This document shows positions 1 through 47,563 of a stretch of DNA of 47,563 nucleotides, one piece after another. The position numbers and the translations under genes are program-made. The notes beneath the pieces were generated by a model. It worked only from the letters and a program-made list of their open reading frames with translations, had not been told where the DNA came from and did not search any database. The stretch lies in IMG/VR virus record IMGVR_UViG_3300015263_000348, positions 1 through 47,563 of that record; one strand, given 5' to 3'. The stretch's first letter is position 1. Each line of letters begins with the position of its first letter. Source of the stretch: a virus.

Positions 1-144
1 ATAACGTGAGCGACGTGGCCGCTATTGGCTACGGCTCCAATACAGCAGAGGACGTCAATGTCGGGGGCGACCAGTCTGTAGGGGAATACTATTTCACTTT
101 GGCGGCCTCTAAGACACTTGAAGTTCAATATCGTGTGGGCACTT
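1..144. repeat. Left copy of 144-bp terminal direct repeat
   Basis: Bases 1-144 match 47420-47563 base for base in the same orientation. The repeat lies inside a fibre reading frame that is cut at both window ends and becomes continuous when the copies are merged. This is the usual mark of a circular or circularly permuted genome whose assembly overlaps itself. A true T7-style terminal repeat is less likely because it would break the fibre gene. Confidence 0.9.
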
Positions 145-230
145 CTTGGGCTACGGATGGCCTAGGTAGAGCTATGAGCTTTGGAAATGTGGAAGTCTAC
201 ACTCAACTAACTATCTGGAAGATTGGGTGA
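1..230 (+). CDS. Tail fibre protein, C-terminal part (begins at 46414)
   Basis: This is the end of the fibre gene that starts at 46414; bases 1-144 duplicate the right window end. The frame continues through codons starting at 3, 6 and so on, to a TGA at 228-230. The tail segment reads as beta-strand-rich sequence (YYFTLAASKTLEVQYRV), typical of a receptor-binding tip. The endolysin GTG start lies four bases after the stop, so fibre and lysis genes are probably cotranscribed. Confidence 0.85.
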   Translation, partial: NVSDVAAIGYGSNTAEDVNVGGDQSVGEYYFTLAASKTLEVQYRVGTSWATDGLGRAMSFGNVEVYTQLTIWKIG

Positions 231-233
231 TCT

Positions 234-1034
234 GTGGACATCAACTATCCTGTCTGTTATGCCGCCGTCAGGCGCTACGAAGGTGGCAATGACGACGATC
301 CCCGTGACCCCGGTGGGCGCACCTCGCGTGGTATCATTCAGCGAGAATGGAATGAATACCGCAAGACCCATCCAGGGCGGCCAGCCGATGTCTGGAAGGC
401 TTCGGAGGAGGACATTGCAGCCATCTACAAAGACGATTATTGGACCAAGCAGAGCTGTGGAACTATTGTCTCCGGCGTAGACGAGAGTGTGTTTGACTAT
501 GGAGTCAACTCTGGAGTTGGCCGCTCTCGAAAAGTTCTACGTCGTTGCCTTCATCTTACTGACAATGCTCCAACTAGCGATGTGCTGAAGCGATTGGGGA
601 TGCTGACTCCTAATGGGGTCTCTATGCTCATCGAGGCTATCAACGACGAGCGTATGGCCTTCTTGAAGCAGCTGAAAACTTGGCAGTTCTATGGCCGTGG
701 GTGGAGCCGCCGCGTCGCAGATGTGCGGCGCCTTTCCCATTCATTAGCCAAGAACGAGGGTGCTATCTCTACCGAGTTGAGTAAGGAGCGCACGCCAAAG
801 GGACAAGTTCCAGACCCGAAGGGTGCCAAGAATGGGACGATTGCGGGCGGCACAGGCACCGGAATAGGGACCGCTACGCAATTCGACCCTACGACTGCTG
901 CTGTCATCATTGTGTTGATTGTGATAGCCGTCGGCGTCACCATCTACCTCATCAACCGTAACCATAAGAAGAAACAGGAAGCCCCACCGAAGGGCTGGAC
1001 TCCTCCCGTTGAACTGAAGGGGACACCAACATGA
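234..1034 (+). CDS. GH108-type endolysin with C-terminal membrane anchor
   Basis: Peptidoglycan hydrolase of 266 residues. The N-terminus carries a YEGG segment (residues 15-18) followed by DPRDPGGRTSRGI, matching the EGG...DPGGxTxxGI signature of glycoside hydrolase family 108 (N-acetylmuramidase). Glu16 is the predicted catalytic acid. Residues of about 75-180 would be the family's helical and peptidoglycan-binding part. There is no N-terminal signal peptide. After a Gly/Thr linker, residues of about 222-242 form a strongly hydrophobic helix followed by a basic tail (RNHKKK). The GTG start is chosen because it lies just after the fibre stop and keeps the GH108 N-terminus intact. The stop overlaps the next ATG. 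A C-terminal anchor is unusual for an endolysin and hints at export or control of the enzyme through the membrane. Confidence 0.85.
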   Translation: MDINYPVCYAAVRRYEGGNDDDPRDPGGRTSRGIIQREWNEYRKTHPGRPADVWKASEEDIAAIYKDDYWTKQSCGTIVSGVDESVFDYGVNSGVGRSRKVLRRCLHLTDNAPTSDVLKRLGMLTPNGVSMLIEAINDERMAFLKQLKTWQFYGRGWSRRVADVRRLSHSLAKNEGAISTELSKERTPKGQVPDPKGAKNGTIAGGTGTGIGTATQFDPTTAAVIIVLIVIAVGVTIYLINRNHKKKQEAPPKGWTPPVELKGTPT

Positions 1035-1360
1035 AAGTTCTTACTACGATGATTTCGTTGGCGTTCTTAGCCGTCATCATTTATGTGGCTTGGAACGTCT
1101 ATTCACAGTATCGAAAGGCTCAGGGCTCGGTGTGGGAGAGGCTGTTGGCTTCTGCCCGTGACTCGGCCACGATGTTGTGGGGAAAGTTCGTGATCGTTGT
1201 GGCGGGGCTTGTAGCCAACCTCGATCCTATAGCGCAGTGGATCGGTGGCCCAAGCGCAGAGCAATTCTTGAACACTTATATCGGTGATCCGAAGATCCTC
1301 GCAGCGGCATTGCTCGGGGTTTCGTTGGTCTCGATGTGGGCTAGGTTGAGGACTCTGTAA
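1031..1360 (+). CDS. Small membrane protein of the lysis cassette
   Basis: 109 residues with an N-terminal hydrophobic helix (about 5-24), a central hydrophobic stretch (about 50-65) and a third at about 90-105. It overlaps the endolysin by ATGA and the next gene by TAATG, so translation is probably coupled. Size, membrane segments and position suggest a holin or antiholin, but I recognise no family. Confidence is high for the gene and low for the role. Confidence 0.65.
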   Translation: MKVLTTMISLAFLAVIIYVAWNVYSQYRKAQGSVWERLLASARDSATMLWGKFVIVVAGLVANLDPIAQWIGGPSAEQFLNTYIGDPKILAAALLGVSLVSMWARLRTL

Positions 1361-1782
1361 TGCTGGCACTCCTAGGTATAATTCCGGGCCTTGGAAACCT
1401 CATTCAATTTATAGTGGGGAAGGTCTACGATTCCAAGGTGAGCATCATTCAGGCCAAGCTTGGAGTAAATCGAGAGGTGGCCGTCAAGATGCTGGAAAGC
1501 GCGGTGGCCGCGGAGCACGAAAACACCGCCAAGCTTCAGATCTATGCAAGCAGCACCCTATTGACGTTGCTGCTTGTGGGCTTCTCTATCCCAATCTTAG
1601 CCTTTGAATGGAAGGTCATTGTTTGGGACATCACTCTTGGCTTGGGGTCGACTGACCCTATCCGCGGCCAAGTCGCTGAATGGGCGAATACTATCATCGC
1701 GTTCTTGTTCGGGTCTGCTACCGTCAATAGCGTAGCAAAGATGTGGTTCAGTAAGGATAGGACTAAGGTCGATGCGACATAG
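1360..1782 (+). CDS. Putative holin, GTA_holin_3TM-like
   Basis: 140 residues. Hydrophobic segments lie at about 1-20, 62-85 and 108-128, separated by an amphipathic stretch with AEHENTAKLQ before the second helix. This layout and the short basic end (WFSKDRTK) resemble the three-helix holin family found in alphaproteobacterial gene transfer agents and phages. Its role would be to permeabilise the inner membrane and time lysis. It follows the endolysin and a second membrane protein with overlapping start/stop codons. The family call comes from pattern only. Confidence 0.6.
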   Translation: MLALLGIIPGLGNLIQFIVGKVYDSKVSIIQAKLGVNREVAVKMLESAVAAEHENTAKLQIYASSTLLTLLLVGFSIPILAFEWKVIVWDITLGLGSTDPIRGQVAEWANTIIAFLFGSATVNSVAKMWFSKDRTKVDAT

Positions 1783-2257
1783 GAGATCGCGTCCAAGCCC
1801 AATGGGCGGCACCGACGAAGTTCGTATTCTGCTCGCGGAATTGAGTGGGCGGGTCGATTCAATCGACGAGGTTCAAGACGCACTTCAAAAGAGTGTGGGC
1901 CTCATCATTGACCGATTGGATCGAATGAATACCTCGTTCAATGAGAAAATCGAGAATCGCTTCCGCCCTCAGTGGCAGACATGGATTGGGATGGCGATGA
2001 TCGTTGGTGGTCTGTTCGGAGCGTTCTGGCAGGCTGGAATCTCGCCTTTAAAAGAAGGCGAGCAAATACATACATCACAAATCGCCGTGCTCGACGAGCG
2101 CGTGCGAGGGCTGGCCCGAGAGATTATGGGCAACTTCGTAAACAACTCTCGCTTTATGGACTATCAAAAATTTGATACCGATCAGCTTCGAGACCTAAAG
2201 ACCGACATTATGCGGCTCGAAAACTACATCTGGGGGCCGAAAAGTGGCGACCATTGA
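1772..2257 (+). CDS. Single-pass membrane protein with coiled coils
   Basis: 161 residues if begun at the ATG at 1772, which overlaps the holin end; an ATG at 1802 (residue 11) is an alternative, and neither has a perfect ribosome site. Residues of about 17-60 are heptad-like (LSGRVDSIDEVQDALQ), one membrane segment lies at about 70-90 (WIGMAMIVGGLFGAFW), and a second helical part follows. Position after the holin suggests lysis, perhaps a spanin-like or holin-modulating protein. I recognise no family and see no lipobox. Confidence 0.55.
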   Translation: MRHRRSRPSPMGGTDEVRILLAELSGRVDSIDEVQDALQKSVGLIIDRLDRMNTSFNEKIENRFRPQWQTWIGMAMIVGGLFGAFWQAGISPLKEGEQIHTSQIAVLDERVRGLAREIMGNFVNNSRFMDYQKFDTDQLRDLKTDIMRLENYIWGPKSGDH

Positions 2258-3824
2258 ATTCGATAATGTGGCTGCTATAGGCGTCGTTCAAGACGAGCCG
2301 CCCTATCAAATTCTGCCAGAGGCTTGGTCTCAAGCCCTCAATGTGCTTCCTGTTGACAATGGAATGATTCGAGCGCGCGGCTGGACTCAAGTCTTTGGCA
2401 CCCCCGGAGTTGCCCCGCATTTTGCATTGCCTATTCTTTCTCCCTCTCAAGCGTTCTGGCTGTATACGTCGCTGACAGCGGCCTATGTCTACGATGGAGC
2501 CACCCACACAAACATTACGCGCACAGTTGGGGGAGCTTATACGGCAGGGGCCACTCGAGACTGGAACGCGGTTCTGTTCGCTGGAGTGCCCATCGTCAAC
2601 AATGGCTCTGATGTGCCGCAGTTTTGGGGCGCGCTCTCCACTCTAACGAAGTTGGCTGATATGACTAATTGGCCTTCGACGTTGAGAGCTAAAATTATTC
2701 GCGCTGTGGGGCCATACTTGGTGGCTCTGAATTGTACAGACTCCGCGGTCGTCTATCAACATCTTGTGCGTTGGTCGCAATCAGTGGAGAATCCAGGGGC
2801 TCTCCCTGCTTCGTGGGACTACGGCGACGAGACTATCGACGCAGGTCAGTATGACCTTCCAGATGTCAACGCGGGTGGCATCGTCGAGGGGTTGAACCTT
2901 GGCTCTAAGTTGATGATCTATAAGGAGCAATCGACGTGGGGGATGCGCTTCATCGGAGGTAGACCCATCTTTGCCTTCGATACCTTTAGTGAGACGGCGG
3001 GTATATTGGCACCTCGTTGTGTGGCTATTACGGGGGATGGCAAGAAGCATATTGTGGCTACGCAAGACGACATCGTTGTACACGACGGAACTACAGGTAT
3101 AGTCTCGGCTGTCAACGGCAAGATGCGGAAGGCTGTATTTGGAAATCTGGATCAGACAAATTATGTCAATAGCTTCATGTACACGGACGCAGAGAATGAT
3201 ACCATTTATTTTGTATATCCTGAGAATGGGCAAACAAATCCTTCGCGGGCGCTCGCAATAAACTACAGAACAGGGGCCTTGACGGAGCACGACGGTATCA
3301 CCTACCGCAATGCGGCAGCGGGGCGAGTTGAGGCCAGTTCAGGAGCTACTTGGACTACCATTACGGGGACTTGGAGTGGCACTACGGCTCTATGGTCACA
3401 GCAAGCGAGACGACGAGTTGTGCTATGCTGCACCGATAGTACGAAATTCTGTGAGCTACACTCCGGCACTACCCGCGACGGCAGCGCATATACAGCCATT
3501 CTTCAGCGTGAAGGGTTGGCGATGGCTGGCAAGAAGCGAACGGGCGAACCAGTTGTGGATCACGAAATCATAAAGTACATTGATAGAGTTTGGCCTAAGA
3601 TCCAAGTCTCAACTGGCTACGTCAAAGTACGAGTTGGCTATCAGATGCACGTGGATGGGCCTGTGACGTGGGGGCCTTATACCAACTTTGATCCTGCCAC
3701 ACAAGTTACCGTGGATGCCTCTATGAGCGGCAGGGCGGTAGCTATAGAGTTCTCGACTACTGGCGACCTAGACTGGCGTCTTGATGGATGGAAGTTGGCA
3801 GTGAAAGCCGACGCACAATTCTGA
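2244..3824 (+). CDS. Beta-rich virion protein, possible head-closure/DNA stabilisation protein
   Basis: 526 residues, started at GTG 2244, which overlaps the previous gene by 14 bases. The protein is rich in beta strands with spaced aromatic and Asp/Gly turns (WNAVLFAGVPIVNNG, WSQSVENPGALP, HIVATQDDIVVHDG), a beta-propeller-like pattern also seen in P22 gp10-type packaged-DNA stabilisation proteins and related head-closure components. It lies between the lysis cassette and the internal virion genes, as expected for a late structural gene. The gp10 relation is a recognition by style, not by diagnostic residues; a tail hub protein is the alternative. Confidence 0.6.
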   Translation: MATIEFDNVAAIGVVQDEPPYQILPEAWSQALNVLPVDNGMIRARGWTQVFGTPGVAPHFALPILSPSQAFWLYTSLTAAYVYDGATHTNITRTVGGAYTAGATRDWNAVLFAGVPIVNNGSDVPQFWGALSTLTKLADMTNWPSTLRAKIIRAVGPYLVALNCTDSAVVYQHLVRWSQSVENPGALPASWDYGDETIDAGQYDLPDVNAGGIVEGLNLGSKLMIYKEQSTWGMRFIGGRPIFAFDTFSETAGILAPRCVAITGDGKKHIVATQDDIVVHDGTTGIVSAVNGKMRKAVFGNLDQTNYVNSFMYTDAENDTIYFVYPENGQTNPSRALAINYRTGALTEHDGITYRNAAAGRVEASSGATWTTITGTWSGTTALWSQQARRRVVLCCTDSTKFCELHSGTTRDGSAYTAILQREGLAMAGKKRTGEPVVDHEIIKYIDRVWPKIQVSTGYVKVRVGYQMHVDGPVTWGPYTNFDPATQVTVDASMSGRAVAIEFSTTGDLDWRLDGWKLAVKADAQF

Positions 3825-4399
3825 TGTATATAAAGAAACCATTCAACGGCCAAACTACTCCTGAGGCTCTGCTCGAATATATCGAGCGAGAACTGGAGAC
3901 TATTTCGAGGGAGTCAGGAGAAACTCAGGCGCTTGATCTACGCCCGGTTCACGCCCTACCGATCCGGCCCCGCGAAGGGATGATAATATATGCCGACGGT
4001 GTGGATCTCGATCCGGGCATTGGAGCTGGAGCGTATGTCTACAGTAGCGGCTTTTGGGTGCCTCTTAATGTGGGTGTTCTGGCACAGAACATTCAGAGTG
4101 CAGCCTATACGCTCGTTGCTTCGGACATCGGCAAGCAAATCCTTCACCCTTCGGCTGACACCACTGCACGAACTTTCACTATTCCTGCCAATTCCAGTGT
4201 GCCCTTTCCCATTGGAACTCATATCGAATTCGTCAACCAGAACTTGGCAGGAACTCTAACTATAGCTATTACTACGGACACTATGCGGCTGGCCGGAGCG
4301 GGAACTACAGGTTCTCGTACTCTGGCCGCAAATGGCATCGCCATAGCGGTGAAGTTGACAGCTACAGAATGGCTTATCCACGGGACAGGGTTGACCTAA
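3824..4399 (+). CDS. Virion protein sharing a C-terminal module with the long fibre
   Basis: 191 residues. The ATG at 3824 overlaps the previous stop (TGATG); a longer frame from 3788 is less likely. Residues 1-88 are unique. Residues of about 89-191 are nearly the same as the last 103 residues of the 1,915-residue fibre at 30898-36645: both run from QSAAYTL through [35 protein letters not shown] to a final SGTGLT or HGTGLT. The module is probably a beta-sandwich or tip domain used for assembly or receptor contact. It indicates duplication within the phage, so this may be an accessory fibre or tip protein. Confidence 0.75.
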   Translation: MYIKKPFNGQTTPEALLEYIERELETISRESGETQALDLRPVHALPIRPREGMIIYADGVDLDPGIGAGAYVYSSGFWVPLNVGVLAQNIQSAAYTLVASDIGKQILHPSADTTARTFTIPANSSVPFPIGTHIEFVNQNLAGTLTIAITTDTMRLAGAGTTGSRTLAANGIAIAVKLTATEWLIHGTGLT

Positions 4400-4881
4400 T
4401 GACCGAAGTCATCTTAGTTCCAACTTCTAGAGATATTAAAACGGGCGCTGTGATGCAGTTCATCACGGGCGACTCTGCTGTGGCAAATTGGGACAAGATT
4501 GAAAAGCTTCTAGAGCAGGTTCCTGAGACGTGGATGGCTGAGTACTCGAAAGAGGACATCTACAAAGGGCTATGCAGTGGATATGTCCATGCGTGGCAGA
4601 TTGGAACTCCCGAAGGTATCAGAGTAGTGATATTCAGCCAGTTTGTGCAATTTCCTAAGGTCAAGTATCTCGAAGTATTTTGGGCCGCCGGAACCAATTT
4701 CTTAGAGTCGTGCGCGGACTTGGTAGATTCTACTCTGGAGAATTTTGCAGCTCGGATGGGGGCAGACCAGATCCGAGTGGTGGGTCGCAATGGTTGGTAC
4801 CGCAAGCTCCGCACGAGAGGCTACGAACAGGTTGGAGTGGTAATGGCCAAATCCGTCAAGACTACGGGACATCTATCATGA
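4399..4881 (+). CDS. GNAT-fold-like virion assembly protein
   Basis: 160 residues, started at ATG 4399 within TAATG. The order of a central IRVVIFSQFVQF strand, a YLEVFWAAG strand, a helix with LVDSTLENFAARMGADQIRV and a final NGWYRKLRTRGYE resembles the acetyltransferase-like proteins encoded beside internal virion genes in many podoviruses (T7 gp13 is one member with a GNAT-like fold). A clear acetyl-CoA pyrophosphate loop (Q/RxxGxG/A) is not visible, so a structural rather than enzymatic role is likely. It overlaps the next gene by ATGA. Confidence 0.6.
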   Translation: MTEVILVPTSRDIKTGAVMQFITGDSAVANWDKIEKLLEQVPETWMAEYSKEDIYKGLCSGYVHAWQIGTPEGIRVVIFSQFVQFPKVKYLEVFWAAGTNFLESCADLVDSTLENFAARMGADQIRVVGRNGWYRKLRTRGYEQVGVVMAKSVKTTGHLS

Positions 4882-5735
4882 GCACGAAACAGTCTACCCC
4901 GACGCAGACCACTACTGTTAAGCTCTCGCCTGAGCAACAACAGATTCTCGGTTATGCGATGCCGCTTATTGAGAACTATGCGGCCTCAACCCCTCAGCAG
5001 TGGCCTGGAAGCACTGTAGCCCCCACTACAGACGCCCAAGCACAAGGTCAGCAAATGATCTTGAATGCCGCAGCGGGGCCAGCTACAGACCTTGCCAATG
5101 CGGGGGCCTCAGCCAACAATTTCTTGCTCGGGGACATCTGGAACCCAAGTACAAATCCCTATCTTCAACAGGCCATCGACGCTGCGATACGGCCCATTAC
5201 AGAGAACTACCAGCAGGTTGTGAAGCCTGGCAATCGCGACACCTTCGTTAATGCGGGTCAAGTCTTTGGCGGCTCGCAGAGGGCGAAAACTGACGCTTGG
5301 GACGCTAACAACTATTTGCGAAATGTCGGGGACACTGCCTCGAAGTTGGTGCAAGACCAATACGCGAATAACTTGAACGCAATGGTCAAGGCCCTCGGCC
5401 TCGTTCCTCAAACGCAAGCTACACAGTACTCGCCAGGCGTCGCCACCGCAGGCGTCGGTGAAGTACAACAGGCGCAGAATCAAGCGGAACTGAATTCTGC
5501 AATCAACCAGTTCTATTATCCGCAGTACCAAGATCTCTTGCAAGCGCAAGACCTCGTTGGGCTGCTTGGTGCGGTTCCCGGCGGCAGCGCGCAGACAGTC
5601 GGAAGCACTCCGACATCAAGCCCGTGGGCGAGGGGACTTGGAGGGGCCGCCACGGGAGCCTCTATTGGAAGCGTTTTCGGGCCGGTCGGCTCCATTGCCG
5701 GGGCGGGCCTCGGTGGGCTGTTGTCCTTTCTATAG
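4878..5735 (+). CDS. Internal virion protein, Gln/Ala-rich with glycine zipper
   Basis: 285 residues from the ATG at 4878, which overlaps the previous stop; a longer frame from 4680 runs through the upstream gene and is rejected. The protein is rich in Gln, Asn and Ala and mostly helical. It ends in a hydrophobic glycine-rich stretch (GGAATGASIGSVFGPVGSIA), the kind of sequence found in ejected proteins that enter the host envelope. Its place just before two more Gln/Pro-rich proteins and the giant protein suggests a DNA-ejection set. No named family is recognised. Confidence 0.65.
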   Translation: MSTKQSTPTQTTTVKLSPEQQQILGYAMPLIENYAASTPQQWPGSTVAPTTDAQAQGQQMILNAAAGPATDLANAGASANNFLLGDIWNPSTNPYLQQAIDAAIRPITENYQQVVKPGNRDTFVNAGQVFGGSQRAKTDAWDANNYLRNVGDTASKLVQDQYANNLNAMVKALGLVPQTQATQYSPGVATAGVGEVQQAQNQAELNSAINQFYYPQYQDLLQAQDLVGLLGAVPGGSAQTVGSTPTSSPWARGLGGAATGASIGSVFGPVGSIAGAGLGGLLSFL

Positions 5736-5744
5736 GAGAGAGCT

Positions 5745-6350
5745 ATGGACTTCTTATCGCAGATTGCCCCGTGGCTCAGCCAAGGGCTTGGAATGACTAA
5801 CCCCTTCAACTTTGATATGCAAGGGAAGATGCCAAATATGCTGACGGGCTTCCAGTCGCCGCCAGATCAGTCTGGAAACTTTCCACCGGCGGCTTCAATG
5901 CCCGATTTAACGCAAGGCCCCACAGCTATGGGCCAAGGTGGAGGGCTCGGGCCGGGATTGCTTGCGAAGTTGTTTGCAAGCTACGGGGTATCCCCGCCCG
6001 AGTTCCTACAACGCTTTGGAGCGGGCGCCCCACCAACTCCGAGCTTGGGCGAATCCCTCTCCAACGTACAGCAGGGAGAAGGGCAAATTCCTCCAGCAGC
6101 GGCTCCCACAGGGTACAATCAGCAGGCAACTCTTGGCCAGCGGTTGCAGGACACTCTGCGGGGGGTGAAGGCTCCCACGCCTGCAACGCCGCAGATGGCG
6201 AACCACCCCGCACTTCCAAACACTGGACGCGGCACCATCCAGCCGTCGCATCTTCTGGCTTACCTTCAGGCTATGAGGGGTATGCAGCCAGGAGGGATCA
6301 ATCGTCCAATTCCCTCTTTAGGACAGGCTATCGGCTACCGGGGAGCTTAG
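5745..6350 (+). CDS. Pro/Gln/Gly-rich structural protein
   Basis: 201 residues with a strong ribosome site (aggagagagct) before ATG 5745. Low-complexity sequence rich in Pro, Gln, Gly and Met, with an amphipathic start (MDFLSQIAPWLSQGLG). No domain is recognised. Its position inside the internal virion protein cluster is the only functional clue. Confidence 0.6.
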   Translation: MDFLSQIAPWLSQGLGMTNPFNFDMQGKMPNMLTGFQSPPDQSGNFPPAASMPDLTQGPTAMGQGGGLGPGLLAKLFASYGVSPPEFLQRFGAGAPPTPSLGESLSNVQQGEGQIPPAAAPTGYNQQATLGQRLQDTLRGVKAPTPATPQMANHPALPNTGRGTIQPSHLLAYLQAMRGMQPGGINRPIPSLGQAIGYRGA

Positions 6351-6353
6351 ACT

Positions 6354-7082
6354 ATGACTGACATCGCTGATCCGTGGAATCCGCAGCCACAGCAGCAAGC
6401 GGCTCCACAAGCGCTGCCCCCTCAACCACAACAGGGAGGGGGGCTGTTCGACCAATGGAACATGGCCCTCCAAGACCCAAAGGTGCGGTCAGCTTTGACG
6501 CAATTTGGGGTCTCGCTGTTGTCTGGAGCGCAGTGGGGTGATACCTTCGGATCACAAGTAGGTCGAGCCATTGGCGACGTGGGTGGAATGTATGGTCGGC
6601 AGACTGCGGAGGATATTGCCACCTCCGAAGCCACATCTAAGCAGGATCTCCGTAAGTCGCAAGCCGACGCAGCCGCAGAGCGCGCCCTTTACGCAGGACA
6701 GAACGCAGACCTGCGTAGAGAAGGCTTAGACATTGCTCGGCAAAAGATGGATCTGCAACAAACCCTTCGCAACATGATGCGCCACAACGAGGCGCAGAAG
6801 CGGCACGAAGCCTACGTGCAGCAATACAATAACGATAAACTACTGAATCCAAAGCTGCGAAATACGGAGCCACTTAGATTCGACCAATGGGCTGCACAAA
6901 ATGGCTATGGTGACGTAGCTTATGGTCCGAACATTGCAGGATTTGGCCCCCAAACCAATAAAGAGTTGATGTGGGCTATGGATGCTATTCGTGGCGATCC
7001 GGCTAATGGTCGCCCCCCTAAAGACATCAACGCAGTGCGGAAGATGTATGAGCGGAACACTGGAACACCGGCACCCTTCTGA
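6354..7082 (+). CDS. Putative internal virion protein with coiled-coil middle
   Basis: 242 residues. The N-terminal 30 residues are Pro/Gln-rich. Residues of about 85-160 form a charged helix (TSKQDLRKSQADAAAERALY, then QKMDLQQTLRNMMRHNEAQK) with clear coiled-coil character, and the C-terminal part is compact. The stop overlaps the ATG of the giant protein (TGATG), so the two are probably made in step. The setting suggests a virion component released with the genome. No family is recognised. Confidence 0.6.
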   Translation: MTDIADPWNPQPQQQAAPQALPPQPQQGGGLFDQWNMALQDPKVRSALTQFGVSLLSGAQWGDTFGSQVGRAIGDVGGMYGRQTAEDIATSEATSKQDLRKSQADAAAERALYAGQNADLRREGLDIARQKMDLQQTLRNMMRHNEAQKRHEAYVQQYNNDKLLNPKLRNTEPLRFDQWAAQNGYGDVAYGPNIAGFGPQTNKELMWAMDAIRGDPANGRPPKDINAVRKMYERNTGTPAPF

Positions 7083-10000
7083 TGGACAATCCTTATCTGT
7101 CACTTCCTGATGCCGCGCCGCAGGGGCAGAATCCTCAAGCGGCTCCTCAGACCACACCCTCAAACGTACCCCTGACACAGCAGGGTGGGGGTGGAAACCC
7201 CTATTCAACACTTCCTGATGCAACAGTGAACAAGGAGTGGGGCGGGTATCCAGCTCTGAAAGGAGGTGATCCCGCTTCAGCCTCGCCATCCGATCCTCGT
7301 GATGCGGCTGGACCCGGCTACGGCCAAGTCGTGCAAGGCTTGATCTCCTCGACTATTGGTATGAATTCGGCTACTTCGGGGGCCTTTGCGGAGGCCACGG
7401 GTGTCGTGATGGGACATCCTGAGTTGGAGGCTTTTGGGGCGCAACTCGCCCAGTCTGGCGAGAATTGGCAGAAGGATTATCCGGCTCTAGTTCCCACTTA
7501 TAGGGATATTCGCACTGACTCGGTTGGGAACTTTATTCAAGACTTTGCAAATTGGGGCAAGTTCTCGATGGGCCAAGCCGTCGGCAGTATGCTACTGCCT
7601 ATACTCGGAGGTATGGCTGGCGCTGGTGTCGGCACAGCCATTGGGGGCGGCGCAACCGCTCCAGTAGGAGGAGTTGGGGCTGTTGCTGGAGCGCCCATCG
7701 GAGCCGTTGTCGGGTTCGGGGCGGGCTTTGCAGCTCCAGCCTACATCAACAACGTCGGTGACGTATATCTCAGCATCAAGAGTGATCCTGATATTCAGGC
7801 TTTGATTGCACAAGGCAAGCTCTCTAAGGAGAAGGCTGCCAAGGTTGCCTACATTGTAGGGCTGCCTATCACGGCTCTGGACTCTGTAGGGGCTGAGAAG
7901 GTTTTAGGTATCGGCAAGGCCCGCGATATGAAGCGGTCCATTATTCGTCGAATTATTAAGGGTATGGTGACGGGCACCCTTTGGGAGGGCACCACCGAAG
8001 GTATTCAGGACATTATGTCCCAAGTCGCTCAGTCTTACCTCGGCAGCAACCCCACTATGAAGGCCCGCGTCGAATCCGTCTTGGATAATGCCTTCGGCGG
8101 CGCGTGGGGTGGCCTTGCTTCGGGCGGGGTCAGTCATATCCCCCGAGGCAAGACTCCCGGACCCAATACTGGACCCACTCTTACAGATCAGGAGGCGAAT
8201 AATGCGTATAAAGGATTGGTTGGTGAAAGAGGTCCAGGCCCTACAGCGGAGCAGGTGGTTGCCGAGCAGCAGCAAGCCCGTCAGCAGCAACAACCTCCTC
8301 CCGGTGGTCCTCCCGGAGCCGCGCCAATTGTCACTACCCCTGAATCTACCACTACAGAGGCGACTGGAGGCCCTGCAAATCTTGGCACTGGACAAGTCTA
8401 CAATGAAGCCAATCCACCTCCTCAAGGGGAAGTCGTTCCCGGCCAAGCACCCGTCGAGCCAGCGCCACAAGCCACTCCAGGGCCAGAGTTTGGGGGCCTA
8501 GAGGCGTACGCTGGCTTTCCAGTCAATATGGATATTGGCTTCGGATATTCAATCAGGTCGGGAGATTTCCAGGGCAAGAAGTTTGCGTTGGTGGACGACC
8601 AAGGTCAAGTGCTGGCCGCGTCAAGTGATATTCACGACGTCTATGCAAGGGCGATGCACTTCCTTGATATAGGGGATGAAGCCCTTCAAGGGCCTCCGCC
8701 AGGGCACACCTATTATAGTGAGACTACAGACAAGACCTATACTCCGCAGCAGGCGGAGGATCTTGCGCGAAAATTCCTGAAGGACCGCAACTTTCCCGCT
8801 GAAGGGGCCGGGCCGGAGATAATCAATCAGGCTATTCAGAAGGGGATGCATCTGCGCTCCGGAATTAAACCGGCTGCGCCGACTGGACGGGCTCTAGTTC
8901 CAGTTTCGGCTCCTGGACCTTATACACTATCGTCCAGAGTGGTTGACTTCGTTGATAAGCAACGAAGGCAACAAGGTCTCCTTTCCAAGCCGTCGAGTCA
9001 AGACCTCTTTCCCTCCAAGCAAGAAGTAGCTCCTCAAGAGGAAGTTGCTAGAATACGAGTGGATGTGGGCCGCACGACCCGAATACTAGGACCTAAGCTC
9101 TATGGGGAGCCTTCACAGCTGCCCCGAGTAGCCGTTAAGGAGCTATTGCAGAATTCCTTTGACGCTATCAAGGCTCTACTGGAGAAGGGAACTCTGGAGC
9201 AGGGACATATTGATTTCTCTGTTGACGAGGATAAGCGTGTCCTTCGGGTCTATGACAACGGAACCGGCATGACTAAGGATACGCTTTTGAAGAAGTTTTT
9301 GACCATTGCCGGGTCACATAAGGAGACAACTCGTCCTTCTGGCAATCTTGGAATTGCCAAGATGCTCGTTCTCTTTGAAAATAAGGGGCTTCGTGTTCTG
9401 TCCCTGCGGGATGGGATACTTTCTCGCCTCTATACTACAGGGGAAGAATTACTTGCGGCGGCTGAGGAAGATAGTACAGCTGTTCCTCCTAAGGTGCAAT
9501 ACTCTCCCCCGACAGCCGCCGAATCTGCGATGTTTCCAGAGGGGCATGGAACCATAATCGAGATAACTGTACCGAAGAACTACCAATCCTCCTCCAGCCG
9601 CGATCTTCAAGATATCTGGCTGCCAACTTGGGACCAATCTTTTGAGGTACTGAAGTATAGTCCTCTATTTGATAACATTCAGGTGACGTGGAATGGAGAA
9701 ACTATTCGAAATATAGGCTCCACGTTCAATCTTCGTGATTATACGACCTATACCAATGTGGACTTTCCTTGGGGCACCGTCAGAATGTATGTGTCTAGGG
9801 GAGAAGTTCCTTTCAACTCGTGGGGAGATAACGTCCACGTCTTATCAAATGGCATCTGGCAATTCAACCAGAGCATCAAAGTTGTAGAGGATGGTGTTAA
9901 GAAGCACGTTCCTTATCGGTTCTACGTTGATGTGTCTCCAAGTGTGGCGGCTGACCATGTCGGTTATCCGTTTGACTTGAATCGTCAACGATTCTCCCCT

Positions 10001-13000
10001 ACGGTGCAGGACTATTTTGAAAAGATATTCTTCTATATCAGAAAGACCTACGAATACGAGCAGTTTAGAAATGATGCAGTCAATTATGGCGACGTATATT
10101 ACTTGGATATTTCAGGTTCCCAGCTGGTTCCATCAGACAAGCTGAATATGACGTTGACGGCTCCACCCGTCAATAATCCAGCCGCAAAGATTCGTCCAGG
10201 CGACGTAGTTTCGGTTGAAGAAGGGCGTCTGCTCATAAACGGGCGAGAAACGCCTGCTATGTCTCTTGACGAACTGGAAGATGCCACTAAACAGCTCGAG
10301 CCAGAAACTCTAGTTATGGATCAGGAGACTATCAACCCCAATTCAATTATGATTCATGATAATACCGAGGTGAGAATTAGCCATATCGAGTCGAAGACCA
10401 TATCTGAAATGGCTCATGAAAGGTTTGGTACTCGGTTTGATGAATTCGTGTTCGAGATTGGAACCGCCTTTAGAATTCTGCGGGATGGCGTAGCTAGGTC
10501 TGACCCTGAATACAAAGGAATGGAAAAGTGGGCTATCGGTGTTAGCTTCGATCCGGGGTATCGAGGCGTTAATATCATGGTTCCTTTTTCGGGAATGTTT
10601 ATCAATCCCGCCGTTCCTGAATATACAGATTCGCGGCGGGCTGGCGTCGGCATGGTCATTACCATGCTTCATGAAATAGCGCACTTCAAGTTCAGAAAAC
10701 ACAACGCGTCGTTTGTATCTGAGCTACAGAGCCTTTTGAACAGGCTAATAAGTACAGAAGGAGGAGGCTTCAGTGGCTTCACGCAAAAAGTTGTCGACTC
10801 GATCGAAAGACATCGGGACATCTTTGACTTCGTTAATGGGGCCTTCACAGGAGCATACGATCTCCGGGCTCGTGGACGCAGCTTCGAAACTGATAGCTCC
10901 CTCGAAGTCCGAAATGGAGGTGGTGTTGGAGCAGCTTCACAGGTTAGCAGTTCAGGACAACTTGGACCCGGTGTATCAGGCGCAACTGGAGAGGGCACGG
11001 CAGCAGCTAACCAAGGTGCCAAACGTTCCAGCATTAGTCTCCAGTCTAAGGCAGATGGGAATCTAACAGTCGAGAATAGAGAAAACGAGCGAATAGCTCG
11101 GGACATCAGTCCTGCCTTTCAGAGGATACCCGCACAGCCTTCGACCAAAGGTGTCAAGTCTGGCGTCAAGGGGGCCTTCAGAAATACCCCCGGCGGCGTG
11201 CCGCCCGCCACCCAACAGATGGGAGTTCATGCTGACCACATGAATATCCTCTACAATTATGCCTACGGAAATGACCGGCTCGCAGACTTGAATCCTCGGT
11301 TCACTCCGCTGCTGCGCTATAACGAACGGGTCCGCGAGATGCGGCTCGACACAGCAAAGATCCACGACTATGCACTCAGAATCTTGAAGCCGTGGCGGCG
11401 CCTCGGGACGCAGACCGAGAACCTCGCAGCCATGATTGACGATTACTCAAATATGGTCTATCGCTCGTCGAAGGAGATCGCTAGGGGCGTCATGAGGATG
11501 CCCACGCAGCAAGAGTTCCTTGATCTTGTCAAGAAGCATCAGTTGAGCCGCGAAGCCCTCCAGGTATTTCTAGCGCAGAAGAAATTCTTCTCCAATTACT
11601 TGACGCTAGTCACACAGAATGCAATGGAGCACGCCCGCCGCGTCATTTCAGATCCCGTCAAGCTAGCCAATACTCTAGATGCTATTAGGAATTCAAGCGC
11701 CGCAATGGCCAGCAGACCCTATTTCCCGCATTTGCGATTTGGGTCGCATTGGGTTGAAGTCAGACATATCCCTACGAACAAGATCGTTCACTTCGAAACC
11801 TTTGAGCGGCGGGGCGTGCTCTCAGCAGAGCGTCAGCAGTTGCGCTTCAAAGAGCAGATGCGACAGAAGTTCCCTGATCGCGCCGTTTATAGGGTGACGA
11901 ATGGTGTCCTTCCTGAACAAGTGCAGCCCTTCATTGGATTGCCTCCAGAGCTGCTTGAGCACATCAAGGATCAGCTTCAGTTGCTTCCAGCTCAGCGCGA
12001 TGCGATGGAGCAGTTGATGTACGAGCTGTCGCCAGCAGCCTCGTTCACCCACCGCTTCATTCACAAGAACTATACACCTGGCTACTCGCACGACTTCATG
12101 CGGGCCTTTGCGAGGTATGCCTTCCACGGCGCGAGGTACTATGCCCGAGCCAAGTATGGCTGGATGCTTCAGGAGGAGATCAAAGCGGCTCGTCAGTTCA
12201 CTGGCAACAAGGAAGGGGCTATTGCCAACTACATGGCCGAGCACTTTCAAAATACTGTGCTCGACGCTAGAGGCGACTTTGGGTTGTTCAAGGGTGCCAT
12301 CTTCTTGTGGGTATTTGGCTACTCAGTGGTCGGAGCTACAATCAACCTATCACAAGTGCCAATGATTTCATTCCCCTTCCTGGCTTCACGTTTTGGCGGG
12401 GCCGGAAAAGGCGACGCACTTGCTATGAAAGAGCTTGTGCGTCAGATCACAAACTTCAAGAACTTCTACACTAAAGGCGCGTATGATAATCAGACCGACT
12501 TCGAGATGCGAGCGATGGACTACGGCATCAAGTCAGGCCGCATCACTGAGAGCTTTGCGAGTCAACTCGCGGGTATAGCCCAAGGTGGCAACCTCTTCGG
12601 AGTGGGCAACAATGCTTTTGAGAGGGGTATAAGTGATCTGCTGGATCGGGGCGCTTGGATGTTTGAGATGACGGAACAGTTCAACCGTCGCCTCACTTAT
12701 ATGACGGCGCTCAATCTTGCAAGTAGAGATCCCGGATCACTGGCCGTCAAGGAAGCACTGAACAAGTACAACGACGAATTCCAACACCTGAAGCGGAGCG
12801 GCTTTAGTGACTTGGAGGCTAGAGCCGTCGTCGCCGCCATCCACTCAACGGAGCAGACCCAATTCGTCTACTCGCGGGACACTCGTCCAAAGTTTATGAG
12901 AGGACGCCTCGCCGGAACGGTGTTTGTGTTTTGGACCTATATGGTCAACGTGCTTCAGTTGTTGGGAGCCAACAAGTCTAGCGTCATGCCGCGCTTCTTG

Positions 13001-14110
13001 TTCATTATGCTGGCAATGGGCGGCTTGATGGGAGTGCCGGGAGCTGAGAATGGCAAAGACATCATCAACTGGCTGGCAAAGAAGTACTTTGGAGATGACT
13101 TCGACCTAGAGCTGGCAATGCGCGAGTTCATTCGCGATTTATCGGGCGGCAAAGTCGATCCAACAGTTATCCTTCATGGACTGTCGTCGCGCGGCTTCGG
13201 GATACCGGCCCTCATTGATATGCTTGGGGAGCATCCGGGGCGCGGTCTAGTTCAGCAACCGCAGGACGTGGCCGCAGCCTACAAGGACTATCTTGAACTC
13301 TACAAGAAACGGGGCGGCAAGTCGCCAATGGAAATGGAGGAATTTCGCAAGCAGCATAGCCAGAATGTGCCGGTTCCAGTATTCGATCTTTCACGCTCGC
13401 TTAGTATGGGTAAACTTCTGCCTCTGGAATTGGACAAGCTGACTGATCCGGGGAAAGACGTCAATGAAGCTATTGCCTCATCTACGCAGCAAGCTGCGGG
13501 CGCTATCTTCAGCGTTGGCTTCAACCTCTATAAAGCTCTGCATGACTATCAGAGGCCAGCAAGCGACCTCAAGAGGTGGGAAAGGGCCATGCCACGGGCG
13601 CTGGCTGGTGCGTCTCGCGCGTATAGAGCGTTCACGCAAGGCCGTGAGCGAAGCCAAGGCGGTCCCGCCGGGGCGTCGACGGTCGTCAACTACGACGTCC
13701 GTGACACGGAGCAAATGGCCGAAATAATCGGAATGTCGCTCGGCTTCATGCCCGCGAGGCAGAGTGCCCAATGGGATCTCATTATGGCGCAGCAAGAGGT
13801 AATCAAGAAGTTTGATCTTGAACGAGAGATCCTCTTGAAGCAACTCTACGAGGCGCAGCAGGGTGGAATCTCGGAGGAGATTGGCAAAGTTCAACAAGCC
13901 ATCACTGATTATAATGATAACCTTCCCGATTGGGCTATAGGAAAGTCCATTGGAGGCAAGAGCGCCCTCTCGTCACTAAAGACCCAAATCAAGGGCCGTG
14001 CCTATAGAGAGGCTGGTGTCCCTGTTCGTAAGAGCGACCGGGGTATCGTGCAGAACCTTCAGAGCTTGTTCCCCGGCTCCGTCGTCGACGTCAGGCGCGT
14101 TCCCCAATAG
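7082..14110 (+). CDS. Giant polyvalent virion protein: GHKL ATPase, HEXXH peptidase, PLxRFG-like domain
   Basis: 2,342 residues. Residues 1-60 are Pro/Gln-rich and disordered. Residues of about 165-230 are a long glycine-rich hydrophobic segment suited to membrane entry. Residues of about 655-950 hold an Hsp90/MutL-type ATP site: N-box KELLQNSFDA (Glu687, Asn691, Asp694), G1 box YDNGTGM (Asp725, Gly727, Gly729) and a GNLGIAKM loop (754-761). Residues of about 1100-1240 hold a zinc peptidase-like motif LHEIAH (His1197, Glu1198, His1201). Residues of about 1430-2342 resemble the C-terminal polyvalent-protein region, with NLSQVPMISFPFLASRFGG at about 1755-1773. Related phage polyvalent proteins are thought to be packaged and injected to disarm host defences or help DNA entry. 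It ends the rightward block. Confidence 0.85.
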   Translation: MDNPYLSLPDAAPQGQNPQAAPQTTPSNVPLTQQGGGGNPYSTLPDATVNKEWGGYPALKGGDPASASPSDPRDAAGPGYGQVVQGLISSTIGMNSATSGAFAEATGVVMGHPELEAFGAQLAQSGENWQKDYPALVPTYRDIRTDSVGNFIQDFANWGKFSMGQAVGSMLLPILGGMAGAGVGTAIGGGATAPVGGVGAVAGAPIGAVVGFGAGFAAPAYINNVGDVYLSIKSDPDIQALIAQGKLSKEKAAKVAYIVGLPITALDSVGAEKVLGIGKARDMKRSIIRRIIKGMVTGTLWEGTTEGIQDIMSQVAQSYLGSNPTMKARVESVLDNAFGGAWGGLASGGVSHIPRGKTPGPNTGPTLTDQEANNAYKGLVGERGPGPTAEQVVAEQQQARQQQQPPPGGPPGAAPIVTTPESTTTEATGGPANLGTGQVYNEANPPPQGEVVPGQAPVEPAPQATPGPEFGGLEAYAGFPVNMDIGFGYSIRSGDFQGKKFALVDDQGQVLAASSDIHDVYARAMHFLDIGDEALQGPPPGHTYYSETTDKTYTPQQAEDLARKFLKDRNFPAEGAGPEIINQAIQKGMHLRSGIKPAAPTGRALVPVSAPGPYTLSSRVVDFVDKQRRQQGLLSKPSSQDLFPSKQEVAPQEEVARIRVDVGRTTRILGPKLYGEPSQLPRVAVKELLQNSFDAIKALLEKGTLEQGHIDFSVDEDKRVLRVYDNGTGMTKDTLLKKFLTIAGSHKETTRPSGNLGIAKMLVLFENKGLRVLSLRDGILSRLYTTGEELLAAAEEDSTAVPPKVQYSPPTAAESAMFPEGHGTIIEITVPKNYQSSSSRDLQDIWLPTWDQSFEVLKYSPLFDNIQVTWNGETIRNIGSTFNLRDYTTYTNVDFPWGTVRMYVSRGEVPFNSWGDNVHVLSNGIWQFNQSIKVVEDGVKKHVPYRFYVDVSPSVAADHVGYPFDLNRQRFSPTVQDYFEKIFFYIRKTYEYEQFRNDAVNYGDVYYLDISGSQLVPSDKLNMTLTAPPVNNPAAKIRPGDVVSVEEGRLLINGRETPAMSLDELEDATKQLEPETLVMDQETINPNSIMIHDNTEVRISHIESKTISEMAHERFGTRFDEFVFEIGTAFRILRDGVARSDPEYKGMEKWAIGVSFDPGYRGVNIMVPFSGMFINPAVPEYTDSRRAGVGMVITMLHEIAHFKFRKHNASFVSELQSLLNRLISTEGGGFSGFTQKVVDSIERHRDIFDFVNGAFTGAYDLRARGRSFETDSSLEVRNGGGVGAASQVSSSGQLGPGVSGATGEGTAAANQGAKRSSISLQSKADGNLTVENRENERIARDISPAFQRIPAQPSTKGVKSGVKGAFRNTPGGVPPATQQMGVHADHMNILYNYAYGNDRLADLNPRFTPLLRYNERVREMRLDTAKIHDYALRILKPWRRLGTQTENLAAMIDDYSNMVYRSSKEIARGVMRMPTQQEFLDLVKKHQLSREALQVFLAQKKFFSNYLTLVTQNAMEHARRVISDPVKLANTLDAIRNSSAAMASRPYFPHLRFGSHWVEVRHIPTNKIVHFETFERRGVLSAERQQLRFKEQMRQKFPDRAVYRVTNGVLPEQVQPFIGLPPELLEHIKDQLQLLPAQRDAMEQLMYELSPAASFTHRFIHKNYTPGYSHDFMRAFARYAFHGARYYARAKYGWMLQEEIKAARQFTGNKEGAIANYMAEHFQNTVLDARGDFGLFKGAIFLWVFGYSVVGATINLSQVPMISFPFLASRFGGAGKGDALAMKELVRQITNFKNFYTKGAYDNQTDFEMRAMDYGIKSGRITESFASQLAGIAQGGNLFGVGNNAFERGISDLLDRGAWMFEMTEQFNRRLTYMTALNLASRDPGSLAVKEALNKYNDEFQHLKRSGFSDLEARAVVAAIHSTEQTQFVYSRDTRPKFMRGRLAGTVFVFWTYMVNVLQLLGANKSSVMPRFLFIMLAMGGLMGVPGAENGKDIINWLAKKYFGDDFDLELAMREFIRDLSGGKVDPTVILHGLSSRGFGIPALIDMLGEHPGRGLVQQPQDVAAAYKDYLELYKKRGGKSPMEMEEFRKQHSQNVPVPVFDLSRSLSMGKLLPLELDKLTDPGKDVNEAIASSTQQAAGAIFSVGFNLYKALHDYQRPASDLKRWERAMPRALAGASRAYRAFTQGRERSQGGPAGASTVVNYDVRDTEQMAEIIGMSLGFMPARQSAQWDLIMAQQEVIKKFDLEREILLKQLYEAQQGGISEEIGKVQQAITDYNDNLPDWAIGKSIGGKSALSSLKTQIKGRAYREAGVPVRKSDRGIVQNLQSLFPGSVVDVRRVPQ

Positions 14111-15325
14111 TCAGTTGACTGTCCTTTTTGCAAGGACTAGACCACGCTTTCCATTCTGCTCTGTAATGGCTACAAGGCCACCCTCGACAGCTATCCTGAG
14201 GGCCTGTTTGAAATCCTTCTCGGTCATTGTAGTTTGGGTCAAGCGTCGCAGCTCGTCGGCTGGCAAGAAGCCGTAGCCCCTCACGAAAGCCTGAAGCGAA
14301 GCAACGTGGCGGGCCTCGTCGACTAGGCCGACCGATTCGAAGACCTTTAACATGGACTTCTCGGTGTCGCCAAGAATCAGGTCCGCTTCCTCGAGGTCCT
14401 CTTTTTCGATAAGGAGCTTCTGCCGCTTCGCGGCGGCTAAGACCATTGCCAACTTGTGCAGATGGGTTTGCTTCCGAGCTATGTAGCCGGAAAAGCGATC
14501 AGAGGAGAGGTGCGCTGCCCTCGCTGTGTAGTGCTTCTTGTACCAATCTTCACCCCAAGCTTCAGCCTCGGGAGTCAATCTATAGGGGCCAGCGAGAGAG
14601 GCTATCTCTTTCAAATCTTCGACTAGCTTCTTTTCGGTTTCGGCATAGTCGGCACTCTTGACCACTTTTGAAGGGTAAGCGACGTATTTGCGCTTCTCTT
14701 CGGCATAAACGAACACTACCCTTGAGGTCAAGCCTTCACCTACTAGGTTTTCACTGAAGTGGGTCCGCATCCAAGACGGAGTAGTTGCTCCTATTACGTT
14801 CAGCCACGGGTTTTCTACGTCGATGTCGCCGGAGGTTTTGGTCTTGTGCTTGAAGGGCTCTTTTTGACCGTCCCACATACGGGTCAAGAAGCTAACCAGC
14901 TGGGCGTCATCAGTTCTCAAGAAGGTACCTAACTCGGAGATGGAAATGGTGAGGCAGGACATAGGCAGAGTGGAGATATTGCCATCCTCGTCGATAAAGT
15001 CAAAGTACTCTTGGGCGGTAGACAGCGATTCCCCAAGAGCTTGCCATGTCATTGACTCAGGACCGAAGTGGATGCCGTCAACTTGGCGAAGGAGCCGCAT
15101 ACCAAGGCTGATTGAGGTGGATTTCGTGGCTATGCCTGGAGGGGCTACAAGTATGACGTAGAAGTTGGGAACCCACTGGAAGATAAGCTCGTCCTTCCAT
15201 ACACGCCTACGCAGAGCGCCTCCGACAGTCACGACTCCCGTCCAGAAGTGGAATATGTCGGGGGCCTCAGAGGCTGAGGTGTGGGCGACATAGGCTTTCA
15301 GCCAATTTGAGAAGTGGCGAGCCAT
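14111..15325 (-). CDS. DUF3987-like replication ATPase/helicase candidate
   Basis: 404 residues from the ATG at 15325, which has GGAA six bases upstream and lies just after the polymerase stop; a GTG at 15433 would add 36 poorly structured residues and overlap the polymerase gene. The pattern FxxWTGVVTVGGALRRRVW then NFYVILVAPPGIATKSTS matches the DUF3987 group, which are P-loop proteins beside phage replication genes. The loop is degenerate: Gly64 to Lys68-Ser69 with Thr in place of the usual second Gly. The C-terminus (HVASLQAFVRGYGFLPADEL onward) looks like a winged-helix domain. No other replicative helicase is visible, so it may fill that role. It ends against the stop of the giant gene. 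Confidence 0.7.
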   Translation of the reverse strand: MARHFSNWLKAYVAHTSASEAPDIFHFWTGVVTVGGALRRRVWKDELIFQWVPNFYVILVAPPGIATKSTSISLGMRLLRQVDGIHFGPESMTWQALGESLSTAQEYFDFIDEDGNISTLPMSCLTISISELGTFLRTDDAQLVSFLTRMWDGQKEPFKHKTKTSGDIDVENPWLNVIGATTPSWMRTHFSENLVGEGLTSRVVFVYAEEKRKYVAYPSKVVKSADYAETEKKLVEDLKEIASLAGPYRLTPEAEAWGEDWYKKHYTARAAHLSSDRFSGYIARKQTHLHKLAMVLAAAKRQKLLIEKEDLEEADLILGDTEKSMLKVFESVGLVDEARHVASLQAFVRGYGFLPADELRRLTQTTMTEKDFKQALRIAVEGGLVAITEQNGKRGLVLAKRTVN

Positions 15326-15372
15326 TGAAGTTCCGAAGATGGGGCGGATCGCAGGGTGATCTGCGCCCCCTT

Positions 15373-16134
15373 TTACGAGAGGGAGACTTTCTCTACGTCG
15401 CCCCAAGACACCTTGGAGCAGCTCATCCCCCACGGGATAACGAGTGGATCAGGGTAGGGAATTGGAACCTTCAACGCTTCGAGGATCTCCTTCTTGTTGC
15501 CGGAGTGGGTTTCGGGCGCTTGGAAGACGATGGAGTCGTGGTTCTGGAGGAGCATCTCGACCCATGAGTAGACCTTTTCGAGCTGTAGTGCACCAAAAAA
15601 CGAGACGAGAGCAACTGTAGACTGCGGTATCCATGCAAGGGCTTCTGGAAAGACAGCATCGGGCCGGTCAAAATATATTCTTCGGTATCCGAATTTATTC
15701 GAGACCGTTTTATTCGCATTGAGCGACGACTGGACTTGGCTATGCCAAGACTTGATAGGAGGGTGTATTTGGAACCATCGTCTTTGGAAGAGATCAGCTT
15801 CATGTATAGTCCAGCCGAGAGATACCGCAACTGTTCGAGCAACAGCTCCGTAATTTGTGGCGTGGACAGCCTTCTTGCACTCTTGGCGCTTCTTACGTTT
15901 GGGGCCATGATCGGCGTCTCCTGCTAGTTGTGTGAAGCCGCGGCCCCACATATCTTCGGCATTTTTTGAGTGGACATCAAGGCCCGCTCGAAAAGCGGCC
16001 ATAAGGTCCAAGTCGTTTGCTTCCCAAGCTACCACTTGGGCGTCGGCCCCAACTAGGTCGCAGTCGAACATCAGGTATCCGGGGTCTGGAATAAAGAGCT
16101 TCCTGATGTTGGGGAGGATGACTTGTTCGTTCAT
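15373..16134 (-). CDS. Family A DNA polymerase, C-terminal half (palm/fingers)
   Basis: 253 residues. It begins with the segment that leads into motif A (IRKLFIPDPGYLMFDCD) and has all the remaining polymerase motifs: motif A with Asp26 and Asp31 (Asp where most enzymes have the Glu steric gate), the O-helix motif B RQECKKAVHATNYG (Arg83, Lys87, Tyr95, Gly96; His91 where E. coli Pol I has Phe762) and motif C NHDS (His199, Asp200). It lacks exonuclease, thumb and the NLQNIP segment, which are on the gene at 16586-18421. The ATG at 16134 overlaps the dUTPase stop (ATGA). The two halves should assemble into one enzyme. Confidence 0.9.
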   Translation of the reverse strand: MNEQVILPNIRKLFIPDPGYLMFDCDLVGADAQVVAWEANDLDLMAAFRAGLDVHSKNAEDMWGRGFTQLAGDADHGPKRKKRQECKKAVHATNYGAVARTVAVSLGWTIHEADLFQRRWFQIHPPIKSWHSQVQSSLNANKTVSNKFGYRRIYFDRPDAVFPEALAWIPQSTVALVSFFGALQLEKVYSWVEMLLQNHDSIVFQAPETHSGNKKEILEALKVPIPYPDPLVIPWGMSCSKVSWGDVEKVSLS

Positions 16135-16586
16135 CGTCCGGTGCTCCCAAAGCCAGCCGTGCCCCTAGTCGAAGGGGCAGTTATCTCTGTACGCTCAAGG
16201 ATTGTCACCTCGGGGGTCGGCAGCACTACGAGCTGGGCGATGCGGTCTTCGTGCTTGACGTAATAGGACTCGTATCCTCCATTGTAGAGGAGAACAAGAA
16301 CCTCACCTCGATAGTCGGGGTCGATGACTCCCGGCGCATTAGTCACAAAGATCGAGTTGCTCTTAGCCATCCCAGAGCGCGAACATACGAAGCATGAATA
16401 GCCCTGCGGCGGGCTGACGATGAGGCCAGTAGGGATGGCTTTAGTCGTTCGTGGGGGGATCAGGGCAGTATTGGGACGTCCTGTCTCTGACACCAGATAT
16501 GCGTAGAGGTCGAACCCTACGCTGTTTTTTGTAGCCCGCGTTGGAAGGCGGGCTAACTTGCTCAGTCTGACTATTGAGAGTGACAT
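16131..16586 (-). CDS. dut: dUTP pyrophosphatase, inserted between polymerase halves
   Basis: 151 residues, full length for a trimeric dUTPase, which hydrolyses dUTP to dUMP and diphosphate and keeps uracil out of DNA. All five motifs are present: NSVGFDLYA, SRSGMAKSNSI, GVIDPDYRGEV, RIAQLVVLP and the C-terminal P-loop-like RGTAGFGSTG. The ATG at 16586 overlaps the stop of the polymerase N-half (TAATG) and the stop overlaps the start of the C-half (ATGA). It pairs functionally with the uracil-DNA glycosylase-like domain upstream. Confidence 0.95.
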   Translation of the reverse strand: MSLSIVRLSKLARLPTRATKNSVGFDLYAYLVSETGRPNTALIPPRTTKAIPTGLIVSPPQGYSCFVCSRSGMAKSNSIFVTNAPGVIDPDYRGEVLVLLYNGGYESYYVKHEDRIAQLVVLPTPEVTILERTEITAPSTRGTAGFGSTGR

Positions 16587-18421
16587 TAGTCCTCGTCCCC
16601 TTTAGGTATATTCTGGAGGTTGGTGCCAGCCCCGAAAGCATTCGTTGAACTGGACCAACGGAAGGTTTCAGTTCCGGCCACATTGAAGCTGCAACGCATA
16701 CGACCGTCTGGGTCAAGGTCTGCGTCGATGAAGTGAGACTGAAAGACGCCGACCGACCTAGCCTCAAGCAGTAAGTTGAAGATGCGCGTAAATTCGGGAT
16801 GCTTCTTCTTCAAGGAGTCCATAGCTTCGGCCCCGAGTGTGTCGTTGCCGGTTTTGCGGTGGCGGGGAAGCTTCATACCAAGCAGCTCGCCAAAGACGAA
16901 TCTCTGCTGAAAAGGAGAGCGGTACCAAGGAGTCTTTTGCTTCTTGCCGGTTTCGCGGTCTACCCACTCCTGAGGAATAATGGTCTCCAAAATTCCGAAG
17001 ATGCGGGACAGCACGTCGGTCAATTCAACCTTTAGACGACCACGAAGGTTTTTGTTGATAAGGACGCCGCGGTTCATCATTCGAAGCGCAAGGTTGTTTC
17101 TCTCTAGAGTTTCTTCCCACTGCCGCGAAAGGCCGAGCTGTACGATTAGAGTCTTCAGGGACTCCGCTATCTCGAAGGTGCGGACGCAATCCATACAGTT
17201 GTAGGCCAGCATTTCGGGGAAGGTGTCCTTGATGTCCCAGTTCTTTCCATCGTCCTTCCAATACCAGTGATAATGGCAATAGAGTGATGATAGGTAGTCG
17301 AGGGACTTCGGAGTGCCCGGCCAAAGCAAGTGATGGGCCAGCATAGTATCGAAGGACAATTTCAACTTGACGGCTAGCATGGCCTGAATGTATTGGGTGT
17401 CGTAGATGAAGTTCTGACCAATCAGCTCCACGTTCTTGTGGGTTAAGAGTCTACGCAAGAGGTCAACAAGAATGATCTCTTGGTCGATTGGCCAGAAGCT
17501 CTCGAACGATGGGCCATTGATGAAGGGAATGACCATCGCAAAGTTCGCACTATCTGCGAACCCAATACAGATCAAGCTTCGGCGTGCAGTTTCTACGTCA
17601 CATACGAGGGGAAGTCTCTCGCCCGAATCCAGACGAGAAAGCCAATTCCGAAGCTTTAGGTGGGCTTGGTCGAAGGTAGGCATCGACCAGAAAACTGGTG
17701 AAGGTAGAGGACGCCAGTCGCCCCGCAGTGCTAGGGGAACTCGAGCCTTCAAGTCGTGGACTGTGATGGCTCGAAGTGCCCACTGCCGCATTATTGCGGC
17801 AGGATGGATGATGGGGAGAACGCGGGCTCTGCCGATTTCTGGAAGCCCATGACACATGGACCCCCGCCAGTTCATTATGCCAGAAGGAACCCTTCGGCCT
17901 TCAGCCTCGGCGGCCCTTGACCAACCCGCGTGATCAGTCGTGGCCCAGAGGGAGTAATTACCAGTACAGATGACGAGCCGTCGGGGAGAGGCGTTAATTT
18001 GAGCGTGAAGCCGCGCCAACTCATTTCTAACGAACCGTCCGGGGTAAAGCCCTCGGAGTTCTTCGGAGCTTGTGAGGGGAAGGAGCCCGAAGGGGCTCCC
18101 GGAGGGATTGTCGTTGTTGCATTGTTCTTTGATTGAAGCGTTTCTTCCACCATAGAAGAGTCTCCACATATCATTGCCGGTCGGGCGGACGGCTGCGACA
18201 TTTGTGAGTAAAACTCGCTCTCTGCTGATGCCCGCTTCAGCAAGGATGCGAGTGAGTTCATTTCCGGAGGAGCCAACGAACGGGAGTTTGGCTTGATGCT
18301 CAGACTCTCCCCAAGCTTCTCCAACAAGTACGATCTCAGAGTCTTTTGGTCCTGAAGTTCCATACCATAGCTCATTTATTAGTGGAGGTGACTCCACCGG
18401 GGGATGAAGGATTGTTGCCAT
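16586..18421 (-). CDS. UDG-like domain fused to 3'-5' exonuclease and family A polymerase N-half
   Basis: 611 residues. Residues of about 28-215 are a family 4/5 uracil-DNA glycosylase-like domain: GEAWGESEHQAKLPFVGSSG (34-53) and HPAAI (His206). Residues of about 268-450 are a DEDD exonuclease: CDVET (Asp275, Glu277), IGQNFIYD and YNCMDCVRT. Residues of about 460-611 are the polymerase thumb and start of the palm, ending with TFRWSSSTNAFGAGTNLQNIP and KGDED. The remaining catalytic motifs lie in the gene at 15373-16134. The stop overlaps the dUTPase start. Its start overlaps the methyltransferase gene by 50 bases; a GTG at 18397 is an alternative. SPO1-like phages also carry UDG-like domains on family A polymerases. 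Confidence 0.9.
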   Translation of the reverse strand: MATILHPPVESPPLINELWYGTSGPKDSEIVLVGEAWGESEHQAKLPFVGSSGNELTRILAEAGISRERVLLTNVAAVRPTGNDMWRLFYGGRNASIKEQCNNDNPSGSPFGLLPLTSSEELRGLYPGRFVRNELARLHAQINASPRRLVICTGNYSLWATTDHAGWSRAAEAEGRRVPSGIMNWRGSMCHGLPEIGRARVLPIIHPAAIMRQWALRAITVHDLKARVPLALRGDWRPLPSPVFWSMPTFDQAHLKLRNWLSRLDSGERLPLVCDVETARRSLICIGFADSANFAMVIPFINGPSFESFWPIDQEIILVDLLRRLLTHKNVELIGQNFIYDTQYIQAMLAVKLKLSFDTMLAHHLLWPGTPKSLDYLSSLYCHYHWYWKDDGKNWDIKDTFPEMLAYNCMDCVRTFEIAESLKTLIVQLGLSRQWEETLERNNLALRMMNRGVLINKNLRGRLKVELTDVLSRIFGILETIIPQEWVDRETGKKQKTPWYRSPFQQRFVFGELLGMKLPRHRKTGNDTLGAEAMDSLKKKHPEFTRIFNLLLEARSVGVFQSHFIDADLDPDGRMRCSFNVAGTETFRWSSSTNAFGAGTNLQNIPKGDED

Positions 18422-19727
18422 AGACGTTGCTCATTGCGGTGTTGTAGTAAGTGGAATCTTTTTCGATGCCGACGGCGCGGCGGTTCATCTCTTTGCAGGC
18501 TACGAGGGAGCTGCCGCTTCCGCAGCAGGGGTCGAGGATTTTGTCTCCGGGGAGTGTGGAACATTCAAGGAGACGACGTATGAGTTCCACAGGCTTCTCA
18601 GCAGCATGAATACGTTCGTGTCGTGGGACACGATTAACCCTAATATAGTCGATAGGGCTTGCAAGAAGTCCTTTCTCGCCTCGGGTGGCGAAGAAGATAA
18701 ACTCGGTGGTGATTCGAGGGCCTTGAGCGCCCCAAGGAGCGAGCCCTTCGCTATCGGATTTGCCCCAAATAAGAGGGCGACGGAACGGGGTCCATCCAAT
18801 ACGAGCCGAAGCTGTCTGGAGCCAATCCCAATGTTTAATGTCAGTGAATAGAAACAGGTTTGCCCGGAATTTAGTAACACGGAATCCTTCGGTGAGGATA
18901 CATAGCGCGAGCCGTCGAGCAGTATCCACGTCGTCGTGGTAGTTGTGGTGATGGACCGTGCGCGCGCGGAAGCCGCCTGTGCCAGCGTCAATCCCATACG
19001 GGGGATCAGCGATAATGAGGTCGAATTGAGAAGCGTCAAGCGTTGGGAGAATATCTTCGAGGTCCCCATGATGTATCTCGATGTCAGGTTTGAGTGGCAT
19101 AGAAGCCAAGCGCCGCTTGGCTAAGAGAGCGTTGACGCGCTCTTCTTCTTTTTTCAAGATCAAAGAGTGGGCTTCAGTTGCGTTGCGGGCCTTTGCTATT
19201 GAGGGATCATCAAGATGCTCGGAGATAAGGACTGCCTCCCGAACCACGTCCTTGATGCGGGCCGGTGATTTGGCAGAGCCGATGCCCCCCTTGTCGGCAA
19301 TTTCGGAGGCGGTATCCATCAAGGTCTGTGAGGGATTGGCGGCTTTGCGCATAGAGTGGATAGCTGCAAGGGCCTCGGCGCGCTCCTGCCAAGTCAAGTC
19401 AACTCGGATGATGTTCTCGTCGAGTTCAGCTTCTTTATGGAGAAGATCAGAGTCGAGATCGGTCAGGAGAACGGGAACTTCCTCGGGGCCTATAACGCGC
19501 CCGTTGCAGGAGAACAGAAGTTTGTCCTTTGCAATCAAGTCGATGGCCCTAGTCCTGCGCTCCCCCGCCACAAGTAGGTACTTGTCCCCTTCGAGAGGAT
19601 AAACCGTCGGTGGAGAGAGGAGGCCGCGAGATAGGATGGACTCTTTCAGCTCATTTAGCTGAGTTGGGTGGATGCGCTTCCGCTGCCGATCTTTGATGAC
19701 CAGTTGGGCGCGAGAGATGATTTGCAT
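18372..19727 (-). CDS. ParB-domain DNA methyltransferase fusion
   Basis: 451 residues. The ATG at 19727 has GAGG five bases upstream and is preferred to one at 19772. Residues 1-110 are a ParB/Srx-type domain (LVAGERRTRAIDL, GERR at 55-58). Residues of about 120-200 are a helical ParB-like DNA-binding part. Residues of about 215-451 are an amino-methyltransferase with DPPYG (Asp241-Tyr244) before the SAM motif DPCCGSGSS (from Asp399), the beta-class order, consistent with N6-adenine or N4-cytosine methylation. No restriction enzyme lies beside it, so self-protection of phage DNA or marking of an origin is likely. ParB-methyltransferase fusions are known in phages and mobile elements. Confidence 0.88.
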   Translation of the reverse strand: MQIISRAQLVIKDRQRKRIHPTQLNELKESILSRGLLSPPTVYPLEGDKYLLVAGERRTRAIDLIAKDKLLFSCNGRVIGPEEVPVLLTDLDSDLLHKEAELDENIIRVDLTWQERAEALAAIHSMRKAANPSQTLMDTASEIADKGGIGSAKSPARIKDVVREAVLISEHLDDPSIAKARNATEAHSLILKKEEERVNALLAKRRLASMPLKPDIEIHHGDLEDILPTLDASQFDLIIADPPYGIDAGTGGFRARTVHHHNYHDDVDTARRLALCILTEGFRVTKFRANLFLFTDIKHWDWLQTASARIGWTPFRRPLIWGKSDSEGLAPWGAQGPRITTEFIFFATRGEKGLLASPIDYIRVNRVPRHERIHAAEKPVELIRRLLECSTLPGDKILDPCCGSGSSLVACKEMNRRAVGIEKDSTYYNTAMSNVYGNNPSSPGGVTSTNK

Positions 19728-19745
19728 TTTTGCCTCGGGAAAGGA

Positions 19746-19779
19746 GGGGAGAGTGGTGGCTAGGAACACCACTCTCCCC
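19746..19779 (-). terminator. 13-bp stem hairpin between ssDNA-binding and methyltransferase genes
   Basis: Bases 19746-19758 pair perfectly with 19767-19779 around an 8-base loop. It lies in the 100-base gap after the stop at 19829 and before the start at 19727. The leftward strand has only a short T run after the stem, so partial termination or mRNA end protection is more likely than full termination. Confidence 0.5.
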
Positions 19780-19828
19780 CAAGTTACCAGTTCCCTACCA
19801 TGCCGAGCATAGGAACTGGAGCGGAGGA

Positions 19829-20296
19829 TTAGCCGATCTTCACCACTCGCGAGATGCGGGCATATTTGCGGTCAGAGTCGTTCTTGTCTGACTCGTGAAT
19901 GACGTGGACCATAACGGGACCGGCGCCCTTCAAGTTATTGAAGGTCCAGCCGGTCTGGTTGTTCTGACCCACCGCTTCACGAAGGCGGCCAAGGTCTACG
20001 TTCTTGCCCTTGCTGGTGTCAAGACCACCTGCCGCATCCACGTCGATGAACATACCTTTGTGGTAGACGGTGATCTTGTCCCGCCCCGAAGCCGCGAGCA
20101 GCTCGGGAGCTTGGAGCACGAAAGGCGGCGAGAACACGGTGTAGTCCTTGCTGTTCTTCTCCGAAGTGAAGGTACGGAAATCGTCCGGACCAAAGTCGTC
20201 GATCATCGCCCTATAGTCACCCTCCGGCGGAATCCACACGTTGGTGTCGAGGGGCGTGTTGACGGTTTGGTTCATAAACGTAGCTGGATCAAACAT
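19829..20296 (-). CDS. Putative phage single-stranded DNA-binding protein
   Basis: 155 residues with a good ribosome site (aaggaacaactcct). The sequence is strand-rich and acidic, ending in RKYARISRVVKIG; VPxGxY-like WIPPEGDYRAMIDDF near the start recalls proteins that accompany Sak4-type ATPases and act as ssDNA-binding proteins. It follows the Sak4-like gene directly. It lacks the classic acidic SSB tail, so the assignment depends on context. Confidence 0.5.
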   Translation of the reverse strand: MFDPATFMNQTVNTPLDTNVWIPPEGDYRAMIDDFGPDDFRTFTSEKNSKDYTVFSPPFVLQAPELLAASGRDKITVYHKGMFIDVDAAGGLDTSKGKNVDLGRLREAVGQNNQTGWTFNNLKGAGPVMVHVIHESDKNDSDRKYARISRVVKIG

Positions 20297-20331
20297 AGGA
20301 GTTGTTCCTTGTTGAAGTTGATGATGTCAGT

Positions 20332-21207
20332 TCACGCAGCAGATGGGGGAGCGAGGCTCGAGGGCTGCTGCGCCATCCCGAGGTCTTTCAGCCTTGCGTT
20401 GTAAGCGTCAACGATGAGGCGGAAATCTTGCGGCAGTTTATCAGAGAGTGGAAGGCCGCGGTTCTTCAGTTCTACTTGAGAGTCGATGGTGGACCAGCGG
20501 AAGCGCGGCTCGGCCATAGTCCTTTGGGCGTAGACTACCTCGGAGAAGAACCGGGGGATAGTTGGTGCCAGCTTGCGGCCAAGAGTTGAGGCCATAATTT
20601 GCTGGACGCCGGTGATCTCGTTGGTCTCCTTTTCAATGTGAGCGGTCAAGGTGAAGTAGCAGGACCGATCAGTCGTTAGCTTCATCAGCAAGTCGCGGAT
20701 GAAGTTCATGGCGATATTCCACTCGCCCATGTGGGCCGTCGGTTTGTGGCCCACTGTCAAGGCCCAAGAGATAACCGAGAGTCCTGACAAGGAGTCGAGG
20801 GCGAGCATTCGGTTTGGCCCCCAAGTCGTCACGTCGCCGAAGTCCTTGTTGGTGCGCTCACAATGGAAGTTGGCGAACGCTCCGAGGAGCTTGGTTGCGG
20901 CGGGTCGGGTTGCGTCTTTGCCGATGCCCGACTTGATCTTGGAGAGGGATTCGAAGTCCATAGCCGAGATTTGGCGGGCCATTGATTCGAGGCCAGTCCA
21001 GCCTTGGGTGGCAGGAAGTACCGAAGTCCAGTGCAACTTGTTGACGTCGGCTTTGATCTGGCGACACCAATCAAGGAGGGACTCGGGGCCGCCCGGCTCC
21101 GTACAAACCACGAACAGCTCTAGGCCAGCAGGAATGGCAGTCACTAGAGAGGAGGATTTGCCGGAGCCGGAGGCCCCGAGAATGAGAGTGGCAGGAGGTT
21201 GAAGCAT
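20332..21207 (-). CDS. Sak4-like RecA-fold ATPase
   Basis: 291 residues. Walker A is GASGSGKSS (Gly11, Lys17, Ser18) at the extreme N-terminus; a Walker B-like NRMLALDSLSG and a YFTLTAHIEKETNE strand follow, as in the single-domain RecA-like Sak4 recombination proteins. Sak4 proteins promote single-strand annealing with a partner ssDNA-binding protein, and one is predicted immediately downstream. The C-terminal 25 residues are Pro/Ser/Ala-rich. The aaggaaccttaacc ribosome site supports the ATG at 21207. Confidence 0.75.
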   Translation of the reverse strand: MLQPPATLILGASGSGKSSSLVTAIPAGLELFVVCTEPGGPESLLDWCRQIKADVNKLHWTSVLPATQGWTGLESMARQISAMDFESLSKIKSGIGKDATRPAATKLLGAFANFHCERTNKDFGDVTTWGPNRMLALDSLSGLSVISWALTVGHKPTAHMGEWNIAMNFIRDLLMKLTTDRSCYFTLTAHIEKETNEITGVQQIMASTLGRKLAPTIPRFFSEVVYAQRTMAEPRFRWSTIDSQVELKNRGLPLSDKLPQDFRLIVDAYNARLKDLGMAQQPSSLAPPSAA

Positions 21208-21219
21208 GGTTAAGGTTCC

Positions 21220-21639
21220 TTATTCTCGTTGCGCGGCGTATCGAGTACCGCACGCCGCGGCGGTCAAACCTAGTTGGACGTGTCCGTAGTCGCTATTGCA
21301 CCATTGGCCCCCTTCGAAGAGTCCGTGGCGGGCCGCGATGCGGGCAACGACGTGACGGTTCGGGATTCTGCAACGGCTATCAACAACGCCACGCCGAAGC
21401 TGGCAATAATCCAGAGCCAGCCCACAACCGTGCATATGACGAGGAGAACAACGCTCCCTGCGAGTGCCGCCCATAAAAAGGATTGTGGCACCGGCGGCTT
21501 CGAGATCGTTGATGAACGCCTGGAACTTCGGTCCAGCGGAAGCGGAAACATTGGCTGTTGCTCCATGCTTTGACTTTACAGTAAAGGCGCTGGCGGGAGT
21601 GGCTATCAAGAGGGCAGCGACAGTCAAGTGACGTATCAT
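21220..21639 (-). CDS. Secreted M15-type peptidase
   Basis: 139 residues. Residues 1-18 are a signal peptide (MIRHLTVAALLIATPASA, cut likely after Ala18). The metal-site motif HGCGLALD supplies His70 and Asp77 in the HxxGxAxD pattern, and WCNSDYGHVQL supplies a later DxxH, together matching zinc D-Ala-D-Ala peptidase/endolysin folds of family M15. It would act in the periplasm on peptide crosslinks. It is translationally coupled (ATGA) to the nuclease gene, far from the lysis cassette, so it may weaken the wall early, block superinfection or be a second endolysin exported by Sec. Confidence 0.78.
   Translation of the reverse strand: MIRHLTVAALLIATPASAFTVKSKHGATANVSASAGPKFQAFINDLEAAGATILFMGGTRRERCSPRHMHGCGLALDYCQLRRGVVDSRCRIPNRHVVARIAARHGLFEGGQWCNSDYGHVQLGLTAAACGTRYAAQRE
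21270..21566 (-). CDS. Possible nested membrane protein inside the M15 gene
   Basis: A second frame wholly inside the M15 peptidase gene encodes 98 residues from ATG 21566. It has two hydrophobic segments (FLWAALAGSVVLLVICTVVG at about 30-49 and WIIASFGVALLIAVA after it) and a polar Ser/Thr-rich tail. Nested membrane genes occur in phage lysis functions, which makes this worth noting. The ribosome site is weak and hydrophobic frames opposite GC-rich genes can arise by chance. Confidence 0.2.
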   Translation of the reverse strand: MEQQPMFPLPLDRSSRRSSTISKPPVPQSFLWAALAGSVVLLVICTVVGWLWIIASFGVALLIAVAESRTVTSLPASRPATDSSKGANGAIATTDTSN

Positions 21640-22649
21640 GGTGTGGGTTCTCCGTCGATGGGATTCTTGTGCAAGGGATTCCAGCGGCGAACTTCGAAGT
21701 CATTGTACCAGTTGTCTTTCTGCTCCTCTGTGGCAGAACAGACGTTCATGAACGTGCAGTTTCCGTAGTTGGTGCAGGCGTCGCCAAGGTTGTAGTCGAA
21801 GTACTTGGCGTCGTGGGCGTGGCGGATACGCCACAAGTCGCGGCGTAGCTGCTCGTGCCAGCGGCGAATTAGATGATCGGGATAGACTTTGACGGCCTCT
21901 TCAAATTTGATCTCACGGACTTGGATGGCTATGCCTCGAATGACTACAGTGTTCAGCGATATGCCTGATTGCTGGCAGGCCCAGACATAGCCAATGAATT
22001 GGTTTCGAAGGTTCCATTGGTCGGCCCAACCGGAGGAGATGCTACGGCCCGTCGTTTTGTCGTCCTCGATGCAGGGGAGGCCTTGATAGGCGCCGAACAT
22101 ATCGAAGCGGCCACTATAGAGCCACGGGTCGCCTGATGGATGGAGAGGAAAGTGGCCGTCGTGGTCGTCCGGGTTATAGCTGACGTAACGAGAAAAGTTA
22201 TTTTCGCCCGTCAAGTCGGGCGGGGCGCATGGCTCTAAGGGGAGAGCGAAGGTGAATTCAAAGGTGGGATGGCTCTCGAAAAAGTAGGGCTGGATGTGGT
22301 CGGTGCGAGCCGGGAACCGCTTGAAGTATTCGTGGACGGCGCGGAGCATATTGTCGTGGGTCTTGGCGGTCTTTTTGTACTCGGGAATTTGGTAGTCGCC
22401 CCAAGCGACGCTGAAGGCGGCGTCTGCGAGTTGAGCGGCCTCGTCTTCGTTGCAGTGGCGAACGAAGATCGCTTTGCGGTAGGCTTCAGTTGCGGAAGCA
22501 AAACAGGCCCCCGCATGAAGGTCGATAGAGATACCTGGAGGGCGCAAGCCAAGGCCGAATTCTATTCGGAACTTTTCGAGGCATGACCGCGCGCAGGTCA
22601 GCATGGTTGAGTCGATGTATTGGGGAAGTTGCATCAGAGGTGAAGGCAT
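21636..22649 (-). CDS. PD-(D/E)XK nuclease, RecB/Cas4-like with likely Fe-S cluster
   Basis: 337 residues. The nuclease core is YSGRFDMFG (Asp183) followed by CIEDDKTT (Asp196, Lys198). Cys19 near the N-terminus and CTNYGNCTFMNVC near residue 300 form the split four-cysteine pattern that holds an iron-sulfur cluster in Cas4/AddB/PD-(D/E)XK_1 exonucleases. It would resect DNA ends for recombination with the Sak4-like and ssDNA-binding proteins nearby, or degrade host DNA. Its stop overlaps the M15 start. Confidence 0.82.
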   Translation of the reverse strand: MPSPLMQLPQYIDSTMLTCARSCLEKFRIEFGLGLRPPGISIDLHAGACFASATEAYRKAIFVRHCNEDEAAQLADAAFSVAWGDYQIPEYKKTAKTHDNMLRAVHEYFKRFPARTDHIQPYFFESHPTFEFTFALPLEPCAPPDLTGENNFSRYVSYNPDDHDGHFPLHPSGDPWLYSGRFDMFGAYQGLPCIEDDKTTGRSISSGWADQWNLRNQFIGYVWACQQSGISLNTVVIRGIAIQVREIKFEEAVKVYPDHLIRRWHEQLRRDLWRIRHAHDAKYFDYNLGDACTNYGNCTFMNVCSATEEQKDNWYNDFEVRRWNPLHKNPIDGEPTP

Positions 22650-22658
22650 CTGTTGCTC

Positions 22659-22877
22659 CTAGCTCCGGGGGTTGAAGATGAGGGTGGCTTGGCCCCGGCT
22701 TGTGACGGTTCTATAGACGAAGTCCCGCCGCGCCCTGATGAAGGTCTGCGAGACTTGGGGCCGCATAGGTCCATAGAGGTTGCTCAGCTCGGTCCCGGCA
22801 AGGCGTTCCTTGACAAAGACGAAGCCGGGGTTGGCGTCATCGGGGATAACGTGCCATTCGAAGTCGGCGGTGGTCAT
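22659..22877 (-). CDS. Small conserved-looking hypothetical protein
   Basis: 72 residues from ATG 22877, which overlaps the upstream stop (ATGA); a longer frame from 23009 runs through the neighbour and is rejected. Sequence reads as a small alpha/beta protein (FEWHVIPDDANPGFVFVKER). No family recognised. It lies between an unknown protein and the RecB-like nuclease in a coupled string. Confidence 0.6.
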   Translation of the reverse strand: MTTADFEWHVIPDDANPGFVFVKERLAGTELSNLYGPMRPQVSQTFIRARRDFVYRTVTSRGQATLIFNPRS

Positions 22878-23440
22878 GACTGATAACCTAGCTCCCGACT
22901 TATCTGCAAGACGTTGTCGGCGTGATCGTCGCCAGCGAGAACGATAAGAGGAGGAAGCCCGTGTGGGTCTGTTCCCGGCTGCGGCGAAACAGTGGAGATA
23001 ACTAGGCACTCGCGCGAAGGAACTTGAAGGCAGATAAGTTCGACGCTGCGAAAGCTAATGGTGTCGGGAATGATTATGGGGTCCGTTTCGTCCATGTTGC
23101 GATCAACGAAGAATTGCGCCAGCATACGCTCTAGCCCAAAGGGGTTGAGGGCATCGCGCATAGCGTCGATCATATCTTGGTAGGTCATGTGAAGGAAGGG
23201 AAGCTGTGTATTTCGCTTTGAATAGTCATGCAAATCGGATACTAGGGACCAGTTCTGCGAGCACATGACTGAGACAGCTTCGAAGATAGGCTCGGCGAAG
23301 TAGACCACGCCGCCTCCATTGACGGTCAAGGCAAAAGCTAACTTCTGCATACGCTCCTTGTCGGAGCCTAAGAGAAAGGTGAAGCGTGGAAGGTTGAGGG
23401 GGCGATCTGAAAGCTGGAAGCTTTGTTGTGAAGGGTGCAT
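22874..23440 (-). CDS. Hypothetical alpha/beta protein
   Basis: 188 residues. RFTFLLGSDKERMQKLAFAL and GGGVVYFAEPIFEAVSVM give an alternating strand-helix pattern a little like deoxynucleotide kinase folds, but there is no P-loop lysine, so I do not call it a kinase. Part of the coupled early leftward run; stop overlaps the next start. Confidence 0.6.
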   Translation of the reverse strand: MHPSQQSFQLSDRPLNLPRFTFLLGSDKERMQKLAFALTVNGGGVVYFAEPIFEAVSVMCSQNWSLVSDLHDYSKRNTQLPFLHMTYQDMIDAMRDALNPFGLERMLAQFFVDRNMDETDPIIIPDTISFRSVELICLQVPSRECLVISTVSPQPGTDPHGLPPLIVLAGDDHADNVLQISRELGYQS

Positions 23441-23450
23441 AGGTATGTTC

Positions 23451-23735
23451 CTAGAACAGCAGGTCGTCGATGGAAGGGGTACGCGGCGGGGTACGAGGCG
23501 CTCGTAGGCTTTGGCGGGGCGGCCTGGGAGTGGCGACTTGCACCACGGCTTCGGGCAACGGTGTGGCGTCCAAGAGGCGAGAGAGCGCCGCCTCGAGGTC
23601 GGCCTTCAACTGGAGAGCGTCAGGGAAGGACAGCAAGCCACCACTCCCATAGGTGGATACTACCACCATACGTTGCGGCGGGGAGTCTATGCTCTCGACG
23701 CAATAAGCGTCTATGTTCGGATTGCGTGGCTGCAT
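23451..23735 (-). CDS. Small protein ending in the IDDLL tag (SIDDLLF)
   Basis: 94 residues. An N-terminal folded part (residues of about 1-65, ending in a helix LQLKADLEAALSRLLDA) is followed by a Pro/Arg-rich linker and the terminal peptide SIDDLLF. Four other leftward proteins end in the same way. The ATG overlaps the stop of the neighbour at 23735 (TAATG), whose product also carries the tag. Function unknown; the architecture suggests an adaptor recruited by its tail. Confidence 0.7.
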   Translation of the reverse strand: MQPRNPNIDAYCVESIDSPPQRMVVVSTYGSGGLLSFPDALQLKADLEAALSRLLDATPLPEAVVQVATPRPPRQSLRAPRTPPRTPSIDDLLF

Positions 23736-23977
23736 TAGAGCAACAGATCGTCGATAGAAGGCTTGGCTTTGGTGCCTGCCACGCGGGCCGTCTTGGGTGG
23801 ACCGGCGTTGCGGCGACGGAGAGTTGATACCACGAAGGACAGCTCTTGCAAGTCCTCAGTGGAGAGTGACTCGTAGCTGCCATTGGCTGAAGCGACTATG
23901 GTCCGGCGGCGCTGTTCAAGCTCCGCTGGAGTCATCGCAGCTAGGCGGGCCTCAAGTTCTTCTCGCGGTGAAGGCAT
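23735..23977 (-). CDS. Small protein ending in the IDDLL tag (SIDDLLL)
   Basis: 80 residues. A helical N-terminal half (PREELEARLAAMTPAELEQR, then LSTEDLQELSFVVSTLRRR) is followed by a basic linker (NAGPPKTARVAGTKAK) and the terminal SIDDLLL. The GAGG six bases before ATG 23977 supports the start. Adjacent to and coupled with another tagged protein, so the two may bind the same partner. Confidence 0.7.
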   Translation of the reverse strand: MPSPREELEARLAAMTPAELEQRRRTIVASANGSYESLSTEDLQELSFVVSTLRRRNAGPPKTARVAGTKAKPSIDDLLL

Positions 23978-23985
23978 GGTTGACC

Positions 23986-24216
23986 TCAGTTTTGAGCAGG
24001 ATAAAGGTCCGTGGCGGGAGGCTCATTGACGGGAACCTTCTTGCCGCGTTCGGCCAGCCAGTTTGACAAGAGTTGGCTGATAAGTCTCGAGCGCTCGCCG
24101 TAACGAGGCTTGCCTGATAGGGGGTCGAGCAACTCGAACTCGACGCTACCGGCTAGAGTAGCGGGCAAAACGATCTTCCAGTCTTTGGTGAGATCGGGGC
24201 TACAGCGACGTGGCAT
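23986..24216 (-). CDS. Small protein, possible DNA-binding
   Basis: 76 residues from ATG 24216, supported by GAGGA eight bases upstream; the longer frame from 24321 would translate a promoter and is rejected. A central strand followed by RYGERSRLISQLLSNWLAERGK gives a short strand-helix-helix order like ribbon-helix-helix regulators, but this is weak. First gene after the promoter at 24293-24321. Confidence 0.55.
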   Translation of the reverse strand: MPRRCSPDLTKDWKIVLPATLAGSVEFELLDPLSGKPRYGERSRLISQLLSNWLAERGKKVPVNEPPATDLYPAQN

Positions 24217-24292
24217 TGTGATGGTCCTCGTGCAAAAGGGGGCGGAGAGTGAATAGCACCCTGCCCCTTGATAGGAAGTCCTGATGGTTTTT

Positions 24293-24321
24293 AGGATACC
24301 ATGACAGGGCGGTGCTGTCAA
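24293..24321 (-). promoter_or_regulatory. Leftward sigma70-like promoter
   Basis: On the minus strand TTGACA (24316-24321) and TATCCT (24293-24298) are separated by 17 bases. It lies in the gap between the stop at 24331 and the start at 24216 and would drive the replication and recombination genes downstream. It is the best -35/-10 match I saw. Confidence 0.7.
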
Positions 24322-24330
24322 CAGGTTTTT

Positions 24331-24819
24331 TCATACTTCGCTCGGTGGATAGCTCTTCTTGCGTTGCAGCTCGTCGAGCAGCTCCTCGAAGTCCTCGCGA
24401 TCTGGCTCTGGTTTGGGTTCCGCTTCTGACTTGGGGGGCATGACGCCGCCAGCGGTGATCCCGACGGAGGCGAGGACCTCAGCGAACTCCGAGTCGTGGG
24501 GGCGAATGACTATGAGGGCGCCGCGCTTGCCATCCGGGTCGTCCTTCCAGGCTTCTGGGCCGCCTTCGGAGACGGCTTTGTCACCCCAGAAGAGGGATAC
24601 TTTGGCGCGAGCTGCGATCATATAGTCTTGGTGATTCTCCTGACGCATACGTTGGCGAAGCGTATGGATGCGCCTCTGGAAGGTGTGGGCTTTCTTCTTG
24701 CCTTCGCCGCCACCTTCGCTGAAGGGAATGACGATACGGCGGCGACCGCCTTCGACTAGGGCTGTCATTAACTCGGGGCCGAAGGCTTCGATGGGGTATT
24801 TGGTCTTGGGTGCGGTCAC
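24331..24819 (-). CDS. Hypothetical early protein
   Basis: 162 residues, GTG start at 24819 with aaggagaacttca upstream. A basic N-terminal part (HTFQRRIHTLRQRMRQENHQ) is followed by a compact domain and a Pro/Glu-rich linker ending in an acidic helix (DFEELLDELQRKK). No family recognised. The promoter at 24293-24321 begins ten bases after its stop. Confidence 0.6.
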   Translation of the reverse strand: MTAPKTKYPIEAFGPELMTALVEGGRRRIVIPFSEGGGEGKKKAHTFQRRIHTLRQRMRQENHQDYMIAARAKVSLFWGDKAVSEGGPEAWKDDPDGKRGALIVIRPHDSEFAEVLASVGITAGGVMPPKSEAEPKPEPDREDFEELLDELQRKKSYPPSEV

Positions 24820-24830
24820 TGAAGTTCTCC

Positions 24831-25250
24831 TTAACTGATGGGCTTCAGCTCATCAGAGCTGCGGGGGCGGGGGCCAATTAGGGGCCGGTTGTAGAGGCTG
24901 CGGATTTCGAGCCTGTAATGGTTGCGGCTGCAAAGCTCATAGGCTTCTTGCATACCGAGGCTCCAGCCTAGGTCGATGTAGAAAACAAAGAGATCTGAGA
25001 CGATGCCCCAACTGTAGCCAGCAGCGATACCTCGGACGCGCTCGGCTTCGATGGTGTCGTCAAGGACTCCGGGTTGGGTGTAGAGAGCGTGGGAAGCAAA
25101 GGGCGCTTCGCCCCGCATCAAGGAATCATGGAGGCAAGCTCTTAGGTAGCGGAGGTTGCGGATAGTGTCCCCTCGAAAAGGGGACTCGATGATGACGCGC
25201 CGCGCGAGGGCAGGAATCTCGCGCGGGCGGGCAGGAGAGTTGCTGGTCAT
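24831..25250 (-). CDS. DUF4406/DUF7768-like, nucleoside deoxyribosyltransferase-related
   Basis: 139 residues. VIIESPFRGD near residue 20, a helix with NLRYLRACLHDSLMRGEAPF, ASHALYTQPGVLDD, ERVRGIAAG and LFVFYIDLGWSLGM match the phage family related to nucleoside 2-deoxyribosyltransferases. Family members are predicted to act on nucleosides or nucleotide signals. The ATG overlaps the previous stop. Confidence 0.75.
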   Translation of the reverse strand: MTSNSPARPREIPALARRVIIESPFRGDTIRNLRYLRACLHDSLMRGEAPFASHALYTQPGVLDDTIEAERVRGIAAGYSWGIVSDLFVFYIDLGWSLGMQEAYELCSRNHYRLEIRSLYNRPLIGPRPRSSDELKPIS

Positions 25251-25444
25251 CGCTTCCTCATCATGTGCTGGAGGGACTTGCTGTGGCCGGTGTCGCGGGC
25301 GTGCTTGTTTGCGGTGGCGATAGCGACGCCTTCGGGGGCTCCACTTGCGATGATGGCTTCGGCCTGCTTGGCGGCTTTAGCTGCTTGTTTTCGGGAGAGC
25401 TTCTTGTTGTGCTTGCGGCGGTACTCCTCGGGGGTCCAGGGCAT
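25247..25444 (-). CDS. Small basic protein
   Basis: 65 residues, rich in Lys, Arg and Ala (YRRKHNKKLSRKQAAKAAKQ), with ggagacctcca before the ATG. It probably binds nucleic acid or an acidic partner. It overlaps the neighbour at 25377 by 68 bases, but the strong ribosome site supports it. Confidence 0.6.
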   Translation of the reverse strand: MPWTPEEYRRKHNKKLSRKQAAKAAKQAEAIIASGAPEGVAIATANKHARDTGHSKSLQHMMRKR

Positions 25445-25685
25445 TGGAGGTCTCCTTACTTGGGGGTTTAGGGGGACGGATTGGCCCCTCTATGGTGAGG
25501 GAGATGAAGTCTCCCTCTTTCAGAGTGGGCTTTTCAGGCCCGACTGAAAATGAAGCGTTGAAGATACGCACGCGCCACCCAAGGCTCTCGACTTCGAAGG
25601 TGGCGTCGGGGCCGGTGCCGGAGAGCCAGTGCTTTCGGGTTTCTTCGTAGACGCCAGAGACTTGGCCATACAAGATGTACTTCAT
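25377..25685 (-). CDS. Hypothetical protein with disordered tail
   Basis: 102 residues. Residues 1-65 look like a small beta-barrel (YILYGQVSGVYEE, WRVRIFNASFSVG, GDFISLTIEG), and the rest is Pro/Ser/Gln-rich. The last 22 residues overlap the next gene, so the true end of selection on this tail is unclear. No family recognised. Confidence 0.5.
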   Translation of the reverse strand: MKYILYGQVSGVYEETRKHWLSGTGPDATFEVESLGWRVRIFNASFSVGPEKPTLKEGDFISLTIEGPIRPPKPPSKETSNALDPRGVPPQAQQEALPKTSS

Positions 25686-25701
25686 GGGGATGCCTAGAGG
25701 T

Positions 25702-25782
25702 CTAGTTGGTGAGATAGAACAATAGGTAAGTGATGGTGAAGGCCACCACTATTCCGACAAGAGAGGATTCGGTGAGGGTCAT
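25702..25782 (-). CDS. 26-residue single-pass membrane peptide
   Basis: ATG 25782 to a TAG at 25702-25704. The product is one hydrophobic helix (VGIVVAFTITYLLFYL, residues 9-24) with a short acidic start and polar end. It fits exactly in the gap between two genes, with 11 bases before it and 16 after. The ribosome site is poor, so it may depend on translation from the gene upstream. Confidence 0.4.
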   Translation of the reverse strand: MTLTESSLVGIVVAFTITYLLFYLTN

Positions 25783-25793
25783 GGCAGAAGCTT

Positions 25794-26072
25794 TCAGGTT
25801 GAGAGGCCCGCCGCTTCGCGGATAGCTTTTTCGAGAGCTTCTTTGGCGCGAATGGCGTCCTGCGGGTTGACAGTCAGGTCTTTGGTGAGGGCGTCGTAGC
25901 CTTTGGAGACTATGGCCATCATCACGGAGTTTTCGACGCGGATCTTGCGCCGCTCTACTTCGGATTTGTAGACGAGGAGCTTGTCCTCGCAGTCACGGAC
26001 GAGCCACTCGATGTAGTCGATGGGCACGTCTTTGAGGTCGGAACCGGCGTACTTGCCGAACTTTAGTTGCAT
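25794..26072 (-). CDS. DUF3820-like small protein
   Basis: 92 residues. The start LKFGKYAGSDLKDVPIDYIE matches the FGKYxGxxLxxxPxxYLxW pattern of DUF3820/QSregVF_b domains, often found at the ends of exonucleases and alone in phages. The rest is helical. Ribosome site aaggaacgactccc. Role unknown, perhaps linked to DNA processing. Confidence 0.65.
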   Translation of the reverse strand: MQLKFGKYAGSDLKDVPIDYIEWLVRDCEDKLLVYKSEVERRKIRVENSVMMAIVSKGYDALTKDLTVNPQDAIRAKEALEKAIREAAGLST

Positions 26073-26122
26073 GGGAGTCGTTCCTTATTTGTTCATTCGT
26101 GGTAGCAATTTTCTGGGAATGG

Positions 26123-26575
26123 CTATTCCTTCTCTGTAGTACGAGTCTCACTTCCTGGGTGAGGACTTACATAACCACCTTGCTGAAGCATCGGGATGCT
26201 GCTCGACACATTCTCGCGAACGATTGTGTTCCTGAAGATGGTTGCGAATACGTTACTGTAGATTTTGGACTCTGCTTCGGCAACGGCCATCTTCTTTTCG
26301 AGTTCCGTTACTTTCTTCTCGCGCTCGACGAGTGCTTTATGGCGAGCTTCCCAAGCAGCCAGTTCGACTTTCACTTTGGAAAGTTGAGCAGTGGCGTCGT
26401 TGTATTGAGTGGTGCGATCCTTGACCTCAGTCTCCTTGACCAACAGCTTATCAGCGAGGATTTTGTTGTTGTCTCGGAGCTGTTTCACTCCTTCGACGGC
26501 TTCGAGCGAGAACGTGCCCTTTTCGATGAGCTCGTTCATTGCGTTCATCAACTTAGTCATATCCTTCTCTGCCAT
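26123..26575 (-). CDS. Coiled-coil protein
   Basis: 150 residues. Residues of about 10-105 are an almost unbroken charged heptad region (LRDNNKILADKLLVKETEV, WEARHKALVEREKKVTELEK), then a Ser/Pro/Gly-rich tail. Likely an oligomeric scaffold or an inhibitor. No family recognised. ggagactaca precedes the ATG. Confidence 0.6.
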   Translation of the reverse strand: MAEKDMTKLMNAMNELIEKGTFSLEAVEGVKQLRDNNKILADKLLVKETEVKDRTTQYNDATAQLSKVKVELAAWEARHKALVEREKKVTELEKKMAVAEAESKIYSNVFATIFRNTIVRENVSSSIPMLQQGGYVSPHPGSETRTTEKE

Positions 26576-26604
26576 TGTAGTCTCCTGTTGTTGGGAGGTG
26601 AAAG

Positions 26605-26676
26605 TTATTCCTTTTTGAGTGCGCGGATGGCGGCAGCAACGACATCAGCCAGAGCTTCTTTGGGGATGGAGGTCAT
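26605..26676 (-). CDS. 23-residue amphipathic peptide (possible)
   Basis: ATG 26676 follows the upstream stop by two bases and the frame stops at 26605-26607. MTSIPKEALADVVAAAIRAL would form one amphipathic helix. It fills the gap between two genes, but is short enough to be chance. Confidence 0.3.
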   Translation of the reverse strand: MTSIPKEALADVVAAAIRALKKE

Positions 26677-26678
26677 GG

Positions 26679-27152
26679 CTATTTGGTTCCGTAATTGATG
26701 TGGTCGTTGAGGGTGGGCCATGCTTCTAGTTCGGCTACGGTGGTGGGAGGGAGGCCGCTGACTAGAAAGGGGCGCCACTGTTTGGGTTCGAGAACGAAGC
26801 CTTCGATTGTGGGGCAGTTGGCGATAAAGGCTCGGACGTAACGGTGATGGCCGTCGATGAAAAAGACGTCGGGCCGACCGTTGGTGAAGGTGCCGTCTTT
26901 GCCAAGGATGATGGGCTCTCGGCAGTGGAGAACGCGCAGGTTCATGACGCGTTTAAAGTTGACAGTGTTGCGGTCAATGAAGGATTGGGCCAGCTTTGGG
27001 TCAATAGGTATGAGGTGCCGTGTGGGTTCCGATTCTTGGGGATGGGCCAGCAGGAACTCGCGCAGACGGGAGGCGGCGATGTTGATGTTCTCGCCTGATG
27101 GCAGGACGTGGGTGAAAATGGTGTCGGAGCGGTCAAGGTCGCTGTAGTGCAT
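26679..27152 (-). CDS. ParB/Srx-like domain protein
   Basis: 157 residues with a strong ribosome site (gaggagcccttc). The segment RPDVFFIDGHHRYVRAF (about 93-109) matches the DGHHRxxA motif of the ParB/sulfiredoxin nucleotide-binding fold, and strand-helix elements around it fit. There is no ParB helix-turn-helix, so it is a stand-alone domain that may bind or hydrolyse CTP or ATP. The methyltransferase at 18372-19727 carries a related domain. Confidence 0.6.
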   Translation of the reverse strand: MHYSDLDRSDTIFTHVLPSGENINIAASRLREFLLAHPQESEPTRHLIPIDPKLAQSFIDRNTVNFKRVMNLRVLHCREPIILGKDGTFTNGRPDVFFIDGHHRYVRAFIANCPTIEGFVLEPKQWRPFLVSGLPPTTVAELEAWPTLNDHINYGTK

Positions 27153-27162
27153 GAAGGGCTCC

Positions 27163-27636
27163 TCAGATCAAGTCGTCAATGGTGACATTGCGGCGGCGGG
27201 CCGCTTTGATATTGGTGGCGAACTGTTGTGCGGGCTGCGGCTGTGGCTTCGGCTGTGGCTTCGGCCTCCTGGGACGCGGCGGAGAGCGAGGCGGCGGTGG
27301 TGGCGGCTGGTTGTGCCAGTGCAAGGGTCCGCTTGGTGGAGGTGGTGGCGGTGGTGGGGCTCCAGGGCCTACAGTGTTGCCAGCGTGGAAGCCTGCGTTG
27401 TGCGAGGGGGCTGGCTTGAAACCGGCGGGCGTGGACAAGTTCTTGAAGGGGTCGCCAATGACGGTGACTTTGACTTTGCCACGCAGGATGGTGTCCCAGT
27501 CGCCACCGAACTTGGAGACTTGCTCGTTGGCCTTGCGAATGGCCATGAGCGCCTCCGCGTCGGTGGACGACGTGGTGAGCCGCATCAGCTTGATGAGCAG
27601 CTCTAGATTGGGCGGGTCTTTCGGGTCGATAGGCAT
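27163..27636 (-). CDS. Pro-rich linker protein ending in the IDDLL tag (TIDDLI)
   Basis: 157 residues. Residues of about 1-70 are folded and helical (PNLELLIKLMRLTTSSTDAE). Then come a Pro-rich stretch with eight or more consecutive prolines, a PKPQPKPQPQ repeat, a basic RRR and the terminal TIDDLI. The long disordered arm joins the folded part to the tag shared with four other early proteins. Its stop is followed at once by the ribosome site of the ParB-like gene. Confidence 0.7.
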   Translation of the reverse strand: MPIDPKDPPNLELLIKLMRLTTSSTDAEALMAIRKANEQVSKFGGDWDTILRGKVKVTVIGDPFKNLSTPAGFKPAPSHNAGFHAGNTVGPGAPPPPPPPPSGPLHWHNQPPPPPPRSPPRPRRPKPQPKPQPQPAQQFATNIKAARRRNVTIDDLI

Positions 27637-27645
27637 CGGGGCTAC

Positions 27646-28308
27646 CTACTTTGAATGACCTAAAAAGCCACCAAATTGTTGGCGCTCGTCCTCAGAGAAG
27701 TGCATATCGTCGCCGGTGCGGCCATAGCGGGCTCGTTTGGCGGCTAGGGACTTGGCTGCGTCGGTGAGGCGCTTTTGGCTAACGCCGATGGCGGACTCGG
27801 CTGAGGAGCCTAGAAGGGCGGCTTGGCGAGCGTTGTCGAACTGGGCTCCGATGAAGGTGACTTGCCAGCCTTTGGCGCGGCACCAGTCGAGGAGGGCTTT
27901 GGCCTGGACCAGGTCGGTGTATTGGGAGGCGTTCTCGTCGCCGTCGGTGACGATCACTATTGAGCAGCGCGGCGGGTCGAGGTCGCGGAGGCGGCGGCAC
28001 ATAGTGTTGATGGCGTCATAGAGGGGAGTCATACCCCAATGGGCGCCGACGGGCTCTTCGCGCAGGGATTTCCATTGGGTGATGGGAATGTCGCGCTGGA
28101 CGCAGTCGGGGGCTTGGGAGTCGAAGGTTTGGAGAATGATGTGGCTGTCGATGTGGGCATCGCGGACGCCGCGAACGTAGGCTTCGATGGCGTCGAGGGA
28201 GTCCCACCAGCCGCTTTGCATGGATGAGGAGCCATCCAATAGGATGTAGTCGTGCTGCTGTTCGGACTTTTGAAGGCCGCCGGGGCGGTGCATGATTTGA
28301 GTTGACAT
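27646..28308 (-). CDS. von Willebrand factor A domain protein
   Basis: 220 residues. A complete MIDAS is visible: DGSSS (Asp25, Ser27, Ser29), a conserved Thr in GMTPLYDAI and IVTDGDEN. Strands IVIVTDG and VTFIGAQF fit a VWA fold, which binds a partner through a metal ion. The C-terminal 50 residues are helical and basic. No AAA+ partner of the MoxR type lies beside it. It is flanked by two tagged proteins, so it may form or police a complex with them. Confidence 0.85.
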   Translation of the reverse strand: MSTQIMHRPGGLQKSEQQHDYILLDGSSSMQSGWWDSLDAIEAYVRGVRDAHIDSHIILQTFDSQAPDCVQRDIPITQWKSLREEPVGAHWGMTPLYDAINTMCRRLRDLDPPRCSIVIVTDGDENASQYTDLVQAKALLDWCRAKGWQVTFIGAQFDNARQAALLGSSAESAIGVSQKRLTDAAKSLAAKRARYGRTGDDMHFSEDERQQFGGFLGHSK

Positions 28309-28340
28309 TGTGCAGGATTCCTAGCTAGGGGTTGAAGGGA

Positions 28341-28736
28341 TTAGAACAAGAGGTCGTCGATGGTGGGTACGGGCTGGCGCGGCTTGCGGGCCGGTTTGTC
28401 CGTGGGGAGTCCTTGGCCTGCGAAGATGGGGGCTACGCGGGCTCGTTCGGCCTCCGCTTCTTGCGGCGGGGCGGGCAGGTGGGCTAGGTCGAGGGACATA
28501 TAGCATCGACTGCAAGTGGGGGTAGTGGTCTCGGGCATTGAGATGTAGTCGATGGGGAGGTTGTAGGCGAAGAGGTTGATGGGCATTAAGCGGTGCGCCG
28601 CTTTGGGAGTGCCGAGAGATGAGGGAATTAGGTAGTGGGCGTAGATGGCGCTGTAGGTGGATTCGTGGCCGCAGCAGCGGCAACGGGAGATATGTCGGTG
28701 GACGACATACTTGGTAGGGTGGCTAGAAGGTTGCAT
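28341..28736 (-). CDS. Zinc-ribbon-like protein ending in the IDDLL tag (TIDDLLF)
   Basis: 131 residues. Cys19, Cys22 and Cys75, Cys78 form two CxxC knuckles (CRCC and CSRC), a zinc-ribbon arrangement split by about 50 residues, which suggests nucleic-acid or protein binding. A Glu/Ala then Pro/Lys/Arg linker leads to the terminal TIDDLLF. It is the first gene of the main leftward block, so it would be expressed very early. Confidence 0.75.
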   Translation of the reverse strand: MQPSSHPTKYVVHRHISRCRCCGHESTYSAIYAHYLIPSSLGTPKAAHRLMPINLFAYNLPIDYISMPETTTPTCSRCYMSLDLAHLPAPPQEAEAERARVAPIFAGQGLPTDKPARKPRQPVPTIDDLLF

Positions 28737-28797
28737 GGTAGCCTCTTGAAGGTGAGAGGTCGGTAGATTTTGGGGCTGGTAGGCCCATTACAGGGCG

Positions 28798-28827
28798 ATT
28801 TTAGGCACAGGGCGCGAGTCAGGGCAA
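28798..28827 (-). promoter_or_regulatory. Leftward promoter candidate
   Basis: Minus-strand TTGCCC (28822-28827), 18-base spacer, TAAAAT (28798-28803). It is about 60 bases upstream of the first main leftward gene. A TCAGGG copy overlaps the -35 box, so repeat-binding proteins could control it. Confidence 0.45.
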
Positions 28828-28883
28828 CCCCTAGGATTGCATGGCTGGTATGCGTTTTTGCCGTGGCTGTAGCCTCATGCTGC

Positions 28884-28948
28884 CCCTGACTCGGTGCCCT
28901 GACAGGGAACCCTGATGCGTGTCCCTCATGGGTGCCCCTGACCTATCG
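28884..28948 (-). repeat. Array A: five tandem 13-bp units (minus orientation)
   Basis: CCCTGA-type cores begin at 28884, 28897, 28910, 28923 and 28936, exactly 13 bases apart: ccctgac, ccctgac, ccctgat, ccctcat, ccctgac. A degenerate sixth unit may lie at 28871. Read on the minus strand each unit ends TCAGGG or TGAGGG, like the units of array B. Confidence 0.7.
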
Positions 28949-29158
28949 TGTTTTTGGTGAATTTGGGTGGCTGTTGGGGTGAGCGGCGAAGCCGCGAACA
29001 CCGGGCGGTTCGCTGATGGCGAAAGGCGCCCTCTTGGGTTCTCTGAAGAAAAAAATAAGAGAGGTCTAATACCAATACCACTCTAGAAGGGAGAGATCCC
29101 AACCTTGGGAGTTCCAAACACCACTGCCAACCGGGGAAGCCAAAAACCCTCGCGCGCG

Positions 29159-29223
29159 GTATAAGGGGGCAGTATAAGGGTACAGTGTCAGGGGTGCGCG
29201 TTAGGGTGCAGTATAAGGGCGCG
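29159..29223 (+). repeat. Array B: five tandem 13-bp units (plus orientation)
   Basis: Units begin at 29159, 29172, 29185, 29198 and 29211: gtataaggg, gtataaggg, gtgtcaggg, gcgttaggg, gtataaggg, each followed by four less conserved bases. The period is exactly 13. The core xTxAGGG is shared with array A in the opposite orientation. The last unit overlaps a leftward -10 box. Confidence 0.75.
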
Positions 29224-29239
29224 TCTGAGGCTTTCTCAA
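29210..29239 (-). promoter_or_regulatory. Leftward promoter overlapping repeat array B
   Basis: Minus-strand TTGAGA (29234-29239), 18-base spacer, TATACT (29210-29215). The -10 box lies in the last unit of array B, so a protein bound to the array would block it. It would read through the control region into the main leftward block. Confidence 0.55.
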
Positions 29240-29453
29240 TTAAATGGCCACTGGTGCGGAGTCGCCACGCTTGGCGGCGGGATACCTAGACTCTAGCTTA
29301 ATCGCACTAGCCGCCAAATGTGTTAAGATACGGGCTACTCTATTAAAATGTACCCTTGCGGCGGGCCGTTTTACTTCGCCCCCTTTAGTTGAGTTCAGTC
29401 AATCGCGGGACTGGTTTAGTTGGGTTCTCTGCGTCCCTGGCCCCCGCGCGAAA

Positions 29454-29473
29454 GCGGGGCCTTTCGGCCCCGC
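29454..29473 (-). terminator. Terminator-like hairpin after the 29500-30066 gene
   Basis: GCGGGGCC (29454-29461) pairs with GGCCCCGC (29466-29473) around a four-base loop (GAAA on the minus strand). On the minus strand it is followed by TTT and lies 27 bases after the stop of the gene at 29500. It would separate that gene from the main leftward block. Confidence 0.6.
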
Positions 29474-29499
29474 CCCTCTCGCGTTTCGCTGCTGGCCGA

Positions 29500-30066
29500 T
29501 TAGCCAAGCAGGTCATCAATCGACTTGACCGCCTTACCGACTTGCGCCGCGTACTCAGTCGCGACAGCCGGGACTTGGCGGGCCGTTCGCATATAGCCCT
29601 TGTCGGATTCGAGCTTGGCGCGAATTTTGGCCTCATCGGCAGTCTTGCCGGATTTGGCCGCCACCGCAACAATGGCGCGGGCGAGCGCGTCTTTGTCAAC
29701 GCGAATCGCAACGCCGCCGCCCCGCTCGGCCCAAGTCGGATCACTGGTATCCTTTGCCCCGGCGATAAAGTCAGTGATGGCCGCCCCGGCATCATCGGGA
29801 GTGCCCGGCTCATCCTTATCGTTCAGGACCGTGTTCGCCACGTTGCCGACTTTGGTGTGAAAGCCAAAGATAGCGCACATGGTAGTGAAAGAGCCAGCGG
29901 GGCCAAGCTGTTCAACGAATTCCACAGTCTTGTCGCCGTTGGCATCGAGTAGCGAGTAGCGGGCGCCCGTGGCCTCTTCGATCTTGTTCACGGGCTGGCC
30001 GTTGGAATCCACATAGCCGCGATCCGATACGGACTTGCGCTTAGTGGTAGCAGTTTCGTCAGCCAT
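29500..30066 (-). CDS. Solo early protein ending in the IDDLL tag (SIDDLLG)
   Basis: 188 residues from ATG 30066, nine bases after GGAG; a longer frame from 30144 would cross the promoter. Residues of about 15-100 look folded (ARYSLLDANGDKTVEFVEQL), and residues of about 125-175 are a basic helical region (DKDALARAIVAVAAKSGKTA). The last residues are VKSIDDLLG. It has its own promoter (30116-30144) and terminator (29454-29473), pointing to strong or separately timed expression. No family recognised; a nucleic-acid-binding protein would fit the charge pattern. Confidence 0.75.
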   Translation of the reverse strand: MADETATTKRKSVSDRGYVDSNGQPVNKIEEATGARYSLLDANGDKTVEFVEQLGPAGSFTTMCAIFGFHTKVGNVANTVLNDKDEPGTPDDAGAAITDFIAGAKDTSDPTWAERGGGVAIRVDKDALARAIVAVAAKSGKTADEAKIRAKLESDKGYMRTARQVPAVATEYAAQVGKAVKSIDDLLG

Positions 30067-30115
30067 AGTTCTATGCTCCCAATTTGGGGCTGGCGGTTGC
30101 CAACCCAACGGCCCG

Positions 30116-30144
30116 CTTATACCACGGCGCGGCCATCGGTGCAA
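30116..30144 (-). promoter_or_regulatory. Leftward promoter of the 29500-30066 gene
   Basis: Minus-strand TTGCAC (30139-30144), 17-base spacer, TATAAG (30116-30121), 49 bases before the ATG. Good sigma70 match and correct position. Confidence 0.65.
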
Positions 30145-30272
30145 GAACTATTTTTGTGGCAGTTGGCGGCGCGATTGGCATGGGGCTTGAATCGCTCAGT
30201 TGCGAATTGCGCGGGGCGGTCGGCTTGCGCGCCCGCGCGAATTCGCCGGCGGGCCGGCTGCTCACCTCAGAA

Positions 30273-30336
30273 CTCACAAACCGAACCGTTACAGGCATAC
30301 CCCCTCCACCGGGGGTGGCACGGTTCGGTTTGTGAG
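30273..30336. repeat. 17-bp perfect inverted repeat with inner stem
   Basis: CTCACAAACCGAACCGT (30273-30289) is the exact reverse complement of 30320-30336. The 30-base centre holds a second six-base stem (30299-30304 with 30311-30316). No T run follows on either strand, so a binding site, cruciform or RNA structure is likelier than a terminator. Confidence 0.8.
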
Positions 30337-30499
30337 ACCACTCCCGCGACTCACCGACTTCACAGAATACACTGCCCCCTTTTCCCACCTCTCGATCCCA
30401 AGCCGCGATAACCGCCCCTTTCGCGATCTACGCACCGCCCCCTCACTTCAGACTCTATACTGTCGGGAACCTCCACGACTTCATCTCTAGGAGCTACCT

Positions 30500-30745
30500 A
30501 TGGCGAGCTTCCTTTCAGTTGGTGGCAAAATCGTCGCAGTCACCAAAGCCGACGCCGAACTTCCTTCAGGACGCTGCCTCGGCCTCCTAGTTGGCACCGC
30601 CGGGACCGCAAACTTGATGGACGCAGCCGGGAACATCCTCACCTCCGTTCCACTTCAAGCTGGCTACAATCCGATCTCCGTGCGCCAAGTGCGGCTCGGC
30701 GGGACAGCCGCAGACATCTGGGCCTTATACGAGCAGCCAGGATGA
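30500..30745 (+). CDS. Small tail protein, spike-base-like
   Basis: 81 residues with a strong ribosome site (aggagctacct). The order of VTKADAELPSGRCLGLLVGT, ANLMDAAGNILTSVPLQAG and VRQVRLGGTAADIWALY resembles the small beta proteins called spike base proteins in gene transfer agents and phages: a GTG-containing strand, a DxxGN turn, and a final strand with TxxxIxALY. It is the first gene of the rightward block and probably joins a spike or fibre to the tail. Confidence 0.6.
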   Translation: MASFLSVGGKIVAVTKADAELPSGRCLGLLVGTAGTANLMDAAGNILTSVPLQAGYNPISVRQVRLGGTAADIWALYEQPG

Positions 30746-30894
30746 TAGTTCTTCGCCTTCAGAGCACTATTCCATCTGTACCTCAACAAGGGGTGTCCAT
30801 TCCGCCGAGTGGACCCTTCTTTTTGCTACTTCGCGACGCCATCTCATACCTTCTTCTGCGAGACGCAGTGTCTCGCCTCCAGCTAGGACACTAG
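30742..30894 (+). CDS. 50-residue protein with an LLLRDA repeat
   Basis: ATG 30742 overlaps the previous stop (ATGA) and the frame ends at 30892-30894, three bases before the fibre start. It fills the gap between two structural genes exactly. The C-terminal half repeats a motif (FFLLLRDAISYLLLRDAVSR). Function unknown; likely a small tail or assembly protein. Confidence 0.55.
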   Translation: MIVLRLQSTIPSVPQQGVSIPPSGPFFLLLRDAISYLLLRDAVSRLQLGH

Positions 30895-30897
30895 GCT

Positions 30898-33800
30898 ATG
30901 GCTGACAGCACCCTCGCCCTACTTGCTGCCTCTGGCGCACTGACCGGAACCGAGCTATTCTACTCAGATAACTTAGTCGCGGACGTCAAAGTCACCGCCG
31001 ATCAGATCAAAACCTTCACTTCGGCCTCCCCGGCCCTAGTCACCCCTAATCTCGGAACCCCCTCGGCTGGCGTCCTCTCCAACTGTACCGGCCTCCCCCT
31101 CGGAGCGGGAACTACCGGCACCTTGGCAGTCAACCGAGGGGGTACCAATATCACCTCTTACGCGGTGGGCGACCTCCTTTATGCATCAGCAGCGGCAGTT
31201 CTGTCCGTTTTAGCGGCAGTCGCCACTGGGAATGCTCTCATATCAGGGGGCCTCGCGACGGCTCCTTCGTGGGGCAAAATTGGCCTCGCGACGCACGTCT
31301 CTGGCAACCTTCCCGTCGCCAATTTGAACTCCGGCACTGGGGCCTCTGCCACTACCTTCTGGTGTGGCGACGCCACCTGGAAGGCCCCATACACGGCTGC
31401 GGCCCTCACGAAAACCGACGATACCAACGTCACTTTGACCCTCGGAGGGACTCCCGCCACGGCTCTCTTGCAGGCCACCTCTTTGACCCTTGGCTGGACG
31501 GGCACCTTGGCGGCCACAAGAGGCGGCACGGGAGCCAGCTCTTATACTATAGGCGATATTCTCTACGCAAATACAGCTACAACTCTGGCTAAGCTCTCCG
31601 ACGTGGCCACCGGAAACGCCCTTATCTCTGGGGGCGCTGGAGTGGCACCCCTATGGGGAAAGATCGGCCTTACGACGCACGTCACAGGCAATCTTCCAGT
31701 CACGAACCTAAACTCGGGCACCGGAGCAACCTCTTCTACCTTTTGGAGGGGTGATGGTACTTGGGCCACCCCGGCTGGCGGGGGCGACGTATCTGGCCCT
31801 GGCGCTTCAGCTGTCAATGACTTGGCTCTTTGGAACAACATATCTGGCACCTTGTTGAAGGCCCAAGCTCCAGCCGCCCTCACCAAAACTGATGACACCA
31901 ACGTAACTTTAACTCTTGGTGGCTCGCCGTCCACGGCGCTGGTCAATGCGGCTTCGATAACGGTCGGTTGGACGGGATCTTTAGCAACTACTCGAGGCGG
32001 CACTGCCATCACTACCTATACTTTAGGAGATATTCTCTACTCTTCAGCTGCGAACACCTTAGCGAAGCTGGCGGGTAACACTACAGCCACTAAGCAATTC
32101 TTGACGCAGACAGGAACCGGCGCCGTCTCGGCGGCCCCTGCTTGGGGAGCTATTGCGGCTGGGGATATGCCAATCTTTGTGGCCTCGGGAGCTTCCCATG
32201 CTTCGGGCGCGGTGCCCGATCCGGGCGCAACTCCTGGAACTACCAAGTTCTTGCGTGAAGACGCCACTTGGGCGGTTCCCGCTGGAAGCGGCAGCCCGGG
32301 AGGCACCTCGGGACAAATTCAATACAACAATGCGGGAGCCTTCGGCGGCTTCACAATGGGCGGCGACGCCACAACGGACACCTCGACCGGGGTTCTGACG
32401 ATTGCCAACACCGTCGTCACTTATGCAAAAATACAGAACGTCTCCGCGACTTCGCGGTTCTTGGGGCGAATTACGGCTGGCGCAGGCTCCATCGAGGAGC
32501 TGACGGGCACCCAAGCAACGACTTTGCTGGACGTTTTCACCTCCACTTTGAAGGGACTTGTCCCCTTATCCGGCGGCGGGACGACAAACTTCCTTCGAGC
32601 AGACGGAACTTGGGCTGCGCCCGGCGGCTCGGGATCTCCCGGAGGCGTTTCTGGAAACGTCCAGTACAACAACGCTTCTGCCTTCGGCGGGATGGGTGGC
32701 ACGACTTGGGATGAGACTAATCGCTCTCTAGCGATAGTTGGGGCCACTCTCACTACCGCTAGTCATCCAATTTTTGATATGTCTCAAACTTGGAATGACG
32801 CGGCTGTTGCGTTTACTGCTCTCAAGCTGAACGTCACGAATACGGCGAGTGATGCCGCTTCGTTGTTGATGGACTGGCAGGTTGGTGGCACTAGTCTAGC
32901 CAGTATTGATGTTGGTGGCAACGGAGTATTTACAGGATCTGTCAAAGGATTTGTGTTTCGGCCCACTTCTTTAAGTGAAGCTCAGAATTATGGGTATTCA
33001 CGTTTTGTAGGCGATGGGTCAAAACTTGGTCTTTCCTATACTAACGGTAATATTTTTCTGTGGATGGCAGACCATCAAATTGTCATCGCAAATGCAGCTA
33101 CTCTCGGTTTTTCTGGAGGTAATACTTCGGCAGCAACTGACATAGTACTTGTTCGTGAAGCTGCTGCTCAACTTGCTCAACGCAACGGCACCAATGCTCA
33201 GACCTTCCGGGTCTACAACACCTACACTGACGCCTCAAACTATGAACGAGGTGTTCTTGATTGGACATCGTCCGCTAACAACTTCATCATTGGAGCGGAG
33301 GCTGCAGGGACTGGAACTGTTCGTAACGTCATCCTACTTCATGGCGGAACATTCGCGATTGGCGCTAATGATCGCAAGCGTCTGGCCATTACGAATGATG
33401 GCAATGATCCAGTAATAACAAACAATGGCACCGGCGCAACCCACCTTTGGATTAAACGACAAGGAAGTATGGGTGGCGCTATCTATATGAACGCCAATGA
33501 TAGTACGGTTAATGTCACCGCAGACATTAACCAGATGGTGCAAATCAGTGCGAGCTCTATTACAAATACTACTTATTCTACGGCTTTCACTATCCGAGGC
33601 CATCAGCGAAGTCTAGACGAGGCGTGTCAGCCTCTCAATATTGTAGGCGGCGCTCAAGCGGCAGGCTCTACTGTAAATCTAACAGGCGGCAACGTATCTA
33701 TGACGGGCGGCGCCGGAGCCTCTGGTTCCGCGGGAGCTGCTCATGGGGGTAATGTCTATCTTGATGGTGGCCAAGGCTTCGGCACTGGCTCGCATGGAAC

Positions 33801-36645
33801 TATCTACATCGGCAACACTCGTGGAAATCTGAGTGTGGGGCAGCTCGCGACTCTTGCAAAAGGCGCAACCTACACTCCAATGACTTTCGCCTCTGTACCT
33901 ACTCCGTCTACGGGTCTGGTTGTAGAGATTAGTGATTCCACGGTAACTACCCTTGGAAGCATTATCACTGGCGGCGGGGCCAACCCTGTCCTCGCCCGTT
34001 ATGACGGAACGAACTGGCGTGTTGTTGCTTCTTCAGTTGTGACGGCTGGCGGTTCGGGCTCTCCTGGTGGTTCGGCTGGGAACATTCAGTACAACCAAAG
34101 CGGCTCATTCGGAGGAATGTCGGGGACGTCTTGGGACGACACCAATCGCGCCCTGACACTGACCGGCGCAACTGTTACGACTAGCAACCCAATTCTCGAC
34201 CTGTCTCAGACTTGGAACGCTGGTGCTGTTGCATTCACTGCGTTGAAGCTCAACGTAACGAATACAGCCAGTGCCGCTGGCTCTCTACTTGCTGATTTGC
34301 AGGTCGGAGCGGCCAGTAAATTTAGCGTTGACGTAGCAGGTAAGCTGTCCACAGGCTTTGTTTCAGTAGCTACAGGGTCAGGTGCGGGTGGCACGAATGT
34401 TCTTCTGGAAGTGGCCGGTGACGCCAACCGAAGCATTTTTACGGGGGGCAGCGGCTCATTAGCGATAAACGGTGGTGTTGCCTTCTCAAGTCAAGCCGCT
34501 GTGCCTTCACTTGGTTTTCAAGGAACTTTCAGTTCGGTATCGGCCAATGTTGATCTTGTGTTGGCGCGTGAAGCGGCAAACATCCTCGCCCAACGCAACG
34601 GCACCAACGCTCAGACGCTTCGTGTGTACAATACGTTCACCGATGCGTCGAACTACGAGCGTGGTGTCCTCGATTGGGTAACTACAGCTAACGTCCTATC
34701 TATTGGGGTACAGTATGCCGGGACCGGTTCAGCGCGCGATGTTTATCTCCTTGCTGGAACAAGTACGTTCCGATTTACTAATGATAGCAACGGTCCTAAC
34801 TTACGTGGAGTTTCTACCGGCTCTCTTACTCTTGGCAACAATGGCACAGGCGGCTGCTTCACAGTTGCGGGTAATGACTCTATATGGATGCATAATGGCA
34901 GTCCCGCAGTCACTAGGATTAATCTTGACAATGATGCCGCTAACGGAGTCTTTGCATTAAAACGTGGTGCGACTGCAACTTCGTTTCGGGCTTACAATAC
35001 AACTGGTGGTGCTGATTTAGGTGCCCCCACTAACTACGAGCGTGGCGTGTTCGATTGGTCAACTACTGCAAACACGCTGACGATTGGCACACAAGCCGCT
35101 GGTACTGGAACACTACGTACGGTTAATATTGTATCAAGTGGGCTACAATTTAATTCTAGTTCCGGTTCAGTAACAGCGATACATTCTTCTCCTTGGAATT
35201 TTCAAAATGCATATAGACATACATCTATTCAAGAAAATACATGGAGAAGCCGCCCCGGCGTCAATTTAGCCAGCACTTCTGGCGTATATTGGACAAACAC
35301 AACTGACGCAGATGGCACAACGGCTGATAGTGCACTGGCTCGCAATGCTGCTGGTGTACTTGAAGTCAACGATAGCACCTCAGGAGTCTTTCGCGAGTTA
35401 AAACTTCGATCCCTTATTACAAATCCGTTGGCCTTTGCTTCGGCCCCGACAGGCCAAGAGGGCATGATTGCCGCCTTCAATGACTCGTCTACTAATGCCC
35501 TTGGCGCTATAGTCACGGGCGGTGGAGCAAATAAGGTTACGGCTCGCTACGATGGAACTAATTGGCGAGTTATGGGATCGGATGCGGGTGGTGGAGGTGG
35601 CACTCCTGGGGGCTCTTCTGGTCAGGTGCAATGGAACAACTCTAGTTCCTTCGGTGGTATCACTAATCTGACGTCGGATGGCACCAACATTTTGACGGCG
35701 CGGCTGGGAAGCACGGCTACGTTGGATTGGGATAGCGGCGCCGCCTCGGTAGATTTGAGCTTAAAGAGGGATGGTGCAGGGCTACTCGCTCAACGAAACG
35801 GCACGAACGCTCAAACCCTTCGGGTGTATGGAACGTTCACTGATTCCGCCAACTATGAAAGAGCTATCATTGACTGGTCTGCGAATAGCCCGAATGTTAC
35901 CATCGGCACGCAGGCGGCGGGGACTGGAACGCTTCGAAATATAATTATTGTTGGAGGTGGAGTCAATATCGGCACTGGCGTGGCTATTGTAGGTCCAGGC
36001 AGTTCGTGGTACTTGAATTCTACGGGTGGAATATCGCTGGCTTCTACGTCGTCGCTGTCCTTTGGTGGCTCGGCTTCGGCGCCGTTCCTCTTGTATGATG
36101 GGACGGGTCAGCTTTTAGCGCAGCGAAATTCGACCACGGCGCAGCAATTCCATGTGTATAAAACATGGTCTAATGCTTCGAACTATGAACGTGGAGTAAT
36201 GGGGTGGGTTACTACCTCCGACGTATTTACGGTTGGGGCTGAAGCTCTCGGTTCGGGCGTGTTGCGCCCCGTGGATTTGGTGGGGTCTGAGGTTCGCTTC
36301 AACGGCGTCGCCGTCTACTCCAATACTCCGCAGAATTCCCAGAGTGCCGCTTATACGTTGGTTTTGGCTGATGCGCAGAAGCACATCTTGCACCCCTCTG
36401 CCGACGTGACGGCGCGGACGTTCACTATACCTGCAAATGCCTCGGTGGCGTATCCCATTGGGACGACTGTTACCTTCGTTAATCAGAACGGCGCGGGGAC
36501 GGTGACGATTGCGATTACTACGGATACTATGAGGCTTGCGGGCGCGGGCACTACGGGGTCGAGGACTTTGGCGGCGAATGGTGTGGCGACTGCGTTGAAG
36601 GTGACTTCGACTGAGTGGATTATCTCTGGAACGGGATTGACTTGA
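30898..36645 (+). CDS. Long repetitive tail fibre
   Basis: 1,915 residues. It is built of repeats: RGGTxITxYxxGDxLYxS units in the first 400 residues; SPGGxSGxxQYNNxxxFGG linkers at about 465, 578, 1053 and 1568; and [20 protein letters not shown] followed by NYERGVxDW at about 758, 1230, 1630 and 1739, with a divergent copy near 1354. Such Gly/Thr/Asn-rich beta repeats form trimeric shafts. The last 103 residues repeat the C-terminal module of the protein at 3824-4399. The repeats could recombine and change host range. The stop overlaps the next ATG. Confidence 0.85.
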
Positions 36646-37397
36646 TGCCGGGATTTATCCAGAAAGCTCCATTCTTTACTCCTGCTGCTGGAGTGATTCC
36701 TACGTTCACTAGCGCAGGATCTCTGGGTACTTTTCAGTCGAGTACAGCTAACCAGTCGTCGATAGCCTTTGTTACTTCGCAAGCGATAGCGATAGGGCAG
36801 CTCGCGGTACTTATTGCGGCGCTGGACAATAACCAAACGACAGACGGCGACGAAGGTGCAGTTTCTTCTGTTACGGATACCGCAAGCAATACTTGGTCGA
36901 AAGCTATTGAGTTCTGCAACGGTCAAGGGGCGGCGCAAGCGGGCACGACTTGTTCTATATGGTACACGAAGGCTACAGCGGCCCTCTCTAGTGGAGGTAC
37001 TATTACACTGAATCTCACGAATAATACTTCTCGTGACGCGACGGCGGTGATAGGCGGGCTGTTCAATATTAACGCTGGCTCGACGCTGGCAGTAGAAGCT
37101 ACTAATACTTTGGCTAATGATGGGGCTGAAGTGGGGTCACTCGATGCTACGACGGCCAATCTTGAGTGCCTCCGAATTCGTGGGATTGCTTCGGAGACGA
37201 GGTCTTTGACTGGCTTCACCCCTACAACGAATTGGACAGATATGGGCCAAGCCAACACTACGGGCGGGCCGGACGCGGGGAATCAAACGGCGAATGGAGA
37301 GTTTATTATATCAACGGGAACTGGAGCGGCTTCGGCTCCAACAACTGGATCCTCTACGGATCATGCGTCTGCGTATGCGGCTTTCAAGTCAACCTAA
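36645..37397 (+). CDS. Tail fibre-associated beta protein
   Basis: 250 residues from ATG 36645 (TGATG overlap with the fibre stop). It is Thr/Ser/Ala-rich with alternating strands (SSIAFVTSQAIAIGQLAVLI, TITLNLTNNTSRDATAVIGG) and a Gly/Ser/Thr end. This resembles small tip or accessory tail proteins encoded after fibres. Direct contact with the fibre end is an inference from the gene order. Confidence 0.65.
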   Translation: MPGFIQKAPFFTPAAGVIPTFTSAGSLGTFQSSTANQSSIAFVTSQAIAIGQLAVLIAALDNNQTTDGDEGAVSSVTDTASNTWSKAIEFCNGQGAAQAGTTCSIWYTKATAALSSGGTITLNLTNNTSRDATAVIGGLFNINAGSTLAVEATNTLANDGAEVGSLDATTANLECLRIRGIASETRSLTGFTPTTNWTDMGQANTTGGPDAGNQTANGEFIISTGTGAASAPTTGSSTDHASAYAAFKST

Positions 37398-37406
37398 AGG
37401 AGAGCT

Positions 37407-37691
37407 ATGATGGGTACTATCTCGGTAAACGTGACCTCTGGTCCAGTGACCGGCGGCAAGAATTTCACAATTTCGGACGCCCATATGCAGAACCTTCTGG
37501 ATTGGGCGAAGGTGGCTTATAATCCCTATATTCAGGCCACTTACAATCCGACGAATGATCCAAGCTTTATTCCCTCGAACGGTCAGATCATGGACGCGTG
37601 GGTAATGAGCTGGATAAATGGGTCGAAGGACGCGGTTCAGCGATTTGAGACGCCCGCCGCCGTTGTTCCTCCGCCCATCGACATCACCTGA
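37407..37691 (+). CDS. Small structural-region protein
   Basis: 94 residues with ggagagct before ATG 37407. NFTISDAHMQNLLDWAKVAY and MDAWVMSWINGSKDAVQRFE form two helices; the end is Pro-rich. No family recognised. Between fibre and packaging genes. Confidence 0.6.
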   Translation: MMGTISVNVTSGPVTGGKNFTISDAHMQNLLDWAKVAYNPYIQATYNPTNDPSFIPSNGQIMDAWVMSWINGSKDAVQRFETPAAVVPPPIDIT

Positions 37692-37720
37692 GCGCGTCTC
37701 AACCTGAAAGGAATCCTGCC

Positions 37721-38026
37721 ATGAAGATTAACTTCAGCAAGGTTATGCTTGATCTGGAACAGAAGCCTTTGAAAGAGGGTGACAGAGATCTGACTTTGGG
37801 GCCGATTTGCTCCAATGCGCTCTTGATGCCCTTCCCTGACGAAACCGATTTGGAGGGGACGGAAAAGGTGAAGCGTTTCAGGCTCGCAGAGAAGCTCTAT
37901 CAGGGGGGCGAGGTTGATGTCTCCCCAGAGGAGATTGTGCTCATTAAGAAGTTGGCGTCGAAGGCTTATGCGCCGCTTCTTGTGGGCCGCATCTACGAGG
38001 TGTTGGACGCAGGTCCGACCCAGTAA
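37721..38026 (+). CDS. Hypothetical protein
   Basis: 101 residues with an aaaggaatcctgcc ribosome site. A compact, charged, mainly helical protein (SPEEIVLIKKLASKAYAPLL). This helical ending is similar to small proteins encoded just upstream of terminase genes in other phages, but no family is recognised. Confidence 0.6.
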   Translation: MKINFSKVMLDLEQKPLKEGDRDLTLGPICSNALLMPFPDETDLEGTEKVKRFRLAEKLYQGGEVDVSPEEIVLIKKLASKAYAPLLVGRIYEVLDAGPTQ

Positions 38027-38036
38027 GGAGTAAGTT

Positions 38037-38630
38037 GTGGCAAAGCAACACAGGACTCGTCCTCTCTGGTACCATGATTCGATCATGGACTGGATGATTG
38101 CGAACCCGGACAAGAGCTTGAAAGAGTTGGCTCAATTCATCGGAAAGTCGCCTACAACGGTGTCGATGATTATCAACTCTGATATGTTCAAAGCTGCGTT
38201 TGCAAAGCGGCGGGAAGAGTATCGGCTTTGTCACGACCTAGGCATTATTCAGAAGCAGACTAGGATCGCCCATGCTTCGATGGATGCCATTTTGACTACT
38301 CTGGAGAAGAAAAGGGATACTATTCCGATCCAAGAGTTGCGGGAAATCAGTGATTCGGCGCTGGCAAGGTTGGGCTATGGAACTGAGCCAGCGTCGCCCG
38401 TAAACGTCAACGTCAACAATCAAGCTACAGTGGTGGTCCCTGTCACCGCTCAGGACTTGGCCGAGGCTCGAATGGCCTTCCGCCAAGTTCAGGAGTTGAA
38501 GCGGGCACTTCCTGCCCCCAGGCCCCCAGATGTGATCGAGGCCAAACCAATGCTAGAACAAGATTCGGGGGCGGAGCCCGCCCTGAGAGACGAAGGTGAG
38601 AGCCATGCTCCCGCACCTGACATCTCTTAA
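38037..38630 (+). CDS. Terminase small subunit candidate
   Basis: 197 residues, GTG start with aaggagtaagtt. Residues of about 25-55 form a helix-turn-helix (SLKELAQFIGKSPTTVSMII), followed by a helical region and a disordered Pro/Glu-rich tail. A DNA-binding protein of this size just upstream of the large terminase is the usual place for the small subunit, which recognises the packaging site. The call rests on the motif and gene order. Confidence 0.65.
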   Translation: MAKQHRTRPLWYHDSIMDWMIANPDKSLKELAQFIGKSPTTVSMIINSDMFKAAFAKRREEYRLCHDLGIIQKQTRIAHASMDAILTTLEKKRDTIPIQELREISDSALARLGYGTEPASPVNVNVNNQATVVVPVTAQDLAEARMAFRQVQELKRALPAPRPPDVIEAKPMLEQDSGAEPALRDEGESHAPAPDIS

Positions 38631-39162
38631 CGGTGGGTTGGCAGGAGCCCCCGTGCGGGTTCCGCCTCCACGGAAGTTTCGGCCCCTGCTAGGCGAGGTT
38701 CGGAGCGCAAGGATTCTGCCCGGAGTTTCCACTGTTGGGGGCACTGGCGAGTTGTCCTACGCTAAACGCTTCGGGCTGCGCTACGAGTCGAAGGTACACG
38801 ATGAGCTGAAGGGTAAGTTTGGCCGTTGGTTCATGGCGGGGCCAGTCATCGAGTTCTTTGATGGTAACTCGAAGTACGACAAGCGGTTCTGCGTGCCGGA
38901 CGGGCTTATTCGGCACCACACACGAATGGTAGTGTGTGAGATCAAGTCACAGCATATGCCAGAGGCTTGGTGGCAGCTACGCAAGCTCTACGAGCCAGTA
39001 GTACGAAAGCTGTGGGGAAGGGAATTGGTACTGTTGGAGATCTGCCGTAGCTATGACCCGCAGATGCCTTTCCCTGAAAAGGTAGAGTTCGTTGAGGATA
39101 TTGGTAAGTTCGCTCTGGAAGCCAAAGACGGCACTTTAGGGGTATTGCAGTGGAAGCTCTGA
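38605..39162 (+). CDS. PD-(D/E)XK nuclease-like protein beside the terminase
   Basis: 185 residues from ATG 38605 with GAAGG upstream; a GTG at 38596 is an alternative. CVPDGLI (Asp99) followed by VCEIKSQ (Glu112, Lys114) and then a helix with a conserved Gln (WWQLRKLYEPVV) match the PD-(D/E)XK nuclease core. It overlaps the small-subunit candidate by 26 bases and the terminase by 13. It may process DNA ends during packaging or resolve branches, as some phage accessory nucleases do. Confidence 0.65.
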   Translation: MLPHLTSLNGGLAGAPVRVPPPRKFRPLLGEVRSARILPGVSTVGGTGELSYAKRFGLRYESKVHDELKGKFGRWFMAGPVIEFFDGNSKYDKRFCVPDGLIRHHTRMVVCEIKSQHMPEAWWQLRKLYEPVVRKLWGRELVLLEICRSYDPQMPFPEKVEFVEDIGKFALEAKDGTLGVLQWKL

Positions 39163-40661
39163 ACGGCCCTAGCGTCCAACTCTCGACCGGCGAGCTGGTG
39201 AAGCTGGCCGCAGTTGACAATGATTTGTATTGTCGGACGTTTTTTCCGAATACGTTTCGGCAGAAGTCTCCACCTTTCGCGCAGGAGATTTGGGATCTAT
39301 TCGACAACCCGGATGTTCGCTACGCGAATGTCTTGGGCTTCCGCGGCTCCGCCAAGACATCGAGGTCAAGAGTCTTCGCCTCCAAACGCATAGCCTATGC
39401 TATGAGCCGCACAATTCTGTATATTGGTTCCTCCGAGGATGCTGCCCTGCGAAGCATCAGGTGGCTGAAGCGTGCCGTCGAAAAGAACATGAAGTGGGCT
39501 GGCACATTTGGCCTCTCCAAAGGTGACAAGTGGGCAGACAATGAAATCGAAATCAAACACACCCTTCTCAACCATCCCATTTGGGTCTTGGGCGTGGGCA
39601 TTACCTCTACTAATATTCGAGGTATTAACTTTGATGACTATCGACCTGATCTTATCATCGGAGATGACATTCTTCAAGACGAGAACTCCGCAACCGAAGA
39701 GCAACGAAACAAAATCGCAGATCTTATTCTGAGTGCCGTGAAGAATTCGTTGATTTCCCCTATCGAGGAGCCTAACGCCAAGATGGTGCTGTTGAATACT
39801 CCGCAGCACAGGGAAGATTTCACTCAGCAGGCAAAGCTCGATCCGGAGTTTAAGACACTTGAAATTCCTTGCTGGACCAAGGCGACGTGGGATATGCCAG
39901 TGCTCTTGCAGGAGAGTGCCTGGCCAGAGCTATATCCTACAGATAGTTTGAGAGCTGAAAAGCTGGCCGCAACTAAGAGAAACAAACTCTCGATCTTCAC
40001 TAGAGAGAAAGAGGTCCGTCTATCTTCAAAGGAAACTTCGGCTTTTCGCCCTGAGTGGTTGAAGGTTATTGTCTCGAAACCGGCGCTTCCGTTCTGTGTG
40101 CTTGGGATTGACCCCGTGCCTCCACCGTCTGAAGCGCAGCGTGCCAAGGGCCTCACCAATAAGGACTACGAAGCCCACTACGTTTGGGGGCGCGAAGGTG
40201 GTGAATACTTTCTGATGGAGGGAATGAGGAATAGGGGCCATGAGCCGAATTGGACAATCAATACCTTCTTCTATCTGGCTTATAAGTGGAGAATAGCTCG
40301 GGCCATTGTGGAATCTGTGGCTTATCAGCGCACTCTGAAATGGATACTTGAACAGGAGATGAAGCGCCGCGGACTCTACTATGTGATTATTCCTTTTGTG
40401 GATAAGCGTGCGAAGACTACACGGATCATCTCTACTTTGTCTGGAGTTGCGTCCGCCGGACTCTTGAATGTGGGAGCTGAGGATAACATCTTCATCTCGC
40501 AGTTTAGTGGGTACTCGGAGACATATCAGGATATTGACGACGACCTCGATGCGTCGGCAATGGCCCTCTCCGACTTGATTGCTCCTGCCCTGGAACGTGG
40601 CCGAGGCCAGCTTTCCGACGATGATATAGAAGACTTCCCGTACCAGCGCATTTGCCCGTAG
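39150..40661 (+). CDS. terL: Terminase large subunit
   Basis: 503 residues. The packaging ATPase has Walker A GFRGSAKT (Gly63, Lys69, Thr70) and Walker B DLIIGDD (167-173). The C-terminal RNase H-like nuclease starts with VLGIDPVPPP near residue 315 and continues through AIVESVAYQ and a late Asp cluster (DIDDDLDASAMALSDL). It cuts the concatemer and drives DNA into the procapsid through the portal encoded next. The GTG start overlaps the previous gene. Confidence 0.9.
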   Translation: MEALNGPSVQLSTGELVKLAAVDNDLYCRTFFPNTFRQKSPPFAQEIWDLFDNPDVRYANVLGFRGSAKTSRSRVFASKRIAYAMSRTILYIGSSEDAALRSIRWLKRAVEKNMKWAGTFGLSKGDKWADNEIEIKHTLLNHPIWVLGVGITSTNIRGINFDDYRPDLIIGDDILQDENSATEEQRNKIADLILSAVKNSLISPIEEPNAKMVLLNTPQHREDFTQQAKLDPEFKTLEIPCWTKATWDMPVLLQESAWPELYPTDSLRAEKLAATKRNKLSIFTREKEVRLSSKETSAFRPEWLKVIVSKPALPFCVLGIDPVPPPSEAQRAKGLTNKDYEAHYVWGREGGEYFLMEGMRNRGHEPNWTINTFFYLAYKWRIARAIVESVAYQRTLKWILEQEMKRRGLYYVIIPFVDKRAKTTRIISTLSGVASAGLLNVGAEDNIFISQFSGYSETYQDIDDDLDASAMALSDLIAPALERGRGQLSDDDIEDFPYQRICP

Positions 40662-40672
40662 TGGAGAGAAAG

Positions 40673-42634
40673 ATGCCCTCGCGCACACTAAACATCAAGA
40701 GCGACTCAAAACTCCACGAAGATTTGGTAGCGAAGCTATCGTCGCGCATAACTCTTGCACAACGAGTGCAAAGCAACCGCCACTTCAAGTGGCAGAGAGC
40801 CGAAGATCTAGTCTCAGCTTATATTCCTGAGTCGGAGGCGGACGCGGTGCGCCGCAATAAGCGCGAGGTGACTGGAGAACCTCGTTATACCACTATAATG
40901 CTTCCTTATACCTATGCGCTGCTTATGAGTGCACATACTTATTGGACTTCGGTGTTCTTCTCCCGCGACCCGATCCATCAATACAAGGGCCAGCATGGCG
41001 AAGGCGAAATGCAAGTTCAGGCTCTTGAGGCTTTGACGGCTTATCAAGTTGAAGTTGGAGAGCATTTGGCCCCCTACTATATTTGGCTCTATGATGCGGG
41101 CAAGTATGGCCTCGGCGTATTGGGGCACTATTGGTGCGAGGAAACTATTCATTATGGAGAAATTGCAGAGTTTGAGATCGAGGGCAAGAGGCAGTTGTTT
41201 CAGGCCACTCATGAAGTTCCAGGTTATAAAGGAAATCGCGTCTATAATATTTCGCCATACGATTTCTTGCCTGATCCGAGGGTGCCGATTTCTCGATTCC
41301 AGAGTGGAGAGTTCTGTGCACTTATCAAACGGCTTGGCTGGTACGATGTACTTCAGCGGGAAGCCGATGGCTACTTCATGAATATTAAGGAGGTTAAAGA
41401 GCACATTACTGCTGACAAGAACGCGACGGTTGGAAGCTCGAACTTGGAGCGGCCCGACTTCACGCAATCCTTCCTCAATGATACTAAGGAAGACAAGACT
41501 CCAGCAGGCGTCGTTGTGTTTGAGGTATATGTGACCTTGATTCCAAAGGATTGGGGACTCGGAGATTCGCGGTATCCACAGAAATGGTGCTTCTCCATTA
41601 CGGAAGACTTGGGGCTCATAATTGGGGCCACCCCGCTTGGCTATATCCATAATAAGTTCCCGATTGACGTTTTGGAGCCCGAAGTTGAGGGCTACGCCAT
41701 CTATAATCGAGGAATTCCTGAGATTATGGAGAGTGTTCAAAATACGATGGACTGGCTCTTGAATACGCACTTCTTCAATGTCAGAGCTTCGATGAATAAC
41801 CAGTTCATAGTTGATCCATCAAAGCTAGTCATCAAAGATGTAGCAAATTCTGGTAAGCCGGGCTTCATTTGGCGGCTGCGGCCCGAAGCCTATGGGGCCG
41901 ACATCTCGAAGATGTTCATGCAGGTGCCCGTTCACGACGTGACAACGCAGCATATGCAAGACATCCAAGCTATGCTCGGGGTTGGGGAGCGGACTTTGGG
42001 TATAAATGACCAAATTATGGGTGTTCTCTCTGGCGGAGGACGGAAAACCGCTACAGAAGTGCGAACTTCTACGGGATTCGGCGTAAATCGCCAGAAAACG
42101 GTCACGGAATACCTCAGCGCGCACGGATTCTCCTCCTTTGCTCGAAGGTTACTGCAAAATTCGCAGCAATTCTACGACGGAAGCATGAAATTGCGGATTG
42201 TGGGCGACTTGGCTACGATGGCGGGGCCATCCTTCATTGATGTGACACCCGAGGCTATATCGGGACAGTATTCGGTGGTTCCAGTAGACGGGACTCTGCC
42301 GATTGACCGCATGGCTCAGGCAAATTTATGGAAAGAACTCTTGATTGGAGCGCAAAGGCTGCCTCCTCAAATCATGATGCAGTATGATTTTGGGAAGATC
42401 TTTGCATGGATGGCCAGCCTCGGTGGGCTGAAGAACATCCAGCAGATGAAAGTGCAAGTTATGCCGAATGACGTCCTCGCGCAGCAGGCACAAGCGGGGA
42501 ATGTAGTGCCACTCCGTGGGCCATCGCCTCAACTCCCTGCTCCCTCTGGCCAAGGAACTCCGTCAGCTTCCACCGAGGCCGGGTTGAACGCAATGGTACC
42601 GCCAATTTCGGGAGCCGCAGGTGGAATCACCTAA
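40673..42634 (+). CDS. Portal protein
   Basis: 653 residues from ATG 40673, which has ggagagaaag just upstream; a TTG at 40652 is rejected. The size, the position between terminase and scaffold, the early VSAYIPESEADAVRRNKREV and WLYDAGKYGLGVLGHYWCEE segments and the NISPYDFLPDPRVP motif match large portal proteins of podoviruses. The C-terminal 60 residues are Gln/Pro-rich. It forms the dodecameric DNA channel at the capsid vertex. Confidence 0.85.
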   Translation: MPSRTLNIKSDSKLHEDLVAKLSSRITLAQRVQSNRHFKWQRAEDLVSAYIPESEADAVRRNKREVTGEPRYTTIMLPYTYALLMSAHTYWTSVFFSRDPIHQYKGQHGEGEMQVQALEALTAYQVEVGEHLAPYYIWLYDAGKYGLGVLGHYWCEETIHYGEIAEFEIEGKRQLFQATHEVPGYKGNRVYNISPYDFLPDPRVPISRFQSGEFCALIKRLGWYDVLQREADGYFMNIKEVKEHITADKNATVGSSNLERPDFTQSFLNDTKEDKTPAGVVVFEVYVTLIPKDWGLGDSRYPQKWCFSITEDLGLIIGATPLGYIHNKFPIDVLEPEVEGYAIYNRGIPEIMESVQNTMDWLLNTHFFNVRASMNNQFIVDPSKLVIKDVANSGKPGFIWRLRPEAYGADISKMFMQVPVHDVTTQHMQDIQAMLGVGERTLGINDQIMGVLSGGGRKTATEVRTSTGFGVNRQKTVTEYLSAHGFSSFARRLLQNSQQFYDGSMKLRIVGDLATMAGPSFIDVTPEAISGQYSVVPVDGTLPIDRMAQANLWKELLIGAQRLPPQIMMQYDFGKIFAWMASLGGLKNIQQMKVQVMPNDVLAQQAQAGNVVPLRGPSPQLPAPSGQGTPSASTEAGLNAMVPPISGAAGGIT

Positions 42635-42935
42635 AGAGACTGCACAAGAGCCAGAGATTGTAGAAGCCGCAAAGCTTGCAAGAGCTGATCTAAAGCGAGC
42701 AAGAGCTATCCAAGATTTGCTTCGGCTTGACGGCTGGAAGCATATTGAGGAAATTCTCAACAACCATATTTCGCGTCGCACAGCTGAGTTGTTTGAGCCT
42801 ACCCCTGCGGGCGGTAGAGATGCCGAGCAGCACAATAAGGGCGCGATTTGGGGGTTGATATACGCCCGAGACCTTCCCCGCGCTATAGTTACTGCGATGG
42901 AGGAAGAAGTCAAACAACGACATTCAACCTCTTAA
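42621..42935 (+). CDS. Small helical protein between portal and scaffold
   Basis: 104 residues, GTG start overlapping the portal end by 14 bases. Almost fully helical and charged (AAKLARADLKRARAIQDLLR and RAIVTAMEEEVKQRH). Many podoviruses have a small protein of this type here. No specific function is visible. Confidence 0.6.
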   Translation: MESPKETAQEPEIVEAAKLARADLKRARAIQDLLRLDGWKHIEEILNNHISRRTAELFEPTPAGGRDAEQHNKGAIWGLIYARDLPRAIVTAMEEEVKQRHSTS

Positions 42936-42953
42936 TCCTGCAAGGAACACGTT

Positions 42954-44045
42954 ATGAACATTGTTTCGAAATATTCGATTCCAGTATATGCCCCCGAAGG
43001 CGCAGGTAGTGGTGCGAGTGAAGGCGCCCCAGCTGCTTCGCCAGCTGCTCCGGAAAGTCCGGCGACGACAAGCCCGTCGAGCAGCCCTTCGGGGGCAGCC
43101 TCGTCGACACCGTCGGTCCAGCCGTCGTCCCCGGCTCCCTCTGGTTCACCCACCCCCGTGGCACCGCCAGAGGCCCCTGCCCGAGCAGGTCAAACTGTTC
43201 CTCCCGGTTCAGCGCCTGCTCCGGGTGGGGTGGACCCTTCTATGGAAGAACTCTTGCGAGGCCTCGAAGGCCGTATCTCTGAAGAAGAGTACGACCAAAC
43301 TGAGACCCCGCCGCTTGCTACCCCTCCGGTTATGCCTCCGGTCGTTCCGCCCCAGGAAGCCCAGGCTCTTGTAGCTCCCCCTGTTGCGCCTCAGCAACAG
43401 CCCGAGTTGCAACCGCCGCAGCAGCTTGGCCAGCAGCAACCTCCGAGTCAGGCACCGGGTCCGCAGGATGCTACCTCTCCCCTCTTACCGGCGGAACCGG
43501 GCAGACTAGCTTCATTGATGGCTCAGTCGGAGCCACAGCTAGTCAATCATCTGGCCGCTACGGCGTTCCAGTTGTCACAAGAGGACCTCCAGGCTCTGGA
43601 AACTGATGCTCCGGGGCATATTCCGAAGCTGCTTGCAAAGGTCTACCTGCGTTCGCAGGTGAACATGATGCAGCAACTCGAACGCTATATCCCTGCAATG
43701 CTTCAGCGGTATGCTGAGACGGCGCAGAAGGTTAGCGCAAACGAGGGCAAGTTCTACCAGCGGTGGCCTGACATCAAACAGGCGCAGCATGGGGAGCTTG
43801 TGCGTCGGTATGCTCAAGTGTATCGGGCGAGCAATCCACAGGCGTCAATGGAACAAATGATCGAGGACCTCGGTCCTATGGTTATGATGGCGGCGAGGAT
43901 TGTTCCGCAACCACAGCCCAACGGAGGGATGAGGACGCCACCAGCCGGTTTTCGACCCGCAATAGGTGGGTCGATGGCGGCACCTCCTCCCCAGACGGAG
44001 CAGAACCCTTGGGAGGGATTGGCTCCGTCGCAATCTGATGAGTGA
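42954..44045 (+). CDS. Scaffolding protein
   Basis: 363 residues. Residues 1-95 and 120-180 are Pro/Ala/Ser/Gln-rich and disordered, and residues of about 185-310 are helical (FQLSQEDLQALETDAPGHIP, QVNMMQQLERYIPAMLQRYA). A low-complexity helical protein directly before the major capsid gene is the standard form of a podoviral scaffold, which guides shell assembly and then leaves. No protease gene is visible. Confidence 0.8.
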   Translation: MNIVSKYSIPVYAPEGAGSGASEGAPAASPAAPESPATTSPSSSPSGAASSTPSVQPSSPAPSGSPTPVAPPEAPARAGQTVPPGSAPAPGGVDPSMEELLRGLEGRISEEEYDQTETPPLATPPVMPPVVPPQEAQALVAPPVAPQQQPELQPPQQLGQQQPPSQAPGPQDATSPLLPAEPGRLASLMAQSEPQLVNHLAATAFQLSQEDLQALETDAPGHIPKLLAKVYLRSQVNMMQQLERYIPAMLQRYAETAQKVSANEGKFYQRWPDIKQAQHGELVRRYAQVYRASNPQASMEQMIEDLGPMVMMAARIVPQPQPNGGMRTPPAGFRPAIGGSMAAPPPQTEQNPWEGLAPSQSDE

Positions 44046-44050
44046 CAACA

Positions 44051-45286
44051 ATGTCTGGAATTGCTGGCCTTCGTGGCACCGGCGATTGGGGCACCGACGA
44101 GCGCCCCAAAAACTTCCGGCAAGGCATCCTTCGGTTTAATCCGAATGGTACTTCGCCAATCTTCGCGCTGACGGCGAAAGCTAAGAAGCGCACTGTCGAC
44201 GACCCCGAATTTGCGTGGTGGGCGGAAGGCAATTCGCTGATCCGTCTTCAGGTAAACGGGGCTCTCGGCGCCGCTGACACCCTCGTCACGGTAGACTCTC
44301 CCGACCCGAGTTCTTCGGCACTCGGCATCAACTATGGAACGGCGACGCATCTGAAGCCCGGCGACATCTTACTCGTCGAACCGGCGACGGATAATGCGAC
44401 GTTCGACCATGAGCTGATCGAAGTCGACTCCGTGTTGTCGGACACCCAATTCAACGTGAAGCGGGCGGCTGGCGGCACTTCGGCGGCTGCGATTGCCAAC
44501 GACGTGTGGCTGACCGTCATTGGGTCGTCCTACGCTGAAGGCACGTCGGCTCCGCGCGCTACGTCGCGCAATCCGGTGAAGTTCAGCAACTACACCCAAA
44601 TCTTCAAGGACTCCTACGAGATCACGGGCACTGCCGACGAGACTATGACTCGGACTGGCAATACCTGGTCGGAGGACAAGAAGCGCAAAGCTTTCAAGCA
44701 CTCTCAAGACATCGAAGCGGCGATCCTGTTCGGACGCGCGGCGGAGACGGTCGGGGACAATGGGAAGCCGAAACGCTACATGGGTGGACTGCGAAGCTTC
44801 ATTCCGTCGGCCAACGTCACGGTGTTCGGTGCGGCTGTCACGGCGGCCTCGTTCACTACGGCGGTTGCTCCGATCTTCGACTTCAACACCGGCGCTGGCG
44901 ACTCGCGGATGATGTTCTGCGGCGCTACGGCAGCTCTGGAGTTGGGCAAGATCTTCAACGCGGTGACGCAGGTTCGCTTGAACTCTGCGGAATACGTGAA
45001 GGTCTACGGAGTGGACTTCCAGAAGTTCATCCTCCCGATGGGGACGCTCTTGCTGAAGATCCACCCGTTGATGTCGCGGCACGGACTCTACAAGTCCTCT
45101 GCTTTCGTTGTTGACTTCGATGCTCTCAGCTACGTTGCGATGAAGAATCGCGACACGAAGTCCCACGACGATGTGCAGAACGCGGATGAGGACGTGCGTC
45201 GCGGCTACTTCCAAACCGAGTGCTCCGTCGAGGTCGACTACGGCGGCCTGACGATGGCGTATCTCGGCAAGATCAGCTCGACCTAA
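44051..45286 (+). CDS. Major capsid protein, SU10/DUF5309-like
   Basis: 411 residues from ATG 44051; a GTG at 44042 is possible. SIAGLRGTGDWG-like start, FSNYTQIFKDSYEITGTADE in the middle, KHSQDIEAAILFGRA, and the end RRGYFQTECSVEVDYGGLTM are typical of the SU10-type HK97-fold capsid family. A hairpin follows the gene. It should be the most abundant virion protein. Confidence 0.85.
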   Translation: MSGIAGLRGTGDWGTDERPKNFRQGILRFNPNGTSPIFALTAKAKKRTVDDPEFAWWAEGNSLIRLQVNGALGAADTLVTVDSPDPSSSALGINYGTATHLKPGDILLVEPATDNATFDHELIEVDSVLSDTQFNVKRAAGGTSAAAIANDVWLTVIGSSYAEGTSAPRATSRNPVKFSNYTQIFKDSYEITGTADETMTRTGNTWSEDKKRKAFKHSQDIEAAILFGRAAETVGDNGKPKRYMGGLRSFIPSANVTVFGAAVTAASFTTAVAPIFDFNTGAGDSRMMFCGATAALELGKIFNAVTQVRLNSAEYVKVYGVDFQKFILPMGTLLLKIHPLMSRHGLYKSSAFVVDFDALSYVAMKNRDTKSHDDVQNADEDVRRGYFQTECSVEVDYGGLTMAYLGKISST

Positions 45287-45300
45287 TAGAAAGGCGAGCG

Positions 45301-45326
45301 GGGGAGGGGGAATCGTCCCCCTCTCC
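45301..45326 (+). terminator. Hairpin after the capsid gene
   Basis: GGGGAGGGGG (45301-45310) pairs with 45317-45326 (ten pairs, one G-T) around a six-base loop. No T run follows, so it may slow or stabilise the capsid mRNA rather than stop transcription. Confidence 0.5.
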
Positions 45327-45354
45327 AACTGACGAACAAGGAAAGGTCAGTTCG

Positions 45355-45711
45355 ATGCGAAGTAACTTGGAAGGCGCAAAGCTCTACGGGAACCTGCTCC
45401 AGCGCGGCAACCGGCTCGGAATCCTCAACCAAACCTTGACGGGTACCACCGCAATTCCGGCCGATGCTCCGCACGTCTTGGCGCTCGATCCCGGCGGCGC
45501 GGCGCGTAACGTCACGCTCCCGGCCAACCCGAAGCCTGGTGACTGGTTCCTCCTCATCAACACGGCTGATGCCCTGGAGGTGATCACGGTTCAGAACTCG
45601 GCTGGTGGTGCACTTGTTCCGGCTTGTACGCCCACGCAGAGCGAGGTTGCGTTGATTGTCTATGTCAATGCGGCGCTCGGCTGGCGTAGCTTCGTTGGTG
45701 CTGGCGCCTAG
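45355..45711 (+). CDS. Capsid decoration or head-fibre-like protein
   Basis: 118 residues from ATG 45355 with ggaaaggtcagttcg upstream. A short helical start is followed by a beta domain: ARNVTLPANPKPGDWFLLIN, then VITVQNSAGG and LIVYVNAALGWRSFVGAGA. The TLPAN core resembles the modules in the fibres. Location right after the capsid gene and hairpins on both sides suggest a capsid surface protein. No exact family is recognised. Confidence 0.65.
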   Translation: MRSNLEGAKLYGNLLQRGNRLGILNQTLTGTTAIPADAPHVLALDPGGAARNVTLPANPKPGDWFLLINTADALEVITVQNSAGGALVPACTPTQSEVALIVYVNAALGWRSFVGAGA

Positions 45712-45718
45712 CGATTTG

Positions 45719-45747
45719 GGGGCGGTTCGCTCGCTGCGGATCGCCCC
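45719..45747 (+). terminator. Hairpin after the decoration-like gene
   Basis: Bases 45719-45730 pair with 45736-45747 (12 pairs, two wobbles) around a five-base loop, followed by TTAATCT. It begins eight bases after the stop and could be a weak terminator that sets the capsid-to-tail transcript ratio. Confidence 0.5.
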
Positions 45748-45777
45748 TTAATCTCACCTCTAACCACTGAGGGCGTC

Positions 45778-46404
45778 ATGTTACGAGACGAAGCCGTCGC
45801 TCGTATGCAGCAGGACTTGGGGTTCCGTTCAGATCGGGACACAGAGTGTGTTCTGCGATTGATCGAGGCCCAAGCCGATATGGAGCGCGGCAAAACACTC
45901 CCGAGATTCCTCCTACTTGAAGCTCAAACTTTAGCACTTACGGCTGGCGTCAGCACAGTGTCGCTGCCTAGTAATTTCCTTCGTCGCTCCAATCAAGTCC
46001 TTCGCTACACGCCTTCATCGACTGAAATCTCCCAAACTATTCCTTGGAAAGAATGGGACGCCGCCCTTCAAGCCTACATTGACAGTGATGCGAGCGGCCC
46101 GAAAGTGGCCGTTCTTCGCAGTGCAGACATCTACTTCCTTCCAGTTCCAGATGCAGCTTATTCGGTGTCCTGGTCCTATTATAAGAAGGACAGCACGCTA
46201 GAGACGAACATCGAGAATCTTTGGTTAGCCAATGCTCCGTATGTCTTAATTGGGTATGCGGGACGTCGTATGGCGCAAGCCATGAGAAATAAGGATGCGC
46301 TGTCCTTGTTTGATGATCTCTATAAGACAGCGCGAGCTACTCTGTTTCAAGAGCAAATCGTGCAAGAGTCTGAAGACGATTTGATTCTTGGAGCCAACAA
46401 CTAG
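45778..46404 (+). CDS. Adaptor/head-tail connector protein
   Basis: 208 residues. An N-terminal helical part (MLRDEAVARMQQDLGFRSDR and a long helix with EAQADME) is followed by LTAGVSTVSLPSNFLR and a helical end (YVLIGYAGRRMAQAMRNKDA). This is the usual order of podoviral gp4/gp6-like adaptor proteins that bind the portal. Position between capsid and fibre genes agrees. Confidence 0.75.
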   Translation: MLRDEAVARMQQDLGFRSDRDTECVLRLIEAQADMERGKTLPRFLLLEAQTLALTAGVSTVSLPSNFLRRSNQVLRYTPSSTEISQTIPWKEWDAALQAYIDSDASGPKVAVLRSADIYFLPVPDAAYSVSWSYYKKDSTLETNIENLWLANAPYVLIGYAGRRMAQAMRNKDALSLFDDLYKTARATLFQEQIVQESEDDLILGANN

Positions 46405-46413
46405 GGGATCGCT

Positions 46414-47563
46414 ATGGGTCTGGAAACCGGCACCTGGATCTCGGATTTAACTACTACCAATCCGGCCTCGGGTGATGCCATTAACCAAGGTGACGATCAC
46501 CTCCGCCTGATCAAGACGGTATTGAAGAACACGTTCCCTACCGCAACGAAGGCCTTCTATCACCCGAGCTCTGCTGCAAAGACTACTAACTATACTGTTC
46601 TGTCGTCGGATATGAATTCTATCTTGACGATGGACACGTCGGCAGGTACTAGAAGCTTTACGCTTCCCTCTCTTACCGCCAACGATAAGGGGTGGTCGTG
46701 TACTCTAGTCAAAATTGCCTCTGCTAATTCCTTGACGATTGTTGGCACCGTGAACGGTGCCGTTAATCCGGCCCTCACAACGCAGTATGCTTCAGCCACC
46801 GTTATGTGGACTGGAACGGCGTGGTTGGCACAATACAGCTTCTTCCCGCTAACGAGTGGGTTGACACTCCCTGATTTGACTGTCACTGGAGCCCTGGCGG
46901 CTGGTACCTTCTCCGCGGGAGCCTCAACTATATCCTCAACCTTGGGAGTGACGGGGAACTTCAGCGTTAATACCAACAAATTCACTGTTAATGCTACGTC
47001 GGGTGACGCCGCCGTTGCTGGTGTTTTAACGGTGACGGGAAATGCGGCACTTTCTACGGCGTCGTTGACGGGCGCCTTGACTGTCCCGGAAATCTCGTCA
47101 CCGGCTTCTCCCTCGGTGGGGTCGGTGAAGATCTATGCGAAGTCCGACAAGCTTCCCTATGCTAAGAATTCGAATGGGGATGAGCTGCCGCTAGTTGTGT
47201 TTCGCAATATGATAATGGTACGGGACGAGAAGACTTCAGGAACTGCTGGAGGCTCTGCTACAAGTGGCTCGTGGGGAACAAGAACACTAAATACCCAAGT
47301 TGTGAACAACATTTCTGGAGCGTCGCTGGCGGCAAATCAAGTTACACTTCCGGCTGGAACCTACTACGCGAAATGGTCGGTTCCGTTCTTCAGAACTAAC
47401 CTGTCGCAGAGTCGCCTATATAACGTGAGCGACGTGGCCGCTATTGGCTACGGCTCCAATACAGCAGAGGACGTCAATGTCGGGGGCGACCAGTCTGTAG
47501 GGGAATACTATTTCACTTTGGCGGCCTCTAAGACACTTGAAGTTCAATATCGTGTGGGCACTT
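46414..47563 (+). CDS. Tail fibre protein, N-terminal part (continues at base 1)
   Basis: The ATG at 46414 follows an aggggatcgct stretch and opens a frame that is still open at the window end. Joined through the 144-bp overlap it continues to the stop at 228-230 and encodes 411 residues. The N-terminus contains NQGDDHLRLIKTVLKNTFP, the conserved particle-attachment motif near the start of many phage tail fibres. Residues of about 60-150 form a beta-rich module with an RSFTLP core like that of other virion proteins here. The rest is Thr/Ser/Gly-rich, as expected of a trimeric fibre shaft. It sits between the adaptor gene and the lysis genes. The receptor is unknown. Confidence 0.85.
   Translation, partial: MGLETGTWISDLTTTNPASGDAINQGDDHLRLIKTVLKNTFPTATKAFYHPSSAAKTTNYTVLSSDMNSILTMDTSAGTRSFTLPSLTANDKGWSCTLVKIASANSLTIVGTVNGAVNPALTTQYASATVMWTGTAWLAQYSFFPLTSGLTLPDLTVTGALAAGTFSAGASTISSTLGVTGNFSVNTNKFTVNATSGDAAVAGVLTVTGNAALSTASLTGALTVPEISSPASPSVGSVKIYAKSDKLPYAKNSNGDELPLVVFRNMIMVRDEKTSGTAGGSATSGSWGTRTLNTQVVNNISGASLAANQVTLPAGTYYAKWSVPFFRTNLSQSRLYNVSDVAAIGYGSNTAEDVNVGGDQSVGEYYFTLAASKTLEVQYRVGT
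47420..47563. repeat. Right copy of 144-bp terminal direct repeat
   Basis: Identical to bases 1-144. Merging the two copies gives a 47,419-bp circle and restores a single fibre gene that starts at 46414 and stops at 228-230. Confidence 0.9.

Follow-up and report, generated by a model that had tools for sequence, protein, structure and literature searches.

Five non-homologous early proteins encoded on the minus strand of the window (the whole 47,563-nt stretch of viral DNA analysed) end in one short acidic-hydrophobic peptide, and in related phages this C-terminal tip changes in concert, genome by genome, across the same unrelated protein families. On balance we favor the reading that the tip is a phage-private docking peptide, by which early DNA-metabolism proteins are brought to a phage-encoded replication/recombination hub.

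A common C-terminal tip on five early proteins

As the earlier note had claimed, five leftward open reading frames translate into proteins with the common end (S/T)IDDL(L/I), each directly followed by a stop codon:

TAG1, 23451..23735 (tip codons 23454-23474), minus strand: 94-aa protein with a Pro/Arg-rich arm, tip SIDDLLF (from translation)
TAG2, 23735..23977 (tip codons 23738-23758), minus strand: 80-aa helical protein with a Lys-rich arm, tip SIDDLLL (from translation)
TAG3, 27163..27636 (tip codons 27166-27183), minus strand: 157-aa protein with a long poly-Pro arm, tip TIDDLI (from translation and homologs)
TAG4, 28341..28736 (tip codons 28344-28364), minus strand: 131-aa zinc-ribbon-like protein, tip TIDDLLF (from translation and homologs)
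TAG5, 29500..30066 (tip codons 29503-29523), minus strand: 188-aa protein encoded by the first gene of the early block, tip SIDDLLG (from translation and homologs)

The arm ahead of the tip is Pro-rich or Lys/Arg-rich in TAG1-TAG4, in agreement with the earlier count of four linkers in five, and not clearly so in TAG5; TAG4 contains two Cys pairs. Homologs of TAG3 and of TAG4 were found in seven genomes each, and TAG5 belongs to a large family, some members of which have tails (a search of annotated phages with the single TAG5 protein gave no match). A homolog search with TAG1 was without match; a similar-looking tagged protein of L100 was rejected as its homolog, there being no detectable homology. 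The TAG1 ORF was missed by a simple codon-usage gene caller.

Within the window, [ST]IDDL[LI].?$ was matched by only these five among 627 open frames (at least 40 codons), and a six-frame scan revealed no (S/T)IDD(L/I) beyond them. The strict DNA pattern (S/T)IDDLLF-stop occurred twice, versus 0 matches in 100 dinucleotide shuffles, and SIDDLL-type ends were absent from the other loci collected at that stage of the comparison. Moreover, an unsupervised screen for the most numerous group of similar C-termini returned exactly these five and found no comparable set in T7, HK620, N4 or PaP2; sets of 4-6 were also reached by random internal peptides, so this set statistic is weak by itself.

Where tip copies share an amino acid, the same codon was used in about 42-43% of cases versus about 35-36% expected from codon usage. 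Synonymous codons are thus near random, which indicates selection on the peptide and bears out the earlier proposal of amino-acid selection instead of a recent DNA duplication. The slight excess of codon identity is the one point in favor of recent DNA copying between gene ends; against it, the choice of synonymous codon and of stop codon is free from copy to copy and the residues upstream are not similar, so that this origin is hardly credible and DNA duplication as the source of the tip is largely refuted by the codon comparison.

Genome-matched tips in related phages

In seven relatives with homologs of three to four of the tagged proteins, the tips differ yet are common to each genome (TP(S/T)L(D/N)xL, TTDDLM and (I/V/L)DxLA among others); different, genome-matched tips on the same protein families were found in eight genomes. 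Tip sharing is therefore not peculiar to one genome. In particular, the TAG2 homologs of L008 and L009 end in TVTDLA and TLEDLA respectively, and the last residues are LLF, LLL, LI and LLG here and LA, SI, DL and others in relatives. Cross-family tip similarity was 19.6 within genomes versus 13.0 between genomes (reached by 0 of 20,000 permutations), while the residues directly upstream of the tip showed no within-genome effect in the same comparison. With two protein families of a wider group, culturable relatives in which include Vibrio phage VS-ABTNL-3 and Microcystis phage Mel-JY34, the effect was repeated independently at p = 4e-5 over 16 clades, but it weakened with fewer units to p=0.011 (6 clades) and p=0.34 (3 clades). 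Proteins with an acidic-hydrophobic free C-terminus number five here and 3-7 per genome in relatives, DNA-metabolism enzymes included. A point against the docking reading is that G002 encodes its TAG5 homolog on the opposite strand.

The interpretation in the earlier note is thus partly supported. Its central idea, a docking code selected at the amino-acid level that directs several early proteins to one hub, has strong support from the genome-by-genome tips on homologous proteins and from codons that were not copied, whereas IDDLL itself is not the conserved feature. The database search for [ST]IDDL[LI] that had been suggested as a check proved unsuited: a direct DNA search of 2.9 million viral contigs gave one match, a fragment with genes on the other strand. 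A motif search finds almost nothing because the spelling of the tip differs from phage to phage, though the system is widespread.

Genome-specific matching bears on three other explanations. First, the partner of the tips might be a host hub, such as RNA polymerase or the clamp, with tip spelling following differing hosts. Host machinery is often bound by early phage proteins, but core host hubs are strongly conserved whereas even within one clade phages have sharply different tips, and the known clamp consensus is absent from the tips; we regard this explanation as unlikely. Second, tips and basic arms might bind one another or DNA and thereby condense the tagged proteins without a separate receptor. 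The arms are often Lys/Arg-rich and the tips acidic, and homotypic contact would likewise shift the tips of one genome together; this is nevertheless improbable, as the arms are not genome-matched, short acidic tips repel each other and charge attraction alone does not fix the spelling. Third, the tips might be degradation signals for a host protease that time the removal of early proteins. Hydrophobic C-termini can be degrons and tips end in LA in some genomes, but tips vary widely between genomes, most of them without an LAA end; no conserved LAA-type C-terminus was found of the kind that host ClpXP recognises in ssrA-like degrons, and a conserved protease is not expected to give genome-specific matching. 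We give this last explanation very little credence.

Carriers, untagged neighbours and the putative hub

Tagged proteins are confined to non-structural proteins: in some relatives the tip is also on a methyltransferase, a dNMP kinase, an endonuclease VII or an exonuclease, while it is absent from polymerase, SSB and primase in the relatives compared, and from all structural genes in six whole or near-whole genomes. The untagged genes of the window that bear on the argument are:

27646..28308, minus strand: vWA-domain protein between TAG3 and TAG4, an untagged marker of the clade
24331..24819, minus strand: early protein, untagged here, with a tagged homolog in L100
23986..24216, minus strand: small untagged early protein adjoining TAG2, present in 17 of the 24 genomes compared
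21636..22649, minus strand: PD-(D/E)XK-type exonuclease, untagged here and tagged-like in one distant clade
20332..21207, minus strand: Sak4-like annealing ATPase, candidate hub
19829..20296, minus strand: DUF669-like probable SSB without acidic tip, candidate hub
18372..19772, minus strand: ParB-fused DNA methyltransferase, untagged here and tagged in G002 and G012
16586..18421, minus strand: DNA polymerase A, exonuclease part, candidate hub
15373..16134, minus strand: DNA polymerase A, polymerase part, candidate hub
14111..15433, minus strand: primase/helicase (DUF3987-like), candidate hub

The 24331..24819 homolog carries the L100 tip (C-terminus KTPGLDKL). Methyltransferase and exonuclease were rejected as general carriers (p=0.31 and 0.08 overall; p=0.31 and 0.06 for only those proteins with C-terminal extensions), so that their tips are lineage-specific at most. 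All other early genes, compared with the tips of their own genome, showed a modest excess (1.1% versus 0.5% at score 24), suggesting few tagged proteins outside the two families in the wider group.

A capsid compartment, also named earlier as a possible hub, found no support; the absence of the tip from structural proteins is by itself no evidence against capsid-loading peptides of an encapsulin-like kind, with which early proteins would enter the virion for injection. Encapsulin cargo loading likewise uses a flexible arm and a short C-terminal peptide, sending unrelated cargo to one HK97-fold shell. The carriers here, on the other hand, are encoded within the replication block, the tagged enzymes are DNA-metabolism enzymes and no capsid link was found, all of which makes capsid loading very unlikely.

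The docking reading would work as follows: i) in each carrier a small folded part would be followed by a flexible arm, rich in Pro or in Lys/Arg, that leads to a short acidic-hydrophobic tip at the free C-terminus; ii) all tips of a genome would bind one common receptor, probably phage-encoded and in the replication/recombination core, with DNA polymerase A or Sak4 as lead candidates and SSB or primase next; iii) docking would gather accessory proteins at replicating phage DNA, here the zinc-ribbon and the small helical proteins and in some relatives a methyltransferase, dNMP kinase, endonuclease VII or exonuclease; and iv) a receptor that differs from phage to phage would make every tip of a genome shift together. 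We infer, in each case, that there is a single receptor, that the phage encodes it and that the replisome includes it. For several of the tagged proteins no function is known, and the replisome link therefore rests on a minority of them. Partial covariation with the tips was weak for every core protein (0.18 for the polymerase N part and 0.11 for Sak4). The vWA protein was rejected as a general hub because it occurs in the window clade only.

More tentatively, the tip may serve as an address code in a broad phage group, with 3-7 or more unrelated early proteins per tip, in which tip and phage-encoded receptor co-evolve and gain of a tip recruits new proteins to the replication machinery. Private spelling could exclude the proteins of a co-infecting phage, or evade factors aimed at the receptor. 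Most small early phage genes are without known function; a within-genome tip places many of them in one physical complex, with a simple rule for spotting new members. One peptide changing in concert across unrelated proteins is unusual evidence that they share a receptor which co-evolves with it. If the replisome is the hub, the tip would also be a portable recruitment tag and an example of how phages equip their replication machinery with accessory enzymes.

Comparison with known C-terminal peptides

Bacterial sliding-clamp-binding peptides also put one short peptide on many unrelated proteins for one replisome hub, but the tips here vary far more between genomes. The clamp-like character suggested earlier did not hold, as the Q-x-x-L-(x)-F pattern is absent: where the consensus Q-x-x-(L/M)-x-(F/L) or QL(S/D)LF requires a Gln, the window tips have another residue, as do most tips of relatives.

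The acidic, Leu-rich C-terminal tail of T4 gp32 recruits replication proteins; this SSB is the sole carrier there, and we know of no genome-matched set of unrelated carriers for it. The SSB tip in general (E. coli DDDIPF; HK620 DUF669 SSB NDYPPF, which binds Sak4) has the same design of flexible arm and short acidic-hydrophobic C-terminal tip, and HK620 likewise pairs a Sak4 gene with a DUF669-type gene. There, however, one bearer meets many binders, whereas here the bearers are many non-SSB proteins and the SSB-like protein was rejected as a tail carrier, having no tip (its fold search gave OB-fold matches, weak only). Moreover, the terminal Pro-Phe does not occur in tips here or in relatives, and no tip here is on an OB-fold ssDNA-binding protein: the AF2 model of TAG5 (pLDDT 77) gave no significant match in fold searches, neither to the OB-fold nor to another known fold. 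In HK620, Sak4 binds SSB-coated DNA only if the DUF669 SSB has its tail (PMC5928155).

In T7, the acidic tail of the helicase is reported to bind DNA polymerase (PMC5997990). The acidic C-termini of T7 SSB and helicase, which dock on the T7 DNA polymerase, are alike: gp2.5 (SSB) and gp4 (primase-helicase) are unrelated replication proteins with similar acidic-hydrophobic tails (DEDGDF and SNDTDF), so that, as here, more than one replication protein per phage has such a free C-terminus. The difference is that here 3-7 or more carriers, many of them small and of no known function, bear a well-defined tip that is respelled in concert between phages.

The phage and its five C-terminal tips

The window is one entire virus record (47,563 bases) from a podovirus-like phage: late structural genes lie on the plus strand, while the minus-strand early block encodes a primase, a family A DNA polymerase whose two parts flank a dUTPase, a methyltransferase fused to ParB, a probable DUF669-like SSB, a Sak4-like annealing ATPase and an exonuclease. 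The early region matched no annotated phage at the DNA level; at the protein level, the closest annotated relatives were MW202489, Microcystis phage Mel-JY34 and Vibrio phage VS-ABTNL-3. In the last, a polymerase split is annotated that is similar to the one here (two ORFs flanking the dUTPase gene; 15373-18421, minus strand).

An earlier note had reported a common C-terminal tip on five unrelated early proteins, and on checking all five ends were exact:

23451-23735, minus strand: TAG1, ending SIDDLLF
23735-23977, minus strand: TAG2, ending SIDDLLL
27163-27636, minus strand: TAG3, ending TIDDLI
28341-28736, minus strand: TAG4, ending TIDDLLF
29500-30066, minus strand: TAG5, ending SIDDLLG

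Of the window's 627 open frames, only these five have (S/T)IDDLL-type ends, and the coding pattern of the tip occurred 0 times in dinucleotide shuffles. Moreover, the largest set of similar C-termini in an unsupervised search of the window was exactly these five (T7, HK620, N4 and PaP2 gave no comparable group), a statistic weak on its own because random internal peptides can give sets of 4-6, so that the comparative tests with relatives bear the weight. The structure model of TAG5 was of moderate confidence (pLDDT 77, pTM 0.57) and had no significant match among solved and viral folds; that of the DUF669-like protein (pLDDT 96) had weak best matches, OB-folds and SSBs among them.

Tips of the relatives

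The decisive result is the tips of the relatives. Genome G002, whose Sak4 (locus L008) is 63% identical to that of the window, encodes homologs of TAG2, TAG3, TAG4 and TAG5 that end in TVTDLA, AVSDLA, TIGDLA and AIDALV. More clade members were gathered by search with the neighbouring vWA protein (27646-28308, minus strand), and in each the homologs bear a different tip, common within its own genome.

Tips of clade members found with the vWA protein
G008: SLDALA, IDIDSLA, TIDDLA, SVDGLV
L099: PTLDSI, PSLNDI, PSLDEI
L100: TPTLDVL, TPSLNDL, TPTLDQL, VQLTSL
G010: PTPDQL, PRASDL, PTPDEL, KATDL
G011: TTDDLMIDI, TTADLMKDIDF, STDDLMKGLDL, TTDDLMAAIT
G012: PSLEDL, PQLGEL, PAIEDL, PQASDL

Other unrelated proteins carry the tip of their genome as well (TPGLDKL, KPTLDQL and PPTLDTL in L100; GPTISDL, EPSVQEL and EPATEDL in G012). 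Across six genomes no late structural gene matched the tag pattern and the one late-strand match was the TAG5 homolog of G002, counts that describe confinement rather than significance since the per-genome patterns were written after the tips were seen. This homolog (L008:230-784, minus strand; G002:31739-32293) does not share a strand with the early block, whereas TAG5 of the window does.

Over the last 10 residues, cross-family similarity was 19.6 within genomes versus 13.0 between genomes, and none of 20,000 permutations of genomes within each protein family exceeded 17.0. No such difference appeared in the three preceding blocks of 10 residues. With their own family left out, 28 of 42 tips were assigned to their own genome (one of eight; shuffled mean 5.5, maximum 15), which is supportive but not independent, as the set contains extra tips picked for matching. 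At 296 same-residue tip positions in seven genomes, codons were identical at 0.42 versus 0.35 expected; thus the peptide is kept and not the DNA, in line with the earlier proposal of amino-acid selection rather than DNA duplication.

Tagged proteins and the wider Sak4 group

Apart from TAG1-TAG5, the tag occurs on a ParB-methyltransferase in G012 and G002, on a dNMP kinase in L100 and G012 (match to phrog_139 at E about 1e-27), on an endonuclease VII of L053 (Pfam match at E 6e-21), on a DUF6011 protein of L016 and on the exonuclease of one clade; exonuclease and methyltransferase are tagged in some lineages only. The C-termini of polymerase, SSB and primase bore no tag, and those of Sak4 showed slight resemblance within genomes (p=0.006), for which no ready interpretation offers itself. 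In the L055-L087 clade (e.g. L058, L072, L080), exonuclease and ParB-methyltransferase have another helix-like end in common (ALGDELKGLLG, ALGNELKNLLGGL, ALGDELAALMGL), possibly a longer tip variant or a separate docking motif. At the position of the kinase, the window encodes a protein without family match (22874-23440, minus strand), which starts similarly but has no clear P-loop and may be a decayed kinase.

In the wider Sak4 group, most genomes have one or two copies of the TAG5 family, and ~65 loci encode a ~70-aa family (helical body, Lys/Ala linker, tip) that has position and architecture in common with TAG2, no homology being implied. Tips are typically (I/V)DxDxLLxEL, with deviations matched in both families (LFAEL in L054; GALKxSLR in L050, L057 and L084; D(I/F)F in L062; ALADLDSM in L039). 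Similarity between TAG5 and TAG2-type tips was 23.2 within genomes and 17.0 between (p=4e-5 when 16 clades serve as units, p=0.011 with 6, no power with 3), while the segments from -40 to -20 and from -60 to -40 gave no within-genome effect (p=0.53 and 0.44). Were the two tails drifting independently on one tree, same-genome pairs would be no more alike than others; the sequences thus indicate that the tips change in concert. Judged from these tails, tip sharing reaches the wider Sak4 group.

Proposed docking and the candidate receptor

Most simply, the tips would form a docking code read by a receptor that changes phage by phage. The docking code proposed earlier is well supported by the genome-matched tips; (S/T)IDDLL itself is only this phage's spelling, related phages each spelling the tag differently, so the tip observation was right and more general than the earlier note could show. 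Precedents in HK620 and T7, taken together with which proteins carry tails here, would put the receptor among the replication/recombination core proteins, polymerase and Sak4 being the first candidates. Phage HK620 pairs a Sak4 with a DUF669-SSB, and its Sak4 cannot bind SSB-covered DNA unless the SSB keeps its last six residues, NDYPPF (PMC5928155); in T7, SSB and helicase have like C-terminal ends, and the acidic helicase tail binds to basic patches on the DNA polymerase (PMC5997990). In the window and its relatives, the SSB-like protein is tailless and several accessory proteins are tailed. A covariation test on candidate receptors singled out no protein. The open-access full texts searched held no account of such shared C-terminal tags in phage proteins, which is no proof of novelty given their incomplete coverage.

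Elsewhere in the window, a small protein within the recombination operon (21220-21639, minus strand) has an N-terminus resembling a signal and weakly matches an endolysin (E 0.064), and gene calls gave no convincing gene in the ~760 bases separating TAG4 and TAG5 (28737-29499). Two late proteins of very unequal length (3824-4399 and 30898-36645, plus strand) end in a nearly identical stretch of ~40 residues, as if they had a C-terminal domain in common.
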